A stretch of DNA of 64,000 nucleotides from Anaerobaca lacustris (lineage in GTDB: Bacteria > Planctomycetota > Phycisphaerae > Sedimentisphaerales > Anaerobacaceae), in NCBI RefSeq assembly GCF_030012215.1, contig NZ_JASCXX010000016.1, forward strand, positions 1 through 64,000, written 5' to 3'. Every line of letters begins with the position of its first letter. The stretch's first letter is position 1. Made by a program: the position numbers and the translations under genes. Positions 1 to 64,000 of this stretch are shown piece by piece. The notes beneath the pieces are model-generated. The model was not told the DNA's origin and searched no databases. It saw only the letters and a program-made list of their open reading frames with translations.

Positions 1-1
1 G

Positions 2-118
2 AGCCGGGTCCAGAAGATGGCGATTGGCGTCGGCAGCAAGACCAGCCCGGTCGCCGGCGGCGCCGGAACCGTCTATGTTGACGATGTCGGCTTTGGGCGG
101 CCTGCGGCTGAGGAATAG
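2..118 (+). CDS. C-terminal end of a secreted LamG/carbohydrate-binding-like protein (5' truncated)
   Basis: Frame 2 is open from the window edge to TAG at 116-118 and gives 38 residues. The end contains KMAIGVG and then [12 protein letters not shown]. This resembles the closing strands of LamG/jelly-roll domains in planctomycete surface proteins, where a 'mYIGvGdr...GtvyiDDirl' ending is common. The rest of the gene lies left of the window, so the protein's function cannot be given. A strong terminator at 192-233 follows the stop codon, which supports a real gene end here. Confidence 0.55.
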
Positions 119-191
119 TCCGGCTGGTGAGATTGTAACCGATGCCGACGGGCCTATGCCCAAGGCGTCTGTTGCAGCGAGTGGTTCCTTC

Positions 192-233
192 GGGGGCCTG
201 TACCGATCCACATCGGGACAGGCCCCCTTTTTT
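192..233 (+). terminator. Rho-independent terminator
   Basis: A 10-bp GC-rich stem (GGGGGCCTGT at 192-201 with ACAGGCCCCC at 218-227) is extended internally by CCGAT/ATCGG, and six T follow directly at 228-233. It ends transcription of the truncated gene at 2-118 and separates it from aspS. Confidence 0.9.
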
Positions 234-329
234 CGTTCGCACCCCGCGTCGGGCAGGTCGTCAAGTGGCGCGTGCGTCCGATACCGGGGAAAAACCGGCG
301 CGCGACGTCGAAACCGAGCAAGGCGGCTG

Positions 330-358
330 TTGACGACTTGCCCCAGATTCACTATCCT
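330..358 (+). promoter_or_regulatory. Probable sigma-70-type promoter of aspS
   Basis: TTGACG (330-335), a 17-bp spacer, and TATCCT (353-358). The expected transcript start near 365 gives a leader of about 67 nt before the aspS start at 432. The site lies downstream of the terminator at 192-233, as expected for a new transcription unit. Confidence 0.6.
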
Positions 359-431
359 TATGGGTTACGCTCTGCCTGTAGGCCGTTCCTGTGGGCCGGG
401 CTGGATGAACGAGCATCGAGAGACATTGTGT

Positions 432-2240
432 ATGTTGAAGAGAACGCATCATTGTGGCGAGCTTCGGCTGGCCGACTCCGGCAAGCAGGTCGTCCTGGCC
501 GGCTGGGTCCAGTCCTATCGAGATCATGGCAACCTGGTCTTCTTTGACGTGCGGGATCGGGAGGGATTGACGCAACTGGTTTTCGACCCCGAGACCGGGC
601 CGGAAGCCCACCAGCTCGCGCGCACGGTGCGCTGCGAGTGGGTTATTGCGGCCGCCGGCACGGTCCGCCCGCGTGGGGAGGGACTGGAGAATCCGAAGTT
701 GGCCACGGGGCAGATCGAAGTGGTCGTCGATCGGCTGGACGTGCTGAACGTGGCCAAGACGCCCCCGTTCGAGCTGGACAACGCGAGCAAGACAAACGAA
801 GAGACGCGGCTGATGTACCGCTATATCGATCTTCGTCGGCCCGAGATGCAGCAGCGTCTTCGGGTGCGGCATCGCGTCGCGTCGCTGGCTCGGCGGTACT
901 TCGACGAGAAGGGGTTCTGGGAGGTCGAGACGCCGATGCTGGCCAAGAGCACGCCGGAAGGCGCCCGCGACTTCCTCGTGCCCAGCCGCCTGGTGCGCAA
1001 CGCGTTCTATGCGCTGCCTCAGTCGCCGCAGTTGTTCAAGCAGATCCTGATGGTCAGCGGGGTCGAGAAGTACTTCCAGATCGTTCGCTGTTTCCGTGAC
1101 GAAGACCCGCGGGCCGATCGCCAGGCGGAGTTCACGCAGATCGACGTTGAGATGAGTTTCGTGGACGTTGACGATGTGATCGCCGTTCATTCGGAACTGG
1201 TGGCGCGGATTTGGAAAGAGGTCCTTGGGGTCGATGTGGCGCTGCCGATTCGTCGGATGCCGTACGCCGAGGCGATAGCCGACTACGGGACCGACCGGCC
1301 CGACGTGCGGTTCGAGATGAAGCTCAAGGACATCAGCGATCTCGCCGGGCAGAGCGCGTTCAAGGTCTTCACGTCGTGCATCGAGAACGGCGGGGTGGTC
1401 AAGGGCCTGTGTGCCCCGGCCGGCGACGCCTACTCCCGCAGCGACATCGAGAAGACGCTGACCGCCCTGGTGGGCGAGTACGGCGCCAAGGGCCTGGCAT
1501 GGTTCAAGATCAAGATGGAAAACGGCGCCCCGACGTTCATCGGGGGCATCGGCAAGTTCTTTACCGGCGATCTCGGCCGGCAGTTGATCGAGCGGTTCGA
1601 TGCCAAGGACGGCGACGTGCTGATGTTCGTGGCCGATCAGGAGTCGGTCGCCAACAAGGCGCTGGCGCCGTTGCGCTGTCGGATCGGGCGGGACCTGAAG
1701 CTGTACGACCCGAAGAGTTTCGCGTTCCTGTGGGTGGTGGACTTCCCGCTGTTCGAGTGGAACGCCGACGAGAAACGTTACGACTCGCTTCACCATCCGT
1801 TCACGGCGCCGGTCCCGGAGGACCTGGGCAAGCTCGAAACCGACCCGGGCCACATCCGCTCGCAAGCGTACGACATCGTGGTCAACGGCAGCGAGATCGG
1901 CGGGGGCAGCGTTCGTATTCACCGCCCGGAGGTCCAGCAGAAGGTGTTCGACCTTCTGAATATTTCCCGGCAGCAGGCCGAGGATCGCTTCGGGTTCTTC
2001 CTCAAAGCACTGGACTACGGCGCGCCGCCCCACGGCGGCATCGCGTTCGGCCTGGACCGGCTCATCATGCTGCTGACCGGCACGGAGAACATTCGCGATG
2101 TGATCGCGTTTCCCAAGACGCAGCGGGGCCAGTGCCTGCTGACCGATGCGCCGAGCGAGGTGGATCAGAAGCAGCTCGACGAACTGAACCTGCGGACGCA
2201 GAAGCACCTGCACGCCGTGGAGAAGAAGCCGGAGAGTTGA
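432..2240 (+). CDS. aspS: Aspartate--tRNA ligase
   Basis: Class IIb aminoacyl-tRNA synthetase that charges tRNA-Asp in the cytoplasm. The protein is 602 residues, close to the usual bacterial length of about 590. An N-terminal OB-fold anticodon-binding domain ([21 protein letters not shown]) is followed by the class II core: motif 2 around [18 protein letters not shown], a bacterial GAD insert, and motif 3 at [15 protein letters not shown]. The frame is open back to 24, but homology begins at [15 protein letters not shown] 432 has a GAGAG Shine-Dalgarno about 9 nt upstream, so the upstream extension was rejected. An in-frame ATG at 405 is possible but has no good ribosome site. No asparaginyl-tRNA synthetase or GatCAB is visible here, so discriminating versus non-discriminating specificity cannot be decided. 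Confidence 0.97.
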
Positions 2241-2338
2241 TTCGGCTCGCCCGGCCGTTGAGGGTTCGAATCGACCGACGAACGCGCCGGCGGCATTCCG
2301 GCAGCAGTCCAATGTCAACGATCGATCGTTAGTTGAGA

Positions 2339-4045
2339 ATGATGCGTATCGACCCGGGCAAAATTCTCCAACGCATTCTCCGGTTCCTGCACCTGAGCCC
2401 TCTGTCGCTGGCGGAGAAGTGCCGGATCATGTTCGGGGCGGCGGTGCTGTTCAGCCTGGCCATCGCGCTGCTGATCCCCTACATCTGGATGAGCCAATTG
2501 ACCACGAAGGTGCTGCTGGATACGAACAAGGCGCGCGTCGAGTCCCTTCTCCTTCCCATCCACTTCCAGTTGAAAGCCCTGTCGCAGATGCCGTTGCCGC
2601 CGGAGTTGACCGGTCGCGGGACAGCGAAAGACCCGAACGACCCGGGGGTGGTCTGGATTGCCTTGCGCGGGCAGCGCGGGCACGACGAACTGGAACGCCT
2701 CACCCGCACGCAGCGGAGGCTGTTCGACAAGCTCATCGCCGATGACGCGCGCGACGACGACATCGAGCTCGGCCGGTCCGACGGGCGGCTGCGAAGCGAT
2801 TATGTGCGTCTGTTTCGCGCGACGGAGACGTGCGTGAGCTGTCACAATCCGCAGGGCTCGGCCGGGCCGTTTGCGCTGAATGAGATCGTCGGTGTGGCCG
2901 CCGTCCGCACGCATGGGATCGGAAGCGACGTGAGGAAGACGGTCTTTCTCAATCGCATCTGGACGATCATGGCCGGACTGATCGGCGCCACCGGCGCGAT
3001 TGTGGCGTTCTATTGGATCACGCAACGCGTCATTCTGCGTCCGATTCGCCAGTTGCGCTCCCTGGCCAACAACGTGGCGGAGGGCAACCTCGACATCCGC
3101 AGTTCGATCGCCACGGGCGACGAGTATGAGCGGCTCAGCGAGGCGTTCAATCACATGCTCGACCACCTCCAGGGCGCCCAGGAGAAGCTGCGCCAGGCCA
3201 ATCGGCAGCTTGACGCGAAGATCGCCGAGCTGAGCGAGCGGAACATCGAACTGTACAAGGCGAACAAGCTCAAGAGCGAGTTTCTGGCGAACATGTCGCA
3301 CGAGTTCCGCACGCCGCTGAACGCCATTCTCGGGTTCGCGCAGGTGCTGCGCGAGAAGCCGGGCCTGTTGCGGCGCGACAAGGGGCAGCGTTACGCCGAG
3401 AACATCATCAGCAGTGGCAACAGCCTGTTGAGTATGATCAACGACCTTCTCGACCTGGCGAAGGTGCAGGCGGGGCGGATGGAGCTGCACATCGAGCCGG
3501 TGTCGCTGCCGCAGCTTTGCGACTCGCTGGTCTCGGCGTTTTCGCTGCTGGCCAGGAAGCAGAGGATCCGGATTCGAACGCAGGTGGCCGACGACGTCCC
3601 GGTCATCATGACCGACGGCGGCAAGGTCCAACAGGTGCTGTACAACTTCCTGAGCAACGCGGTGAAATTCACCCCGGCCCGCGGGCTGATCGAGATCCGC
3701 GCGGCCATGCTCGACGACAGAACGGTGCGCATCGCCGTGACCGACACCGGCTGCGGGATCGCCGAGGCCGATCGCGAGGCGATCTTCGAGAAGTTCCGGC
3801 AGGTGGACGGCTCTTTGACGCGGGAGACCCCGGGAAGCGGGCTGGGCTTGGCGATCAGCAAGGAACTGGCCCAGATGCTGGCCGGAAAGATCGGCATGGA
3901 GAGCCAGGTCGGCGTCGGCTCGACCTTCTGGCTGGACATCCCGGCCACGTTCCCACCGGAGAAGAAGCGGTCGCGAACCGGCTCGACCCAGCCGCGAGCC
4001 CAACTCGACAAGGAAGGACAGACGCATGCAGAACAAGAGGCATAA
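2339..4045 (+). CDS. Membrane sensor histidine kinase with CxxCH (haem-type) sensor domain
   Basis: About 568 residues. A first membrane segment (GAAVLFSLAIALLIPYIWM, about 32-51) is followed by an extracytoplasmic domain of about 150 residues carrying ETCVSCHNP, a CxxCH haem-attachment motif as in DUF3365/Tll0287-like sensors. Then come a second membrane helix (about 206-226), a HAMP domain, a coiled coil, HisKA with the phospho-acceptor in MSHEFRTPLN (about residue 320), and HATPase_c with DTGCGIA and GSGLGLAISKE. It probably senses redox or gas state and phosphorylates a response regulator, but none is encoded nearby. Its 3' end overlaps the next gene by 20 bp, indicating co-transcription. 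Start choice between TTG 2333, ATG 2339 and ATG 2342 is uncertain. Confidence 0.88.
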   Translation: MMRIDPGKILQRILRFLHLSPLSLAEKCRIMFGAAVLFSLAIALLIPYIWMSQLTTKVLLDTNKARVESLLLPIHFQLKALSQMPLPPELTGRGTAKDPNDPGVVWIALRGQRGHDELERLTRTQRRLFDKLIADDARDDDIELGRSDGRLRSDYVRLFRATETCVSCHNPQGSAGPFALNEIVGVAAVRTHGIGSDVRKTVFLNRIWTIMAGLIGATGAIVAFYWITQRVILRPIRQLRSLANNVAEGNLDIRSSIATGDEYERLSEAFNHMLDHLQGAQEKLRQANRQLDAKIAELSERNIELYKANKLKSEFLANMSHEFRTPLNAILGFAQVLREKPGLLRRDKGQRYAENIISSGNSLLSMINDLLDLAKVQAGRMELHIEPVSLPQLCDSLVSAFSLLARKQRIRIRTQVADDVPVIMTDGGKVQQVLYNFLSNAVKFTPARGLIEIRAAMLDDRTVRIAVTDTGCGIAEADREAIFEKFRQVDGSLTRETPGSGLGLAISKELAQMLAGKIGMESQVGVGSTFWLDIPATFPPEKKRSRTGSTQPRAQLDKEGQTHAEQEA

Positions 4046-6104
4046 CTCCAGCAGATACCACAAGACCTGTCTCGCTTCGCTGTTGATCGTGGTTTGCGCG
4101 CTGCCGGTGCCCGCGGCCGTCCTGCAATCGCCACACCCGTTCTCGATCCACGACATGGTGGCGATGGATCGCATCTCCGACCCACAGGTCTCGCCCGACG
4201 GTACGTGGATTGCGTTCGTGGTTCGCACGACCGACCTGGAGGCCAATCGAGGGCGGTCCAACCTGTGGCTTGTCTCCCGCGACGGCACGGACCTCCGGCA
4301 GCTTACCTCGCATCCCGACTCCGACTCCAATCCGCGCTGGGGCCCCGACAGCAAGAGCGTCTGGTTCCTTTCGAGTCGATCGGGGTCCAGTCAGGTCTGG
4401 CGGATTGCGATCGACGGCGGCGAGGCCCGGCAGGTGACGGATGAGCCGCTCGACGTCGGCAATCTGATCGTCTCGCCCGACGGGCGGCACATCGGCTTTA
4501 CGATGGAGGTCTTTCCCGACGCGGCGACGGCCCAGGCGACCAGGGAGAGACTCGACGCCGTCGAGCAGCGCAAGGCCAGTGGGCGGATCTACGAGCGGCT
4601 GTTCGTGCGCCACTGGGACACGTGGAAGGACGGCCGGCGGTCGCATCTGTTCGTCAGGCCGGCGGAGGGCGGCCCGGCGGTGAACGTCATGGCCGGGATG
4701 GACGCCGACACGCCTTCGAAGCCGTTCGGCGGGCCCGAGGAGATGACGTTCACTCCGGACGGCAAGGCGGTTGTCTTCAGTGCCAAGGATGTGGGACGCG
4801 AGGAGGCCTGGTCGACGAACTTCGATCTGTTCTACAGCCCCATCGATGGCTCGCAGCCCCCGAAATGCCTGACGCAGGAGAACGAGGCGTGGGACACGCA
4901 TCCGGTCTTCTCGCCCGACGGCAAGACGTTGGCGTACCTGGCGATGAGTCGGCCGGGGTACGAATCGGACCAGTTCCAGATCGTGCTGCGCGACTGGCCG
5001 GACGGCTCGAAACGGGTCCTGACGGGGAGCTGGGACCGCAGTCCGTCTTCGATCGGCTTCTCGGCCGACGGGCGTGCGCTCTACGCGACGGCGGCGAACC
5101 TCGGTCAGCGCTCGCTCTTTGCCATCGATGTCGCAGACGGCCGCGTGCGGACCGTGGTCCGGGACGGGGCTGTCCACGGCTTCGCCGTTGCGGGCGAGCG
5201 GATCGTTTATGCGTTGAGCACCCTGCAATCGCCGGCCGAGCTTTTCTCGGTCCGGCCCGACGGCACCGATGTCAGGCGTTTGACCGACATCAATCGGGAG
5301 AAGGTCGCCGCAGCGAAGATGGGCGATTACGAGCAGTTCACATTCGCCGGCTGGAATGGTGAGACGGTGTACGCCTATGTGGTCAAGCCGGTGGATTTCG
5401 ACCCGGCCCGGAAGTACCCGGTGGCGTTCCTGATCCACGGCGGGCCCCAGGGCTCGTTCGGAAACGTCTTCCATTACCGCTGGAACCCGCAGGCATACGC
5501 CGGGGCCGGATACGCCGCGGTCATGGTCGACTTCCACGGCTCGGTCGGCTACGGGCAGGCCTTCTGCGATTCGATCCGGGGCGACTGGGGAGGCAAGCCG
5601 CTGGTGGACCTTCAGAAGGGCCTGGAAGCGGCGCTCGAACGGTATCCGTGGATGGACGGCGACCGCGTCGGTGCCTTGGGCGGGTCGTTCGGGGGCTACA
5701 TGGTCAACTGGATCGCGGGTCAGTGGCCCGACCGCTTCCGATGTCTGGTCAACCACGACGGCAACCTCGACGAGCGGATGGCTTACTTCGACACCGAAGA
5801 GCTGTGGTTCCCCGAGTGGGACCACGTCGGCACACCCTGGGAGAACCCGGAAGGCTATGAGAAGCACAATCCCGTTCGATTCGTGCAGAACTGGAAGACG
5901 CCCATGCTCGTGATCCACGGGGCGCATGATTTCCGCGTCGTCGATACGCAGGGGCTCGGCACGTTCAACGCGCTGCAACGGCGGGGAATCCCCAGCAAGC
6001 TGCTGTACTTTCCAGACGAGAACCACTGGGTGCTCAAACCCCAAAACTCGATCCAGTGGTACGACACGGTCGTCGCCTGGCTCGACCAGTGGCTGAAGAA
6101 CTGA
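4026..6104 (+). CDS. Secreted S9 family prolyl oligopeptidase / dipeptidyl aminopeptidase
   Basis: 692 residues. A signal peptide (ASLLIVVCALPVPAA) is followed by an N-terminal beta-propeller with PD40-type repeats (QVSPDGTWIAFV, RWGPDSKSVWFL, VFSPDGKTLAYL) and a C-terminal alpha/beta hydrolase domain. The catalytic triad is visible: Ser in GGSFGGYM (about residue 554), Asp in HGAHDFRV (about 637) and His in DENHWVLK (about 668). The family (DPP IV/V, acylaminoacyl peptidase) cleaves short peptides, here probably in the periplasm. It begins inside the 3' end of the histidine kinase gene in another frame, so translation is likely coupled. Exact substrate specificity cannot be read from sequence. 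Confidence 0.93.
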   Translation: MQNKRHNSSRYHKTCLASLLIVVCALPVPAAVLQSPHPFSIHDMVAMDRISDPQVSPDGTWIAFVVRTTDLEANRGRSNLWLVSRDGTDLRQLTSHPDSDSNPRWGPDSKSVWFLSSRSGSSQVWRIAIDGGEARQVTDEPLDVGNLIVSPDGRHIGFTMEVFPDAATAQATRERLDAVEQRKASGRIYERLFVRHWDTWKDGRRSHLFVRPAEGGPAVNVMAGMDADTPSKPFGGPEEMTFTPDGKAVVFSAKDVGREEAWSTNFDLFYSPIDGSQPPKCLTQENEAWDTHPVFSPDGKTLAYLAMSRPGYESDQFQIVLRDWPDGSKRVLTGSWDRSPSSIGFSADGRALYATAANLGQRSLFAIDVADGRVRTVVRDGAVHGFAVAGERIVYALSTLQSPAELFSVRPDGTDVRRLTDINREKVAAAKMGDYEQFTFAGWNGETVYAYVVKPVDFDPARKYPVAFLIHGGPQGSFGNVFHYRWNPQAYAGAGYAAVMVDFHGSVGYGQAFCDSIRGDWGGKPLVDLQKGLEAALERYPWMDGDRVGALGGSFGGYMVNWIAGQWPDRFRCLVNHDGNLDERMAYFDTEELWFPEWDHVGTPWENPEGYEKHNPVRFVQNWKTPMLVIHGAHDFRVVDTQGLGTFNALQRRGIPSKLLYFPDENHWVLKPQNSIQWYDTVVAWLDQWLKN

Positions 6105-6160
6105 ATGGGTCCTGTTGGTCTCATAGGGCCTATAAACATGGGGTTCACAGGTCCGTTAGG
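6105..6160 (+). repeat. Intergenic imperfect 9-nt tandem repeat (GGTCCTATA-like)
   Basis: Between the S9 peptidase stop and the next gene the sequence runs in degenerate 9-nt units related to GGTCCTATA (for example GGTCCTGTT, GGTCTCATA, GGGCCTATA). Read as codons this would give a collagen-like Gly-Pro-X pattern, but it is out of frame with the downstream gene and is better explained as repeat DNA. A related element lies at 49301-49329 before another start codon. Confidence 0.5.
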
Positions 6161-6183
6161 ACGTATTGAACCCAGGAGATGGC

Positions 6184-6804
6184 ATGGCTGCTGCAAGGAA
6201 GATCGTTGCGATTGTGGGCACGTATCGCAAGGGCCGGGTGATCGATACGGCGGTCTCGGAGGCGCTGTGTGGGGCCGAGGACGGCGGCGCCGCGACCGAG
6301 ACGATTTACCTGATCGACAGGCACATCGAGTTCTGCACGAACTGTCGGACGTGCATGCAGCAGGCGGACGTCGGCCGGCGGGGCCGATGCGTTCTGGACG
6401 ATGAAATGGAGGCGGTTCTTCAAGCAATCGACGAGGCCGACGGTCTCGTGCTGGCTTCGCCGGTGAACTTCTACAACGTCACCGCCGTCACCCGGCGGTT
6501 CATGGAGCGGCTCGTCGGCCATGCCTATTGGCCCTGGGGGCAGCCAGCGCCGAAGGTGCGCGATAAGACACAGAACAAGAGGGCCGTCACGATCACGTCC
6601 AGCGCGTGCCCCGCGTTTTTCGCCAGGATCGCCATGCCGGGTGGAAGAAAGGCCCTGAAAGCCATTGCCGAGACCCTGGGCGCGAAGGTCCAGACCTCGC
6701 TGCTTTTCGGCATGGTCGCCCAGAGCCCCGACGCCACCCTGAACGACAAGGACCGCGCCAAGGCCTTCCTGGCCGGCCGCCGCCTCGCCAAGTCCCTCGC
6801 CTGA
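6184..6804 (+). CDS. NAD(P)H-dependent FMN reductase / iron-sulfur flavoprotein-like
   Basis: 206 residues with a flavodoxin-like fold. The N-terminal IVAIVGTYRKGRV forms the FMN phosphate loop (family G-S/T-x-R-K-x-s pattern) and ASPVNFYNVT corresponds to the flavin-contact 'sPvYf' segment. A cysteine cluster CTNCRTC followed 11 residues later by another Cys resembles the compact motif of Isf-type iron-sulfur flavoproteins, although the last spacing is longer than usual. It probably transfers electrons between NAD(P)H and a quinone, metal or protein acceptor. ATG 6184 was chosen because AGGAG sits 5 nt upstream (6174-6178); a TTG at 6166 in the same frame lacks a site. It ends convergent to the M56 gene. 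Confidence 0.82.
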   Translation: MAAARKIVAIVGTYRKGRVIDTAVSEALCGAEDGGAATETIYLIDRHIEFCTNCRTCMQQADVGRRGRCVLDDEMEAVLQAIDEADGLVLASPVNFYNVTAVTRRFMERLVGHAYWPWGQPAPKVRDKTQNKRAVTITSSACPAFFARIAMPGGRKALKAIAETLGAKVQTSLLFGMVAQSPDATLNDKDRAKAFLAGRRLAKSLA

Positions 6805-6977
6805 TTGCTCGGGTGTATACGATCACCTCCGCATATTGTGTGCTGTTTATCCGCGCCCCTTGTGGCAGAGAATCTCGCATCATCCGGCGTCTCAGATTGC
6901 CGCTCTGGCGGCCTGCACCGAACGAACCGCTTATCATCAAGGGTCGGTGGGGCGATCGTCTTCGACGGAGAATCCTC

Positions 6978-9900
6978 CTACGAACTTGGTCTCGCCTCGG
7001 GTGCCGTTCCCTCGTCTGTGAAGCGATCCAAGTACGGGTGGACGTCAACTTCCCAAAGAAGACCGGCAGGCCGCAGTTTGATGGATTCATCGCAATCGAA
7101 GGACAGCCACTTGCCGTCGGGCGACCAGCGGACGGAATAGCCGGAACTCACTTTCCCCGCCGGTTCGGCCCATTTGCCGTCCGCCAACGTCACCGTAAAC
7201 ACACGCAGCTCGGGGTCTTTGTGATCGCTCGATCGCGGTCTCGCCTCCAAATCCAAGGCCAACGTCTGCCCATCCGGGGAGCATTCTATGGCGATACAGC
7301 GACCCCACATGGGATCAAGCAAACCGCCGACCTGCCGCTGCTGCCCGCTGGCGGCATCGAAGGTTAAGAGCCTCCGGCCCCAAAGAGCCACAAGCTTCTC
7401 ACCCTGAGGGCACCATGTGTACTCGAATGCATCATGGTAATCGTCATAGGTCGCCTCCATGAGCCGCCTGGGCTCTCCTCCAGCGGCAGAGACGATAAAG
7501 AGTTCTCGCGTAGTGCCCAATGCGCGGGTGTAGAGTGAATACGCAATCCACGTTCCATCCGGAGACCACGTATGGCCGATATATTTGGCGGTATTGGCGA
7601 TATCGCGCGCGGTGTCTTCGGATAGCCGGCACACCCGCAAGGTAGAGCGGGTCGAGTTCGGCTCATAGGTAATCCAGGAGATTGCGCTACCATCCGGCGA
7701 CCATTGGTGGCCTACTACTTTCTTGTCGGAAGGCCCCGTGAATTTGACAGGTGGACGTCCGTCGGTATAGGCGATCCACAAGTCGCCGTCACAGACCAGA
7801 GAAAGTCTTGACTCATCCGGGCTCCAGCCCGGGCGTTCCGCACGACCCTTGTCAAAGACTTTCACCGGCGTCCCAACAGGGCGGCCCGTTCCGGCGGAAA
7901 TGGACGCCACCCAGTACTCGATTGTCTCCTTATCCAGCTCCGAACTGAACAGCACTCGGTCGGCTTTGGGCGAGAGAGACATCTGCGCGAGTGTCCCTCC
8001 GACGGACGCGGGCAATTGGACGGGGTAGGGCGCAGGGCCTGACAATGGCACGACCCAGTAGCCCTTCTCCTGCCGATATTGCCGCCATGCGAAGATGGAC
8101 CTGCTGTCGGACGACCAGTGGTGATCGGAAGCGGAAAGGATCATCCCCCAGGCGGGATTGATCGGCGCGCCTCCAGCCGCGGGGACGACTCGCAGCGAAT
8201 CCGTCCATTCAAATGACGGCCTGTAAAAGACCATCCTCTCGCCATCCGATGACCAGGCAAGAAACGTGCCGACATCGTCCGGCACCGCAATGTCGACCGC
8301 AAGGGCATCGGCGACTCTGACAAACTGGAGGCTTTGTCCCCCGTAGAATTGGTAGAGAATCCACTTTCCGTCGCGAGACCAAGAGGGATCCACCCTCTGC
8401 TTGACGTCAATGAGTTTTCGCGGTTCCCCACCCTGGGAGGGGATCAGGCAGATGCTGTTATCACCGCGCCAGTAAGCGATCCATCGACCATCCGGTGACC
8501 AGCCTCCCGGGACTCGACGCGAGGTTGGTTCTGCGGTGATCTGCGTTGCCACCCCGTCCTCGACGGAAAGGACCATGAGGTGTCCCTCGCGTCCCTCGTA
8601 GACGAATCGTTTCGAATCGGGCGACCACTGCACCTGGTGATGGTACCAGTATATGTCATCGTCCACGAGCTTTCTGGCCGGTCCGGTTGGTTTGCCTGTC
8701 TGTGGAGAAACCGGCACGACCCAGATCCCGCCTGAGTAGAACGCGACCATCGTTCCATCGGGCGACCAGGAGCTGCGCCCGGCCGGCAGATCGGCGAAGG
8801 GTCGCACATCTTCGTCACCCACGGGGATGACGTACTTTCCGTAGGAGAGAAATCTCCCGTTGGGAGACATCCCCAAGTCCGTGTTATACTCAATCACGTC
8901 CTTGCTGCCCGTGATCGCGCAGACCTTGCGGAACTGGAGTCCGGTGTTCGGGTCTGAGATAGAATCTTCCGCTTGCCTCGATGGCGCCTGACGGGCATCT
9001 GCTCCCTGGTTGCCGATGGAGAGAGAACCGATGCCGCTCCCCTGGGCATTGATCAGCGATACGCATGCCAATGCCACGATTAAGACCAGGGCGGCGGGCG
9101 ACCAACGGTATGACTGATGTCTAAACGTCGCGATCATGGCAATCCTCCTTTTCAATTGGGACTGGTTTTCGAGGATGCCGGCCATCGCCGGCAGACGTCG
9201 GGCGCACGAGAAACGCTCGAGCAAACCCACAATCGTTCGACCGTATTGCTGTGATTCGTCTTGTCCCGTGCGGGTTAGCACGAGAGCGTCGCAGGCCAGT
9301 TCCCGGTCGGCACGCATCTTGTGGAAGGCCAGCCAGACCAGCGGGTTGAACCAGTGCAGGATTTGCAGCAGGCTGGCCAGCCATCCGAGGTAGATGTCGT
9401 GCCGTTTCAGGTGGGCCAGCTCGTGCAGAAAGATGTATCGCAGCTCTTCGCCGCTGGCGGTCTCGATCAGGTCGCGCGGCAGCAGCAGGCGAGGCCGAAG
9501 GAAGCCGAACAGGGCTGCCGTATTGACCCGATCGCTCGGCACCAGCGCCACGATCGTCTCGACACCCATCTGCGACTTGCACCGCTCGAACAGCTCCAGG
9601 ATTGATTCGGTGACCAGCGGACGTTCGCGTTTGACGATCCGCCATAGGGTGAAGTTGCCTGCAAGGAGGTAGCCACCGAGGACGACAGTCCCGATCAGCC
9701 AGAACAGGGGCAGCCGATGTCGTACTACCGCCAAAGCGGATGTCTTCGGGGACTCCGTCTTGGCGGCTCTTTCTGCTCTTTGTGGTGCCGTCTGTGGCCC
9801 GCCGCCGGTCGGCCTTGATGGCGATATTAGCTTCGGTTCCGTCGGTCCTGACGCCTGCCCAGGGTCAGAATGGTCTTCCTGCCAAACCCCGTGGATACGT

Positions 9901-10148
9901 GCGTGCGACCGACCTCGTGGAATCGATGCGGGAATCAAACTACGCAGACTCAGAGGGCTGGGAGGCGCCCAAGGCAGAACCATGCGCAGCAGCAGCACCA
10001 GCCACAGGGCATGACACCAGCGTGGGCCCAGCCTTTTGCCCAGGAGCCTCTGGGCAGCCAGGATCAGGCAGATCACCATGCTGGCGATCACGGTCGTCTC
10101 CAGGAGCCAGGCAAAGAACGGCTGTATGTGGGTCAGAAACGCGTCCAT
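6978..10148 (-). CDS. BlaR1-like M56 zinc metallopeptidase fused to a 14-repeat PD40 (TolB-like) beta-propeller
   Basis: 1056 residues. The N-terminal part is an M56 membrane peptidase with hydrophobic segments TVIASMVICLILAAQ, LWLVLLLRMVLPW and LFWLIGTVVLGGYLLAG, zinc motif HELAH (about 240-244) and a downstream DRELACDALVL glutamate region. A further membrane segment (PAALVLIVALACVSLINA, about 410-427) precedes a large extracytoplasmic region with 14 PD40-type repeats (WSPDGTMVAFY, WSPDGRWIAYW, WSPDGKWLSFD and others), enough for two seven-bladed propellers. In known BlaR1/MecR1 systems the C-terminal part is a penicillin-binding sensor; here a propeller replaces it, so the ligand is unknown. 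The gene starts 2 bp after blaI on the same strand and should act as its antirepressor. The frame is open further upstream, but MDAFLTHIQPFF is the natural start. Confidence 0.88.
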   Translation of the reverse strand: MDAFLTHIQPFFAWLLETTVIASMVICLILAAQRLLGKRLGPRWCHALWLVLLLRMVLPWAPPSPLSLRSLIPASIPRGRSHARIHGVWQEDHSDPGQASGPTEPKLISPSRPTGGGPQTAPQRAERAAKTESPKTSALAVVRHRLPLFWLIGTVVLGGYLLAGNFTLWRIVKRERPLVTESILELFERCKSQMGVETIVALVPSDRVNTAALFGFLRPRLLLPRDLIETASGEELRYIFLHELAHLKRHDIYLGWLASLLQILHWFNPLVWLAFHKMRADRELACDALVLTRTGQDESQQYGRTIVGLLERFSCARRLPAMAGILENQSQLKRRIAMIATFRHQSYRWSPAALVLIVALACVSLINAQGSGIGSLSIGNQGADARQAPSRQAEDSISDPNTGLQFRKVCAITGSKDVIEYNTDLGMSPNGRFLSYGKYVIPVGDEDVRPFADLPAGRSSWSPDGTMVAFYSGGIWVVPVSPQTGKPTGPARKLVDDDIYWYHHQVQWSPDSKRFVYEGREGHLMVLSVEDGVATQITAEPTSRRVPGGWSPDGRWIAYWRGDNSICLIPSQGGEPRKLIDVKQRVDPSWSRDGKWILYQFYGGQSLQFVRVADALAVDIAVPDDVGTFLAWSSDGERMVFYRPSFEWTDSLRVVPAAGGAPINPAWGMILSASDHHWSSDSRSIFAWRQYRQEKGYWVVPLSGPAPYPVQLPASVGGTLAQMSLSPKADRVLFSSELDKETIEYWVASISAGTGRPVGTPVKVFDKGRAERPGWSPDESRLSLVCDGDLWIAYTDGRPPVKFTGPSDKKVVGHQWSPDGSAISWITYEPNSTRSTLRVCRLSEDTARDIANTAKYIGHTWSPDGTWIAYSLYTRALGTTRELFIVSAAGGEPRRLMEATYDDYHDAFEYTWCPQGEKLVALWGRRLLTFDAASGQQRQVGGLLDPMWGRCIAIECSPDGQTLALDLEARPRSSDHKDPELRVFTVTLADGKWAEPAGKVSSGYSVRWSPDGKWLSFDCDESIKLRPAGLLWEVDVHPYLDRFTDEGTAPEARPSS

Positions 10149-10150
10149 TC

Positions 10151-10531
10151 CTATCCCTTTCTCTTCTGTTCGAGGATGTCCTGGAGTTCTTTGATTTCCT
10201 GGGCTGACAGGTCGGCGTGTTCGAGGAAGGCCGCCAGCGCGGGCTTCATGGCGCCTTGGTAGACCCGCCGAACAAAGGACTTCGTTTCGTAACGGATGCA
10301 CTCGGATTCCGCCACGGCCGCTGAATAGCGGTACCGTAGTCCCTCTTCTTCGAAGCGCACCGCGCCTTTCTTCACCAGCCGACTGATCAGGGTCTTAACG
10401 GTCCGAGGCTTCCACTGGACCTCGCCAGTCAAGGCCTGGACGACCTCGTTGGCGGTCTGGGGACCCTTCTCCCACAGCACCTGCATGATGCGCCATTCCG
10501 ATTCTGCGATCCTCGGCAGTTCCTTACCCAT
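10151..10531 (-). CDS. BlaI/MecI/CopY family transcriptional repressor
   Basis: 126 residues, typical for the family. The N-terminal winged helix (AESEWRIMQVLWEKGPQTANEVVQ, quoted only in part by position 9-32; recognition helix in KPRTVKTLISRLVKKGAV) is followed by the C-terminal dimerisation helices. BlaI proteins bind TACA-N2-TGTA operators and are inactivated by proteolysis driven by their M56 partner, which here follows 2 bp downstream. ATG 10531 has AAGGAGAG upstream. Two matching operators lie in its own promoter (10548-10597), so the pair should be autoregulated. No beta-lactamase gene is present; the divergent gene is dnaB, whose promoter lies more than 140 bp away and is probably not controlled. 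Confidence 0.93.
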   Translation of the reverse strand: MGKELPRIAESEWRIMQVLWEKGPQTANEVVQALTGEVQWKPRTVKTLISRLVKKGAVRFEEEGLRYRYSAAVAESECIRYETKSFVRRVYQGAMKPALAAFLEHADLSAQEIKELQDILEQKRKG

Positions 10532-10547
10532 ATCTGCTCTCCTTGAT

Positions 10548-10597
10548 TACAAATGTAGTCCAAAAGCAGTGTATTACATATGTAGTCAATCGGTCAA
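10548..10597 (-). promoter_or_regulatory. blaI promoter with two BlaI-type operators
   Basis: On the minus strand, TTGACC (10597-10592), an 18-bp spacer and TACACT (10573-10568) form a promoter. TACATATGTA at 10575-10584, a perfect palindrome, lies in the spacer. TACAAATGTA at 10548-10557 lies just downstream of the expected transcript start. Both fit the TACA-N2-TGTA core known for BlaI/MecI operators. Their centres are 27 bp apart, about two and a half helical turns. Confidence 0.85.
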
Positions 10598-10738
10598 GTG
10601 AAAAAAATGAAAATTTCTGCAGCCGGTCCAGGATTCGCGTTCCACAAGCACAGTACGTCCGACGGCAATTGCAGGAGAGGCCTTTTTCGTGGCGTTCCTT
10701 TGGCCCGACGTGCCGGTGTCCGCAGGCGGAAACTGTGT

Positions 10739-10767
10739 TTGACGCTGGGTAGGGGGTCGGGTAGAAT
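10739..10767 (+). promoter_or_regulatory. Probable sigma-70-type promoter of the dnaB-bamA-lpx cluster
   Basis: TTGACG (10739-10744), 17-bp spacer, TAGAAT (10762-10767). It is the only good promoter-like match seen between the divergent blaI gene and dnaB, and it gives a leader of about 85 nt before the TTG start at 10858. Confidence 0.65.
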
Positions 10768-10857
10768 GCCGGCTTATCTTGCCTTCCTGGGTTGCCTGTT
10801 GGCCCGAAGGGAAGGCCCGGTCTCGATCCAACAGCCGGCCGACAAGGAGGGCCGACT

Positions 10858-12288
10858 TTGCCATTGAAGGAGAACAAACGGGTTTCGCGCAGCGCGAACG
10901 CACCGGCGGAGAAGAGGAACCCTCCGGCGGAGATGGCGATGTTGCGCAGCATGCCCGAGTCGTTGCCGGCCGAGGCGGCGGTGCTCGGCTCGATGATCGT
11001 CGATCCGCGCTGCATCGGGGACGTGGTCGAGCAGGTGGACCGTACGGCGTTTTACCACAGCGAGCATCAGATCATCTTCGACGCGATTCTGGCGTTGTAT
11101 GAGAAGAACCACGGCGAAGGGATCGACGGGCTGCTGGTCCGCGACGAACTGGATCGGAACGGTCAGTTGGAGGCCGTCGGCGGTCTGGACTATCTGCGTC
11201 GCGTGATGGAGACGGTCCCATCGTCGGCCAATGTGGCGTACTACACCGACGTGGTCAAGGAGAAGATGCTGCTTCGCGAGACCATCGCGGCCGCGACGGA
11301 CATTCTCAACGACGCCTACGACGAGTCGGGCAGCGCGATCGAGAAGCTCGACGAAGCCGAGCGGCGGATCTTCGCGGTCACGGACAAGCGGATCACCAAC
11401 GCCGCCGTGGCGCTGAAGGACCTGGTGACGAAGGCTTACGAGCTGATCGAAAAGCGCGAAGGCAGTCACGTCACGGGCCTCTCGACGGGTTTTTACGAAC
11501 TGGACGATCTGACGTGCGGGCTGCAAAAAGGAGAGATGGCGATCATCGCCGCCAGGCCCAGTATGGGCAAGACGGCGCTCGTGTTGAATGTGGCCGAGCG
11601 AATCGGCATCGTGGACAAGCAACCCCTGGCCATTTTCTCGCTGGAAATGGGCCGGCAGCAGCTTGCCGAGCGGTTCTTGTGCAGTTACAGCGGCGTCGAT
11701 GCCCAGTTGGTGCGAAAGGGCATGCTGGACACCGAACACTATCGCAAGCTGGTCGAGGCATGTGGGGCGATTTCGGAGGCCCCGATCTTCATCGACGACA
11801 CGTCGGCGCTGTCGCCGCTGGAGATGCGGGCCAAGACCCGTCGTCTCAAGAGCGCCTACAACATCCAGTGCGTCATGATCGACTACCTTCAGTTGATGCA
11901 CCTGGGGACCGGGCGGGTCGAATCCCGCCAGCAGGAAATCTCGACGATTTCGCGCTACCTGAAGTCGTTGGCGCGGGAATTGGACGTGCCTGTGGTGGTC
12001 CTGAGCCAGTTGAACCGGGCGGCCGAAGGCCGGGAAGGGCATCGCCCGCGCATGAGCGACCTGCGCGAGAGCGGCAGCATCGAGCAGGACGCCGACGTGG
12101 TGATGCTGTTGCACCGCGAGGACTACTACCATCGCGGCGAGCCGGACTATGAGCCCAACAACAAGGCGGAGATCATTATCGCCAAACAGCGTAACGGTCC
12201 GACCGGGACCGTGGAACTGACGTTTCGGGACAAGTGCACGCGATTCGAGAATCTGGCGCAGATCGAGCAGGAGTCGGTCCCGTTTTAG
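10858..12288 (+). CDS. dnaB: Replicative DNA helicase DnaB
   Basis: 476 residues; the hexameric helicase that unwinds DNA at the replication fork. The N-terminal primase-interacting domain (LPAEAAVLGSMIVDP, about 37-51) is followed by the RecA-like domain with Walker A ARPSMGKTAL (about 232-241), Walker B around VMIDYLQLM, and SQLNRAAEGR plus DLRESGSIEQDADVV typical of DnaB. A TTG start at 10858 was chosen because AAGGAGG lies 7 nt upstream (10844-10850); the frame is open to 10792 without a ribosome site. It heads a plus-strand run that continues into envelope biogenesis genes; bamA begins 44 bp after its stop. Confidence 0.97.
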   Translation: MPLKENKRVSRSANAPAEKRNPPAEMAMLRSMPESLPAEAAVLGSMIVDPRCIGDVVEQVDRTAFYHSEHQIIFDAILALYEKNHGEGIDGLLVRDELDRNGQLEAVGGLDYLRRVMETVPSSANVAYYTDVVKEKMLLRETIAAATDILNDAYDESGSAIEKLDEAERRIFAVTDKRITNAAVALKDLVTKAYELIEKREGSHVTGLSTGFYELDDLTCGLQKGEMAIIAARPSMGKTALVLNVAERIGIVDKQPLAIFSLEMGRQQLAERFLCSYSGVDAQLVRKGMLDTEHYRKLVEACGAISEAPIFIDDTSALSPLEMRAKTRRLKSAYNIQCVMIDYLQLMHLGTGRVESRQQEISTISRYLKSLARELDVPVVVLSQLNRAAEGREGHRPRMSDLRESGSIEQDADVVMLLHREDYYHRGEPDYEPNNKAEIIIAKQRNGPTGTVELTFRDKCTRFENLAQIEQESVPF

Positions 12289-12332
12289 CCGGGGCCTCGC
12301 GCGGGATGGGTTCGCCGTTCACGAGAGAACCA

Positions 12333-14495
12333 ATGCAGGATACGATGTTCGTCCTCCTCATGTCGATGGTGTTGGCCGCTTCGAGCGGGCTGCGTGCCGC
12401 CGAGCCGGCCGCCGGCGCCGAGGTCCTGTCGGCGGGCGATCGAGGCGGCATCATCAAGTCGATTGAGTTCGAGGGCAACCAGAAGTTCAAGGACCACGTC
12501 CTGCGTCAGCGGCTCGGTTTCGAGTTGGGCGACCGGCTCGATTCGTTTCTGGCCGAAGGAGGCCGCCTGACCATCGCGGAGGTCTACCGCAAGATCGGCT
12601 ACGCTTACGTCGAGGTCTCGCTCGATCGAGACCAGTTGTCGCGCGGCCATCTGCTCTACCGAATCGACGAGGGGGCCCGGGTCCAGATCGAATCGGTCAG
12701 CTTCGTCGGCAACGAGGTGATGGCGTCGGGAACGCTGAACAAAGTCGTCAAGACGACGGACCGCAAGTGGCTGCTCTGGCCGTTCTACTATACGGAAGGC
12801 GCCGTGGAAGAAGACCTGGACCGCCTCCGCGAGTTCTACTACGACCGCGGGTACCTCGACTACAAGATCACGGCCAACACGGAGTTCACCGGCGACAGGA
12901 GCGCGGTGCGCGTGACGTTTGTCATCGAGGAGGGGCCGGTGTACCGGGTGGGCGACATCGTCCTCTCGGGCAACGCGCATTTCACCAACGACGAGTTGCG
13001 GGCGACCATGACGTTGCGCGAGGGGCAGATCTACCTCAAGCCCACGGCGGTCCGCGACGCTCAGGAGATCGCCCGGATGTATCGGGAGATCGGGTACATC
13101 GATGCCGAGGTCCGACCGCGACCGAGGTTCGGTCCGTCGCCCGGCCAGCACATGGTCAGCGTGGAGTTCGAAGTCGTCGAGGGCGGCCGGTTCCGGATCG
13201 GCCGGATCGACGTCACCGGCAACGAGGTGACGCAGGACAAGGTCGCTCGACGGGTCCTGGACGAGTACGAATTCACGCCGGGCAACTGGTACAACGGGCG
13301 GATCGCGCCGAAGGAAGGCGGGGGTCTCCTCGAACGGTACGTCCAGCACTCGGCCGTGGCCGAGCAGGTGCTGATCCGTCCGGTGGACCCGGAGGACGGC
13401 GCCGCGGATCGCAAGGACGTTCGCGTGGATATCAAGGAGGGCAGCACGGGGATGATCATGCCGGGCGTCGGGGTCAGCAGCGACAGCGGGGTCATCGGAC
13501 GCCTGGTCTACCAGCAGCGGAATTTCGACATCACCGATTGGCCGGACGACCCGAGCGGATTGCTGACGCCGTGGAAGTACTTCAAAGGCGCCGGGCAGAG
13601 CTTCAGCGTCACGCTCGAGCCCGGAACCGAGTACAGCCAGTACTACGTCGAGTTCGTCGATCCGTACTGGCGCGACCGACCCACGACGCTCAACGTCCTC
13701 GGGCGCAGTTGGGAGCGGTTCCGGGAAAGCTACGACGAGGGACGTCTCAAGGGTTACGTCGGGTTCGAACAGCGGCTCAAGGGGCGATGGAGGCGGAGCA
13801 TCGGGTTCCGCGCCGAGAACGTCACGGTCGACGATCTGGATTGGGATGCGCCGAAGGAGATCCGCGACGTCAAGGGCAGCACCCAATTGTACGGCGTCAA
13901 GCTCGGGCTCGGCGAGACGGCCGTGGACGATCGCTACAGGCCGAGTCGGGGCTACGCGGTGGGCGCCGAGTACGAGCAGGTGACGGGCGACTTCACCTTC
14001 GGCATCCTGGAAGGCCGATACACCCGCTACTTCACCCTGCACGAAAACGTGCTGGGGCACAAGACGGTCCTGGCCGGCAAGATTCGCGCCGCGACCATGG
14101 TGGGCGATGCGCCTCCGTTCGAGAAGTTCTACGGCGGGGGGACCGGTCCCTATGGCCTGCGCGGTTTCCGGTACCGGGGCGTCAGCACCCGCGGGCTTCA
14201 GACGAACGTCGAGTCGCCCCGGCGCAAGGACCCGATCGGCAGCGACTGGATCTTCCTGGCCGGGGCCGAGATCACAGTGCCCATCATCAGCGAGAACTTC
14301 GCCGTGCTGTTCTTCACCGACAGCGGGACCATCGATACGGGCAGCTACCGCGTCTCCATCGGTACCGGGCTTCAGATCATGGTGCCTCAGCTCTTCGGGC
14401 AGGTGCCGATGCGGTTTGAGTTGGCCACGCCGCTTCTGAAGGACCGGGCGGACGAGAGGCAGGTCTTCAGCTTCTCGGCCGCGGGGATGTTCTGA
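12333..14495 (+). CDS. bamA: Outer membrane protein assembly factor BamA
   Basis: 720 residues. A signal peptide (MFVLLMSMVLAASSGLRAAE) is followed by tandem POTRA domains (IKSIEFEGNQKFKDHVLRQR, IESVSFVGNEVMAS, YRVGDIVLSGNAHFTNDELR, FRIGRIDVTGNEVTQDKVAR) and a C-terminal Omp85 beta-barrel with FYGGGTGPYGLRGFRYRG (the family G-x-x-s-v-R-G-y/f motif) and a final aromatic residue in SFSAAGMF. It inserts beta-barrel proteins into the outer membrane. ATG 12333 follows GAGAG at 5 nt and gives a clean signal peptide; ATG 12306 would add nine non-signal residues. Its neighbours skp and the lpx genes are the usual partners. Confidence 0.94.
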   Translation: MQDTMFVLLMSMVLAASSGLRAAEPAAGAEVLSAGDRGGIIKSIEFEGNQKFKDHVLRQRLGFELGDRLDSFLAEGGRLTIAEVYRKIGYAYVEVSLDRDQLSRGHLLYRIDEGARVQIESVSFVGNEVMASGTLNKVVKTTDRKWLLWPFYYTEGAVEEDLDRLREFYYDRGYLDYKITANTEFTGDRSAVRVTFVIEEGPVYRVGDIVLSGNAHFTNDELRATMTLREGQIYLKPTAVRDAQEIARMYREIGYIDAEVRPRPRFGPSPGQHMVSVEFEVVEGGRFRIGRIDVTGNEVTQDKVARRVLDEYEFTPGNWYNGRIAPKEGGGLLERYVQHSAVAEQVLIRPVDPEDGAADRKDVRVDIKEGSTGMIMPGVGVSSDSGVIGRLVYQQRNFDITDWPDDPSGLLTPWKYFKGAGQSFSVTLEPGTEYSQYYVEFVDPYWRDRPTTLNVLGRSWERFRESYDEGRLKGYVGFEQRLKGRWRRSIGFRAENVTVDDLDWDAPKEIRDVKGSTQLYGVKLGLGETAVDDRYRPSRGYAVGAEYEQVTGDFTFGILEGRYTRYFTLHENVLGHKTVLAGKIRAATMVGDAPPFEKFYGGGTGPYGLRGFRYRGVSTRGLQTNVESPRRKDPIGSDWIFLAGAEITVPIISENFAVLFFTDSGTIDTGSYRVSIGTGLQIMVPQLFGQVPMRFELATPLLKDRADERQVFSFSAAGMF

Positions 14496-14558
14496 TGGGC
14501 GATTGGATTCCATGAAAATGGGACTTGTGAGCAGACCGAAAGAAAGAAAGGGTGCTTT

Positions 14559-15152
14559 ATGAAAACAAAGACGATCGTAATGGGTATGATGATCTGCGCT
14601 GTTGCCATTCTGGCGAGCTTCCAGTACGGCCACGCCGGTCCGGCGGCGACGTCGCCTTCGCGAATCGGGGTCGTCAGCGTTCGCACCGTGTTCAACCAGT
14701 GTCAGCCGCAGGCGCAGTACCGCGCTCAGGCGATCGCCAGACAGAATCGCGCCCGGGCCGAGCTGGAGGCCCAGGCCAAGATGATTGAAGCGGCCGACGC
14801 CGAGTTGAAGACGCTCCGGCCCGGAACGGCCGACTACCTCCAGCAACTGCAAAAGGTGCTCAAGGGCCGTGCCGAACTGGAAAGCCAGCAGGAATTCCTC
14901 AACCAGCAGCGCATGTCGCAGGACAAGATGTGGATGGAAAAGCTGTACCAGGAGACGCTGAAGATCGTCAGTGTGGTGGCCCGGGAGAAGGGGCTGGAGA
15001 TGGTGCTGGAACGAACGGAGCCGGAATTTCCAACCTCCAGCGAGGAATTGATGGCGACGTTCAGTACGCACAAGGTCCTGTATTCGGGCGGCGCTGTCGA
15101 TCTGACCGCCGAGGTAATGGCCCGGCTGGACAAGCTGGACCTCAAGCCGTAG
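14559..15152 (+). CDS. skp: OmpH/Skp family periplasmic chaperone
   Basis: 197 residues. A signal peptide (VMGMMICAVAILASFQYGHA, about 7-26) precedes a short beta segment (RIGVVSVRTVFNQC) and a long charged, coiled-coil-prone region (about 55-140), the 'tentacle' layout of Skp/OmpH. These chaperones hold unfolded outer membrane proteins for BamA. The bamA-skp-lpxD order is widely conserved in diderm bacteria, which supports the call despite low sequence identity within the family. The start has an AAAGGGTG-type site upstream. Confidence 0.88.
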   Translation: MKTKTIVMGMMICAVAILASFQYGHAGPAATSPSRIGVVSVRTVFNQCQPQAQYRAQAIARQNRARAELEAQAKMIEAADAELKTLRPGTADYLQQLQKVLKGRAELESQQEFLNQQRMSQDKMWMEKLYQETLKIVSVVAREKGLEMVLERTEPEFPTSSEELMATFSTHKVLYSGGAVDLTAEVMARLDKLDLKP

Positions 15153-15223
15153 TGTGGGGCAGACTGTGAGCCGTAGCCGGCTCGGATGCGTTCTACAGTG
15201 TGACTCGTTTTCTCGGGGTTCGA

Positions 15224-16279
15224 ATGGCCTTGACAGTAGCAGGGTTGGCCCAGCGGCTTGGCGCCGAGGTGATCGGCGGCCCGGAGGGTTTGGATCGCGT
15301 GATCACGTCGGTTCAGCCTCTGGCGGCAGCCGGGGCGGCCGACGTGGCGTTCGTGACAGACCCGAAACATGAATCGGCGGCCCGGAAGTGTGCGGCGGCT
15401 GCGATCATCGTGGCCCGCCCGATCGATGGGGTGCCCGCGCCGCAGTTGATCGTCGCCAGCGTCAATGCGGCGCTCATCGCGACCCTGGAGCACTTCGCCC
15501 CGAAGCTCGCGCCGCCAGTCGAAGGGGTCGATCCCTCGGCTCGCATCGGCGTTGGTGTTCGGCTGGCCGATGGCGTCAGCATCGGTCCCTATGTGGTGAT
15601 CGGCGACCACGTCGAGATCGGCCCGGGCACCGTGATCGCCAACGGATGCACCATCGGCGAAGGGTCGAAGATCGGGGCCGACTGCCGTCTGGACAGCTTT
15701 GTGACGGTCTACCATCGCTGTACGATCGGCAACCACGTGATCGTGCAGACCCACAGCGCCATCGGTTCGATGGGGTTCGGGTACGCCTATCTCGACGGCC
15801 GCCACCAGTTCGTTCCGCACAACGGCGGCGTGGTGATCGAGGATTTCGTCGAAATCGGCGCCAACACGTGCATTGACAGGGCGAAATTCGGCAATACGAT
15901 AATCGGCGCCGGCACCAAGATCGACAATCTCGTCCAGGTCGCACACAACGTGGTCATCGGCAAGGGCTGTCTGATCGCGGCGCAAGGGGGTGTGGCGGGC
16001 AGTTGCCGGTTGGGCGACGGGGTCGTTCTGGCCGGACAGGTGGGCCTGGCCGACAATATCGAGATCGGGGCCGGCACGATGGTCGGGGCGCAGTCGGGTG
16101 TGATGAGCAGTGTGCCCGGCGGGCAGAAACTTGCCTGGACGCCCGCGGTGGATATGAAAGAGGCGATCCGGATCGTCGCGCATCTGTTGCGCCTGCCGAA
16201 ACTCGCACAACAATTGAAGCGCCTCACGGCGAAGGTAGAAAAGCTTGAAGCTGCAAACCACGATCAAGGGCGAGGGTAA
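15224..16279 (+). CDS. lpxD: UDP-3-O-acylglucosamine N-acyltransferase LpxD
   Basis: 351 residues, family about 340. The third step of lipid A synthesis: transfer of a second hydroxyacyl chain from acyl-ACP to UDP-3-O-acyl-GlcN. An N-terminal uridine-binding domain ([16 protein letters not shown]) precedes a left-handed beta-helix of hexapeptide repeats ([20 protein letters not shown] and following) and a C-terminal helix. The LpxD signature region [15 protein letters not shown] and the following [20 protein letters not shown] segment are present. ATG 15224 was preferred to GTG 15200, since homology begins at [12 protein letters not shown]. Its 3' end overlaps lpxC by 35 bp. Confidence 0.96.
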
Positions 16280-17555
16280 GCTGGCCGGCAGAGGGCTGTT
16301 TGGGGGCGAAGAAGCGCGGGTAACCTTTCGTCCTGCGCCCGAGGACGCGGGGGTGGTGTTCATCCGAACCGACGTGCCGGGAACGGTGCGCATCCCGGCC
16401 GTCGTCCCCAACGTCGCCGAGCGCAGCCGGCGCACGAGCATCAAGAAGGGCGAGGTCAGCATCGAGACCGTCGAGCATTGTATGGCGGCGATCCGCGCCC
16501 TCGAAATCGACAACCTCATTGTCGAAGTCGATGGGCCCGAGTTGCCGGCCATGGATTGCAGCAGTGCGGACTACTTTCACGCCCTCAAGGAAGCCCAGAC
16601 CGTCGAACAGAAAAACCCGCGTCGTGAATTCGTGATCAAGAAGCCTCTGACGATCAGCGCCGGTGACGCGACGATCTACGCCCTGCCCTATTCGGACACG
16701 GGGTTCAACATCACCTACGATCTGGATTACAGCGGCCACTCGGGGATCGGCCGACAGATCTTCAGCTATCGGCTCACGCCGGAGAGCTTCGAGACCACCA
16801 TGGCGCCGGCGCGCACCTTTCTGCTCGAAGTCGAGGCCCGCCAGTTCCAGGCGCGGGGCATCGGCACGCACATCGGTCCGCGCGACATTCTGGTCATCGA
16901 TTCGGACGGACCGATCAAGAACGCCTACCGTTTCCCGAACGAGTGCGTCCGGCACAAGATCGTCGACCTGATCGGCGATCTGGCGCTGGTCGGCCGGCCG
17001 ATCGTCGGTCGGGTCGTGGCCTACAAGAGCGGCCACTCGCTCAACCAGCAGTTGGCGCGCAAGCTCTACGAGCAGGCCGAGCAGCAGGACCGAATCGAGC
17101 AGTTCGGGACCGATGCGGTGCTCGACATCCGACGGATTCAGAAGATTCTGCCCCATCGGTATCCGTTCCTCCTCGTCGACAAGATCATCGAGATCGAGGG
17201 GGATACGAAGATTCGCGGCGTCAAGAACGTGACGTTCAACGAGATGTTCTTCCAGGGGCATTTTCCCGGGACCCCGATCATGCCGGGCGTGCTGATCGTC
17301 GAGGCGATGGCCCAGGTTTCGGGCCTTCTGTTCGCCCAGAAGCTCGAGCACACCGGGCAGTTGGCCCTGCTGCTGAGCATGGACGGCGTCAAGCTGCGCA
17401 AGGCGGTGGTTCCGGGCGACCAGTTGATTCTGTCGGCTGAGACGATTCGACTGCGAAAGAGGACCGCGCACTGCCGGTGCCGGGCCATGGTCGGTGACGC
17501 GGTCGCCGCCGAGGCCGAGATCAAGTTCATGCTCGTGGACGATGACAAGATGTGA
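16245..17555 (+). CDS. lpxC/fabZ: Bifunctional UDP-3-O-acyl-GlcNAc deacetylase / beta-hydroxyacyl-ACP dehydratase (LpxC-FabZ fusion)
   Basis: 436 residues. Residues 1 to about 285 are LpxC, the committed zinc deacetylase of lipid A synthesis: VEHCMAA holds the first zinc His, [15 protein letters not shown] the HKxxDxxGD zinc and catalytic residues, and SGHSLNQ the general-acid His. Residues from about 295 onward are Fab[18 protein letters not shown], then [16 protein letters not shown] with the active-site His and LIVEAMAQ with the Glu. The fusion ties hydroxyacyl-ACP turnover to lipid A synthesis and is known from Bacteroidetes/Chlorobi and Planctomycetes-group genomes. The start is TTG at 16245, inside lpxD. 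Confidence 0.96.
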
Positions 17556-17618
17556 AGGGGGCCGAACACCAGGGTTTGGTGCAACGTGCAAGATCAGTGA
17601 GAGGCAGGAACGAATACG

Positions 17619-18425
17619 ATGGCGAAGATACACCCCACGGCGGTCGTTGGGACGGATGCGCAGCTTGCGGAAAACGTGGTCATTGGGCCTTATTGTGTCG
17701 TGGGCGACGGGGCGTCGATCGGCGCCGGGACCGTCCTTGACGCCCACGTTGTCATCGCCGAGCGGGTCACCATCGGACAGGGCAATCGCTTCTACCCGAA
17801 CTGCGTGATCGGCTGTTGTCCGCAGGTCCTGGGATTCGATTCCAACTCGCCGATCGGCGCGCTGGTGATCGGCGACCGCAACGTCATTCGCGAGAACGTC
17901 ACGATCCACCCCAGCCGATATCAGGACGCCAGCACGCAGATCGGCAACGACAACCTGATCATGATCGGCACGCACATCGGGCACGATTGCATCATCGAGA
18001 GCCGGACCGTCCTGAGCAACAGCGTCCAGGTCGGCGGTCACAGCAAGATCGAAGAGGGGGTCTGGATCAGCGGCGTGGCCGGCATGCACCAGTTCGTCAC
18101 GGTGGGACGATGGTGTTTTGTGGCGGGCCTGGCCGGTCTGACGCGGGACATGCCCCCGTTCATGATGGTCAGCGGCCACTATCCCGCCTGCGTTCGCGGC
18201 GTCAACAAGCGCGGTCTCCAGCGGGCCGGGCTCGACGAGCAGCAGCAGGAGTGCATTTTCGATGCGTACCGGCGTCTGTATCGCGAAGGGACGCCGCTGC
18301 TGGCGGCCGCCAGGGCGATGGCCTGCGAAGACGGGCTTGACGAGAACGTCCGAGCCATCATTGACGCCGTCCTTCACAGCGCCGAGCATCGGTTCGGCCG
18401 ATATTTGGAAACTCTGAGGAGATAA
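17619..18425 (+). CDS. lpxA: Acyl-ACP--UDP-N-acetylglucosamine O-acyltransferase LpxA
   Basis: 268 residues, family about 262. First step of lipid A synthesis: 3-O-acylation of UDP-GlcNAc. The protein is a left-handed beta-helix (IHPTAVVGTDAQLAENVVIG...) with the LpxA landmarks GTHIGHDCIIE around the catalytic His, VWISGVAGMHQFVTVGRW, and the C-terminal helical domain with GVNKRGLQRAGL (family 'GlNxvGLkR' position). It lies 63 bp after lpxC/fabZ. The presence of lpxA, lpxC and lpxD together indicates a lipid-A-containing outer membrane. Confidence 0.96.
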   Translation: MAKIHPTAVVGTDAQLAENVVIGPYCVVGDGASIGAGTVLDAHVVIAERVTIGQGNRFYPNCVIGCCPQVLGFDSNSPIGALVIGDRNVIRENVTIHPSRYQDASTQIGNDNLIMIGTHIGHDCIIESRTVLSNSVQVGGHSKIEEGVWISGVAGMHQFVTVGRWCFVAGLAGLTRDMPPFMMVSGHYPACVRGVNKRGLQRAGLDEQQQECIFDAYRRLYREGTPLLAAARAMACEDGLDENVRAIIDAVLHSAEHRFGRYLETLRR

Positions 18426-18440
18426 TCCGTCGGGAGCACC

Positions 18441-19454
18441 ATGGACGAGACAGCGAAGATTCGAACGGCCGTCGTCGGCGCCGGCAAGATGGGCGCCATT
18501 CACGCCAAGGTCTACAGCCAGTTGCCGGACAGCGAGCTGGTGGGCGTCGTGGACACCAACCCGGAACGGGCGAAGCAATTGGCGGAGAAGTACGGCTGCG
18601 CCGCCTATGCCGATTGCGCTGATATTCTGGACAACGTCGACGCGGTGACCATCGCGACGCCCACCGTGACCCATCTGCAACTGGCCAAGGTCTTTCTGCG
18701 GCACCGGATCCCGGTCCTGATCGAGAAGCCGCTGGCCGCCAGCGCGCGGGAAGGGCGCAAGATCGTTTCGATGGCCCGGCGTTTCGACACGGTCGTGGCG
18801 GTGGGGCATTCCGAGCGATGCAACCCCGTGGTCCAGGCGATGAAACGGCTCAACATCGAGCCGAAGTTCATCGAGGCGCAGCGGGTCAGCCCCTATCCGT
18901 TCCGTTCGACCGACATCGGCGTCGTGCTGGACATCATGATCCACGACATCGACATCATTCTGTCTCTGGCGGCCAGCAAGATCCGGCGCGTCGACGCGGT
19001 CGGCGTTGGCGTGATCGAAGGGGCCGAGGACATCTGCAACGCGCGGATCGCGTTTGACAACGGGTGCATCGCCAACATCACCGCGTCGCGGCTGGCGCTC
19101 AAGACCGAGCGTCGCGTCCGCGTCTTCTCGCGGCAGGCCTACCTGAGCGTCGACTACCTCAAGAAGAGCGGGATCGTCATCAAGACGGCGCCGAACACCA
19201 ACGTCGTCGAGTGGATCAAGCAGCAGCGCGAGAAGGGCGACTTCGACTGGACGAGCGTGAACTGGCCCGACCTGCTGCACATCGAGCAGCTTCAGATCGA
19301 CGACAAGGAGCCGGTCCGTTTGCAGCAGGAGGCCTTCCTCCGCGCGGTCAAGGACCGATCGTTTACCCCCGAGGTCAGCGCCGAAGAAGGCTTGGCGGCC
19401 CTACGCTGCGCTCAGAAGATCCTCGATGCCGTCAAACGCCACAAGTGGGACTGA
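18441..19454 (+). CDS. Gfo/Idh/MocA family oxidoreductase (possible UDP-GlcNAc 3-dehydrogenase, GnnA-like)
   Basis: 337 residues. The Rossmann NAD(P) motif AVVGAGKMGAIHAKVY (about 10-25) and the catalytic-lysine signature IEKPLAAS (about 96) define the family, and DIMIHDIDIIL supplies the conserved HD pair. It begins 15 bp after lpxA and ends the lipid A cluster. In several bacteria a protein of this family beside lpxA is GnnA, which oxidises UDP-GlcNAc at C3 so that GnnB can aminate it, giving an amide-linked lipid A. No GnnB-like aminotransferase is seen in this window, so the specific role is inference from position. Confidence 0.8.
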   Translation: MDETAKIRTAVVGAGKMGAIHAKVYSQLPDSELVGVVDTNPERAKQLAEKYGCAAYADCADILDNVDAVTIATPTVTHLQLAKVFLRHRIPVLIEKPLAASAREGRKIVSMARRFDTVVAVGHSERCNPVVQAMKRLNIEPKFIEAQRVSPYPFRSTDIGVVLDIMIHDIDIILSLAASKIRRVDAVGVGVIEGAEDICNARIAFDNGCIANITASRLALKTERRVRVFSRQAYLSVDYLKKSGIVIKTAPNTNVVEWIKQQREKGDFDWTSVNWPDLLHIEQLQIDDKEPVRLQQEAFLRAVKDRSFTPEVSAEEGLAALRCAQKILDAVKRHKWD

Positions 19455-19491
19455 CCGCCGCAGAGCCATCGTTCGTTGGCGGGATCGCGAA

Positions 19492-20442
19492 GTGGAACCC
19501 AAGGGTCGGATCATTACGATTGGGCTGTCGCCGGCGTGGGATGTCAGTTGCCGGGGGCGGGGGCTCGATTGGGGTCGCCACGCCCAGATCGACGAGCGGG
19601 TGGTCCGGCCGGCGGGCAAGGCGCTGAACGTCTCGTCGGCGCTGGCCTGGATGGGCTGCGAGAGTGTGGCGGCCGGCCTTTGGGGCCGCGAAGACCATGA
19701 GGCGATGCGCCGTTCCCTCCGATCGCAGGGCGCATTGGTGCATCTGGATATGACGCTGGTTGACGGCCGGACACGAGAGAATGTCACGGTCGTGGACACG
19801 GCGGCTCGGCGGGAAATGCACCTGCGCCAGGTGAGCTGTCTGGCGACGCGGGCATCGCTGGCCCGGCTCGATGCCGTGCTGAGAAGGATCGTTCGCACGG
19901 GCGATCTGTGTGTCTTCGCCGGGGCCATGCCGGGTGGGGACCTGCTGGATTCCTGCATTGCTCTGGTCGAAACCTGTCGGCGGAAAGGGGCGCAAATCGT
20001 CGCCGATACCCACGGTACCGTCCTGGAGCGGCTCGTGGAGGCGGAATTGCCCTGGTTGATTGCTCCCAACGTCGAGGAATTGGGCGGACTGCTTGGGTCG
20101 CGCGTTGCCGATACACCCGCGAAGCTGGCCGCCGCCGGGCGGACCCTGCTGAAGAAAGCCGAGATCGTTCTGATCAGCCGGGGCGGCAAAGGCGCGCTTC
20201 TGGTGACGAAACGAGGGGTGTGGTCCGGCCGGGCCACCACCCGAGGCCGGGTGCTCCAGACAGTCGGCTGCGGCGACTACCTGCTGGCCGGATTCCTGGC
20301 CGGCTACCGTCGGAGCTGCAACCTGCGAACCGCCCTGACCACCGCCCTGAAAGCCGCCACCGCCCACGCCTACGGCTGGACCGAGGGCCAGGCATGGCGC
20401 CAGGCCGGGAAGCGTATCGAGGTGCAGATCCAGCCACTCTGA
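19492..20442 (+). CDS. PfkB family sugar kinase (1-phosphofructokinase-like)
   Basis: 316 residues. It resembles the 1-phosphofructokinase/tagatose-6-phosphate kinase branch of PfkB: N-terminal ITIGLSPAWDVS, glycine motif RPAGKALNVSSALAWMG, FAGAMPGGDLLDS, and the C-terminal VGCGDYLLAGFLAGY, equivalent to the catalytic GAGD anion hole with the base Asp. Ala-Gly-Lys-Ala-Leu-Asn matches the family 'GGKGiNVA' region imperfectly. Substrate is unknown; being at the end of an lpx cluster, it could act on a sugar precursor of lipopolysaccharide. GTG 19492 gives the family's natural N-terminus. An ATG at 19426 would overlap the previous gene by 29 bp and adds a basic, non-homologous stretch. Confidence 0.78.
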   Translation: MEPKGRIITIGLSPAWDVSCRGRGLDWGRHAQIDERVVRPAGKALNVSSALAWMGCESVAAGLWGREDHEAMRRSLRSQGALVHLDMTLVDGRTRENVTVVDTAARREMHLRQVSCLATRASLARLDAVLRRIVRTGDLCVFAGAMPGGDLLDSCIALVETCRRKGAQIVADTHGTVLERLVEAELPWLIAPNVEELGGLLGSRVADTPAKLAAAGRTLLKKAEIVLISRGGKGALLVTKRGVWSGRATTRGRVLQTVGCGDYLLAGFLAGYRRSCNLRTALTTALKAATAHAYGWTEGQAWRQAGKRIEVQIQPL

Positions 20443-20752
20443 CCGGATTTCTGCGGAAAAAGGGGAAAAAGGTTGCATCGACTGGGGCGATCCGCTATAG
20501 TTCTCGTTTCGCGGTTGTCTTGCCGCAAGGGGTAGAGTTGGACCGGATCACGGTCATCGGGGTCAGCAGAATCACGGCATGGCTGGCTCAAGCCTCCGGC
20601 AAGGTCTTACCAGACGGCTTCAGAGCGGTCTCCGTGACAGCAAGGGTATCGATCAGTGATGATTGATTATTGATAATCGATAATTACCGGGTCAGCTTTC
20701 CGTCTGGGCCGACACCCATCATCAATAGTCCATTATCAATAATCAATTCGAT
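20443..20752 (+). promoter_or_regulatory. Intergenic region with promoter and inverted repeat upstream of tRNA-Gln
   Basis: A good promoter, TTGCAT (20473-20478), 17 bp, TATAGT (20496-20501), points to tRNA-Gln. A perfect 16-bp inverted repeat (20662-20677 with 20732-20747), AT-rich and built of TGATTATT-type units, flanks 54 bp just before the tRNA. A small frame of about 43 codons from TTG 20538 with AAGGGG upstream is possible but shows no recognisable motif, so it is not called as a gene. Confidence 0.5.
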
Positions 20753-20824
20753 TACCCGGTGGTGTAATCGGCAACACATGGGTTTTTGGTACCCATATTC
20801 CAGGTTCGAGTCCTGGCCGGGTAG
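20753..20824 (+). tRNA. tRNA-Gln (anticodon TTG)
   Basis: Complete cloverleaf. The acceptor TACCCGG (20753-20759) pairs with CCGGGTA (20817-20823), discriminator G 20824. The D stem is GTGT/ACAC. The anticodon stem TGGGT/ACCCA encloses the loop TTTTGGT with anticodon TTG at 20786-20788, reading CAA. The T arm is CCAGG-TTCGAGT-CCTGG. CCA is not encoded. It lies just upstream of glmU-prs-rplY-pth; a tRNA-Gln at this place is common in bacteria. Confidence 0.96.
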
Positions 20825-20880
20825 ATTAGAACAACTGAAACGATTATTAGAGAATCGTCTAATGGATTTGGAAAGGGCGC

Positions 20881-22116
20881 ATGGCTGAAAGAGTAGCGAT
20901 CCTGTTGGCGGCGGGGGTGAGCAGCCGGATGAATACCCAGTTGCCGAAGGTGCTGCACGAGGTGACGGGGCGACCGATGCTTGCCTATGTGCTCGATGCT
21001 TGCCGAAGTGTCGGTACGGACAAGATTTACGTCGTTGTCGGCTTCGGCGCCGATCAGGTTAAGGAGCGGTTCAGTGGTGCGTCCGATATTGTCTGGGTCG
21101 AGCAGGCTGAACAGAAGGGTACGGCTCACGCCGTTGGCTGTTGCCGGGAGCACCTGAAGGACTTCCGGGGTCAGACCCTGGTCCTCTGTGGCGACGGACC
21201 TCTGATTCGGGCCAAGACGCTCCAGACGCTGATCGACAAGCATGAGGCCGAACACTCGGCGGCTACGTTGGCGACGGCGGTCCTTGAGGATCCGACGGGT
21301 TACGGCCGCATCGTCCGGGACGCCTACGGCAACATCCAGGGCATCGTCGAAGACAGCGACTGCTCGCCCGCGCAGAAAGCGATCCGCGAGGTGAACCCGA
21401 GCTATTACCTTTTCCACAATCAGGCGCTGTTCGCGGCGCTGGAACAGGTCAAGCCGGACAACGTCAAAGGGGAGTACTACCTCACCGACGCGCTGTCGGT
21501 GCTGATCGCGACGGGGCACAAGGTCGTGGCCATCACCGCCGTTCGACCGGAAGAGGCGATGGGCGTCAACAGCCGGGCCCAGCTCAGCGTCGCCAGCAAG
21601 ATCATGCAACAGCGTATTCAGCAGGAGATGATGGAAAACGGGGTGACGATCGTCGATCCGGACAACACCTGGATCGACGCTCGGGCGCAGATCGGCCAGG
21701 ATACGGTGATCGAGCCGTTTACCTACATCCACGGCCCGATCCGAATCGGCCGAGGCTGTCGGATCGGCCCGTTCGCCTATCTCCGAGACGACACGGTCAT
21801 CGAGAACGACGTTGTCCTGGGCGTCTTCACCGAGGTCAAGGACGTCACGCTCGCCGACGGCGTGCGGGCGCGACACCACAGCTACCTGGGCGATGCCGTC
21901 ATCGGGCGCAACGTCAACATCGGCGCCGGATCGATCACGGCGAATTTCGACGGCAAGACGATCAGCCGAACGACCGTGGGCGACGACTGCTACATCGGGT
22001 CGGGCACCGTGTTGATCGCTCCACTGGTGTTGCAGGCCGGGGCGCACGTCGGCGCCGGCACGGTCGTATCGCAGGAAGACGTTGACAAACTGACCGAGGA
22101 GCAGGAACGGCGGTAA
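20881..22116 (+). CDS. glmU: Bifunctional N-acetylglucosamine-1-phosphate uridyltransferase / glucosamine-1-phosphate acetyltransferase (short form)
   Basis: 411 residues, against about 456 in E. coli. The N-terminal pyrophosphorylase has LLAAGVSSRM with LPKVLHEVTGRPM, GTAHAV and CGDGPLI. The C-terminal left-handed beta-helix keeps the acetyltransferase core: RHHSYLGDAVIGRNVNIGAG with the catalytic His region, and TANFDGKTISRTTVGDD. The protein stops soon after GAGTVVSQED, so the basic C-terminal tail that contacts acetyl-CoA in E. coli GlmU is missing. It makes UDP-GlcNAc for peptidoglycan and for the lpx genes upstream. If the acetyltransferase is weak, the enzyme may work mainly as a uridylyltransferase; this is inference. 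Confidence 0.92.
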   Translation: MAERVAILLAAGVSSRMNTQLPKVLHEVTGRPMLAYVLDACRSVGTDKIYVVVGFGADQVKERFSGASDIVWVEQAEQKGTAHAVGCCREHLKDFRGQTLVLCGDGPLIRAKTLQTLIDKHEAEHSAATLATAVLEDPTGYGRIVRDAYGNIQGIVEDSDCSPAQKAIREVNPSYYLFHNQALFAALEQVKPDNVKGEYYLTDALSVLIATGHKVVAITAVRPEEAMGVNSRAQLSVASKIMQQRIQQEMMENGVTIVDPDNTWIDARAQIGQDTVIEPFTYIHGPIRIGRGCRIGPFAYLRDDTVIENDVVLGVFTEVKDVTLADGVRARHHSYLGDAVIGRNVNIGAGSITANFDGKTISRTTVGDDCYIGSGTVLIAPLVLQAGAHVGAGTVVSQEDVDKLTEEQERR

Positions 22117-22158
22117 CCGGGCGCACGAGTTACCCGCTCAACCGAGGGGCCAACGAAG

Positions 22159-23115
22159 ATGTTTCTGAACGACAGCCTGAAGATATTTTCCGGAAGCAGC
22201 AATCCGGCCCTGGCCGGTGCCGTGTGCAAGTATCTTGGCATTCCCGTTGGGGGCGCGAAGATCACTCGTTTTCCCGATGGGGAGAAGCTGATTCGGATCG
22301 AGGACGACGTGCGAGGCCGGGACTGCTTCGTCGTACAATCCACGTGCAAACCGGTGGACGAGCATCTGGTCGAACTGCTGATCTACCTGGATTGCCTGCG
22401 CCGGGCCAGCGCCAAGCGCATCACGGCGGTCGTGCCCTATTTCGGCTACGCTCGCCAGGATCGCAAGGATGAAGGCCGGGTCCCGATCACCGCAAAAATG
22501 GTGGCGAATCTCATCGCCACGGCCGGGGCCGACCGGGTCCTTGCCATCGACCTGCATGCGCATCAGTTGCAGGGCTTCTTTGACATCCCGGTCGATCATC
22601 TGACGGGGGAACTGGTGCTGAGCCACTACTTCCGTGACAAGAAGATCGACAACCTTACGGTCGTCTCCCCGGACGTGGGCAATATCAAGACGGCCGCGCG
22701 CTATGCGTCGCACCTCGGCGGCGATCTGGCCATCGTCCACAAGCGGCGCATGAGCGGGGACTGCGTTCGGGCCGACGAGCTGATCGGCGACGTGAAGGGC
22801 CGCAATGTCCTGATGTGCGATGACATCATCGCGACCGCCGGCACGGTGTGCAGTGCTGCCGAGCTGGTCAAGCAGCGTGGGTGCAAGAAGGTTTTCGTCG
22901 GCGCCACGCACGGCGTCTTCGCCGGAGAGGCGCTCCAGCGACTCGAAGCGGCGCCGATGGATGAAGTGGTGGTGACCGACACGATTCCGCTGACGGACGA
23001 GGTCAAGAAGGTCGACCGCATCAAGGTGCTCACGGCCGCGTCCATGCTCGGCGAGGCGATCAAGAGAATTCACAGAGATGAATCCGTCAGCAGCCTGTTC
23101 GTCAAGGATGCTTAG
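22159..23115 (+). CDS. prs: Ribose-phosphate pyrophosphokinase
   Basis: 318 residues, the standard length of class I enzymes. It makes PRPP from ribose 5-phosphate and ATP for nucleotide, His and Trp synthesis. The flexible-loop segment PYFGYARQDRKDEGR, the metal-binding DLHAHQLQGFFDIPVDHL, and the PRPP-binding loop NVLMCDDIIATAGT are all conserved. It lies 42 bp after glmU and before rplY-pth, a widely conserved order. Confidence 0.98.
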   Translation: MFLNDSLKIFSGSSNPALAGAVCKYLGIPVGGAKITRFPDGEKLIRIEDDVRGRDCFVVQSTCKPVDEHLVELLIYLDCLRRASAKRITAVVPYFGYARQDRKDEGRVPITAKMVANLIATAGADRVLAIDLHAHQLQGFFDIPVDHLTGELVLSHYFRDKKIDNLTVVSPDVGNIKTAARYASHLGGDLAIVHKRRMSGDCVRADELIGDVKGRNVLMCDDIIATAGTVCSAAELVKQRGCKKVFVGATHGVFAGEALQRLEAAPMDEVVVTDTIPLTDEVKKVDRIKVLTAASMLGEAIKRIHRDESVSSLFVKDA

Positions 23116-23186
23116 GACGGGGGGGCTGTTGTGACTATGCGATGGGATAGGACTGTCTGAGTTTCGTTTTTTCAGGTGAAGAGATT

Positions 23187-23831
23187 ATGGACAAGACGTT
23201 ATCGTTAGAGGCACAGATCAGAGAGCGCACCGGGTCGAAGGCGGCCGCCCGCGTTCGCAAGCAGGGCCAGATCCCGGCGGTCGTGTACGGCCACAAGCAG
23301 GACCCGGTGGCGATTTCCCTGGACGCGCACGACTTCGCCGAAGGACTGCACCACGGCCACCGGGTGATCGATGTGAAGGTCGGTGGCAAGACCCAGAAGA
23401 TGATCGTCAAGGACTTGCAGTACGACCATCTGGGCCGGAACATCGTCCATGCCGATCTGATGCGCGTCGATGTGACGGAAACCGTTCGCGTGAGCGTTCC
23501 GATCGAGTTGAAGGGAACGGCCCAGGGCACGCATGAGAGTGGCATCGTCGAGGAGCACGCCGACCACGTCGAGATCGAGTGCATGGTGACGAACATACCC
23601 GAGTCGATCGTTGTCTCCATCAAAGAGTTGGGCGTCGGCCAGGTCATCCATGCCGGCGACGTGGTCCTGCCGGACGGTATCACTCTGGCCAGCTCGCCCG
23701 ATACGCTGCTCGTCGCGTGCCACCTGGTAGCGGCGGCCAAGACGACCGAGGAGATCGAGGAGGAGGCTCCTGCGGCGCCGGAAGTCATCGGCGAGAAGAA
23801 GGAGGAGTCTGAGGAGCAGAGTGGGGATTAG
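23187..23831 (+). CDS. rplY: 50S ribosomal protein bL25 (CTC form)
   Basis: 214 residues, the long CTC type with a 5S-rRNA-binding N-terminal domain (TLSLEAQIRERTGSKAAARVRKQG, residues about 4-27; IPAVVYG follows) and a C-terminal TL5-like beta domain (VSVPIELKGTAQG, IECMVTNIPESIVVSI). The tail from about 190 is acidic (EEIEEEAPAAPEV...). CTC proteins are linked to stress in Bacillus and Thermus. Followed 30 bp later by pth, as in many bacteria. Confidence 0.96.
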   Translation: MDKTLSLEAQIRERTGSKAAARVRKQGQIPAVVYGHKQDPVAISLDAHDFAEGLHHGHRVIDVKVGGKTQKMIVKDLQYDHLGRNIVHADLMRVDVTETVRVSVPIELKGTAQGTHESGIVEEHADHVEIECMVTNIPESIVVSIKELGVGQVIHAGDVVLPDGITLASSPDTLLVACHLVAAAKTTEEIEEEAPAAPEVIGEKKEESEEQSGD

Positions 23832-23861
23832 GACTGTGGGCGGCACGCTGGACCAGAACCG

Positions 23862-24437
23862 ATGGCGGATCTGAAACTGGTAGTCGGCCTGGGCAATCCG
23901 GGACCGGAGTATGCCGAGACGCGCCACAACCTGGGGTTCAAGGTCATCGAGGCCCTGGACGAGGCGCTGGGGATCGTCGTCAAGCAGCAGAAGTTCGGCG
24001 CCAGGGTCGGTGAAGGTTGGTATCGCGACCGAAAGGTCATGTTGATGAAGCCGTGGCAGTATATGAATCGCAGCGGCCAGGCGGTGGCCACGGTGGCTGG
24101 GTTCTACAAGCTCGGATTGGGCGACCTGATCGTGATTACGGACGACAGGGCGCTGGCGCCGGGACGGATCCGGATTCGGGCGAAGGGGTCGGCCGGCGGT
24201 CACAACGGGCTGGCGGACATCATCGCCAGGCTGGGCAGTGACGAATTCGCCCGCTGCCGGATCGGCATCGGCGATTGCCCGGGCGCCTTGGCGGTCGATT
24301 ACGTGCTGGGCCGGCCGCGAGAAGACGAACGGCCGCTGCTCAACGAGGCGATCGTTCGGGCGCGCGACGCCGTGCTGTGCTGGCTCGAGTCGGGGACCGA
24401 GAGAACAATGAACGAATTCAACAGCGGTCCGGTGTGA
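23862..24437 (+). CDS. pth: Peptidyl-tRNA hydrolase
   Basis: 191 residues. It releases tRNA from peptidyl-tRNA dropped by the ribosome. Conserved residues are visible: GLGNPGPEYAETRHNLGF with Asn and the catalytic His (about 20), LMKPWQYMNRSGQA, and GSAGGHNGLADI. The usual 'HDDLDlp' region reads VITDDRALAPG, keeping the catalytic Asp. The last residues of the frame enter the rpsF leader. Confidence 0.96.
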   Translation: MADLKLVVGLGNPGPEYAETRHNLGFKVIEALDEALGIVVKQQKFGARVGEGWYRDRKVMLMKPWQYMNRSGQAVATVAGFYKLGLGDLIVITDDRALAPGRIRIRAKGSAGGHNGLADIIARLGSDEFARCRIGIGDCPGALAVDYVLGRPREDERPLLNEAIVRARDAVLCWLESGTERTMNEFNSGPV

Positions 24438-24464
24438 TCGAACGCACCGGCCGGGATGGTTCGA
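24438..24464 (+). promoter_or_regulatory. Possible S6:S18 autoregulatory leader hairpin of rpsF
   Basis: TCGAAC (24438-24443) pairs with GTTCGA (24459-24464) and encloses a 15-nt loop containing CACCGG and GGATG. A hairpin with an exposed CCG upstream of rpsF, bound by the S6:S18 complex, is known in many bacteria. Here the genes for both proteins are in the same operon. The match is structural and by position only. Confidence 0.4.
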
Positions 24465-24514
24465 ATAGGACTTGGATTTCTGAGATTGCTGTTTGTGATC
24501 GGGAGGTAACAGGT

Positions 24515-25024
24515 TTGGAAACGGTAGCGAAGCGGTTATATGAAGGGATGTTCTTGGTCGACTCCGCGCAGGCGGCGGCAGACTGGGAGGGCACGCTCTC
24601 CGCGATCAACACCATCCTGCAGCGTGCGGATGCCGAGGTGGTCTCGATGCGAAAATGGCAGGAGCGCAAACTCACCTACGACATCGACCACAAATCACGC
24701 GGGACGTACATCCTGTGCTACTTCAACGTCGACGGCCGGCGGATCTCGGGGATCGAGAAGGACGTTCTGCTGTCGGAGAAGGTCATGCGTGCCCTGATCT
24801 TGACGACGGAGAAGCGGCCGGCCGAGATGATCGAACGTGACATCACGGGCGAGCCCGCCGTGACGCCGGACGCACCGGAAGCGCCCGAGAGGGCAAAGGC
24901 GCCCGAAAAGGCCGAAGCGCCCAAAGCGGCCGAGGCCTCGACGGTCGACGAGAGCGATGCGTCGGACGACCTCGACGCGGCGCCGGAGGCCGAAGACGAC
25001 GACACGGACGAAGCGGCAGCGTAG
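24515..25024 (+). CDS. rpsF: 30S ribosomal protein bS6 with acidic C-terminal extension
   Basis: 169 residues. Residues 1-100 are bS6 (YEGMFLVDS, RKLTYDIDHKSRGTYILCYF, where family members carry the Lys/Arg-Tyr patch that meets S18). The remaining 65 or so residues form a low-complexity tail rich in Ala, Glu, Pro and Asp (APEKAEAPKAAEA, then DDLDAAPEAEDDDTDEAAA), reminiscent of the glutamylated tail of E. coli S6 but longer. TTG 24515 was chosen: GGGAGGT lies 7 nt upstream (24501-24507) and ETVAKRLYEGMF is the family N-terminus. Confidence 0.94.
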   Translation: METVAKRLYEGMFLVDSAQAAADWEGTLSAINTILQRADAEVVSMRKWQERKLTYDIDHKSRGTYILCYFNVDGRRISGIEKDVLLSEKVMRALILTTEKRPAEMIERDITGEPAVTPDAPEAPERAKAPEKAEAPKAAEASTVDESDASDDLDAAPEAEDDDTDEAAA

Positions 25025-25050
25025 CGATCCGCCGTCGGGCCGGCCGCCCT

Positions 25051-25066
25051 GCGCCGGTTTCGGCGC
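25051..25066 (+). other. GC-rich hairpin between rpsF and ssb
   Basis: GCGCCG (25051-25056), loop GTTT, CGGCGC (25061-25066), nested in a further CCGCCG/CGGCGG pair (25029-25034 with 25070-25075). There is no T run, so it is not a typical terminator; it could be an RNA-processing or stability element. Confidence 0.35.
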
Positions 25067-25122
25067 CGTCGGCGGGTGACGGAATTCGTGCCGCGTTTTG
25101 ACATGTGACGGAGAGGTTGACT

Positions 25123-25575
25123 ATGGCCAGCTTCAACAAAGTGCTGCTGATGGGGAACCTGACGCGCGACCCGCAGCTTTCGTATACACCGAGCCAGACC
25201 GCGGTGGTCGATTTCGGTGTGGCGACCAATCGCAAGTGGACGGCCCAGGACGGCGGGCAGCGGGACGAAACCTGTTTCGTCGATTGCCGCGCCTTTGGAC
25301 GCATGGCCGAGAATATCAACAAGTTCTTCAGCAAGGGCAAGCCGATCTTCCTCGAAGGCCGGCTGACGTACGATTCCTGGACCGCCCAGGACGGGACGAA
25401 GAAGAGCCGGCTGCGGATCACGGTCGAGAACTTCCAGTTCCTGCCCGGTACGGGCGGCGGTGCCGGCGGTGCCGGAGGGGGCCCGGGCCACGCCGAGCAG
25501 GGCTACGGCGGCGACCAGGGAGTCTCGCAGGCCCGGTCGTTCGACCAGCCGGGCGATGATGAAATACCGTTCTAA
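25123..25575 (+). CDS. ssb: Single-stranded DNA-binding protein
   Basis: 150 residues. The OB fold (MASFNKVLLMGNLTRDPQL, then FVDCRAFGRMAENINKFFSKG and IFLEGRLTYDSW) binds ssDNA as a tetramer. A Gly-rich linker (GTGGGAGGAGGGPGH) leads to the acidic tip DDEIPF, the docking site for replication and repair partners. It sits between rpsF and rpsR, the classic S6-SSB-S18 arrangement. ATG 25123 follows GAGAGG by 6 nt; GTG 25105 was rejected. Confidence 0.97.
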   Translation: MASFNKVLLMGNLTRDPQLSYTPSQTAVVDFGVATNRKWTAQDGGQRDETCFVDCRAFGRMAENINKFFSKGKPIFLEGRLTYDSWTAQDGTKKSRLRITVENFQFLPGTGGGAGGAGGGPGHAEQGYGGDQGVSQARSFDQPGDDEIPF

Positions 25576-25624
25576 CAGAAGCGCATTCAAAGTTCAGCTT
25601 ACGTTGTTAGCGATGAGGTAAACG

Positions 25625-25888
25625 ATGGCACAGCGACCACAACAGAAGAAGAGACAAAGAAGACGCCCGGGATTCGCCGGGGCGCGCGATCAGACCCAGT
25701 GCCGCTTCTGTCGAGGCGGGATCCGGTACATCGACTACAAAGACATCGACACGCTCCAGAAGCTGCTGACCAATCGCGGGAAGATCTATTCGCGCAAGCG
25801 CAGCGGCAACTGCGCCGGGTGTCAACGGAAGGCCAAGCGGGCGATCAAGCGGGCCCGATTCATGGCGCTGCTGCCGTATTCCACATAG
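25625..25888 (+). CDS. rpsR: 30S ribosomal protein bS18 (zinc-type)
   Basis: 87 residues, very basic. CRFC near residue 26 and CAGC near 63 form a four-cysteine set as in zinc-binding (C+) S18 paralogues. The core YIDYKDIDTLQKLLTNRGKI and the C-terminal KAKRAIKRARFMALLPYS are diagnostic. It partners with S6 on the small-subunit platform. The gene lies 49 bp after ssb. Confidence 0.96.
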   Translation: MAQRPQQKKRQRRRPGFAGARDQTQCRFCRGGIRYIDYKDIDTLQKLLTNRGKIYSRKRSGNCAGCQRKAKRAIKRARFMALLPYST

Positions 25889-25968
25889 CCGGTCAGTCCG
25901 GATGCCCCGGCGCCCGCGTGCCGGAGGCGGGCCCCGGCCCTTAGAAAGAACGTTACGAGGAATAGACG

Positions 25969-26442
25969 ATGAAGGTTTTGCTTTGCGAAGATATCAGGAG
26001 ACTGGGGTGGCTCGGTGACGTGGTCGACGTGACGGAGGGGTACGCGCGCAACTACTTGTTGCCGCAAGGTTTGGCGAAAGTCGCCACCGACGGCAACATC
26101 CGCGCCATTGCCAAGGCCAAGGCCGAACGCGCCGAGGAACGGCTCAAGGAGCGCAAGCGCCTGGAAGTAGCGGCCGAGGCGGTCAACGGCGCCGAGGCCG
26201 TGCTGGCGGCCAAGGCGAACGAGCACGGCGTCTTGTTCGGCTCGATCACGGATCGGATGATTGCGGCCAACCTGCGCGAGCAGGGGTTCATGGTAGCCGA
26301 CGACATCGTGAGACTCCCCGAGCACATCAAGCAGGTCGGCGCGCACAGCGTGACGCTCAGGTTTGCCGATGACGTGACGGCTACAGTGAACGTCGTGGTC
26401 GTTGCCGAACAGACCGAAGGGGAGACGAAAGAGGAAGAGTAA
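25969..26442 (+). CDS. rplI: 50S ribosomal protein bL9
   Basis: 157 residues. The N-terminal L9 domain (VKVLLCEDIRRLGWLGDVVDV type, here KVLLCEDIRRLGWLGDVV, with GYARNYLLPQGLA) is joined by a long charged helix (KAKAERAEERLKERKRLEVA) to the C-terminal domain (LFGSITDRMIAANLREQGFM). A short acidic tail EQTEGETKEEE ends it. Last gene of the rpsF-ssb-rpsR-rplI run. The following 580 bp are non-coding. Confidence 0.96.
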   Translation: MKVLLCEDIRRLGWLGDVVDVTEGYARNYLLPQGLAKVATDGNIRAIAKAKAERAEERLKERKRLEVAAEAVNGAEAVLAAKANEHGVLFGSITDRMIAANLREQGFMVADDIVRLPEHIKQVGAHSVTLRFADDVTATVNVVVVAEQTEGETKEEE

Positions 26443-27096
26443 GCGGTGCGATCGGTCGTGGGTGCTTCCACGGCCTCGCCCAAGGTCTTTGTATACCGAC
26501 AGTCCCTGCCTGCAACTCGGTTCGGCTGGTGAGCTAAAGACTCGAACGACGGTGGCGCGCCGCGTCCCTCCGGGACGGCGCGCACCGCGCCGTCGAGTCC
26601 GAACGGGCTGCGCCATCCGGTCGATCCCGCTTTCGCGCGTGTTGTCTTGTCATCGAGCGCGGAACATGTCACTCCGTTCCTGTTGTCTGAATTGTTCTGC
26701 CGCGTGTCTCGTGGCCTCGCCATCTTGAGACGGGGCGGTGCGACGCGCCGTGAACGCGTTGAGCGCATCGATCGAAGACGGCGATTGCAGTGCTGAGATC
26801 GCACCTTGCGCCCGGCGCGGCACCGGCGAACGGGGCAATGCACAGGTTTTCCACAATACGGCTTTGTGTCGTGCAAAACGTGTTGACAACTAAATTTTTT
26901 CGCGCGCAAAGCCTGTGGGCCTCAGCCCCTCGGTTTGGTGGATAAGAAAGCGGCCGGAAGGGCATTGATTTGGTAGGCGGGAGCGAAATAATAGCATCTC
27001 TATTGTTAGGTTTCTGTCGGAGGGTTGGACCCTCTTGTGAAACGTGAATATGTGGCTGATAAGAGCCTGATTATCAGTGCTGATAGGGAGATGTCG
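26443..27096 (+). other. Long intergenic region upstream of dnaA; candidate replication origin
   Basis: No gene is supported here. A strong hairpin without T run lies at 26555-26583 (GCGCGCC..GTCCC with GGGAC GGCGCGC), possibly ending the rplI transcript. Two near-consensus DnaA boxes are present: TTTTCCACA (26847-26855) and GGTGGATAA (26937-26945), each one mismatch from TTATCCACA/TGTGGATAA. Between them is an A/T stretch (CTAAATTTTTT, about 26890-26900). With dnaA next door this is a plausible oriC, but two boxes are few. A perfect inverted repeat CTGATAA/TTATCAG (27056-27062 and 27071-27077), with a third CTGATA, lies directly before the dnaA start. Confidence 0.45.
26965..26992 (+). promoter_or_regulatory. 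dnaA: Possible dnaA promoter
   Basis: TTGATT (26965-26970), 16-bp spacer, AATAAT (26987-26992), 20 bp after a DnaA-box-like site, which would suit autoregulation. The leader would be about 100 nt with the chosen start. Confidence 0.4.
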
Positions 27097-28566
27097 ATGC
27101 AGGGCACGATCACGGATGAGGGTTCCCGCACGGCGGGACCCGGTGCAGAAGCCATCGCCGAAGCTCTCATGGGACGGATCGGTCCCCAGAAATACAAGAT
27201 CTGGTTTCAGAGTTGTGCGCGGTTCACGTTGGCCGATGGGTGCCTCAAGATCGGCGTTCCCAACCCGTTCATGGCCAACTGGCTCGAAAGTCACTTCCTC
27301 CGCGACATCAAGGCGGCCGCGCAGGCGGCCACAGGCGGCCATCCACAGATTTCGTTTGTCATCGATTCGGAGCTCTCGGAGCCGCGTCGGGGCCCGGTCA
27401 GCGCGACGTCGGCTGCGGCACAGCCGAGCCCGCACAACCACGGAGCGCCGTCCCTGGCGTCGGCCCCATCGGATCGATCCAAGGGATTGAAGCTGTCGCT
27501 CGAAACGTTTGTCGTGGGCCCGACGAATGAACTGGCCTACAGCGCCGCCAGGGCCGTCGTCCGCGAGCAGCAGAGTCCGTTCAATCCCCTGTTCATTCAC
27601 GGCGGCTACGGTGTCGGCAAGACGCACCTGCTCCAGGGCATCTGCAACGGGGTCAGCGAGGTCCGCCCGCAGACGAACTGGCTCTATCTGTCCGCGGAGG
27701 AGTTCGCCAATCAGTTCGTGATGGCGTTGAAGACGAAGAAGCTCGAGGCGTTTCGCGCCCGCATGAGGAAGACGGACCTGCTGGCGATCGACGACGTGCA
27801 CTTTCTGGCCAGCAAGCCTTCGACCCAGGAGGAATTCCTGCATACGTTCAACACGATCAATCTGGCGGGCAAACAGGTGATCCTGGTCTCCGACGCTCAT
27901 CCGAAGATGATCGGGCAGTTGTCGGAGAAGCTGGTGAACCGTTTCGTCTCGGGCATGGTGGTGAAGATCGATCCGCCGGACTTTCCCACGCGTTGTGCGA
28001 TCTGCCGGCAGTTCGCCGAACGGATGGTCAACACCGCGTTCGGCGACGGCAGGGCCGCCCAGGGCGGACAGATGGCGGAAAGCGTCATCCGGTTCGTGGC
28101 CGAGCGGGTCCGCACCAACGTGCGCGAGCTGGAAGGCGCCCTGCTGAAGCTGGTGGCCTACGCTGCCCTGCAGAACGGAAAGATCACACTGGCGATGGCC
28201 CAAAGCGTGCTGGCCGAGCATATCGAGCGATGCGATCCGATCGTGCACGTCTGCGACATCGAAAGCACGGTGGCCGCCTATTTCGGCACGACGCTGGCCA
28301 GTCTCCACTCGGCCAAGAAGGACCGCACCGTTTCGCTGGCGCGGCATTTCAGCATGTACCTGACCCGCAAGCACACGAAGATGTCCTCCTCGGAGGTCGG
28401 CCGAGCGATGGGCAACAAGAACCATGCTACCGTTCTGGTGGCCTGCAAGAAGATCGAGGCCCTGCTCGAGCGCAACGAAGACGTGCACTGGCAGAGTTCG
28501 CACGGCCACAAGGTGGTGAAGGCCCAGACGGTCCTCATGGACCTCGAAGACGGTATCGCTCGTTGA
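27097..28566 (+). CDS. dnaA: Chromosomal replication initiator protein DnaA
   Basis: 489 residues. Domain I (LMGRIGPQKYKIWFQSC, GVPNPFMANWLESHF) and a short linker precede the AAA+ domain: Walker A GGYGVGKTHL (about 169-178), Walker B LLAIDDVHFL (about 228-237), sensor region LVSDAHPKMIGQLSEKLVNRF. Domain IV holds SSEVGRAMGNKNHATVLVAC, the DnaA-box-binding signature. Some landmarks differ mildly from the norm (MGNKNHATV instead of GGRDHSTV). ATG 27097 was chosen because AGGGAG lies 6 nt upstream; in-frame TTG 27025 and ATG 27091 are alternatives. dnaN, recF and gyrB do not follow; a YkgJ-like gene and dxs do. Confidence 0.94.
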   Translation: MQGTITDEGSRTAGPGAEAIAEALMGRIGPQKYKIWFQSCARFTLADGCLKIGVPNPFMANWLESHFLRDIKAAAQAATGGHPQISFVIDSELSEPRRGPVSATSAAAQPSPHNHGAPSLASAPSDRSKGLKLSLETFVVGPTNELAYSAARAVVREQQSPFNPLFIHGGYGVGKTHLLQGICNGVSEVRPQTNWLYLSAEEFANQFVMALKTKKLEAFRARMRKTDLLAIDDVHFLASKPSTQEEFLHTFNTINLAGKQVILVSDAHPKMIGQLSEKLVNRFVSGMVVKIDPPDFPTRCAICRQFAERMVNTAFGDGRAAQGGQMAESVIRFVAERVRTNVRELEGALLKLVAYAALQNGKITLAMAQSVLAEHIERCDPIVHVCDIESTVAAYFGTTLASLHSAKKDRTVSLARHFSMYLTRKHTKMSSSEVGRAMGNKNHATVLVACKKIEALLERNEDVHWQSSHGHKVVKAQTVLMDLEDGIAR

Positions 28567-28671
28567 GTGCGGCTTCTCGCACAGGCCGGTGTTCTTGGGC
28601 CGTGGGTAAGTGGGCCCGAACCGGTATCGTCGCCCGCCGTAGAAGCAGGAAAACATTCGAGTCTCTATTCT

Positions 28672-28938
28672 ATGCCTGATATGAAGAGAAACACCTGGGG
28701 CGCCAAGATCAAGCGGACATTCACATCGGTCCTGCCCGTTTCGAAGCGGCGCCGAGGCCAATGCGTCCATTGCGGCGCCTGCTGCAAGCTGCCCAACCCT
28801 TGCCCGTTCATCAAGACCAACGGGGACGGCAAGATCTACTGTTCGGTCTACCCCATTCGGCCGCTGAACTGCCGCAAGTACCCGCGCACCGAGTCGGAGC
28901 TGATTACCGCCGACACGTGCGGGTATCACTTTGACTGA
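28672..28938 (+). CDS. YkgJ-type cysteine-cluster protein (UPF0153 / zinc-iron chelating)
   Basis: 88 residues. The core RGQCVHCGACCKLPNPCPF, then YCSVYPIRPLNCRKYP and DTCGYHF, matches the CxxCgaCC...C...C...RPxxCr pattern of the YkgJ/Fliy-like family, whose members bind a metal ion through these cysteines. The biochemical role is unknown. The N-terminal 25 residues are basic. ATG 28672 is the best guess; 28681 is also possible and neither has a clear ribosome site. Confidence 0.75.
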   Translation: MPDMKRNTWGAKIKRTFTSVLPVSKRRRGQCVHCGACCKLPNPCPFIKTNGDGKIYCSVYPIRPLNCRKYPRTESELITADTCGYHFD

Positions 28939-29139
28939 CGGCAACCGGCGTGCTTCGGGGCGGTGGGTTCGCATCCCCAACGGCCCCTTTGCGCGCCTGC
29001 GTGCTTTCCTATCTCGCCCTGCCGCCGTGAATCGCCGAGGGGTTGGCGTTTTTTTCGCCAAAATTGCGATTTGGCTGCACGGCGGGGCGCTTTCGATTAG
29101 AATGTGGGCACTGATATCTTCATTGGGGTGATTTCCTTT

Positions 29140-31110
29140 ATGAGCAGTCTGTTGGAGACGATCAACAGCCCGGCCGACCTGAAAACGCTGTCGGTGCCGG
29201 AGTTGGAGACGCTGGCGGAAGAGATTCGTCAGTTCATGTTGAACTCGATCAGCCGGACGGGCGGCCATCTGGCGAGCAATCTGGGCGCCGTCGAGATGAC
29301 GCTGGCGTTGCATTACGTCTTCGACTTCAAGCAGGACAAGCTCCTGTGGGATGTGGGGCACCAGTGCTATACGCACAAGATCGTTACGGGTCGCAAGGCC
29401 GGGTTCGAGCGGTTGCGCCAGGTGGCCGGCATCAGCGGATTTCCCAATCCGACCGAGAGTGAATACGACCAGTTCACCGTCGGCCACGCTGGAACGTCGG
29501 TGACCACCGCCGTCGGCATGGCCCTGGGCGAGCAACTGAAAGTCAGGAAGGCCGAGCCCGGCGGCGATGGTGCGCGACGCAAGACGGACAAGGCCGAGCC
29601 GGCTGCACCGAGGATCGTCGCCTTCGTCGGCGACGCCAGCATCGTTAATGGGACCTCCTTCGAGGGGCTCAACAACCTCGGTCTGGTCAAGCGCCAACTC
29701 CTGGTCGTGCTCAACGACAACAGCATGGCCATCGACGCCACCGTGGGCGCCGTTGCCAAGTACTTCTCGCGCTTCCGCCTGAGCCATACCTACGAAGACC
29801 TGAGGCGAACGGCGCGGAACATCCTCGATCACGTTCCTGGCATCGGTCGTGGCGTCGACGAGGCCGTCGAGAAGATCAAGAAGAGCATTCGCATGGTCCT
29901 GCCGCCCAGCCAGTTGTTCGAGAGCCTCAACGTTCCCTACTTCGGCCCGGTCGATGGACACGATATCGAATCGCTCATCCGGCTCTTCGAGGCGCTCAAG
30001 GAGGTGAACCACCCGGTTCTGCTGCACGTCTACAGCAAGAAGGGCAAGGGCTTCAACCCGGCCGACGAGGGGCCGACCCGATTCCACTCGACCGGTCCTT
30101 TTAAGATCAACGGCAACTGTGTCGAGTCGGAGACGGACAGCGCCGAGCTGAGCTTCACGGAGGCCTTTGGCGAGGCGCTGGCCGAGCTGGGCGACCGCGA
30201 TGAGCGCGTCGTGGCCATCACGTCGGCCATGTGCGACGGCACGGGTCTGGCCGCCTTTCGCGAGAAGCACCCCGAACGGTTCTATGACGTGGGGATCGCC
30301 GAGAGCGCGGCGGTGGACATTGCCGCGGGCATTGCTAAGACCGGCCTGAAACCGGTGGTCTGCATCTACTCGACCTTCCTTCAGCGCGGTTTCGACCAGG
30401 TCTTTCAGGAGGTGGCCCTGCAGAACCTGCCGGTGGTGTTCTGCGTGGATCGCGCCGGCCTGGTCGGCTCCGATGGGCCGACGCACCACGGGCTGATGGA
30501 CATCGGCTACATGCGGATGATGCCCAACATGATTCTCGTGGCGCCGGCCGACGCCGTCGAGATGAAGCACGCGCTGGAGTTCGCCCTGGCGCAGGCGCAT
30601 CCGGTGGTGATTCGATATCCCAAAGACGCGATCCCCTCGGACGAATTCGTTCGGGCGGCCTCCGACAAGCCATTTGAGTTGGGCAAAAGCATTCTGGTCA
30701 AGCGAGGCCGCAGATCGGTGCTGACGATTGCCAGTTATGGGACGCTCTTGTCTGAGGCGCTCAAGGCGGCGCAGGCTTTGCACGATGATGGGATCGCCGT
30801 CGACGTCGTCAACGCGCGGTTTGCCGCGCCGGTGGACGAGAAAATCCTGACGGGTCTGTCGCGGAGAAAGGGCCTGATTACGCTGGAAGACCACCATGCG
30901 GCGTGCGGATTCGGTTCGGCCGTCCTCGAGCTGGCCTCCGAGCGCGGTCTCGACGTCGGCCGGGTCCGCGTCCTGGCGGCGCCTCGTCGCTTTATCGGAC
31001 ACGATTCTCGACGGGCGCAACTCATGCAGGTCGGCGTAACGGCCGATGATATTGTCAACGCGGCAAAGGAAATGCTGAACGACCGAGGCGGCAAACGCAA
31101 AGAGAAATGA
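29140..31110 (+). CDS. dxs: 1-deoxy-D-xylulose-5-phosphate synthase
   Basis: 656 residues. First enzyme of the MEP isoprenoid pathway, joining pyruvate and glyceraldehyde 3-phosphate with thiamine diphosphate. Visible landmarks: GGHLASNLGAVEMTLALHYVF, DVGHQCYTHKIVTGR, thiamine-binding VGDASIVNGTSFEGLNNLG, FGPVDGHDIESL, and the transketolase-like C-terminal half (AGLVGSDGPTHHGLMDIGYM). ATG 29140 follows GGGGTGA by 9 nt. The stop overlaps nadK by 4 bp; Dxs and NAD kinase are often neighbours in this pathway's context. A TAGAAT box at 29098-29103 may be its -10 element, without a clear -35. Confidence 0.97.
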   Translation: MSSLLETINSPADLKTLSVPELETLAEEIRQFMLNSISRTGGHLASNLGAVEMTLALHYVFDFKQDKLLWDVGHQCYTHKIVTGRKAGFERLRQVAGISGFPNPTESEYDQFTVGHAGTSVTTAVGMALGEQLKVRKAEPGGDGARRKTDKAEPAAPRIVAFVGDASIVNGTSFEGLNNLGLVKRQLLVVLNDNSMAIDATVGAVAKYFSRFRLSHTYEDLRRTARNILDHVPGIGRGVDEAVEKIKKSIRMVLPPSQLFESLNVPYFGPVDGHDIESLIRLFEALKEVNHPVLLHVYSKKGKGFNPADEGPTRFHSTGPFKINGNCVESETDSAELSFTEAFGEALAELGDRDERVVAITSAMCDGTGLAAFREKHPERFYDVGIAESAAVDIAAGIAKTGLKPVVCIYSTFLQRGFDQVFQEVALQNLPVVFCVDRAGLVGSDGPTHHGLMDIGYMRMMPNMILVAPADAVEMKHALEFALAQAHPVVIRYPKDAIPSDEFVRAASDKPFELGKSILVKRGRRSVLTIASYGTLLSEALKAAQALHDDGIAVDVVNARFAAPVDEKILTGLSRRKGLITLEDHHAACGFGSAVLELASERGLDVGRVRVLAAPRRFIGHDSRRAQLMQVGVTADDIVNAAKEMLNDRGGKRKEK

Positions 31111-31979
31111 GTCAGCGAAAGACCCTGCCGAAGCTGGTCATCTTCGGCGACCCGGCCAAAGGGCCGGTCGCGGAGGCCATTGACGATTTCACCCGGTTCC
31201 TCCGGGGCAAGGCGGAAATCGTCGCCAGTTGTTACATCGAGAAGTGCACGGCCGACGTCCTGCGCGAAAGCGATTTCGCCATCGTCTTCGGCGGCGACGG
31301 CAGCATCATCTCGGCGGCCAGGGACCTCAGTCAGGCCCATGTGCCGGTGATCGGGGTCAACCTCGGGAAGCTCGGCTACCTTGCCGAATTCAGCGTCAAT
31401 GAGCTGAAGGAATTCTTTGACAATGTTGTTGCAGGCAAGGCGCCCATCGAACGACGGATGCTGCTGGGCTGTTGGGTCTCGGAGACCGTCCAGGGCGGTC
31501 GGGAGAAGTTCCACTCGCCGGCGGTCAACGAGGTCTTCATCACGTCGGGCCCGCCGTTTCGGATGATCGAGTTGAAGATCGCCGTGGACGGCGAGCATGT
31601 CGCCACGTGTGTCAGCGACGGCCTGATCGTCTCGACCCCGACCGGCTCGACGGCCTACAATCTCTCGGCCGGCGGGCCCATTCTGGCGGCCGCAATGGAG
31701 GCGATGGTCATCACGCCCATCTGTCCCCATTCGTTGAGCTTCCGTCCGATTGTGATCGACGCGCGCAGCCAGGTCGAGGTCTGCTGCACGCGGGTTAACG
31801 AGGGCACGACCGTCTCGATCGACGGCCAGGTCTCGCGCACGCTGGCGGTCGACGACGTCGTGCGGATCGCCAGGGAGGCAAGCAGCTTCCACGTGGTGAA
31901 CAACCCGTTGCGGACCCCGTGGCAGACGTTGGCCTCGAAGCTGGGTTGGGCTGAACGGCCCAAGTACGAGCGTCCCTGA
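31107..31979 (+). CDS. nadK: NAD kinase
   Basis: 290 residues. Phosphorylates NAD to NADP. The diagnostic FGGDGSIISAARD loop (catalytic Asp in GGDG), GVNLGKLGYLAEF, and the second domain VSDGLIVSTPTGSTAYNLSAGGPI with TPICPHSLSFRPIV are all present. ATGA overlap with the dxs stop implies translational coupling, pairing NADPH supply with the NADPH-using MEP pathway. Confidence 0.96.
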   Translation: MSQRKTLPKLVIFGDPAKGPVAEAIDDFTRFLRGKAEIVASCYIEKCTADVLRESDFAIVFGGDGSIISAARDLSQAHVPVIGVNLGKLGYLAEFSVNELKEFFDNVVAGKAPIERRMLLGCWVSETVQGGREKFHSPAVNEVFITSGPPFRMIELKIAVDGEHVATCVSDGLIVSTPTGSTAYNLSAGGPILAAAMEAMVITPICPHSLSFRPIVIDARSQVEVCCTRVNEGTTVSIDGQVSRTLAVDDVVRIAREASSFHVVNNPLRTPWQTLASKLGWAERPKYERP

Positions 31980-32038
31980 CTCGCGTCGCCGCTGCGTCCA
32001 CCTTATGCCATGCCTGCTCTCCAAGTCGAGGTGACATG

Positions 32039-33853
32039 ATGAGAGCTACTCCATCGACAGGACAAACGGATGTCGAACGGCGGTTGCGCCGTCGAAAGAT
32101 CGTCGCGTGGGTCGCGACGCTGATCGTCGTTTGCGCGGTCACGTCCTTCTCGTCGGGCCATCGCTCCGGCGGTTACGGCGTTCCCCTGACTCCCAGCGCC
32201 GTCCATTCGCCCACGACCCCGCTGAGCAGCTACGAGGGCGGTCTGGTCACCACACCGAATCCCGTCGACAACAGCAGCGCACTGGCCGTCACCGGCAACG
32301 TCAGCGGCGGCAAGCATTTCCAGGGCTCCGTTCCGTATCGTCCCCTGACGAGCATCGACGCGCCGCTCGGCTCAACCTCGATCGATCCGTTCCTGCGGCG
32401 TACGATGCCGTCTGCAACTCCGGGCGATTCGGCGGGCGCATCCAGTCCATTCTATTCGCAGACCGGCACCGTGGCGACGGCGGCCTCGGGACAGGGATCG
32501 CTCTCTGTGCCCGGCCTCTACCGACCGGCGCCGGCCGATGCGCAACGTACGGACGACGTGCTTGCCCGGGCGGCGTATCCAACGCTTCCGTCGCTGTCAT
32601 CGACGGCGCCCACAGGCGATCTCGCGACGGGATGGCAGGCGGGGTCACCTTCCGATGGATTGGCGAGCGGACAGGACTACGATCGGCAGATGGCGCAATT
32701 GCAGGAACGACTGGCCCGAGTCAAAGCCGAACTGACCCAGCTCGAACGCAGTCTCGCAACCGGCAAGGGCCGTCCCGAATCATCTGCGGAACACCCCTTG
32801 GTTGGGCAGATGCACCAGCCCGACCTGCCGCCACAGGCGAGCAGGGAGACGCCCATCGGCCCATCGACCTCGGTCTCGGAAACCTCGCGGCGACAGGAAC
32901 TCCTTCAGGAGACGGCCCGGCTGCTGTCGGCGACGATGGGATTGTCCGATCCGGCCCCACAGCAGCACGATGCCTTGCTCGCCGAGGGTGATGCCGTCGC
33001 GACGCCGGAGATGGCGGCAGACGCACAGCCTCGGCTGCGACTCTACGACGCCCGAGACGATGCGCAGACATCCGCCGGCATACCTTCGTCCATCGATGCC
33101 CTCGTGTCACCTCGAACGGGTGAGGCCGCCGGGGTGGGCGCACGTCGCGACCTGAATGAACTGCCCGGTCTGCCTCGCATCGATACAGCCGCGCGGGCCT
33201 TCGAGAGACCGAGCGCTTTGCCGAATCGTCTGCCGACAAGCCCGGCGCTGGTTCAGGCGTCACGCCGTGAGGCGCTGCCCGGCCCCCACCGCGGCCTGGA
33301 ACCGGCCCGCAACGCGGCGCAGTCCCCGGCCGCTCCGACGCCGACCCATTCGGCAGGACCGTTGCCGCAAAACGACGACTCGCCTTCCGCCAGGGTATTC
33401 GAGCAGCACCTCCAGGAAGGCCGGCAGTTCATGCAGCGGCGCGACTATCGTCGTGCCTCCGAGGCCTTCACTCTGGCCACGGCCCACCGCCCGCACGATG
33501 CGCGCGGGTATCTCGGCAAGGGCCATGCCCTTCTGGCGGCCGGGGAATATATCGACAGTGCCCTGTGCGTCGCCAAAGCCGTCGAGCTCGATCTGCCGTG
33601 TGTACTGCAAAGGATGGATCTGATCCAACTCGTCGGCGGACCCGACGCGTTCATCGCCCACTTCAACGAACTCGATAGACGGATCGAGGCCAACGGCGGT
33701 CCACAGATCCAATTCCTGATGGCGTATATCTACTACCAGATGGACCGTCCGCAGGAAGCGAAGGCGGCCGTCGACGCCGCACAGAAGCTCTTGCCCGGCT
33801 CGGTACCCATCGACCTGCTCAGAGCCGCCATTGGTGGTCAGGTCGGAGGGTGA
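32039..33853 (+). CDS. Membrane-anchored, low-complexity protein with C-terminal TPR repeats
   Basis: 604 residues, not assigned to a known family. A basic N-terminus (RRLRRRKI) and one membrane segment (VAWVATLIVVCAVTSFSSG, about 23-41) are followed by about 400 residues of Ser/Thr/Pro/Ala/Gly-rich, probably disordered sequence. This includes a short coiled coil (MAQLQERLARVKAELTQLERSL, residues about 219-240). The C-terminus has TPR-like helices (EGRQFMQRRDYRRASEAFTLA, GYLGKGHALLAAGEYIDSALCV). It may be an envelope scaffold. GAGGTGA lies just upstream; ATG 32036 and 32039 are both possible. It converges on another TPR gene. Confidence 0.7.
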   Translation: MRATPSTGQTDVERRLRRRKIVAWVATLIVVCAVTSFSSGHRSGGYGVPLTPSAVHSPTTPLSSYEGGLVTTPNPVDNSSALAVTGNVSGGKHFQGSVPYRPLTSIDAPLGSTSIDPFLRRTMPSATPGDSAGASSPFYSQTGTVATAASGQGSLSVPGLYRPAPADAQRTDDVLARAAYPTLPSLSSTAPTGDLATGWQAGSPSDGLASGQDYDRQMAQLQERLARVKAELTQLERSLATGKGRPESSAEHPLVGQMHQPDLPPQASRETPIGPSTSVSETSRRQELLQETARLLSATMGLSDPAPQQHDALLAEGDAVATPEMAADAQPRLRLYDARDDAQTSAGIPSSIDALVSPRTGEAAGVGARRDLNELPGLPRIDTAARAFERPSALPNRLPTSPALVQASRREALPGPHRGLEPARNAAQSPAAPTPTHSAGPLPQNDDSPSARVFEQHLQEGRQFMQRRDYRRASEAFTLATAHRPHDARGYLGKGHALLAAGEYIDSALCVAKAVELDLPCVLQRMDLIQLVGGPDAFIAHFNELDRRIEANGGPQIQFLMAYIYYQMDRPQEAKAAVDAAQKLLPGSVPIDLLRAAIGGQVGG

Positions 33854-33933
33854 TCAGGCCTCTGATCGATCGAGACCTGTGTGTTGTGTCTCATGCGTCT
33901 TCCCGGTGCCAGGGTGCGCCATTGGGACGCAGC

Positions 33934-35307
33934 TTAGCGGCTGTGCCTCAGTAGCCGGCGTGGGTCGAGCTTTTGGAGTGCGTCCGTGATCCGGCGGGTC
34001 AGGCGAATCAGGCGGAGACTGTAATCGAGCGTGCGAAGCCGGCTGTCGCCCGGCAGCAGGGTCCGCGCCCGCCGGACGCGCTCGGCGGCCTTGTCCATCT
34101 GGCCGGCGGCAACGTACGTGAAGGCCGAATCCCGCAGCGCGCCGAAGTGTTCCGGGTCGAGGTCCAGGGCGTGCGCGAAGAACTGCGTCGCGTCGTTCAG
34201 GTGCCCCTTGTTGGCGGCCCCGACGCCGAGATAGTAGTGGGCATCGGCGTTGGTCATGTCCAGGTTGGTCGCGCGCAACAGGCAGCCGATGGCGTTGTCG
34301 TTGTCGCCGAGGGTCAGGAACATCGTGCCCATCGAGATCAGCGTGCCCGCATCGTCGATGTCGAGCTCCAACTCGGCCAGCAGGCAGGTCCGGGCCTCTC
34401 TGGGTCGCCCGTTGGCCAGCGCACACTGCGCCATTCGATAGTGCGGGCCGGGCAGGCTCGAATCGCGGTCGAGCGCCTGCTGGAAGAGCCGCTCGGCGCG
34501 AGTCAGGTCGCCCTGATTGAAGGCGATCTCACCCAGGTAGAACATCGCCGGGGCGAAGTCGGGATCGAGTTCGAGAATGCGGCGAAACTTCTCTCGCGAC
34601 GAGTCGATGTCACCGAGGTCCAGGAGGAACAGCGCGAAGTCCATGATGACCTCGACGTCGCCCGGATTGCCGCGCAGCTCGGTCAGGAAGTGCTCTCGCG
34701 CCGCGACCGGATCGCCGTGCGACCAGCAGGCCTGGGCGATGCGATAGTGGATCTGGGGGTGGCTCGGTTCGAGTTCGGCGGTCCGGAGCCAGCACTGGAT
34801 GGCCCGCCTGTACTGGCCGCGTGCGAAGAGGCTGTTGCCGATGTTGTAATAGCACAGGGCGCAGTCGGGTTCGAGTTGCTGGGCGAGGTAGAACATCTGC
34901 TCGGCCAGGTCGTGCAGGCTCATCTCGGTGTACGTGATGATCCGATTGCAGTAGCTTGGCTCGAAGTGCGAATCGAGCGACTGGATGTACTCGAACGTGG
35001 CGATCGCCCGGTCGTACTGGCCGGTGCGAGTGTAATCGACAGCCAGCGAGTTGAGGATCTCCAGGTCGCCCGGGCTCAGCTCCAGCGCCGCTTCGTATTC
35101 GGCGATCGCCTCGCTGAACCGGTTGATCGAATCGAGCGTCAGACCCTTGTTGAAGTGCCAGGCGCTGTTGGCCGGGTTGACCTCCAGGGCCATGTCCAGC
35201 TCGACGAGGGCCTGGGTCATGTGCCCGTCCTCGTATAGTTCATAGGCCTTGCGGGCGTTGCGCTCGGCGCGGTCGTAGGTCCCAAACTCCATGTCGTCGA
35301 ACAACAT
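33934..35307 (-). CDS. Tetratricopeptide repeat protein
   Basis: 457 residues made almost wholly of TPR units, about eleven: for example ALVELDMALEVNPANSAWHF, AIAEYEAALELSPGDLEIL, AIQCWLRTAELEPSHPQIHY, LTRAERLFQQALDRDSSLPG. A short basic tail (LIRLTRRITDALQKLDPRRL) ends it. No signal peptide is seen, so it is probably cytoplasmic and acts in protein-protein interaction. The frame is open to 35565, but the repeat architecture starts near ATG 35307, which has GGAGGT 11 nt upstream. The intergenic stretch 35308-35605 beyond it shows no gene or clear motif. Confidence 0.85.
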   Translation of the reverse strand: MLFDDMEFGTYDRAERNARKAYELYEDGHMTQALVELDMALEVNPANSAWHFNKGLTLDSINRFSEAIAEYEAALELSPGDLEILNSLAVDYTRTGQYDRAIATFEYIQSLDSHFEPSYCNRIITYTEMSLHDLAEQMFYLAQQLEPDCALCYYNIGNSLFARGQYRRAIQCWLRTAELEPSHPQIHYRIAQACWSHGDPVAAREHFLTELRGNPGDVEVIMDFALFLLDLGDIDSSREKFRRILELDPDFAPAMFYLGEIAFNQGDLTRAERLFQQALDRDSSLPGPHYRMAQCALANGRPREARTCLLAELELDIDDAGTLISMGTMFLTLGDNDNAIGCLLRATNLDMTNADAHYYLGVGAANKGHLNDATQFFAHALDLDPEHFGALRDSAFTYVAAGQMDKAAERVRRARTLLPGDSRLRTLDYSLRLIRLTRRITDALQKLDPRRLLRHSR

Positions 35308-35605
35308 CGTTGTGGCACACCTCCAGCGTTTCCAGGGTACGACATCACTACACCCGCCTCTATCGCCCATCGATGGAGGGGCCCTTAACCCATTTTCCCC
35401 CGCCCTCGCAACGCTTTTTGCCTGCCCGCATCGCCGCACACCCCTCACGCGTAAGTTCTTCTCAGAATTATGCTTAATGGAAGGTCTGCCGCGCCGCCGG
35501 CCATCGTGCCGCCCCTGCCAGCCGTATTTGCCCTCCCACTCTTCGCTCACCGTCTGATAACCCACGCCCTGTGACCACGAGCCGATTCGGCCACAGCAGT
35601 GCCCC

Positions 35606-35941
35606 TTATCTCAGGAGGCGAGCGACTTGGTTCCGGAGCTTGGGAACATCCGCCTGGAGAATCCCCCAGATGGTCTCGTTCTCAACGACTGTGTAACCAT
35701 GAACGATGACGTTGCGTAGGTTGATGATGTCGCGGGCATTCTCGATGTGGTCGGCCAACTCCTCGTCCATCCGCGTGGCTTGGCTCAGCGCCTCGCCGAC
35801 GATCATCAATTGTCGTTCCACGGCGGACCGCAGCAGAAGATCGCTATCGTAGTCCGCAAATCGCTTGCCTTCAACAAACTGGCTGAGGGTCTCGCAAGCT
35901 TGCAGAATGTCGTAGAGGTACTTTCTGCTCTCAGGCCGCAT
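35606..35941 (-). CDS. hepT: HepT-like (DUF86) ribonuclease toxin
   Basis: 111 residues, all-helical. It carries RNVIVHGY, the R-x4-H-x-Y motif of HEPN RNases of the HepT family. The partner nucleotidyltransferase lies directly upstream and overlaps by 11 bp. In the characterised MntA/HepT pairs the HEPN protein is an RNase toxin that is silenced by AMPylation of its active-site Tyr by MntA. That Tyr is conserved here. Confidence 0.9.
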   Translation of the reverse strand: MRPESRKYLYDILQACETLSQFVEGKRFADYDSDLLLRSAVERQLMIVGEALSQATRMDEELADHIENARDIINLRNVIVHGYTVVENETIWGILQADVPKLRNQVARLLR

Positions 35942-36242
35942 AGATCTGACGCCGCTGTTTCGTGATGGATTCCAAAAGATAGGGGTTGGTCACGGCCCGG
36001 ATCTCGAGCAGGTCGATTGGGCGGCCATACAGGTCCTGTAACGCGGCGAGAAGACCGAAGTAAGCCTTCGCATGATCGACCGGCTCCATCGGTTCGAACT
36101 CTACGAGCAAATCGATGTCGCTTCGATTGGGGTCGAACCGCTCGTGCCGGGCCGCCGAGCCGAACACGTCCAAACGCTTGACACAAAAGTCCCGGCAAAG
36201 CTGCGTCAGTTCTTCTCTACGATCTTCAAATAGTCCGCCCAT
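35931..36242 (-). CDS. mntA: MntA-type minimal nucleotidyltransferase antitoxin
   Basis: 103 residues. The polymerase-beta fold signature VFGSAARHERFDPNRSDIDL holds GS and the catalytic DxD pair, with 12 residues between them rather than the canonical 10. LVEFEP supplies the third carboxylate position. It precedes hepT in an operon, the usual antitoxin-first order. No upstream operator-like palindrome stands out. Confidence 0.9.
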   Translation of the reverse strand: MGGLFEDRREELTQLCRDFCVKRLDVFGSAARHERFDPNRSDIDLLVEFEPMEPVDHAKAYFGLLAALQDLYGRPIDLLEIRAVTNPYLLESITKQRRQIYAA

Positions 36243-36568
36243 ATTCGTTTGTTCGCCCTCTGCTTCCCTGCCCCAACCGCTTTGGACAGTCTATGCCCGT
36301 TCTTCCGCCCTGTCAAATCCAATCATTCACACTCTGCAGGCTTGTATCTATCATGTCGAGACAGACGGCGGGTCTCTGCAAGAATGGCAGGCTTGGGGGG
36401 TGTGGAGTGCCGATTGAAGTGGTGCTAAAGTACTGCCCGAAAAGCATTTGCGTGTACGGCGGGTTTCCTGGCACGGGGTTTGCAAGGGTGGATTGTAGAG
36501 TGGAAAAGGCATGAAGGCAAGGATGCCGCCGTGTGGAAGTGTGGTCGAGATCATTGGAGGTACTGACG
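36243..36568 (+). other. Divergent intergenic region between mntA and hsp20
   Basis: No gene is supported. It holds the sigma-54 site at 36469-36484 and about 75 bp of hsp20 leader. No CIRCE or sigma-32 type heat-shock element was recognised. Confidence 0.5.
36469..36484 (+). promoter_or_regulatory. Sigma-54 (RpoN) promoter of the hsp20 pair
   Basis: TGGCACG (36469-36475), four bases, TTGCA (36480-36484), preceded by C and followed by A. It fits the -24/-12 consensus YTGGCACG-N4-TTGCW fully, with GG and GC at the invariant positions. The transcript start is expected near 36495, about 75 nt before the hsp20 start codon. No enhancer-binding protein gene is in the window. Confidence 0.8.
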
Positions 36569-37003
36569 ATGTGGTTCGAAAACTGGTCACCATTCTTTGA
36601 CGTGGGCAAGACGCTGGAAGAGATGGATCGCATCCTCAATGCGGTGGGTCGTCCGTTGAGCTTGCGGAGCGTGCCTCGCGGCACCTTCCCGGCGATCAAC
36701 GTGTACGACCAGGGCCAGGCGCTCGTGCTGACGGCCGAGGCGCCGGGGATGAAGATCGACGACATCGAGCTGACCGTGATGGGCGACTCGCTGACGCTCA
36801 AGGGCGAGCGCAAGGTCGAGGAGTCCGAGCAGGAGCGCTACTATCGGCGTGAGCGGCCGATGGGAACGTTCACGCGGACCGTGACATTGCCGGCCCCGGT
36901 CGAGATGGACTCGGTCAAGGCCGAGTATCGCGACGGCGTGTTGCGCGTGTACATGGAGAAGGCCGAAGAGGCGAAGGCCAAGAAGATCAAGATTGCATCG
37001 TAA
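36569..37003 (+). CDS. Hsp20/alpha-crystallin small heat shock protein (first copy)
   Basis: 144 residues. The alpha-crystallin domain (about 45-140) shows AINVYDQGQALVLTAEAPGM, LTLKGERK, RRERPMGTFTRTVTLPAPV and the GVLRVYMEK strand, close to the A-x-x-x-n-GvL motif. The C-terminal I-x-I type ending reads KKIKIAS. It holds unfolded proteins as an oligomer. ATG 36569 has TGGAGG 8 nt upstream. It is followed 54 bp later by a second hsp20, and both are probably driven by the sigma-54 promoter. Confidence 0.93.
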   Translation: MWFENWSPFFDVGKTLEEMDRILNAVGRPLSLRSVPRGTFPAINVYDQGQALVLTAEAPGMKIDDIELTVMGDSLTLKGERKVEESEQERYYRRERPMGTFTRTVTLPAPVEMDSVKAEYRDGVLRVYMEKAEEAKAKKIKIAS

Positions 37004-37057
37004 GACAGCCCAACGGCGACGACAGAAGCGTTATCGTTAGATGGGAGGTTGAGAACC

Positions 37058-37453
37058 ATGGCAAGGAACCAGCAAGAGATCACCCGGCCGCAGCAGGCGG
37101 CTGTGACACGAAGAGAAGAACAGACGCAACAGTATTTTGTGCCCCCGGTCGACATCAGTGAGACGCCGGACGGTTTGGTCCTGCGATATGACATGCCGGG
37201 CGTCAAGAAGGACAACGCCGACATCACCGTGGACAAAGGCACGCTGACCGTCACCGGCAAGGTCGAGCCGGAGGAATCCGGAACGCCCGCTTACCGCGAA
37301 ACGCGGATCGGCGACTATCGGCGCGAGTTCACGCTGCCCAACGACGTCGATGCCGGCCACATCAGCGCCGAGATGAACGCCGGCGTGCTGACCGTCCGCA
37401 TCAACAAGCCCGAAGAGGCCAAGCCAAAACGAATCCGGATCACCGGCCGTTGA
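37058..37453 (+). CDS. Hsp20/alpha-crystallin small heat shock protein (second copy)
   Basis: 131 residues. A polar N-terminus rich in Gln/Arg (ARNQQEITRPQQAAVTRREE) differs from the first copy. The alpha-crystallin domain has ISETPDGLVLRYDMPGVKKD, LTVTGKVEP, YRREFTLPNDVDAGHI and NAGVLTVRINKPE, and the tail RIRITGR gives the I-x-I-like anchor. GGGAGG sits about 9 nt before ATG 37058. Tandem unlike copies may form mixed oligomers; this is inference. Confidence 0.93.
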   Translation: MARNQQEITRPQQAAVTRREEQTQQYFVPPVDISETPDGLVLRYDMPGVKKDNADITVDKGTLTVTGKVEPEESGTPAYRETRIGDYRREFTLPNDVDAGHISAEMNAGVLTVRINKPEEAKPKRIRITGR

Positions 37454-37630
37454 CCGACGTGCCAGTGAAGTCAAGGCGTTTCTTATCGGGCGGCATCGGA
37501 TCGACGGTGCCGCCATAGTTTGGGGCCGACGCCAAGCGGCGCCCGGCCAAATCGCTCCTCATGTAAAGCTCTTGTGGGCAAGGTCTTGCGAATCTTCCGG
37601 TGGCAGCGGGGCGATGCGATTGGGTTTTTG

Positions 37631-37659
37631 TGGAAACACACCGGCGGGCGCCCTATAAT
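37631..37659 (+). promoter_or_regulatory. Probable sigma-70-type promoter of ribH-nusB-parA
   Basis: TGGAAA (37631-37636), 17-bp spacer and a perfect TATAAT (37654-37659). The leader is about 78 nt before the ribH start. No FMN riboswitch was recognised in it. Confidence 0.6.
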
Positions 37660-37743
37660 GAAGCGATTGAACGACAAGGCGGAACGGGTCCGTTTTGCAG
37701 AATCGGTCGGCTCGACCGGCCGAAGGCGTGGAGAGTCCAGATC

Positions 37744-38208
37744 ATGATCCAGGAAATCAAAGGCCAGCTCGCCGCCGGCAAAGGCAAGTATGGCATCGTC
37801 GTCAGCCGGTTCAACGAGTTCATCACATCGAAGCTGCTCGGCGGGGCGATCGACTGTCTCCAGCGTCACGGGGCGGCCGACGAGCAGATTTCGGTGGTCT
37901 GGGTCCCGGGCGCCTGTGAGGTTCCCGTTGCGGCCAAGAAGCTGGCCGACAGCGGCAAGTTCGCCGCCGTCATCTGTCTGGGCGCCGTCATTCGGGGCCA
38001 GACCGGCCACTATGAAGCGGTGTTCCAGCAGGTCGTCCGAGGCATCGGGCAGATCAACTACGACACGGGCGTTCCGACGGTCTTCGGCGTGCTGACGTGC
38101 GAGACGCTCGAACAGGCGGTGGAGAGGGCCGGCACGAAGATGGGCAACGCCGGCGCCAACGCCGCAATGACCGCCATGGAGATGGCCCACGTAATGGAGC
38201 AGATTTAG
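37744..38208 (+). CDS. ribH: 6,7-dimethyl-8-ribityllumazine synthase
   Basis: 154 residues, the normal length. Penultimate step of riboflavin synthesis. [19 protein letters not shown] and [17 protein letters not shown] form the substrate site, [16 protein letters not shown] holds the catalytic His and phosphate loop, and [17 protein letters not shown] and [13 protein letters not shown] complete it. ATG 37744 was taken; the open frame upstream has no homology. nusB follows 40 bp later, a common ribH-nusB pairing. Confidence 0.97.
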
Positions 38209-38248
38209 TCGCGGCAGCGGCGCTTTGTGCAAGGACGCTCGCATCGGG

Positions 38249-38700
38249 ATGCATATTGACAAACGAACACGGGCCAGAGAGCTTGCCATTCAGGCGCTCT
38301 ACCAGTTGGACGTTCAGGGGGCCGATCTGCTCCCGCGTCTTATGGGTGACTTCTTCACCGTCAACGAGCCCGACGAACGCACCCGCAAGCTGGCCTGGGA
38401 GTGGACCCGCGGGACGTGGGAGCACGTCGAGGTCTGCGACGAGCTGATCGTCGCGGCGACCATCCGCTGGCAGTTCTCCCGTCTGTCACCGGTGGACCGG
38501 AGCATCCTGCGTCTGTCAGTCTATCAGTTGAAGTGCTGCGGCGACATTCCTCCGAAGGTGGTCATCAACGAGGCAATCGAATTGGCCAAGCGGTTCAGCA
38601 CGGAGAAATCGGGCCCGTTCGTCAACGGCGTCCTCGACGCCATTTTGAAGAAGCTCAACACGAACCCGCATCGCATGGAAGAGAAGCCGAGGTCGACAGG

Positions 38701-38704
<4 letters not shown>
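38249..38704 (+). CDS. nusB: Transcription antitermination factor NusB
   Basis: 151 residues. An all-helical RNA-binding protein that with S10 (NusE) acts in rRNA antitermination. RTRARELAIQALYQLDVQG is the family N-terminus; RLSPVDRSILRLSVYQLKC, PPKVVINEAIELAKRF and PFVNGVLDAILKKL are the conserved core. ATG 38249 was preferred over TTG 38225. The stop overlaps the TTG start of parA. Confidence 0.96.
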
Positions 38705-40080
<1,376 letters not shown>

Positions 40081-40137
40081 TCCCGAACAGGACGGAAGGC
40101 TACAGGCAGACACGCCCGCCTCCATCCTGCGGCCCGT

Positions 40138-41046
40138 CTATTGTCCCAGGAAGCCGGAGACCTTCATCCAGTTCTGGCACAGCATGGGCCAGGCGGAGGT
40201 GCCTTCGATCTTCTGGCCCAGTCCGAAGCCGTGGGGGCCTTTGGCGAACAGGTGCAGCTCGGCAGGCGCCTTGGCCTTTCGCATGGCGAGGTAGAAGTAG
40301 ATGCTGTTCTCGGCCGGTACGCCCGTGTCTTCCCACGTGTGGATCAGGAAGCACGGCGGGGTCTGCGCGGTCACCTGCTTCTCGTTCGAGAATTTCTCCA
40401 TCATTTCCCGGCTGGCATTGGCGCCCAGCAGGTTCTGCCGCGAGCCGACGTGGGTGAAGGGCTCGACGAAGGAGATCACCGGGTAGATCAGCACGCCGAA
40501 GTCGGGTCGGGCACTGGCTTGGTCGATCTCGTCGCGCCCGTCGTAGACCTTGTCGTCGAAGTGTGTCACCGCGGTCGAGGCCAGATGGCCCCCGGCCGAG
40601 AAGCCGAGAACGCCGATGCGGTCGGGTTTGACACCCCAGCCAGCCGCACCGCTGCGCACCGAACGCACCGCTCGCTGGACGTCCTGAAGCGGGGCGGGGT
40701 GGCCGTAGCCGGCGCCGCTGTTGCGATGGCGGTATTGCAGGATGAAGCCGGCGACGCCGAAGGAGTTGAGCCACTGGGCGATCTGGTGCCCTTCGTGGTC
40801 CATCGCCAGGTGGCCGTAGCCGCCGCCGGGGCAGATCACGATGGCGGCGCCGGTGGCCTTGTCTTTGTCGGGCAGGTAGATCGTCAGTTTCGGGACGTCG
40901 CCGTCGGCGTTGCCTTTGGCCCCCGGCGCGCCGGCCGGCCAGAGCACTTCGACCGAAGGCTCGGTGGCGATGCAGGGGGCCGGCGACATGGCAAGCAGTG
41001 CGGCGACGAGACAGCAACCGACGATCGTTCGATGGTGGCGATTCAT
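40138..41046 (-). CDS. Secreted alpha/beta hydrolase, acetyl-xylan-esterase-like (BD-FAE family)
   Basis: 302 residues. A signal peptide (IVGCCLVAALLAMSPAPCIA, about 8-27) precedes an alpha/beta hydrolase: oxyanion loop IVICPGGGYGHLAMDHEG, nucleophile GFSAGGHLAS, and a C-terminal His in KGPHGFGLG. VLWPAGAPGAKG and LTIYLPDK are typical of planctomycete and Bacteroides esterases that remove acetyl or feruloyl groups from plant polysaccharide. It is the last gene of a minus-strand run and its start overlaps the stop of the E2-like gene. AGGAGG precedes ATG 41046. Confidence 0.85.
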   Translation of the reverse strand: MNRHHRTIVGCCLVAALLAMSPAPCIATEPSVEVLWPAGAPGAKGNADGDVPKLTIYLPDKDKATGAAIVICPGGGYGHLAMDHEGHQIAQWLNSFGVAGFILQYRHRNSGAGYGHPAPLQDVQRAVRSVRSGAAGWGVKPDRIGVLGFSAGGHLASTAVTHFDDKVYDGRDEIDQASARPDFGVLIYPVISFVEPFTHVGSRQNLLGANASREMMEKFSNEKQVTAQTPPCFLIHTWEDTGVPAENSIYFYLAMRKAKAPAELHLFAKGPHGFGLGQKIEGTSAWPMLCQNWMKVSGFLGQ

Positions 41047-41738
41047 TGCGGGTCCTCCTGTTGTAAGCGTTCGGGATCGTTCAACTGTTCTGCGATCAGG
41101 TTCAGGAACCTCGCCGCGTAGGCGCCGTCGGTGATTCTGCGATCGACGGCCAGCGACAGGCTCATCTGCTTGTGGGCCTCGCATCGGCCGTCGATCGGGA
41201 CGGCCACGCGCAGCACCTTGCCCACCGCGAGGATCGCGCTGGCGGCCGGCGGCACGATGCCGAGAAAGGTGTCGATGTCGTAGGCGCCGAGATTGCTCAT
41301 TGCGATCGTCTCGCCCTCGATCTGTTCCAGGGTCAGTTTGTTGCTTCGCGCGCTTTGTGTCAGGGTGCGCTCCTCATCGGCGATCTCGGCCAGCGTCTTG
41401 CGGTCGGCTTGCCGGATGACAGGCACGACCAGTCCCTGCGGGCTGTTGACGGCAAACCCGACGTTGATCTCGTCTGGAATATCGATGGCCGCGCCGCTGT
41501 CACCCAGCCGGCCGAGAACCAGCGGATACCGCCTGGCCGCCAGGGCGAGGGCGTGGATCAGAAAGGTGTTGCTGGTGATCTTGACGCCGAGGGCCTTGCT
41601 CAGGGCGTGACGTCGGGCCAGCAGCTCCGTGACATCCGCCTTGCGTTCGAGGTAGAAGCAGGGTTTGGTGCGCTTGGACTGGAGCATCCGTCGGCCGATC
41701 AGCTTCTGGATCCGAGTCAGCGGGACATAGGTCTTCAA
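41043..41738 (-). CDS. Stand-alone E2-type (2-oxoacid dehydrogenase) acyltransferase-fold domain lacking the catalytic His
   Basis: 231 residues, equal to only the catalytic core of E2 enzymes; no lipoyl or peripheral-subunit-binding domain. Family features: YVPLTRIQKLIGRRMLQSK at the N-terminus, NVGFAVNSPQGLVVPVIR, TIAMSNLGAYDIDTFLGIVPPAASAILAVG (position about 150-180). The active-site motif, normally DHRxxDG, reads DRRITDG here, so the catalytic His is an Arg while the Asp-Gly are kept. Such a protein may be a structural or regulatory relative, or may use different chemistry. The TTG start 41738 has AAGGAAAG upstream. The stop overlaps the start of the esterase at 41046. Confidence 0.8.
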   Translation of the reverse strand: MKTYVPLTRIQKLIGRRMLQSKRTKPCFYLERKADVTELLARRHALSKALGVKITSNTFLIHALALAARRYPLVLGRLGDSGAAIDIPDEINVGFAVNSPQGLVVPVIRQADRKTLAEIADEERTLTQSARSNKLTLEQIEGETIAMSNLGAYDIDTFLGIVPPAASAILAVGKVLRVAVPIDGRCEAHKQMSLSLAVDRRITDGAYAARFLNLIAEQLNDPERLQQEDPQ

Positions 41739-41838
41739 TGAACTTTCCTTTTCGCACCTCAAACAGCGGCCCAATACGCAACAAAGCACCTTCACAGAGC
41801 GACCATCATAGCCGAACGTCCCCGTTTTGCAAGCCCAC

Positions 41839-42777
41839 TCACCCGGAGCGAGCAAGCAGGTGGGTACGAAACCAGTCGCGGGTTCGGCGCCACATTCCGT
41901 CCGAGAGGACATGGCCGGCACCGGGCTCGATGTAGTGGGTGAAGTGGTCCGGCGCTCCGGCCCGCTCGTAGGCTCGGGCGATGGTCTCGACGCCCTGGCG
42001 GACCTCGTCGATGGGGCTGCCGCCGTCAAGCTCGCCGAAGTTCAGATGCAGCGGTCGCGGGGCGATGAGGGCGGCGATGTCGGGCGTGTCGCCATATTGG
42101 AACCAGCCGGGGATGAAGTTCGGGAAGCAGTGCAGGATGTGTGTACGGTGGATGGCCGCATACGTGGGCAGGCAGCAGTTGCCCACCAGGCACGTCAGCC
42201 TTGGCTCCCAGGGCCCGACGAGCCAGGTGTGGGTGGCCCCCATCGAGTGGCCGTAGCAGCCGAGGCGGTCGGCCTTCACCTCGGGGCGGCAGCAGAGATA
42301 GTCCACCGCGCGGCGCAGATCGAGGATGTTCTTCCAGGCCATCGACTTGCCCGCCACGACGTAGCGGAGGAACTCGAACCGTTCGAAGTCCCCGCCGGCG
42401 AGATGTTTGCTTTGCCTTTCCTCAAAGCACAATGCGTCGGGGCAGAGGACGACATATCCCTCTTTGGCGAGTGCGACGCCCGTATGGTGCGCCCGATCGC
42501 CGGCCAATCCGGCCGGCTCGCTCTTGCCCAGGTGCCATTGGCCGTTATGTTGATGGCAGACCAGCACCGCCGGGGCGCGGTGGTCGGCGTCGACGCCATC
42601 GGGTACCAGAAGCAGGGCCGGCACGCGGTCGCCCGGCTCGACTTCATACGTCACGGACTCGATGCGATAGCCTTTCTTGCCAATGGTCTCGCGGACGATC
42701 GGGCGTAGTTCACATGGGTCCGGCCACGGCCCGCCCAGGCATTCGAGAAGTCTGGCCTTGAGATCGTCACTTGTCAT
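41839..42777 (-). CDS. Alpha/beta hydrolase (dienelactone-hydrolase/acetyl-xylan-esterase-like)
   Basis: 312 residues, no signal peptide. PALLLVPDGVDADHRAPAVLV and HQHNGQW begin the hydrolase core; the nucleophile elbow is GCYGHSMGATHTW, the Asp lies near LNFGELDGGSP, and the His in EPGAGHVLSDGMW. It resembles the large DLH-like hydrolases common in planctomycetes, with roles in removing acyl groups from sugars. The 3' neighbour is the E2-like gene (101 bp away), and its start overlaps the stop of the sirtuin by 11 bp. GGAGGT lies about 10 nt before ATG 42777. Confidence 0.8.
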   Translation of the reverse strand: MTSDDLKARLLECLGGPWPDPCELRPIVRETIGKKGYRIESVTYEVEPGDRVPALLLVPDGVDADHRAPAVLVCHQHNGQWHLGKSEPAGLAGDRAHHTGVALAKEGYVVLCPDALCFEERQSKHLAGGDFERFEFLRYVVAGKSMAWKNILDLRRAVDYLCCRPEVKADRLGCYGHSMGATHTWLVGPWEPRLTCLVGNCCLPTYAAIHRTHILHCFPNFIPGWFQYGDTPDIAALIAPRPLHLNFGELDGGSPIDEVRQGVETIARAYERAGAPDHFTHYIEPGAGHVLSDGMWRRTRDWFRTHLLARSG

Positions 42778-43549
42778 CCAGATAACACCTCCAGACGGCG
42801 TCGAGCGCGGGCGTGGCCCGCATGGCAAGCCGGAGATCGACCAGATGGGTCACGCGGCTGACGTCCGGGTTGATCTCGACGGTCGCCGAGCGCAACTGGG
42901 CGGCAAAGCGGACCGGCTCGGCGATATACGGAAAGACGCTGCTGGTGCCCACGGAGAAGACGATGTCGAAACCCTTGTTCAGCTCGGTGAAAAGCCGCTC
43001 GACTTTCCTCTCGTCCAGCAGTTCGCCGAAGAGGACGACGTCCGGGCGCACGATGGCGCCGCAATCGGGGCATCGCGGCGGCAGAGACAGCTCGCTGTAG
43101 TCGACGACGGTGCAGCGATAGGCGCATCGCGTGCAGAGCAGGTGGTGCAGGTCGCCGTGGATGTCGATGACGTTGCGCACCCCGGCGGCCTTGTGCAGCC
43201 CATCGACGTTCTGCGTCAGCACCCAGAGCCGCTCGAAGTGGTCCTGCATCTCGGCGATCACCTCATGGCCCCGATTGGGCCGGGCGCCACGGCAGTTCTT
43301 CTCGATCTGGCCGAGGTATTTCCACGTCAGTTCCGGGCGTCTGGCCATGATCTCGCCGGAGAGCGCCCGCTCGATGGGCATGCCGTCCTCGGTCGTATTG
43401 ACGTTGTACAGCCCTCCGATCCCGCGATACGTCGGCAGGCCCGAGTCGGCGGAGATCCCCGCCCCCGTGATGAACAAGATGCTCTGGCTCCGCGCCAGCA
43501 TTTGGGCGATCTGTTCGATGGCCTCGTCATTGTTGAGAACGGTATGCAT
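42767..43549 (-). CDS. Sir2-family NAD-dependent protein deacylase
   Basis: 260 residues. The NAD-binding GAGISADSGLPTYRG, TQNVDGLH and the catalytic His in IDIHGDLHH are present. The zinc knuckle is CTRC followed by CPDC, and VVLFGELLDE is the usual substrate-side loop. It removes acyl groups from lysine, making nicotinamide and O-acyl-ADP-ribose. No nearby lysine acetyltransferase for proteins is evident, although an E2-fold protein is two genes downstream and AblB acts on beta-lysine. ATG 43549 was chosen; residues upstream in the open frame are not family-like. Confidence 0.92.
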   Translation of the reverse strand: MHTVLNNDEAIEQIAQMLARSQSILFITGAGISADSGLPTYRGIGGLYNVNTTEDGMPIERALSGEIMARRPELTWKYLGQIEKNCRGARPNRGHEVIAEMQDHFERLWVLTQNVDGLHKAAGVRNVIDIHGDLHHLLCTRCAYRCTVVDYSELSLPPRCPDCGAIVRPDVVLFGELLDERKVERLFTELNKGFDIVFSVGTSSVFPYIAEPVRFAAQLRSATVEINPDVSRVTHLVDLRLAMRATPALDAVWRCYLDDK

Positions 43550-43652
43550 CTGCCCACAGCGAAAAAGAACGTGAATCTCCACCCGTGCTCGTCTAGGGGG
43601 AGGCTCGTTCACGTACACCGTTGGTGAGTATAGCGAAGCAACTGCTCTGCGG

Positions 43653-44495
43653 CTACGGTGGTGTCGTAAGATTCTTGTACCAGACGTTCATCGACTCGAT
43701 GCCGCCGGCGATCTGCGTGTTGTTGACGAGGGTGCCGCTGAATGCGTAGCCGCAGCGGGCGAACGTGATGTTCATTCCCGCCGAGACGGCCCGCGCGATG
43801 GTGTACAGAGTGAGGAAGCCGGTGTCCTTCATGTCCGATTCCATCGCCAGCAGAAGGGCCACCGCCAGGCCCTTCTTGCGGTGTTCGGGGGCGGTGGCGA
43901 AATCGGTCATTTCGGCATTGCGGCCCTCGGCGTCGGTCTCCGCCGAGGCGGCGGCCACCAGACGATCGCCGTCGAACGCGCCGTAGTAGCGGATATGCGT
44001 CGCCATCGTATGACGAAGGTAATCTGCATCGAAGATTGGAAAGGGATACGATGGGAACACCGAACGATAGAGATCCGCCAGGTCGGGTGTGTCGTCTTCG
44101 AGCAGGCGGCGCGTCTGGGTCGTGGGCTGACTCTCCGCGTCGCAGCGTCTGGCCAGGGCCAGTTGGAGCACGTTATCGACGGCGGCCTTCTGCTCGACCG
44201 ACATCGTCGCCCGTTCGGGCTTCCGGAATCGCGACATGAAGGCGACGTCGATTCGACCTGCCAAGAAGTTCGGGATGCGCGCTTCTTCTCGATAGCCGGC
44301 CTGCACGAATGGCTCGCGCCACGGCGCGGGGACTTTGCAGAACAGCTTGCCGTAATCCCGAGTTTCGGCCAGGCGCTCGATGCGCTCGACGATCGCGGGC
44401 GCGTCGGCGGGGGCCAGCTTCATGAGATAGATGCGGTCGCTGTCGGGGCCGTGCTGGATCAGACTGCGGCCGATTTTCTCGATGACATCAGGCAT
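43653..44495 (-). CDS. ablB: Beta-lysine N-acetyltransferase (AblB-like)
   Basis: 280 residues. A GNAT protein with the acetyl-CoA loop [16 protein letters not shown] (Q/R-x-x-G-x-A pattern) and [17 protein letters not shown]. The N-terminal half ([21 protein letters not shown], quoted by position about 43-63; [15 protein letters not shown]) matches AblB proteins. AblB acetylates the epsilon amino group of beta-lysine, giving N-epsilon-acetyl-beta-lysine, an osmolyte. ablA lies in the same operon with a symporter gene between them. It overlaps the symporter gene by 8 bp. Confidence 0.88.
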
Positions 44496-45903
44496 GGGCG
44501 GTTCTCCGGTCGGGTAGCAGCGAGATTCCGACGAACAGGACGAACGACAGGGCGATACCGAACAGGCTCGGATCGAGCCCCCCAGGCAGGCTCGTTTCTT
44601 TGAACGTCAGGTACAGCGTCAGCCCGCCGCCGCCCAACATGCTGATCAGTGCGGCTTGAGGCCGGCTGCGCTTCCAGAAGTAGGCGCCGAGCGTTGGGAC
44701 CAGCAGGCCGGAGACCATGAATGCATAGGCGTTCAGGATCAGGCCCAGCACCGTGTCGAAGGCGCCGGCCAGCAGCAGAGCGAGAATCCCGACGACGAGC
44801 GTGACGATCTGGCTGAGTCGCATGAACGCCCGAGTCGAGAGACACACGCCGAGCTGGCCGACGACGTCGTTGACCCAGTTGGCCGACGAGGCGATCAGGC
44901 AACTGTCGGCGGTGGACATGATCGCCGAAAAGTACGCCGCGATGACGATGCCTGTGATGCCCATTGGAAGCGCGTCGCGAAGGAGCATGGGCATGGCCAT
45001 CTCCGGCTCGGCCGTCGGGAAGACCACGCGAGCCATCATGCCCAAGGCGACGCCGAGAAACGCCATCACGGGGTATTCCAGCAGGCCGGCGATGAAGAAC
45101 GCCCGCTTGGCGTCCTTGACGCTGCGGCAGGCGTAGATCCGCTGATACAGCGTCATCGCGACGAACCAGATGGGGATGATCGTTACGAACCAGTTGACGA
45201 TCTGGACGGGCGAGACGTTGGTCAATCGAAAGTGGCCATCGGGCAGCGTCTCGGTCATTCCGGCCCAGCCCCCCACTCGGACATACGCAAACGGCAGCCC
45301 GAATAGCGCCAAGCCCGCCAGCAGGATGATCCACTGCATCGTATCCGTATAGATCACCGCCTTGATCCCGCCCAGGACGGTGTAGATCAGGATCACCGCG
45401 GCCATCAGGTAGAGCGAGAGCTTCAGCGGGTCGGCCCAGGTGATGTCGGCGAAGACGCTGCCGGCCGCCAGCTTGGCCCCGGCCAGGATCTGGGCGCTGG
45501 TGAAGCCCAGGTATCCGATCCCGGAGATCAATGCCGCCACGGCGGCGACAGGCTTGCCGTAACGCAGACGCAGAAAGTCAGGGTAGGTCAAGAGGCCGTG
45601 TGTGACGTCGAGCGCCTTGATGCGCGGGACCATGACCACCGCGCAGAGCCAGGCGCCGACCAGCCCGGTGAACAGCAGCCAGCTTCCCGCCAGACCGATG
45701 GCGAAGCCCAGCCCGCCCAAGCCGATGGAGAACCCGCCCCCGACGTCGGTGGCGACGATCGACATGCCGACGTGGCCGGCCGAAATGCGTCGGCCGCCGA
45801 CGTAGTAGTCCTCCCGGCTTTCGTTTCGGCGAAAGAAGTGCAGTCCGATCGCGAGCACGCCCGCAAAGTACAGGGCGAAGATGACGTAATCGAGCCAGGT
45901 CAT
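44488..45903 (-). CDS. Sodium:solute symporter (SSF family)
   Basis: 471 residues with about 13 hydrophobic helices. The N-terminus ([35 protein letters not shown]), [19 protein letters not shown] and the conserved [20 protein letters not shown] region are those of the SSF family (PutP, PanF, SGLT). It lies between ablB and ablA with 8-bp and 4-bp overlaps, so it is translated with them. Sodium-driven import of lysine, beta-lysine or another compatible solute is the simplest idea, but the substrate cannot be read from sequence. Confidence 0.9.
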
Positions 45904-47225
45904 GTGTTCTGCAGTTCCTCATCGCGCCGTTCCATCCGTTCGAGCATCTCAGGCACGAGCGTGATGCGCTGGTCCGCGTCCGAAATCAGTTGGGCGATTC
46001 CCGTGACCCTGCACTCCTCCGCATCGTCGAGCTTGAGCTGGAGGCTGCATCGCTCACACTTGCGGTCGCAGAAGATCGGCTCGTACGAGTCGGGCTCCTT
46101 GTACGTGGTGATGACCCCTTCGAAATTGCGCAGGATGACCTTGTTGGTAGACCAGGAGATCAGGTAGTTCGGCATCACGGGGATCTTGCCTCCGCCGCCC
46201 GGCGCATCGATGACGTAGGTCGGCACCGCGAAGCCGGTGGTGTGGCCGATCAGGCTCTCGATGATCTCGATCCCCTTGCCGACCGGCGTGCGGAAATGCG
46301 AGAGTCCTTCCGACAGATCGCATTGATAGAGGTAATAGGGTCGAACGCGATTCTGCACCAGCTTGTGCACCAGGCGCTTCATGATGCGCGGGCAGTCGTT
46401 GACGCCGGCCAGGAGCACCGTCTGGTTGCCCAACGGGATGCCCGCGTCGGCCATCCGGGCGAGTGCCGTCCGGGCGGAGGTCGTGACCTCTCGCGGATGA
46501 TTGAAGTGCGTGTTGACCCAGATTGGATGATGCTTTCGCAGCACGGCCACGAGATCGTCGGTGATGCGATAGGGCAGCACCACCGGCGTGCGCGTGCCGA
46601 TCCGAATCAGCTCGACGTGGGGGATCTGCCGCAATTCCGTGAGGATCCAGTCGAGATAGTTGTCCGACAGCATGAATGGATCGCCGCCGGACAGAAGTAC
46701 GTCGCGAACCTGCGGATGGCTCCGGATGTACTCGATTCCTTCGAGAACCGTCGCTTTGTCGGGAATCGAATCGATGTCGCCGACCTTGCGCTTGCGCGTG
46801 CAATGCCGGCAATACATCGCGCACACGTTGCTGATATGGAACAGCACCCGGTCCGGATATCGATGCGTGATCTGCGGCGCGGGACTGTCGATGTCCTCGG
46901 CCAGCGGATCCGCCATGTCCCACGGATACGTCACCAGTTCCGACGGCGATGGAAACGCCTGCCGGAAGACCGGATCGTTCCGACAATCGTCGGGATCGAC
47001 CAGCGACAGGTAATAGGGTGTGATCGACATCGGAAAATGCGCGATGGTCTTCTCCAACTCGCGCTTCTCCGCCTCCGTGAACGCGATACCCGTTAGCTGC
47101 TGGAAGTCCTCCAGGCTCCGGACGGTATGACGGTGTTGCCAGTGCCAATCGTGCCACCGGCTCAGTGCATTGGGTCCGCCGATTCGCTCGGCAATCTCTT
47201 TCTGGCGTGGGCTTGGAATAGGCAT
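45900..47225 (-). CDS. ablA: Lysine 2,3-aminomutase
   Basis: 441 residues. A radical-SAM, PLP-dependent enzyme that converts L-lysine to L-beta-lysine. The radical-SAM cluster is CAMYCRHC (CxxxCxxC), followed by [13 protein letters not shown]; the PLP lysine sits in [26 protein letters not shown] is conserved; and a C-terminal zinc-binding set reads [11 protein letters not shown] 47225 was chosen, since the family N-terminus begins near it. It is first in ablA-symporter-ablB. Iron-sulfur radical chemistry suggests anaerobic or microaerobic life. Confidence 0.94.
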
Positions 47226-47531
47226 CTCTATGGTATTCCTTTCATAGAAAGACGGTGCGCAGACGCCCGATGGCGCCCGGTGGGATTCCGTCAAGGGGTT
47301 ATGGCTCAGTATTCTGCGTTCGGAGCCGGCTTGGCGTGGCGCCGAGTCTCCCGAAGAAATCGGGGATCGTCCGGCGTGCGGAGGGGGTTTCGACCCCGAC
47401 AGACGCCAAGCGCAACAGGAAAAAAGAACCGACGTACAGTCGCCCGTTCCGATGAGATTCGAGGTTCAAGCAAGTCATGCCAAATCGATTGTACCGCACT
47501 CTTCCCTGAGGTCAAGGATTGTTCCGAAATA

Positions 47532-47560
47532 TTGACAGACCCGCCATTGTGCCCCATAAT
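47532..47560 (+). promoter_or_regulatory. Strong sigma-70-type promoter of the homocysteine operon
   Basis: Perfect TTGACA (47532-47537), 17-bp spacer, CATAAT (47555-47560; five of six). The transcript would begin near 47567. Confidence 0.8.
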
Positions 47561-47566
47561 CAAGGG

Positions 47567-47685
47567 TTTCCGGCCGAATGCCACGGGCGCGGGGGCCGCA
47601 AGCACCTTTGTGCCGGTCCGACGCTGCACTTCGACCAAAGAACGGCGTCCAAAAAAGGGGGAGCGTCTTAGGATCAGGACAAGCA
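47567..47685 (+). promoter_or_regulatory. Structured 5' leader of the homocysteine operon
   Basis: About 119 nt. GACGCT (47621-47626) can pair with AGCGTC near 47662-47667, close to the start codon, or alternatively GACGC can pair with GCGTC near 47645-47649, followed by a short A run. A GCAC-CTTT-GTGC type hairpin lies just before. The two pairings are mutually exclusive, as in an attenuator or riboswitch, but no known S-adenosylmethionine or homocysteine aptamer was recognised. Confidence 0.35.
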
Positions 47686-48876
47686 ATGAAGACCTATGAA
47701 CAGATCAACAAGCGGATCGAGTCGGGCAAGGCGGTCGTGCTGACGGCCGACGAGATCATGGACTATGTGGACAAGAAGGGCCCAAAAGCGGCCGCAGAGG
47801 AAGTGGACGTCGTGACGACCGCGACGTTCGGCCCGATGTGCTCGTCGGGCTGCTTTTTGAACTTCGGGCATTCGGCGCCGAAGATTCGCATGTCCGAGGC
47901 GTGGATCGAGGACGTGCTGGTCTACACGGGCATCGCCGCCGTCGATGTCTATCTCGGCGCGACGCAACTGCGTCACGGCGATCCGGCGAACATGTACCCG
48001 CCGGGCGAGTTCCGCTACGGCGGCGGCCATGTGATCGAGGACCTCGTCGCGGGCAAGACGCTGCAGTTGTTCGCCCTGTCCTACGGGACCGACGATTACC
48101 CGCGTCGCGAGATTCGCACGTATTTTACGATCGACGACCTCAATCAGGCCATCATGGTCAACCCGCGCAACTGCTATCAGAACTACAACGTCGCGATCAA
48201 CGACTCGGACCGGACGATCTACACGTACATGGGGACACTGGAGCCGGATCGCAAGAACGCGACCTATTGCTCGGCCGGGCAGTTGTCGCCACTGCTGAAC
48301 GATCCTTATTATGAGACGATCGGCGTCGGGACCAGGGTCTGGCTGGCCGGGGCGCAGGGGCACGTCTACGCCGAAGGCACGCAGCACGCCGGAGCGTGCG
48401 AGCGGACGCCCGACGGCGTGCCGACCGAAGGGGCCGGAACGCTGGCGCTGACGGGCGACATGAAGCGGATGAAGCCGCCGTTCGTGCGCGGGGCGAGCCT
48501 TCGCGGCTATGGAATCTCGCTGGCCCTGGGCGTTGGACTCCCCATCCCCATTCTGAACGAACAGATTCTCAAGCGAACGTGCGTGCGCGACCGCGATATC
48601 CTCGCGCCGGTGATCGACTACAGCAGCGACTACCCGCAGAAGACGGGCAAGGTGATCGCCAAGGTCAGCTACGAGCAGTTGCGCCACGGCGAGATCGAGA
48701 TCGACGGAAAGACCATCGCCGTCGGGTCGCTGTCGTCGTACTACAAGGCCCTCGAGATCGCCCACCTGCTCGCCGACGAGGTTCGCAAGGGCGATTTCCT
48801 GCTGGCCGAGCCGATCGCGAGGCTACCGCAGGACGGCGCGATGAAGCCTCTTGTGATACGGGAGAAGGCATCATGA
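47686..48876 (+). CDS. Homocysteine biosynthesis protein (DUF39, HcyBio; COG1900)
   Basis: 396 residues. The family signature is plain: TYEQINKRIESGKAVVLTADE, VVTTATFGPMCSSGCFLNFGH with its conserved Cys pair, IAAVDVYLGATQLRHGDPAN, FRYGGGHVIEDLVAGK. In Methanosarcina acetivorans and some sulfate reducers this protein, with the NIL-ferredoxin partner, is needed to make homocysteine from aspartate semialdehyde and sulfide without O-acylhomoserine. ATG 47686 was chosen after an AGGA-type site; the frame is open to 47578. Its stop overlaps the NIL-ferredoxin start by 4 bp, so the two are surely co-translated. Confidence 0.93.
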   Translation: MKTYEQINKRIESGKAVVLTADEIMDYVDKKGPKAAAEEVDVVTTATFGPMCSSGCFLNFGHSAPKIRMSEAWIEDVLVYTGIAAVDVYLGATQLRHGDPANMYPPGEFRYGGGHVIEDLVAGKTLQLFALSYGTDDYPRREIRTYFTIDDLNQAIMVNPRNCYQNYNVAINDSDRTIYTYMGTLEPDRKNATYCSAGQLSPLLNDPYYETIGVGTRVWLAGAQGHVYAEGTQHAGACERTPDGVPTEGAGTLALTGDMKRMKPPFVRGASLRGYGISLALGVGLPIPILNEQILKRTCVRDRDILAPVIDYSSDYPQKTGKVIAKVSYEQLRHGEIEIDGKTIAVGSLSSYYKALEIAHLLADEVRKGDFLLAEPIARLPQDGAMKPLVIREKAS

Positions 48877-49292
48877 GCCAGACCGTGACCCACAAACTGA
48901 TGCTTTACTTTCCCAAGTGCGAATGTGAGAAGCCGATCATTTACCACCTGGTGAAAGACTACAATCTGATCGTCAACGTCTATCGCGCCAGGGTCACGCC
49001 CGAGGAGGAAGGCTATCTCGTCCTGGACGTGACGGGCACGCCCGCCGACATCGACAAGGGCCTGGCGTTCGTTCGGACGTTCAACGTCACGATCAACCAC
49101 ACCGGCAAAGGCGTCACGCGCGATGAGGAGCGATGCACCCACTGCGGCCAGTGCGTGGCCCACTGCCCGACGAAGGCCCTGCACATGCCGAACGAAGTGA
49201 CACGGGAGGTCCTTTACAACGAGGCCGAGTGCATCGAGTGTCTCGCCTGCATTCGCGTCTGTCCGTTCGGCGCGTGTGCGTCGGCGTTTTGA
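48873..49292 (+). CDS. NIL domain / 2[4Fe-4S] ferredoxin, homocysteine pathway partner
   Basis: 139 residues. An N-terminal NIL domain (VTHKLMLYFPKCECEKPIIY, about 5-24, to FVRTFNVTI) is a small ligand-binding fold also found in methionine importers. It is followed by two ferredoxin clusters, CTHCGQCVAHCP and CIECLACIRVCP. It probably brings electrons to, or recognises an amino-acid intermediate for, the DUF39 protein that it overlaps. The fusion is the standard partner in the sulfide-based homocysteine route. Confidence 0.93.
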   Translation: MSQTVTHKLMLYFPKCECEKPIIYHLVKDYNLIVNVYRARVTPEEEGYLVLDVTGTPADIDKGLAFVRTFNVTINHTGKGVTRDEERCTHCGQCVAHCPTKALHMPNEVTREVLYNEAECIECLACIRVCPFGACASAF

Positions 49293-49300
49293 TTGAAGGC

Positions 49301-49329
49301 ATAGGTCCTATAGGTCGAATGGGACCTAT
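49301..49329 (+). repeat. ATAGGTC tandem/inverted repeat directly before a start codon
   Basis: ATAGGTC occurs at 49301-49307 and 49310-49316 (9-bp period), and its complement GACCTAT at 49323-49329. The second copy and the complement form a 7-bp stem with a 6-nt loop that ends one base before the ATG at 49331. It replaces a normal Shine-Dalgarno region and resembles the element at 6105-6160. Confidence 0.6.
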
Positions 49330-49330
49330 T

Positions 49331-50023
49331 ATGGCAAGACGAAGATATCAAACGTTCACGTATCGCGAGGCGGTCTTTCGCATCTGCTGCGAGGCATTCG
49401 ATGCGGTCACCCATGAGATCGTGCGGCAGCGTCAGATTCTCGAAGACTACATCCGTCGCCATCCGGCGTTCGGCGCTTCGTTCGAGCCGGTTGAATTGCT
49501 GCCCGAGGCGCCCGAGGTCGCCCGGCGCATGGCGCAGGCGGCCCGCGCGGTGGGTGTCGGGCCGATGGCGGCGGTTGCGGGCGCCATGGCGCAGTGGGCG
49601 GCCGAGGCAGGTCTGAAGGCCGGCGCCGCCGAGGCGATCGTGGACAATGGCGGCGATATCTACTTGCAGGCGGCCGGGCCTGTCATCGTCGGCCTGCACG
49701 CCGGGATGGGCAAGCCCGCCAATCGTCTGGCCTTCTCGCTGCAACCCGCGGATACGCCTGTGGCGATCTGTTCGTCGTCGGGCAGGATGGGCCATTCGAC
49801 GAGCCTGGGCCAGTGCGATCTGGCGACAGTCGTCGCACGGGACGCGGCCCTGGCCGATGCGGCGGCGACCCTGGCGGCCAACCTCGTCCGGACGGTCGAG
49901 GACGTGGACGCCGCTCTCGAACACATCGTGGCCATCGACGGAATCGACGGGCTGGTCGTCGTCAAGGACGACCGCGTCGGCCTGGCCGGCCACCTTGCGT
50001 TGCTGGTCAGACTCCCTTCGTGA
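49331..50023 (+). CDS. UPF0280 family protein (COG2122), homocysteine pathway
   Basis: 230 residues. Family landmarks include AARAVGVGPMAAVAGAMAQWA, EAIVDNGGDIYLQ and AICSSSGRMGHSTSLGQCD, showing distant relation to ApbE flavin transferases. COG2122 has been genetically linked with COG1900 and the NIL-ferredoxin in sulfide-dependent homocysteine synthesis. It follows these two genes by 38 bp here, which supports the same role. ATG 49331 was chosen because ARRRYQTFTYREAVFRICCE is the natural N-terminus; no ribosome site is evident, as the upstream bases are a repeat. Confidence 0.9.
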   Translation: MARRRYQTFTYREAVFRICCEAFDAVTHEIVRQRQILEDYIRRHPAFGASFEPVELLPEAPEVARRMAQAARAVGVGPMAAVAGAMAQWAAEAGLKAGAAEAIVDNGGDIYLQAAGPVIVGLHAGMGKPANRLAFSLQPADTPVAICSSSGRMGHSTSLGQCDLATVVARDAALADAAATLAANLVRTVEDVDAALEHIVAIDGIDGLVVVKDDRVGLAGHLALLVRLPS

Positions 50024-50158
50024 GGTTCGGCCCGCTTGCCGCAGAGTGGAGGGTGACGAGGGACGTTGCGGCTGGTATGCTACGGGCGAACCAATCGGAC
50101 CGGCGAGCGCCGGTGGAATCGTTTTGCGGATGGGTATCTCAGTCGAGGGAAGAATACG

Positions 50159-52258
50159 ATGGATACGAACGCACGCAGGATCGTCTTGCCCCTGATCGGA
50201 TTGTTTGCACTGCTCGTGGTCTCGGCGAACAGCCAGGCGGCGATCACCACCGGCTCGCTGTTCGAGGAGATGGTCGATATGGCGGGCCTGGCGAGGTTTC
50301 CGGAGCCGGCGTACCGCACGGTGCAGTTCTCTTCGACGGACCGGCGCAGCAACCTGCCGGGCGGGCCGGACTGGTTCGCCAATTCCGACGGCTTCGGCGG
50401 CGAACCGATTCCCAATTTCGAGAAGGTGCTGCGCGAGCCCGACGCCGACGGGATCGGCGAGTATCTGATCGCCGACGTGGCTGGGCCCGGCGCGGTCGTG
50501 CGGTTGTGGACGGCCGCGATCGAAGGGCAGGTGCGGGTGGTCCTCGACGACGCCGAGACGCCGATCTATGAGGGCGGTGCCGACGCGTTCTTCCGTCGTC
50601 CGTACGAAAGCTTCGAGCCATTCAAGGGAATCGACGCCGAGACGTTCGGGCGGACCGTGTATCAGCGCGACGCCTCGTACGCGCCGATCCCGTTCGCCAA
50701 GCGGCTTCGCGTCGTGTGGACGGGCAACGTCAAGCGGATTCATTTCTACGAGCTTCAGGTGCGACTCTACGACAAGGACGCGTCCGTCGTGTCGTTCCGG
50801 CCCGAGGACATTCGCACGTATCGCGAGACAATCGAGCATGTAATCAGGACGCTTGCCGATCCGGACAAGCAGATGAAGCCGGATTCCGGCGCCAAGTCGT
50901 TCGAGGTCGGTCTGTCCGCGTCGGAGACCGTGACGGTGGCCGAGTTTGAAGGATCGCACGCTGTCGAGCAACTGACAATTCGGTTGACCGCGTCCGACAT
51001 GGACAAAGCCTTGAGGCAGACAGTCCTTCAGGTGACTTTCGACGGGTATCCCTGGCCACAGGTGCAGTCTCCCGTGGGTGATTTCTTCGGCGCAGCGCCC
51101 GGCATCAATCCGTACCAGTCGCTGCCGTTCACCGTGCAGCCGGACGGGACGATGGTCTGCCGGTTCGTGATGCCCTTCGAGCGTTCGTGCAAGGTCGAGC
51201 TGGTCAACGAGGGCGGTCAGCGCGTCGAAGCGACGGGCGCCGTGGCCGCCACGCCGTGGACCTGGGACGTGCGATCGATGCACTTTCGCGCGCGCTGGCG
51301 CGTCGATCACGATCTGATCGCGTCGAACCGCGACGTGCAGGACCTGCCGTTTCTGCTGGCGCAGGGCAAGGGCGTCTACGTGGGAACCACGGCGTACCTG
51401 CTGAACCCGAACCAGGTGCCGACGCCCTATGGCAACTGGTGGGGCGAGGGCGACGAGAAGATCTTCGTGGACAACGAGCCGATGCCGTCGATCTTCGGGA
51501 CCGGCTCCGAGGACTACTTCAACTACTCGTGGTCGTCGCCGGACATCTTCCTCTACCCCTACTGCGGCCAGCCCCGCAACGACGGCCCGGGCAATCGAGG
51601 CTTCGTCACGAACTATCGCTGGCACATCCTCGACCCGATCCCATTCCATCAAAACCTGCGATTCTACATGGAGCTGTACAGCCACGAGCGGACGCCGGGC
51701 GTTTCGTATGCCCGCATCGGATACCACTACGCCCGTCCGGGCCTGACCGACGACCATCTGGCCATCACCCCGGCGGACCTGCGAGCGCCCGAGCTGCCTG
51801 TGGGCTGGAACCCGGCGGCGCGGATGGGGGCGGCCAACTCGGTGTTCCACACAAGCGAGGACTGCCTCACCGACAGGCAGAACACGCGTCTGGACGACGG
51901 CGCGCTGTGGGCCGGCGGCAAGCTGCTCGTCTGGACACCGAGGAACGCCGGCGAGCGCAAGAGCTTCAAGCTCACCATCGATACCGATGGCAGGAAGCAG
52001 ATCAACGTGGCCTTCGCCATGACGCCGCGATCGGGCAAGGTGGCGTTCTATCTCGACGGCGAGCCGCTGCCATTGGCGAATCGGTCAGAGGAAGTCGATC
52101 TCTACCGGCCGTATCGCACGCTGCTGCGCCGTGTGGCGCTGCGGCCGGGCGAGCTGACGGCGGGCGAGCACACGCTGACGCTCGAATGGACCGACACCAC
52201 CGGCCGCGTCGCCGAGCCGGAAGTGGGCATCGACTTCTTCTGGGTGCAGCGGCAATAG
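50159..52258 (+). CDS. GH172 (DUF2961) family secreted glycoside hydrolase
   Basis: 699 residues. A signal peptide (RIVLPLIGLFALLVVSANSQAA, residues about 6-27) is followed by the DUF2961 beta-jelly-roll core: RRSNLPGGPDWFANSDGFGG, GPGAVVRLWTA, and the hallmark WGEGDEKIFVDNEPMPSIFG with TGSEDYFNYSW. Family GH172 includes alpha-D-fructofuranosidase/difructose-anhydride and arabinofuranosidase activities. The C-terminal 130 residues look like an extra beta domain (KVAFYLDGEPLPLANR). GAGGGA lies 8 nt upstream of ATG 50159. It is followed closely by patB; that proximity may be incidental. Confidence 0.9.
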   Translation: MDTNARRIVLPLIGLFALLVVSANSQAAITTGSLFEEMVDMAGLARFPEPAYRTVQFSSTDRRSNLPGGPDWFANSDGFGGEPIPNFEKVLREPDADGIGEYLIADVAGPGAVVRLWTAAIEGQVRVVLDDAETPIYEGGADAFFRRPYESFEPFKGIDAETFGRTVYQRDASYAPIPFAKRLRVVWTGNVKRIHFYELQVRLYDKDASVVSFRPEDIRTYRETIEHVIRTLADPDKQMKPDSGAKSFEVGLSASETVTVAEFEGSHAVEQLTIRLTASDMDKALRQTVLQVTFDGYPWPQVQSPVGDFFGAAPGINPYQSLPFTVQPDGTMVCRFVMPFERSCKVELVNEGGQRVEATGAVAATPWTWDVRSMHFRARWRVDHDLIASNRDVQDLPFLLAQGKGVYVGTTAYLLNPNQVPTPYGNWWGEGDEKIFVDNEPMPSIFGTGSEDYFNYSWSSPDIFLYPYCGQPRNDGPGNRGFVTNYRWHILDPIPFHQNLRFYMELYSHERTPGVSYARIGYHYARPGLTDDHLAITPADLRAPELPVGWNPAARMGAANSVFHTSEDCLTDRQNTRLDDGALWAGGKLLVWTPRNAGERKSFKLTIDTDGRKQINVAFAMTPRSGKVAFYLDGEPLPLANRSEEVDLYRPYRTLLRRVALRPGELTAGEHTLTLEWTDTTGRVAEPEVGIDFFWVQRQ

Positions 52259-52296
52259 CGCAACCTTCTGACAAGAGAAAGGCAAGACCGATCGAT

Positions 52297-53445
52297 ATGA
52301 GCTTCGATTTCGACACCGTGCCGGACCGCCGGGGCACGGATAGCCTCAAATGGCATCGCTACCACGGCCGGGACATCCTGCCGATGTGGGTAGCCGATAC
52401 GGATTTTCAGGCCCCGCCGTGCGTGCTCGAGGCGCTGCACGCGCGCGTCGAGCATGGGGTGTTCGGATACGCCGTGGCGCCGAAGGAGCTGGTGGAGGTG
52501 CTCGTCGCCCGGATGGCGCGGATGTATCAATGGAAGATCGAGCCGGAGTGGATCGTGTGGCTGCCCGGACTGGTGCCGGCGCTGAACCTGGCGTGTCGGG
52601 CCTTCGGCGACGACGGCGACGAGGTGCTGACCTTCACGCCGGCCTACCCGCCGTTTCTCGCGGCCGCGCCGCTGTCGCGCAGGCAGATGAAGGTCGTCCC
52701 GTTGCGGCGGGAGGGCAAGCGGTGGACGTTCGATCTCGAACGATTCGAGAGCGAATTGTCCGCACGGTCCAGGGTGCTGCTGCTGTGCAGCCCGCACAAC
52801 CCGGTCGGCCGGCGGTACGAGCCGGACGAGTTGCGGGCTGTCGCTGAGATTAGCCTGAAGCACAACGTCGTCATCTGCTCCGATGAGATCCACTGTGACC
52901 TTGTCCTCGACGGCGGCCGGCACACTCCGACCGCTACGCTTGGCGAGGAGATCGCGGCCAACACGATTACCCTGATGGCGCCGAGCAAGACGTTCAATGT
53001 TCCGGGGCTCAACTGCGCCTTCGCGATCATCCCCAACGTGGCCGTTCGGAGACCCTTCAAGAAGGCCCGCGAGGGGATCGTCCCCGGCACCAACGCCCTG
53101 GGCTACGCGGCTTGTCTGGCCGCCTACCGCGACGGCGAACCGTGGCGGGCGGCGCTGATCGAGTACTTGCGCCGTAACAGCCGTCTCGTGTATGAGACAA
53201 TCAACAATGAGATTCCCGGGCTGTCGATGGACGAAGTCCAGGCGACGTATCTGGCGTGGATCGATACGAGGCAATTGGGTCTGGCCGAGCCGGGCAGGTT
53301 CTTCGAGCAGGCCGGCGTGGGGCTGTCGGACGGCGAGGATTTCCTGGGCTCGGGCTTTGTGAGACTGAACTTCGGATGTCCCCAGAAGACGCTGCGCGAA
53401 GGCCTCGACCGCATGAAACGCGCTGTCGATAAGCGGATGCACTGA
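52297..53445 (+). CDS. PatB/MalY-type PLP-dependent aminotransferase (putative C-S lyase)
   Basis: 382 residues, fold type I. WHRYHGRDILPMWVADTDFQ is the MalY/PatB N-terminal signature (k-x-x-l-PMWVADMDF). Other landmarks are SPHNPVGRRYEPDEL, SDEIHCDLVLDG, and the PLP lysine in LMAPSKTFNVPGLNC. These enzymes split cystathionine or cysteine into homocysteine or pyruvate plus sulfide and ammonia. Since a sulfide-using homocysteine operon lies 2 kb upstream, a sulfur-supply or cystathionine role is attractive, though the gene is physically paired with the GH172 gene (38-bp gap). Confidence 0.9.
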   Translation: MSFDFDTVPDRRGTDSLKWHRYHGRDILPMWVADTDFQAPPCVLEALHARVEHGVFGYAVAPKELVEVLVARMARMYQWKIEPEWIVWLPGLVPALNLACRAFGDDGDEVLTFTPAYPPFLAAAPLSRRQMKVVPLRREGKRWTFDLERFESELSARSRVLLLCSPHNPVGRRYEPDELRAVAEISLKHNVVICSDEIHCDLVLDGGRHTPTATLGEEIAANTITLMAPSKTFNVPGLNCAFAIIPNVAVRRPFKKAREGIVPGTNALGYAACLAAYRDGEPWRAALIEYLRRNSRLVYETINNEIPGLSMDEVQATYLAWIDTRQLGLAEPGRFFEQAGVGLSDGEDFLGSGFVRLNFGCPQKTLREGLDRMKRAVDKRMH

Positions 53446-53471
53446 CGTGACTGATTTCGGAGGTTCCATCT

Positions 53472-56400
53472 ATGAAGCCGTTCCATTGGATCTCTTGCCT
53501 CATCGTGCTTTTGACATCGCTCGCCTTTGCCGTCGAGACGACGCAGGACGACTACGGTGCGCCCGCCGTCGAGGTGAGACAGGAGGGGGACCGATGGATT
53601 TTGCAGGGCCGCCGCAGCCGCGTCGAGATCCATCCTGCCGATCTGCACATGACGCTCAGCGCCGGCGGTCGCACGTGGTCCACAGTGGCTTCTTTCAAGG
53701 GCGATCTGGTTGCCGAGGCGGACGGCAAGGCCTACGCGCTTCGCCTGGCCGACGCAAAGACGGAAGAGGTCTCGCCGTACCACACCGGATTCAAGACCGG
53801 CGTGAAGATCGCTCTGCGAGGTTTTGCCCACGAGGGGACCGAGATCGATCTGTCGGTCGCGCTGTTCGCCTGCCTGGAGGGGCCGCAAGAAGACCTGGTC
53901 TGCGAATTGGTGGCCGACGAGAACCGTTGTCAGGTGCTCGAGTGCTTCTGGCCACCGGCACTGACGGACAGTTCGTTCGACACGACGATCGTTCCGTTCA
54001 TGCAGGGGATGCTCCTGCCGAAGGACTGGTCGCAGAGAGTCTACCTGTACGACACGATGAGCTACGGTCGTGGCTTGTACATGCCCTGGTGGGGTCATCA
54101 GCAGGGCGACTCCGCGCTGCTCACCTTGATCGAGACGCCCGACGACGGGGGCTGCCGCTTCGACCATCCGGCGGGCGGGCCGACGCGCATGCAGATGCGA
54201 TGGGTCCACTCGCTGGGGCAACTGCGCTACCCGCGACGCGTGCGGCTGTGCCTCTTCGAAAGAGGCGACTATGTGGACATGGCCAAACGCTACCGTACGC
54301 ACGTCCGGCAAACCGGGCACTTCGTCTCGCTGCAAGAGAAGATCGCCCGCACGCCCCTTCTGGCGAGGCTGATCGGAAGTCCCGTCGTCCACACGGGCAT
54401 CCTGACGCACATCCAGCCGGAATCGCAATACTACAATAAGGACGACCCCGCGAAGAACCATGTTCTGATTACCTTCGACGAGACGGCGACGCATCTGCGC
54501 CGACTGGCCGAGAAGGGCGTGCCGCGCGCTTATGTCCATCTCGACGGATGGGGCTTCCGAGGCTACGACAACCTGCACCCGGACGTGCTGCCGCCGGGCC
54601 CGGAGGCGGGCGGCTGGGACGGCATGAAACGGCTCGCGCAGACCTGCGACGACCTTGGCTACGTCTTCGCCATCCACGATCAATACAGAGACTACTATCT
54701 CGACGCCAAATCCTACGACCCCAGGCACACCATTGTCGACCGCGACGGCAGCCGGCCCATGCACAGCATCTGGTACGGCGGCAAGCAGTCGGTCCTTTGC
54801 CCGCGACTGGCGTTGGGTCACGTGAAGAAGAACTACAGCGCCCTGCTGGACCACGGCATCAAGGTGCGCGGCGCCTATCTCGACGTTTTCGCGGTGGTGC
54901 CTCCCGACGAATGCTACAGCCCCGAGCACTCGGCGACGCGCACCGACTGCCTGATGTATCGCGGGATGTGCCTGGACTTCATCCGCTCGACCGGCGGCAT
55001 CGTCAGCTCCGAAGAGCCCGCCGACTGGGCGATCCCACACCTCGACCTGGTCCATCACGGGCCGTACGCTCTAACTCCAGGTCCCGGCAGCGGTCCGGCG
55101 ATGGGCGTCCCGGTCCCGCTGTTCAGTCTCGTCTATCACGATGCACTGCTCGTGCCGTGGTCGATGACCAAGGGCGGCTGGGGCATCCCCGACAACGACT
55201 GGGGCTACCTGCACGGCCTGGCCAACGCGGGTCTGCCTTACATCTCGCTGAATCCGGGCGAGGCCGAACTGGAACGGGTGCGTACGATGTGCGCCCTGCA
55301 CGAGCGCGTCGGACGGCTGGAGATGACGAAGCACGAGTTCCTCGACGAATCCCGCCGCAAGCAGCGCACGACCTTCGCCGACGGCACGACCGTCACGATC
55401 GATCTCGAAGCCGACACGTTTGAGATCTCGCCGCCGCTGTCGCCGTCCGGCACGGCCGCGCCCGACCGCGACGCCAAGTACATCGGCGCCAGGCGGAACT
55501 ATCACTTCGACGGCACGATCTCCCGCGCCGTGCTGGAGAACTACCTGTCGCGCGCGATCACCATGAGCGAATTTCTGCACGGCCAGGGCAACGTGGACGA
55601 CAACCTCCGCATGCTCGAGAACATCGGCGCCAAGTTCATCGGCCGGGCCATCTACCGCTGGGGCGGCGAGGCCGACTTGGAGAATCTGCTCGCCACCGCC
55701 AGGCCCATCGCCGAGCGCATGCACAAGATCGATCCGAACATCATCCTGCAGGCGGCCGCTTTCGAGATCGTCAGCGAGCAGGTCAACCGGATTCCCATTC
55801 CGGCGAGCCTCTTCGAAGAGTTCGGCCTCGAACCCGAGGAGCGGAACTTCCGCTACGAGGCCATGCTCTACCCCGACGGCCACCGGGTCGATCAGTGGCG
55901 GCCCGGCTCGTCCGTGCCCGACATGAGCCGGCTCGAAACGCGGATGTGGTTCACCTATCTCTGCCAGCGGTACATCGACATCGGCGTCGAGGCGATCCAC
56001 TTCGGGCAGGTCGAGATCATGGACGACCGCGATCCCGACCACGTCCACTGGCATGACATGATGCGCCGCGTCCGCGAGTACGCCCGCCGACACGCCCGCC
56101 GGCACATGGTGATTTGCGACGCGCACGTGCCCGGCGGCGGCATCGTGTACGACGGCAAGCTCATGTTCGACCTGCACTCATTCCCGCTTCGAATCGATGA
56201 GGTCGTCGAGCATCCGCAGCAGGGCGTCTTGAAGGTCGGCTATCTCGACAGCCTGTTCGGACGCAGCAAAGGCGGCATGACGCCGAGCGGATGGTCGTGC
56301 GAGAGCCTGCCTTATCTCGTCGAGCTGGACAACTTCGGTCGAAGCGGACGCGAAGGCCAGAACATCGGCGCCCACTGGATCTGGGGCTACGACGAGATCT

Positions 56401-56630
56401 GCTGGTTCGCGCACCAGAGCCTTGAATACCGCAACCAGTGGCTTCGCTACGCCTGGGACTGGCTCTGCCGGCACGACCGCAACGGCTACCTTCAGATGCC
56501 CGGCAGCCGCACCCTCGCGGCGCCCGTCGGCGATGTGCACTGGTACTGGGCCAACATGCCCAGCGACGCCGTGCCAACCGGCTTCAGCCAGGAAGAAACC
56601 ATCAAAGCCATCTGGGCCGACGAACCATAG
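53472..56630 (+). CDS. Large secreted putative glycosidase, DUF5696-like, with second TIM-barrel-like half
   Basis: 1052 residues. A signal peptide (ISCLIVLLTSLAFAVETT) is followed by an N-terminal beta-sandwich (about 30-260) and a barrel-like region with RAYVHLDGWGFRGYDNLHPD, FAIHDQYRDYYLD and GAYLDVFAVVPPDECYSPEH, typical of glycoside hydrolases that place acidic residues at strand ends. This half resembles DUF5696/GH101-related proteins. From about 680 the sequence becomes a different unit (ISRAVLENYLSRAITMSEFL, IGVEAIHFGQVEIMDDRDPD, GYDEICWFAHQSLEY), which looks like a second barrel domain. GGAGG lies upstream. The activity and substrate are unknown. Confidence 0.72.
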   Translation: MKPFHWISCLIVLLTSLAFAVETTQDDYGAPAVEVRQEGDRWILQGRRSRVEIHPADLHMTLSAGGRTWSTVASFKGDLVAEADGKAYALRLADAKTEEVSPYHTGFKTGVKIALRGFAHEGTEIDLSVALFACLEGPQEDLVCELVADENRCQVLECFWPPALTDSSFDTTIVPFMQGMLLPKDWSQRVYLYDTMSYGRGLYMPWWGHQQGDSALLTLIETPDDGGCRFDHPAGGPTRMQMRWVHSLGQLRYPRRVRLCLFERGDYVDMAKRYRTHVRQTGHFVSLQEKIARTPLLARLIGSPVVHTGILTHIQPESQYYNKDDPAKNHVLITFDETATHLRRLAEKGVPRAYVHLDGWGFRGYDNLHPDVLPPGPEAGGWDGMKRLAQTCDDLGYVFAIHDQYRDYYLDAKSYDPRHTIVDRDGSRPMHSIWYGGKQSVLCPRLALGHVKKNYSALLDHGIKVRGAYLDVFAVVPPDECYSPEHSATRTDCLMYRGMCLDFIRSTGGIVSSEEPADWAIPHLDLVHHGPYALTPGPGSGPAMGVPVPLFSLVYHDALLVPWSMTKGGWGIPDNDWGYLHGLANAGLPYISLNPGEAELERVRTMCALHERVGRLEMTKHEFLDESRRKQRTTFADGTTVTIDLEADTFEISPPLSPSGTAAPDRDAKYIGARRNYHFDGTISRAVLENYLSRAITMSEFLHGQGNVDDNLRMLENIGAKFIGRAIYRWGGEADLENLLATARPIAERMHKIDPNIILQAAAFEIVSEQVNRIPIPASLFEEFGLEPEERNFRYEAMLYPDGHRVDQWRPGSSVPDMSRLETRMWFTYLCQRYIDIGVEAIHFGQVEIMDDRDPDHVHWHDMMRRVREYARRHARRHMVICDAHVPGGGIVYDGKLMFDLHSFPLRIDEVVEHPQQGVLKVGYLDSLFGRSKGGMTPSGWSCESLPYLVELDNFGRSGREGQNIGAHWIWGYDEICWFAHQSLEYRNQWLRYAWDWLCRHDRNGYLQMPGSRTLAAPVGDVHWYWANMPSDAVPTGFSQEETIKAIWADEP

Positions 56631-56639
56631 ACGCCGCGT

Positions 56640-56670
56640 GGCACCTTGTAGGTCGTGCGTCCCCGCACGA
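56640..56670. repeat. REP-like palindrome, copy 1
   Basis: 31 bp with the stem CGTGCG-TCCC-CGCACG. It matches 60946-60976 at all but four or so positions, including flanking GGCAC and TGTAG. Confidence 0.7.
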
Positions 56671-56817
56671 ACCGGCAATCTTCCCCGCGCCGCACCAGAG
56701 GGCAGACCGAAGAAGGAACAGAAAAAGGGGTACATCCCCGACAGAATCCTCGAAAAGGGCGTGACACTTGGAGAACGTCACAAATGACACATGCAGAGAA
56801 GGGCGGGCGGCAGCCCC

Positions 56818-56876
56818 AAAGCCGAAGGCTTTCGTAGTGTGCCCGTAAGGGCATAACGCCTGACGGCGTCACTACG
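56818..56876. repeat. Composite palindrome (hairpin plus three-way fold)
   Basis: AAAGCC-GAA-GGCTTT (56818-56832) is followed by CGTAGTG (56833-56839) pairing with CACTACG (56870-56876). Inside are two more hairpins, GCCC-GTAA-GGGC and CGCC-TGAC-GGCG. The whole could fold as a cloverleaf. It resembles REP/RAYT-type mobile palindromes. Confidence 0.65.
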
Positions 56877-56925
56877 AGCACTCCTGCGGACTTGAGGCGG
56901 CCACGCGATGTCACGGTAGCGCCGG

Positions 56926-59157
56926 TCAGTTGCGGAGCACCTGGCAGTGGGTCCGCAGCAGGGCTCGGATGTCCACGAGGTCCGCTTCGGAGGCGAGGTA
57001 CGCCCGCAGGGCGGCCAGGCGCTTGTCGGCCTCGGCATGGCTCGTCGGATAGGCGAACAGATACTTGACCGACGCATCGACGGCGCCCGCCGTGTCGCCG
57101 GCCGCCTCGGCCTGCTGGGCCTGTATGACAAACCGCTGCCCGTGCTTGCCGGCGGCGGTGTCGAGCGCCTTCTTGAGCCGGCCGGCCGCGTTGTTGACCG
57201 CCGCTTCGAGCAGGCGCGCATCGTCGGGCAGTTCCAGCGGGTCCTCCGGCACGTTCCGCGCCGGGTCGGCCGAGACGAACCGGTCCGACTGGGCGTACTG
57301 GCCCTCGATCCGCTCGGCGAGAAACACCTCGCCGGTCGCGGCATCGAGCATCTTCAGCAGGCAGCCGACCTTGGCCGTCCACGTCGCCGTGTGGATCGGA
57401 TACTGGAACGCGACCATGTGCGGCACGAGCACCTCCTTGGGTGTCATCGCCACGCGCATCTGGGCGGCCCCCACGTCGGTCGCCGCGTTCACCACACGCT
57501 GCTTCGCCTCGTCCACCTCGGCGCGGGCCCGTCGCTTGGCGGCCTGTGCGGCGGCGTCGTGCGGGTCGGCGTGGTCGTACCGCGCCAGCTTCGCCTCGGC
57601 CTCGGCCAGCCGCTGTCGCGCCCGGTCGAAGTCTCTCTGCGTGTGATCGAGCACGGCGACGGCCTCGGCGTACTCCGGATTCGGCTCGGGCACGTATCCA
57701 TCCTGATAGGTCGATTCGCCGTGGCCGGTCTGCTTGGTCTCGGTGGTCACTTTGGCTTCGAGCACCTGCCCGATGAGCAGGGCGTCGACCCCGCGCAGCC
57801 TGCCGGCCGGCACGCGAAACTGCGGATCGACCAGGTCGGTGGCGCTGAGCTGCTGTTCGTCGAGGATGGTTTGCAGGTCCGCCCGCTCGACCAGCGTCAG
57901 GTTGGCCGGACGCGTCCGCGTCAGGTGCTCCAGTGAGATCGATCCGAGCGTGTCGGCGATGGCCTGCTGCTCGGGGCTCGCGCGGAAGCCGACAAACCCC
58001 ACCGTGTAGCGCACCGCCTGCTGCACCTGGCCGATGCACCGGCTGAGCTGACGTCGCGCGTCGTAGTTGTCCGGCTCGTAGCCCGACGCGACCACGGCGT
58101 GGAACACCGCGCAGCCGTCGGCGCCATCTTGTGCGTATCGTTGCGAGACCTCCAGGTGACGTCTTGCGAGTGTCACTCGCGCCTCGGCGATCAGGGCGGT
58201 CACGCCGCCAAAGCCGGGCAATAGATCATTGCTCTTGAGAAACAGACGCAGCGCTGTGGCGTAGTCGCCGCTCGCTGTGGCCTGTCGGCCCTGTCCGATC
58301 CACTGGTCGCACACCGCTTGCCTGGCCTGCTGAAGCAGGCCGGGAAGGTCCGGGTGCATCGCATACAGTTGCCGTGCCTGCTCCAGGACGCGCAGCGCCT
58401 CTTCGCAGTCGCCCTCACCCAGTAGCGTCCGCCCGCGCGCGATCAGCTCGGCGGCCTCGCGCCGGTCCTGCACGGCCTGCAAAACGTCCTTGGCCTCTCG
58501 TCCGTCGTCGCGATAGTTCAGCGCCGTCTGGGCCTCCGTGACGGCCGCCTCCAGGTCGTTTGCATAGAGGCGGTCCCTGGCCCTGCTCAGATAAAACTGA
58601 TACGCCCGCTCCTGGATCTGTTTGAGGTCGCCCTGGCCGCCCGGCATCGTCTTGTTGATGCGCAGCGCCTCTTTCATGCGTGTGACCGCAGCGGTCCACT
58701 GTCCCTGTTCGGCCAGGGACAACGCCTCGGCGCGCAGCCGCTCGGCGTCGGCGATGGCGGCAGCAATCCGCTGGTTCAGCGATCGGTACAACGGCTCGGC
58801 CGGACAGTACCGGACGCTGCGCTCGATGAAGCCCTGGGCGCCGCTCAGGTCGGCCTGCCCGAAGCAAAGCTCCGCCTCGCGATAGTAGAACTGGCCCGCG
58901 CGGCGCTTGGTCTGTTCGAGTTCCTCGCGGTAGCGGTCGGCGGTCTTGCGGTTGTTGCCCTTCTCGGCCAGTGCGATCGCCATTTCCAGCTCCTCGATCG
59001 CCTTCTCGTACTGCCCCTCCTGCGAGAGCCGGGTGGCTTTCTTGTACGCCTTCTGGTGCGCGCAACTCGCCGCAACCAGGAGGGCCGACATCACCACCAA
59101 CAGGCCCAGCAGCGCGCCTGTCCTGCGGCGTCGAGTCGCTCGTGTTGTCCGCCTCAT
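56926..59157 (-). CDS. TPR lipoprotein with CsgG/LpoB-like domain
   Basis: 743 residues. A lipoprotein signal with Arg-rich start and lipobox VAASCAHQ (Cys about 32) is followed by TPR-like helices (ATRLSQEGQYEKAIEELEMA, YANDLEAAVTEAQTALNYRD, about 35-330). The middle (about 370-570) resembles CsgG/LpoB family domains: VGFVGFRASPEQQAIADTLG, RPANLTLVERADLQTILDEQ, VDALLIGQVLEAKV. A long helical insert (RDFDRARQRLAEAEAKLARY) interrupts it. Its role is likely in the outer membrane or periplasm, perhaps envelope assembly or peptidoglycan synthesis control; this is inference. Confidence 0.8.
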   Translation of the reverse strand: MRRTTRATRRRRTGALLGLLVVMSALLVAASCAHQKAYKKATRLSQEGQYEKAIEELEMAIALAEKGNNRKTADRYREELEQTKRRAGQFYYREAELCFGQADLSGAQGFIERSVRYCPAEPLYRSLNQRIAAAIADAERLRAEALSLAEQGQWTAAVTRMKEALRINKTMPGGQGDLKQIQERAYQFYLSRARDRLYANDLEAAVTEAQTALNYRDDGREAKDVLQAVQDRREAAELIARGRTLLGEGDCEEALRVLEQARQLYAMHPDLPGLLQQARQAVCDQWIGQGRQATASGDYATALRLFLKSNDLLPGFGGVTALIAEARVTLARRHLEVSQRYAQDGADGCAVFHAVVASGYEPDNYDARRQLSRCIGQVQQAVRYTVGFVGFRASPEQQAIADTLGSISLEHLTRTRPANLTLVERADLQTILDEQQLSATDLVDPQFRVPAGRLRGVDALLIGQVLEAKVTTETKQTGHGESTYQDGYVPEPNPEYAEAVAVLDHTQRDFDRARQRLAEAEAKLARYDHADPHDAAAQAAKRRARAEVDEAKQRVVNAATDVGAAQMRVAMTPKEVLVPHMVAFQYPIHTATWTAKVGCLLKMLDAATGEVFLAERIEGQYAQSDRFVSADPARNVPEDPLELPDDARLLEAAVNNAAGRLKKALDTAAGKHGQRFVIQAQQAEAAGDTAGAVDASVKYLFAYPTSHAEADKRLAALRAYLASEADLVDIRALLRTHCQVLRN

Positions 59158-59414
59158 TTCGCCCCGCCTTTCTTGCCGTCCATATCCAAGCACATCGTCA
59201 CATCGCGCCCCATTCTACCGCCTCCGCCCCCCGTCGCAACCGCTGTATCCAGCCCGAACCACTGCCCGTACACAAGACAGTGCCTTCTGCTGCTATAAGG
59301 CCGTCCCGGCCCCGCATGTCACGCTCTTGGCTGACCTGGGCGGCAAAAAACCACTGCGGCACGACCGGAATCTTCTCACGAAGTAGCCGGCAGATGCCGA
59401 TATCTATTGCAGCA

Positions 59415-59439
59415 CATTATCAGAAATGATAAGATAATG
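59415..59439 (+). promoter_or_regulatory. Operator-like inverted repeat of the AbiEi/AbiEii-type pair
   Basis: TTATCA-GAAA-TGATAA (59417-59432) overlaps a wider CATTATC (59415-59421) / GATAATG (59433-59439) inverted repeat. It ends 3 bp before the start codon of the antitoxin gene. AbiEi-type antitoxins are known to bind inverted repeats in their own promoters. Confidence 0.65.
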
Positions 59440-59441
59440 CA

Positions 59442-60077
59442 ATGAAATGGCACGAACTGCTCCAAATGGTGGTCGATGAGCCGGTCTTTCGCACCGGTTT
59501 TCTGGCCGCAAGCGGCGAGAGTCTGCCGGCCTTGCGGCTTCAACTGAGCCGCTGGGTCAAGGCTGGAAAGCTGATCCAGCCTGCCAGGGGGCTGTATACG
59601 CTCGCCGAGCCGTACCGCAAGGTCTGCCCGCATCCGTTCGTCCTGGCCAACGCGATGAAGAAAGGCTCCTATGTCAGCCTCCAATCCGCGCTGGCCCACT
59701 ACGCGATGATCCCCGAGCACGTGCCCACGGTCACGAGTGTCACAACGCAGCGACCGCAATGGATCGAGACGCCCCTGGGCGCATTTGCATTCCGGCGCAT
59801 TAAGAAGGGCTGGTTCGGCGGCTGTAGGCAGGTGGACCTCGGCAACCGTCAGCAGGCGTTCGTTGCCACGCCTGATAAGGCCCTGCTCGATCTGGTGTAC
59901 CTGACGGCCCGCAGCGACGACCCCGGTTTTCTGGCGGAGCTTCGCCTGCAGAATCCGGACAGGCTCGACCTCGACGCTCTCGCGCGCCTCGCGGAGGCGT
60001 CACAGAGTCCGAAGCTACGTCGCGCCGCCGCGCGGATCGCAGGATGGGTCACGGAAGAGACAGGAGCCGAACCATGA
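59442..60077 (+). CDS. AbiEi-type antitoxin / transcriptional repressor (type IV-like TA system)
   Basis: 211 residues. An N-terminal winged helix (FRTGFLAASGESLPALRLQLSRWVKAGKL, residues about 16-44, then ARGLYTLAEPYR) matches the AbiEi_4-type 'type IV antitoxin' fold. The rest (KKGSYVSLQSALAHYAMIPE, TPDKALLDLVYL) is the second AbiEi domain. The stop overlaps the nucleotidyltransferase gene in an ATGA junction. The palindromic sites right at its start suggest negative autoregulation. Confidence 0.88.
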   Translation: MKWHELLQMVVDEPVFRTGFLAASGESLPALRLQLSRWVKAGKLIQPARGLYTLAEPYRKVCPHPFVLANAMKKGSYVSLQSALAHYAMIPEHVPTVTSVTTQRPQWIETPLGAFAFRRIKKGWFGGCRQVDLGNRQQAFVATPDKALLDLVYLTARSDDPGFLAELRLQNPDRLDLDALARLAEASQSPKLRRAAARIAGWVTEETGAEP

Positions 60078-60889
60078 AAGACCATCTCAGGCAGATTCTC
60101 GCGGGCGCGGCCAATGCGATGGTAGCCCGGCGTCTGGCGACGGACTATCTCCAGGCCCGGCTGCTCCAATCGCTCCAGGACCAGGGGGCGTTCTGTGCCT
60201 GGGCCTTTCAGGGCGGCACGGCCCTGCGGTTTCTCTACGCGATGCCGCGATTCTCCGAGGACCTCGATTTCGCCCTGGTCGAAGCCGGTGCCGAGGTTCG
60301 TCTGCGTGACAACATGGCGGGTTGCCGCAATACCTTCGAAGCCGAGGGCTACGACATCGACGTCCGCATCAAGGACATCAAGACGGTCAAGTCCGCCTTG
60401 GTGCGTTTCGGAGGTCTGCCGTTCGAACTCGGGCTCTCGCCTCACCGATCCGAGACGCTCTCGGTCAAGGTGGAGGTGGACTCGAATCCGCCGGCCGGCG
60501 CGCGCATCGTCTCGTCCCTCGTCAGGCGACACGTCACCCTCAATCTGCGCCACCACGACAAGGCGTCGCTGCTGGCGGGCAAACTGCATGCCATTCTGGC
60601 GCGGCCCTATACCAAAGGTCGTGACATCTACGATCTGCTCTGGTATCTGTCCGACCGCACCTGGCCCGGCCCGAACCTCGAATTGCTCAACAACGCCCTG
60701 GCCCAGACGGATTGGCAGGGCCCCGAAATCACGCCGGAGAACTGGCGTGCCCTCATCCGCCAGCGCATCGAAAACCTCAAATGGAAACAGATCGCCGCCG
60801 ACGTCGAACCCTTCCTCGAACGCCCTCAGGACGCCGCCCTCCTGACCCAGGAAAATCTCCTGTCCCTCCTTCAGCCGCTAGGTTCGTGA
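60074..60889 (+). CDS. AbiEii-type nucleotidyltransferase toxin
   Basis: 271 residues. The DNA-polymerase-beta-like motif FQGGTALRFLYAMPRFSEDL continuing DFAL gives the GG(T)...R-x-SEDLDF signature, with later KASLLAGKLHAILARPYTKGRD, quoted only in part (KLHAILARPYTKGRDIYDL region), typical of AbiEii. Related toxins transfer nucleotides to tRNA acceptor ends and stop translation. It sits in a two-gene operon with the antitoxin upstream and overlapping by 4 bp. The pair may serve phage defence. Confidence 0.9.
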   Translation: MKDHLRQILAGAANAMVARRLATDYLQARLLQSLQDQGAFCAWAFQGGTALRFLYAMPRFSEDLDFALVEAGAEVRLRDNMAGCRNTFEAEGYDIDVRIKDIKTVKSALVRFGGLPFELGLSPHRSETLSVKVEVDSNPPAGARIVSSLVRRHVTLNLRHHDKASLLAGKLHAILARPYTKGRDIYDLLWYLSDRTWPGPNLELLNNALAQTDWQGPEITPENWRALIRQRIENLKWKQIAADVEPFLERPQDAALLTQENLLSLLQPLGS

Positions 60890-60945
60890 GGCGAGGTCCC
60901 GTCGATGGGTGGCGATCCACAGAGGAATGCGCGCCCAATTCCTCC

Positions 60946-60976
60946 GGCACTCTGTAGATCGTGCGTCCTCGCACGA
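60946..60976. repeat. REP-like palindrome, copy 2
   Basis: 31 bp with stem CGTGCG-TCCT-CGCACG, the partner of 56640-56670. It lies between the toxin gene and the sulfatase gene. Confidence 0.7.
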
Positions 60977-60984
60977 CACCCTTT

Positions 60985-61004
60985 GGCGAGCGGGGCCGCT
61001 CGCC
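60985..61004. repeat. Perfect 9-bp palindrome GGCGAGCGG/CCGCTCGCC
   Basis: Arms at 60985-60993 and 60996-61004 with two bases between. It lies nine bases after REP copy 2, a possible paired REP arrangement. Confidence 0.65.
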
Positions 61005-61144
61005 CTACGATGCGCCATTTCACACGGAGCACATGGAGCGCATCGGACATCGCAAAGCAACGATATTCGAGGCTTGAAGGAGTCCGGGGTTTCCGGGATA
61101 ATCAGTTGGTTGAAGGCAAACCGGTTTGGATGAGGAGATGACGG

Positions 61145-62554
61145 ATGGGTACGATGCACACACGTCGGACGTTTTTGAAGGCGGCGGCGTTGTCTTTGGC
61201 TGGGGTGGGGTTGCCCAGGCTCAGCGGGGGGCAGGGGCGGGGGCGGTCGCCGAATTTTGTGATCGTCTTTCTCGATGATTCGGGCTGGGCGGACTTTCGG
61301 CCGTTTGCGACGCAGGATTACCCGACGCCGCACGTCGAGCAGATGGCGCGCGAGGGCTGCTGCTACGAGAATTTCTACGTGCCGCAGGCGGTGTGCTCGG
61401 CCTCACGGGCGGCTCTGCTATCCGGCTGCTATCCCGGCCGGACCAAGGTCTTCGGCGCGCACGGGCCGAACGCCAGAGGGCTCGACCCGAAATTCGCCAC
61501 GCTCGGCGAGGTGTTCCAGAAGCGCGGCTACAAGACCGCCGTGTTCGGCAAGTGGCACGTCGGCGATCAGCCCGAGACGCGCCCTCCGGCCAGGGGCTTC
61601 GATGAATCAGCCGGGCTGATGTACTCCAACGACATGTGGGAATTCCATCCGGAGAACCCGGACTACTGGGGCCAGTACCCGCTTCAGTTCTGGGACAACG
61701 GGCGTGTCACGATCGACCGCGTCACCAAGGAGCACCAGCCGATGCTCACGACCTGGTACACCGAGCGCGCGGTGGATTTCATCGGCCGGCACAAGGACGA
61801 GCCGTTCTTGCTCTATGTCCCGCACTCGATGCCGCACGTGCCGCTGTTCTGCAGCGACAAGTTCAAGGGCAAGTCGGGCGCGGGCCTCTACGGCGACGTG
61901 ATGATGGAGATCGACTGGTCCGTCGGGCAGATCAACAAGGCCCTCAGGGACAACGGGCTCGAAGACAATACCCTCGTGCTGTTCACTTCGGACAATGGCC
62001 CGTGGATCTCCTACGGCAACCACGCGGGCAAGACCCCGTTCCGCGAGGCCAAGGGCACCAGCTTCGACGGCGGCACCCGCAGCGCGTGCATCGTCAAGTT
62101 CCCCGGCCGGATCGAGCCGGGCACGACCTCGAAGAAGGCCTTCTGCTCGATCGATATCCTGCCGACGTTTGCGCATCTGGCGGGGGCCGAGCCGCCCGCC
62201 AATCCTATCGACGGAAAGAACGTCTGGGACCTGATCGCCCGCAAATCCGGCGCGACCAACCCGCACGATTACTATCCCTTCTCGACGGGTGGGACGTTCG
62301 AGGCGGTCCTCAGCGGCGACGGGCGCTGGAAGTTGCACCTGCCGCACAAGTATCGCACGCTGGTGACGCCTGCCCACGACGGCGCCGCGGGCAAGTATCG
62401 CCAGGAGGACATCGGCCTGTCCCTGTTCGACATGGAGAACGATCCATACGAAACGACCGACGTGCTGGACAAGCACCCCGACGTCGCCGCACGGCTCCAG
62501 AAGTACGCCGGGCGTCACCGCCGCCAGTTCTATACGCCGACGCCTGCGTCGTGA
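61145..62554 (+). CDS. Tat-exported type I sulfatase
   Basis: 469 residues. A twin-arginine signal (HTRRTFLKAAALSLAGVGL) exports it folded. VIVFLDDSGWADF gives the metal-binding Asp pair; VCSASRAALLSG holds Cys84 in the C-x-A-x-R motif that is matured to formylglycine; GKWHVGDQ gives the Lys-His set; and FTSDNGPW gives the DN pair for calcium. No sulfatase-modifying enzyme is in the window. Planctomycetes typically use such enzymes on sulfated algal or animal glycans. ATG 61145 lies 7 nt after GAGGAG; ATG 61154 is an alternative. Confidence 0.93.
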   Translation: MGTMHTRRTFLKAAALSLAGVGLPRLSGGQGRGRSPNFVIVFLDDSGWADFRPFATQDYPTPHVEQMAREGCCYENFYVPQAVCSASRAALLSGCYPGRTKVFGAHGPNARGLDPKFATLGEVFQKRGYKTAVFGKWHVGDQPETRPPARGFDESAGLMYSNDMWEFHPENPDYWGQYPLQFWDNGRVTIDRVTKEHQPMLTTWYTERAVDFIGRHKDEPFLLYVPHSMPHVPLFCSDKFKGKSGAGLYGDVMMEIDWSVGQINKALRDNGLEDNTLVLFTSDNGPWISYGNHAGKTPFREAKGTSFDGGTRSACIVKFPGRIEPGTTSKKAFCSIDILPTFAHLAGAEPPANPIDGKNVWDLIARKSGATNPHDYYPFSTGGTFEAVLSGDGRWKLHLPHKYRTLVTPAHDGAAGKYRQEDIGLSLFDMENDPYETTDVLDKHPDVAARLQKYAGRHRRQFYTPTPAS

Positions 62555-62572
62555 CACAGGGCGTCCCCTGTC

Positions 62573-62827
62573 TCAGGCCTTCTCGGCGAGCTTGTGGATG
62601 TTCTCGTGGATCTTGAACAGGACGATGAGCAACTCGCAGTAGATCCGGGTGGCGATGGCGCCGCCGCCGATGACTACGAGTCCCATCAGGAAGCTGGCGA
62701 AGCTGCGGCCGGCAAACATGGTACCGAGGCCGCCGATCACGACGCCGACCAACGACAGCCAGTACACGAAGGTGATGATCTTTGGGGTCAGCATTGAGTC
62801 GAAGTAGAGGATCTGCCTTGCGTTCAT
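62573..62827 (-). CDS. DUF4282 small membrane protein
   Basis: 84 residues with two hydrophobic segments (IITFVYWLSLVGVVIGGLG and SFASFLMGLVVIGGGAIATR). ILYFDSMLTPKII at the start and RIYCELLIVLFKIHENIHKL at the end are characteristic of DUF4282. The function is unknown. It is convergent with the sulfatase gene (18-bp gap). A GGGAGA site precedes ATG 62827. Confidence 0.8.
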   Translation of the reverse strand: MNARQILYFDSMLTPKIITFVYWLSLVGVVIGGLGTMFAGRSFASFLMGLVVIGGGAIATRIYCELLIVLFKIHENIHKLAEKA

Positions 62828-62948
62828 CGTTTCTCCCGTCTGCAGAATAGGACACATCCATCGCCGCGCGACCCGCCCGATTCGGGCACGAAGGCCGTCG
62901 GTTCATGTTCGAGAAGTACTGTGTTCGGAAGTTTCGGGTTCAGCCATT

Positions 62949-64000
62949 TCAATAGGTCAGGGCCACGAGGGTGCGCGGCGCGATCGTGGTGAACGCGATC
63001 CGGCCGCCATCGCACGAGAATTTCACGTCGGCGTCGACCGGCAGGACCAGAACGGCCCTGGCATCGACGGGCTCCTTGAATTCCAGCGTCGCGGTGATAG
63101 CCTCGTCGTTGAAATTCTCGATCACAACACAGCGGTCGCCGATCAGATAGAGGGCGACCTTGTTGGGCGCGTCGAACGTGATTCCGAAGGGGGCCAGCAG
63201 CTTGTCGCGGATCGGCGCCAGCTCCTCGCGCGACAGTTGCAGCAGGCTCTTGGGGTCGCCGCCGACCTTCAGGACGTGCAGGTTGTCGTAGGACCGGCTC
63301 GTTGTGAATCGCTCGGCCAGGCGGTCGGTGACGAGGACGGGCGCGCCGGCTTCGAGCAGGGTGCGCAGCTTCGTCCAGAGTTGCGGGTCCTTCATCGCGT
63401 GGATCGGCAGGAAGGCGGCCTTTGCGTCGTCGCGGATCGTTGCGGTCGGCACCAGGGGCAGGCCGAGCATGCCGACGAAGTCGTAGACGTACGCCTCGCC
63501 TCGTGGCTTGCTGTTGGGCGGCTTGGGCGCGGCGATCCCTCGCAGCGGCTTGCCACGCACCAGCGCCGCCAGTTCGAACAGGCCCGGGATCTCGGTGCGC
63601 AGCCGCGCGACGTTGGCCGGGCCGGTGCCGCTCAGCAGCGAGCCGTAGCAGAACAGCAGCATCTCCTTCGCGTCGGCCAGCACCGTCTGGCGGGCCTGCT
63701 CGACGTAGGTGTCTTCGTGCGTGCCGTAGGGGTCGAACCAGCCGCCGCCGCACTTGGCCCCGCCGATCTCGCCGAGCCAGTGCATGATGAAGTACGCCTC
63801 GTATTGGACCTTGCCGCCCCATTGCGGGTCGTCGTAGTCCCGCGTCTCGGTCCCCACCCAGATGCGGTCGTAGTCCGCCGTCTGCCGCACCACCTCATAG
63901 CCCCGCTCATGGAACGCGTCGTACCACTGAGGGAATTTGATGATGACCTTGACGTTGGGATTGACGGCGCGGGCGGGGGCGAGGATGCGGTCCCGGCTGA
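62949..64000 (-). CDS. Putative glycosidase-like protein (N-terminus outside window)
   Basis: The frame is open from the right window edge to TGA at 62949, about 350 residues. The edge residues include NPNVKVIIKFPQWYDAFHERG, read here only by position (63908-63970), then DRIWVGTETRDY and FIMHWLGEIGGAKCGGGWFD, which look like TIM-barrel strand ends with acidic residues. The later part (RGIAAPKPPNSKPRGEAYVY, LHVLKVGGDP) resembles a beta-galactosidase-trimerisation-like flavodoxin fold, and the tail VKFSCDGGRIAFTTIAPRTL is a beta domain. Family and substrate are not identified. Confidence 0.7.
   Translation of the reverse strand, partial: SRDRILAPARAVNPNVKVIIKFPQWYDAFHERGYEVVRQTADYDRIWVGTETRDYDDPQWGGKVQYEAYFIMHWLGEIGGAKCGGGWFDPYGTHEDTYVEQARQTVLADAKEMLLFCYGSLLSGTGPANVARLRTEIPGLFELAALVRGKPLRGIAAPKPPNSKPRGEAYVYDFVGMLGLPLVPTATIRDDAKAAFLPIHAMKDPQLWTKLRTLLEAGAPVLVTDRLAERFTTSRSYDNLHVLKVGGDPKSLLQLSREELAPIRDKLLAPFGITFDAPNKVALYLIGDRCVVIENFNDEAITATLEFKEPVDARAVLVLPVDADVKFSCDGGRIAFTTIAPRTLVALTY

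What the first reader, a model, noticed from the sequence alone, without database searches (positions are those of the whole stretch)
6978..10597. BlaI/M56 signalling pair whose sensor is a giant 14-repeat beta-propeller
The repressor and two TACA-N2-TGTA operators are textbook, but the M56 antirepressor carries about 620 extracytoplasmic residues with 14 PD40 repeats instead of a penicillin-binding sensor. No beta-lactamase is adjacent. The system could sense a peptide, glycan or protein ligand and may have a wider regulon.
Basis: partly seen in the sequence, partly recalled or inferred. Interest (0 to 1): 0.7.

Follow-up and report, generated by a model that had tools for sequence, protein, structure and literature searches.

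The report
Antibiotic-sensor protease with swapped propeller receptor
This bacterium carries a gene switch built like the one that lets Staphylococcus detect penicillin, but the penicillin-sensing part is replaced by two propeller-shaped domains predicted to lie outside the cell membrane, so what it detects is unknown.

Summary
Window 10531-10151 (-) is a BlaI repressor; 10148-6978 (-) is one open 1056-aa M56 protein with the conserved gluzincin residues and 14 PD40-type repeats, predicted to form two propellers, not one giant ring. Two operators overlap and follow the operon's own promoter.

A wider regulon is not supported: the operator pair occurs once in the 5.7-Mb genome, here. In 161 genomes of the order it occurs 68 times (reversed control 0); of 30 places examined, 28 lie directly upstream of a BlaI gene.

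The larger finding is exchangeable receptors. M56 proteins of this order (class Phycisphaerae, probably Sedimentisphaerales) carry propellers, LamG, secretin, beta-helix/TPR, DUF4097 or Clp_N/AhpC modules; none of 25 scanned has a penicillin-binding domain. M56 kin in the window's clade (55-63% identical, 7 readable) carry propellers that match the window's poorly or not at all, while more distant M56 proteins carry ones that match throughout. The closest propellers are TPR proteins, one next to an ECF sigma gene.

Best reading: an autoregulated BlaI/M56 proteolytic switch with a non-beta-lactam receptor. Ligand, and any target beyond the operon, unknown. New variant of a known kind.

The parts
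10151..10531 (-). blaI-type winged-helix repressor, 126 aa; Phe102 aligns with the Phe102 at which S. aureus BlaI is cut
   Evidence: Pfam PF03965 8.9e-35; alignment to MecI and BlaI structures; Phe102 numbering; cleavage site from a passage of PMC9834060
6978..10148 (-). M56 anti-repressor with C-terminal double PD40 propeller, 1056 aa
   Evidence: translation, Pfam, AlphaFold2 model, mean pLDDT 77.9, pTM 0.55
9132..10106 (-). M56 region, residues 15-339; HELAH 242-246, Glu283, Asp287, Arg334/335
   Evidence: Pfam; phmmer to BlaR1 8exs/8exp over 200-339; invariant columns; letters
9045..9098 (-). last membrane helix, about residues 351-368, before the part predicted to lie outside
   Evidence: hydropathy 2.19 at 350-368; model helix 351-365
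8214..8963 (-). first predicted propeller, about residues 396-645, 6 repeat motifs
   Evidence: motifs (and by eye); models; no single-ring match of its own
7041..8213 (-). second predicted propeller, about residues 646-1036, 8 repeat motifs
   Evidence: motifs (and by eye); matches to single WD40-type rings in one model and to DPP4 and ODA16 rings in the other
10568..10597 (-). promoter-like site TTGACC-18-TACACT of the blaI operon
   Evidence: promoter scan (2 found in the region against 1.4 in shuffles), sequence
10573..10587 (-). operator 1, GACTACATATGTAAT, inside the -35/-10 spacer and touching the -10
   Evidence: similar layout upstream of related BlaI genes
10546..10560 (-). operator 2, GACTACATTTGTAAT, between the -10 and the start codon

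Best explanation
A self-contained transmembrane proteolytic switch. Without signal, BlaI dimers sit on two operators that overlap and follow the operon's promoter, so little BlaI and M56 is made. The M56 protein spans the membrane with its zinc-protease domain in the cytoplasm and two PD40 propellers outside. A ligand or envelope condition read by the propellers changes the protease, which cuts BlaI at or near Phe102; the operon is derepressed and more receptor and repressor are made. The receptor is not a beta-lactam sensor: in place of the penicillin-binding domain of BlaR1 it has a module from a pool of exchangeable extracytoplasmic domains. Seen in the sequence: both genes, operators, promoter-like site, conserved catalytic residues, mismatch between M56 kinship and receptor type. 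Predicted: topology and fold. Inferred: cleavage, signalling, exchange. Unknown: ligand, and any target besides the operon.
For: BlaI and M56 families. Residues aligned with BlaR1 His201/His205, Glu242, Asp246, Arg293/294 are H242/H246, E283, D287, R334/R335 (alignment; letters; BlaR1 roles from passages of PMC9834060, Glu242 recalled). BlaI Phe102 kept. Operator 1 lies in the promoter spacer, operator 2 downstream of the -10; a similar layout precedes related BlaI genes: 26 of 44 BlaI upstream regions have an exact TACANNTGTA, 25 of the 30 with at least 40% BlaI identity. Paired operators: 68 places in 54 of 161 genomes, 0 for the reversed pattern; of 30 places examined 28 have BlaI directly downstream, 27 of them with an M56 hit in the stretch held. 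Outside location: the protease region between the last two membrane helices must reach BlaI, and the propellers follow the last helix; homologous propeller proteins L103 and L104 begin with what I read as signal peptides. Exchange: at least 5 changes of propeller type are forced by starred branches of the M56 tree.
Against: No experiment. Identity to BlaR1 is low (E 9e-9 over 140 residues). The autocleavage position is Gly-Ile here, not Ser-Phe. No target gene was found, so the physiological output is missing. pTM is 0.55 for the whole protein and 0.69 for the propellers alone; the matches to the second ring differ in blade number between the two models. Hydropathy finds three of the four membrane helices; the second comes from the model alone. 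The M56 tree is a quick one with a warning that long branches meet, and on it propeller type is also clustered (7 changes against 12.2 in shuffles), so much of it is inherited; fast divergence of repeats could mimic part of the exchange.
Confidence: 0.66

Rival explanations
1. Sensor is the output: the circuit controls only its own operon, and what matters is induction of the propeller protein itself (a binding, docking or envelope-bracing protein made when its ligand is present). This is a stricter form of the best explanation.
For: The operator pair is unique to the operon and 28 of 30 pairs examined of 68 in the order precede BlaI; of five neighbour genes sought only dnaB and bamA recur, in 2 of 40 stretches, several of them short; M56 frames reach 4134 aa among the rows listed.
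Against: Single, degenerate or unlinked operators would be missed; known BlaI systems drive other genes (recalled).
Confidence: 0.3
2. Wider regulon: BlaI also represses unlinked genes through single or diverged operators.
For: Nine exact TACANNTGTA sites exist away from BlaI promoters; BlaI regulators with several targets are known (recalled).
Against: 12 palindrome sites against 32 for the reversed pattern, which has the same letters in another order; eight of the nine other sites fall inside an open frame of 120 aa or more, some of which may not be genes, and the ninth (L002) does not; only two one-mismatch copies of the extended operator elsewhere.
Confidence: 0.2
3. It still answers beta-lactams or wall damage indirectly, the propeller docking a penicillin-binding protein or a muropeptide.
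For: The M56/BlaI core is BlaR1-like; BlaR1 homologues without a sensor domain are discussed in PMC9834060 (passage).
Against: No penicillin-binding family in the Pfam scan; NCBIfam BlaR1 model 205 bits against a cut-off of 400; no adjacent beta-lactamase.
Confidence: 0.12
4. The propellers are cytoplasmic, or the frame is a chance fusion of two genes.
For: Propellers of this kind also occur in cytoplasmic proteins (recalled).
Against: One open frame; same architecture in homologues; protease domain between the last two membrane helices; homologous propeller proteins with apparent signal peptides.
Confidence: 0.03

Closest known systems
BlaR1/BlaI and MecR1/MecI of Staphylococcus and Bacillus
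   Same: Repressor family, palindromic operators at the own promoter, M56 gluzincin domain with matching catalytic residues, last membrane helix followed by a receptor domain, repressor Phe102
   Different: No penicillin-binding sensor; two PD40 propellers; no adjacent beta-lactamase or mecA; low sequence identity; Ile in place of Phe at the autocleavage position
BlaR1 homologues that lack the sensor domain (M. tuberculosis type, passage in PMC9834060)
   Same: M56 without a penicillin-binding domain, in a BlaI system
   Different: Those lack the sensor domain; this one has a 640-residue C-terminal part
TPR-PD40 proteins of the same order (L065, L103, L104)
   Same: Propeller homologous over its whole length, 32-33% identity by blastp
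   Different: No M56; L103 lies beside an ECF sigma factor gene, and L104 beside a zf-HC2 (anti-sigma type) protein; L065 and L104 are cut by contig ends on the sigma side
S9 dipeptidyl peptidase, TolB and oligogalacturonate-lyase propellers
   Same: PD40-type fold; bacterial DPP4 7y4f_A matches the second propeller, Z 24.6, rmsd 3.7, 338 aligned
   Different: No alpha/beta-hydrolase domain; TolB model far below its cut-off; lyase activity not tested

Membership tests
BlaI/MecI/CopY repressor family (PF03965) | Profile match over full length | tested here: met
   119.9 bits, cut-off 22.6, model 1-115 of 115
BlaI/MecI/CopY repressor family (PF03965) | Operator TACA-N2-TGTA at its own promoter | tested here: met
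M56 anti-repressor family (PF05569) | Profile match over full length | tested here: met
   216.6 bits, cut-off 31, model 3-296 of 296
M56 anti-repressor family (PF05569) | HExxH plus downstream Glu and Asp/Arg of the gluzincin site | tested here: met
   H242 E243 H246 E283 D287 R335
M56 anti-repressor family (PF05569) | Cleaves BlaI | not testable with these tools
   Only the Phe102 residue is seen to be kept
BlaR1 beta-lactam sensor | C-terminal penicillin-binding (transpeptidase-like) sensor | tested here: not met
   No such Pfam family up to E 0.1; NCBIfam blaR1_generic 205 of 400 bits needed
BlaR1 beta-lactam sensor | Adjacent beta-lactamase or mecA | tested here: not met
   ORFs and Pfam of the two downstream neighbours; the divergent neighbour reads as dnaB
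PD40/WD40-like propeller | Repeat profile | tested here: met
   PF07676 60.5 bits, cut-off 20.9
PD40/WD40-like propeller | Closed propeller fold | tested here: inconclusive
   Second ring matches solved rings; first ring only through double-propeller matches
S9 dipeptidyl peptidase | Catalytic alpha/beta-hydrolase domain | tested here: not met
   Absent in P0001, present in the neighbour 4026-6104
TolB | NCBIfam TolB model above cut-off | tested here: not met
   72.8 of 343 bits

The most novel reading that the evidence does not exclude
In this order of Planctomycetota the BlaI/M56 unit has become a general-purpose receptor chassis: several parallel pairs in one genome, each self-regulated, each with an exchangeable extracytoplasmic module, one module type shared with an ECF-sigma system; the circuit's only target is its own operon, so the receptor protein itself is the induced product.
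Probability: 0.3. Interest if true: 0.72.

Novelty: new variant of a known kind. Interest (0 to 1): 0.52.

Why it matters
BlaR1/BlaI is known mainly as an antibiotic-resistance switch (recalled). If many M56 receptors in a whole bacterial order read something else, the resistance version would be one specialised form of a wider class of transmembrane proteolytic receptors, and the exchangeable domains would let one ask how very different ectodomains drive the same buried protease.

Tried and rejected
Wider regulon by operator search: only the own promoter for the pair. Conserved neighbours as targets: all-against-all blastp of ORFs was too noisy because shadow frames match; a targeted tblastn of five neighbours found dnaB and bamA in L087 and L088 only (its S9 hits are propeller cross-matches). 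dnaB as a target: it has its own promoter-like site at 10739-10767, about 150 bases from the operators; thought unlikely, not excluded. A single 14-bladed ring: thought unlikely, as matches in both models begin near 646-662 and end near 1021-1024. Two independent joinings of this propeller to M56: the propeller tree allows one joining (branch joining the window to the other M56 propellers 88/90, not starred; the window row is a long branch), so not claimed. Literature searches for M56/BlaR1 with planctomycetes, propeller or PD40 showed no description in the listings (PubMed Central open-licence papers only; I saw titles and starts of abstracts, and of PMC9834060 the passages). Ligand from fold matches: not attempted, propellers are too general. 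The phylum-wide searches scored at most 2 or 3 candidates per genome and the order search at most 4, so their absences are weak; one search found 9 of 392 genomes at E <= 1e-40, the eight others matching in the M56 part only.
Full report
Observation. Window 10531-10151 (-) encodes a 126-aa BlaI-type repressor and 10148-6978 (-) a 1056-aa M56 protein. The genes are 2 bases apart. Pfam finds M56 at 15-339 (E 5.6e-64) and PD40 (E 1.3e-16). I count 14 repeat motifs, at about 427, 461, 508, 550, 590, 632, 678, 726, 775, 816, 861, 912, 956 and 1008; 12 come from the expression (its thirteenth match, at 887, was dropped as a GG turn) and two (427 and 726) were read by eye.

Switch parts. The promoter-like site of the operon is TTGACC-18-TACACT at 10597-10568 (the scan found 2 in the region against 1.4 in shuffles). 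Operator 1 (10587-10573) lies in the spacer, operator 2 (10560-10546) between the -10 and the start. TACANNTGTA occurs only at these two places in the window. A similar layout precedes related BlaI genes: 26 of 44 BlaI upstream regions hold an exact site, 25 of the 30 with at least 40% BlaI identity (of the five misses L091 is cut by a contig end, L078 is N, and L092, L081 and L099 have altered sites). BlaR1's zinc-site residues align with H242, E243, H246, E283, D287 and R334/R335, and Phe102 of the repressor aligns with the residue at which S. aureus BlaI is cut (cleavage site from a passage of PMC9834060). The autocleavage position is Gly324-Ile325 here instead of Ser-Phe.

Topology and fold. 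AlphaFold2 with 20 aligned sequences gives mean pLDDT 77.9 and pTM 0.55: helices 2-39, 42-57, 138-174 and 351-365, a protease domain between the last two, then beta strands. Hydropathy supports three of the four as membrane helices (12-30, 146-164, 350-368). Because the protease must reach BlaI in the cytoplasm, the part after the last helix should lie outside; this is inference, helped by the homologous propeller proteins L103 and L104, which begin with what I read as signal peptides. A model of residues 385-1056 with 4 sequences gives pLDDT 77.9 and pTM 0.69. The longer stretch matches double-propeller proteins such as AIP1 and Apaf-1, with large rmsd (3sfz 530 aligned, rmsd 9.9). So two propellers are predicted, 6 plus 8 by motif count; the first ring was not matched by itself and exact blade numbers are unsettled.

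Regulon. In the own genome (5,733,199 bases, 117 contigs) TACANNTGTA has 12 places against 32 for the reversed pattern. Two are this promoter and one (C9) is the promoter of another BlaI/M56 pair. Of the nine others, eight fall inside an open frame of 120 aa or more (some frames may not be genes). A loose pair pattern hits only this promoter, control 0. The extended operator with up to one mismatch gives the two own sites and two others. In 161 genomes of the order the strict pair occurs 68 times in 54 genomes (my sum of the forward column), with 0 for the reversed pattern in every row. I examined the 30 of 68 for which loci were returned: 28 have a BlaI gene directly downstream, 27 of these with an M56 hit in the stretch held; the other two are L199, where the contig ends 33 bases after the site, and L213, where I found neither. 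Neighbour genes give no target: dnaB and bamA recur only in L087 and L088 of 40 stretches. Missed single or degenerate sites remain possible.

Relatives. Contigs of the order's genomes coincide in length with named records: G041:C147 with a Sedimentisphaerales MAG (JAFGEF010000095.1), G072:C248 with a Phycisphaerales MAG (DCUI01000320.1), and G003:C85, of the window's own genus, with a Phycisphaerae MAG (JAAYBV010000018.1). The class is therefore Phycisphaerae; the order is probably Sedimentisphaerales. The whole protein finds matches in 61 of 161 genomes of the order at E <= 1e-30, M56-only matches included. The propeller alone at E <= 1e-25 is found in 14 of 161, the window's genome included, all in the window's own family, and in 1 of 392 sampled genomes of the phylum, the window's own (at most 3 candidates scored per genome). 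M56 is found in 126 of 161 genomes, 114 over the cut-off, with frames up to 4134 aa among the rows listed.

Modules. PF05569 has 8 hits in the own genome, 7 over the cut-off, and PF03965 has 7. Six are BlaI/M56 pairs, this one included; the M56 on C18 has no BlaI hit and the weak BlaI-like hit on C27 no M56. By Pfam the C-termini are PD40 (this one), Clp_N with fn3_3 and AhpC-TSA (C9), DUF4097 (C26), secretin (C2, second), and none named (C25; C2, first). Of the 39 other M56 proteins of the order in the table I scanned 17, chosen mostly among those whose C-terminus blastp had not explained: 9 carry PD40, 3 LamG, 1 secretin, 1 beta-helix with TPR, 1 a DUF3108-like hit just above its cut-off (L081), 1 hits below cut-off only (L098), 1 nothing (L076). 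No penicillin-binding family appears in any of the 25 M56 proteins scanned (1, 4, 10, 7, 3).

Exchange. On an M56 tree of 46 rows the window-type propeller needs 7 changes, at least 5 forced by starred branches; shuffles need 12.2 on average and 1 of 500 is as low, so the type is also clustered (quick tree, long branches meet, labels from blastp coverage and motif counts; L090, L091 and L094, labelled 'other', do carry PD40, and L087 is cut by N). The window's M56 lies in a starred clade of nine rows. Of its eight partners (M56 55-69%, BlaI 76-86%), L087 cannot be read beyond the start; L088, L089, L092 and L093 have propellers that align at 23-27% and only in part; L090, L091 and L094 have PD40 but no blastp match to the window's propeller. 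The more distant L085 and L086 (M56 49 and 45%) align at 28-30% over the whole propeller. I read this as exchange of receptors on conserved BlaI/M56 cores; unusually fast divergence of repeats is an alternative for part of it.

The sister system. The closest propellers of all are not on M56: L103, L104 and L065 (32-33% over the full length by blastp; 39-42% over parts) are TPR-propeller proteins. In L103 the gene follows an ECF sigma factor (Sigma70 r2 and r4) and a 304-aa protein without a Pfam hit, whose homologue in L104 (65% identical) has a zf-HC2 zinc finger as in anti-sigma factors. L104 and L065 are cut by contig ends before a sigma gene could be seen. The same kind of propeller thus occurs in two unrelated transcriptional settings.

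Verdict. A BlaI/M56 core with an unusual receptor. It is a member of the BlaI and M56 families, not of the BlaR1 beta-lactam sensors, and works most likely as an autoregulated proteolytic switch. The listed searches showed no description in print, but they cover open-licence PubMed Central only; domain databases may well list the architecture (recalled, not tested).

Noticed in passing
L030 (G000:C26) 9502-10119 and L029 (G000:C25) 5209-5868: ECF sigma factor genes lie near two other BlaI/M56 pairs of the same genome (Pfam).
   Followed up: partly
L032 (G000:C2) 10639-15546: An M56 protein of 1635 aa with four secretin-type stretches, next to a second BlaI/M56 pair at 7022-10044.
   Followed up: partly
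L099 (G072:C248) 4575-18596: Three BlaI/M56 pairs with PD40-type C-termini in tandem on one strand.
   Followed up: no
G017:C70:23910-24890 and G075:C12:26420-27391: M56 hits in open frames of 4134 and 3376 aa; not fetched.
   Followed up: no
L105 and L199-L227 (30 paired-operator places): Two operator classes: YTACANNTGTARY-like (BlaI 42-65% like ours) and GTACANNTGTAC-like, often with TATCGTAC or CGATAT between (BlaI 24-30% like ours), which hints at insulated parallel systems.
   Followed up: partly
window 4026-6104: A DPP5-like S9 peptidase with its own PD40 propeller lies one gene away from the M56-propeller gene; no S9 peptidase of this kind was found beside it in the 40 related stretches.
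   Followed up: partly
L028 (G000:C9) 8591-14440: A 1949-aa M56 protein with two Clp_N stretches and a C-terminal AhpC/TSA domain.
   Followed up: no
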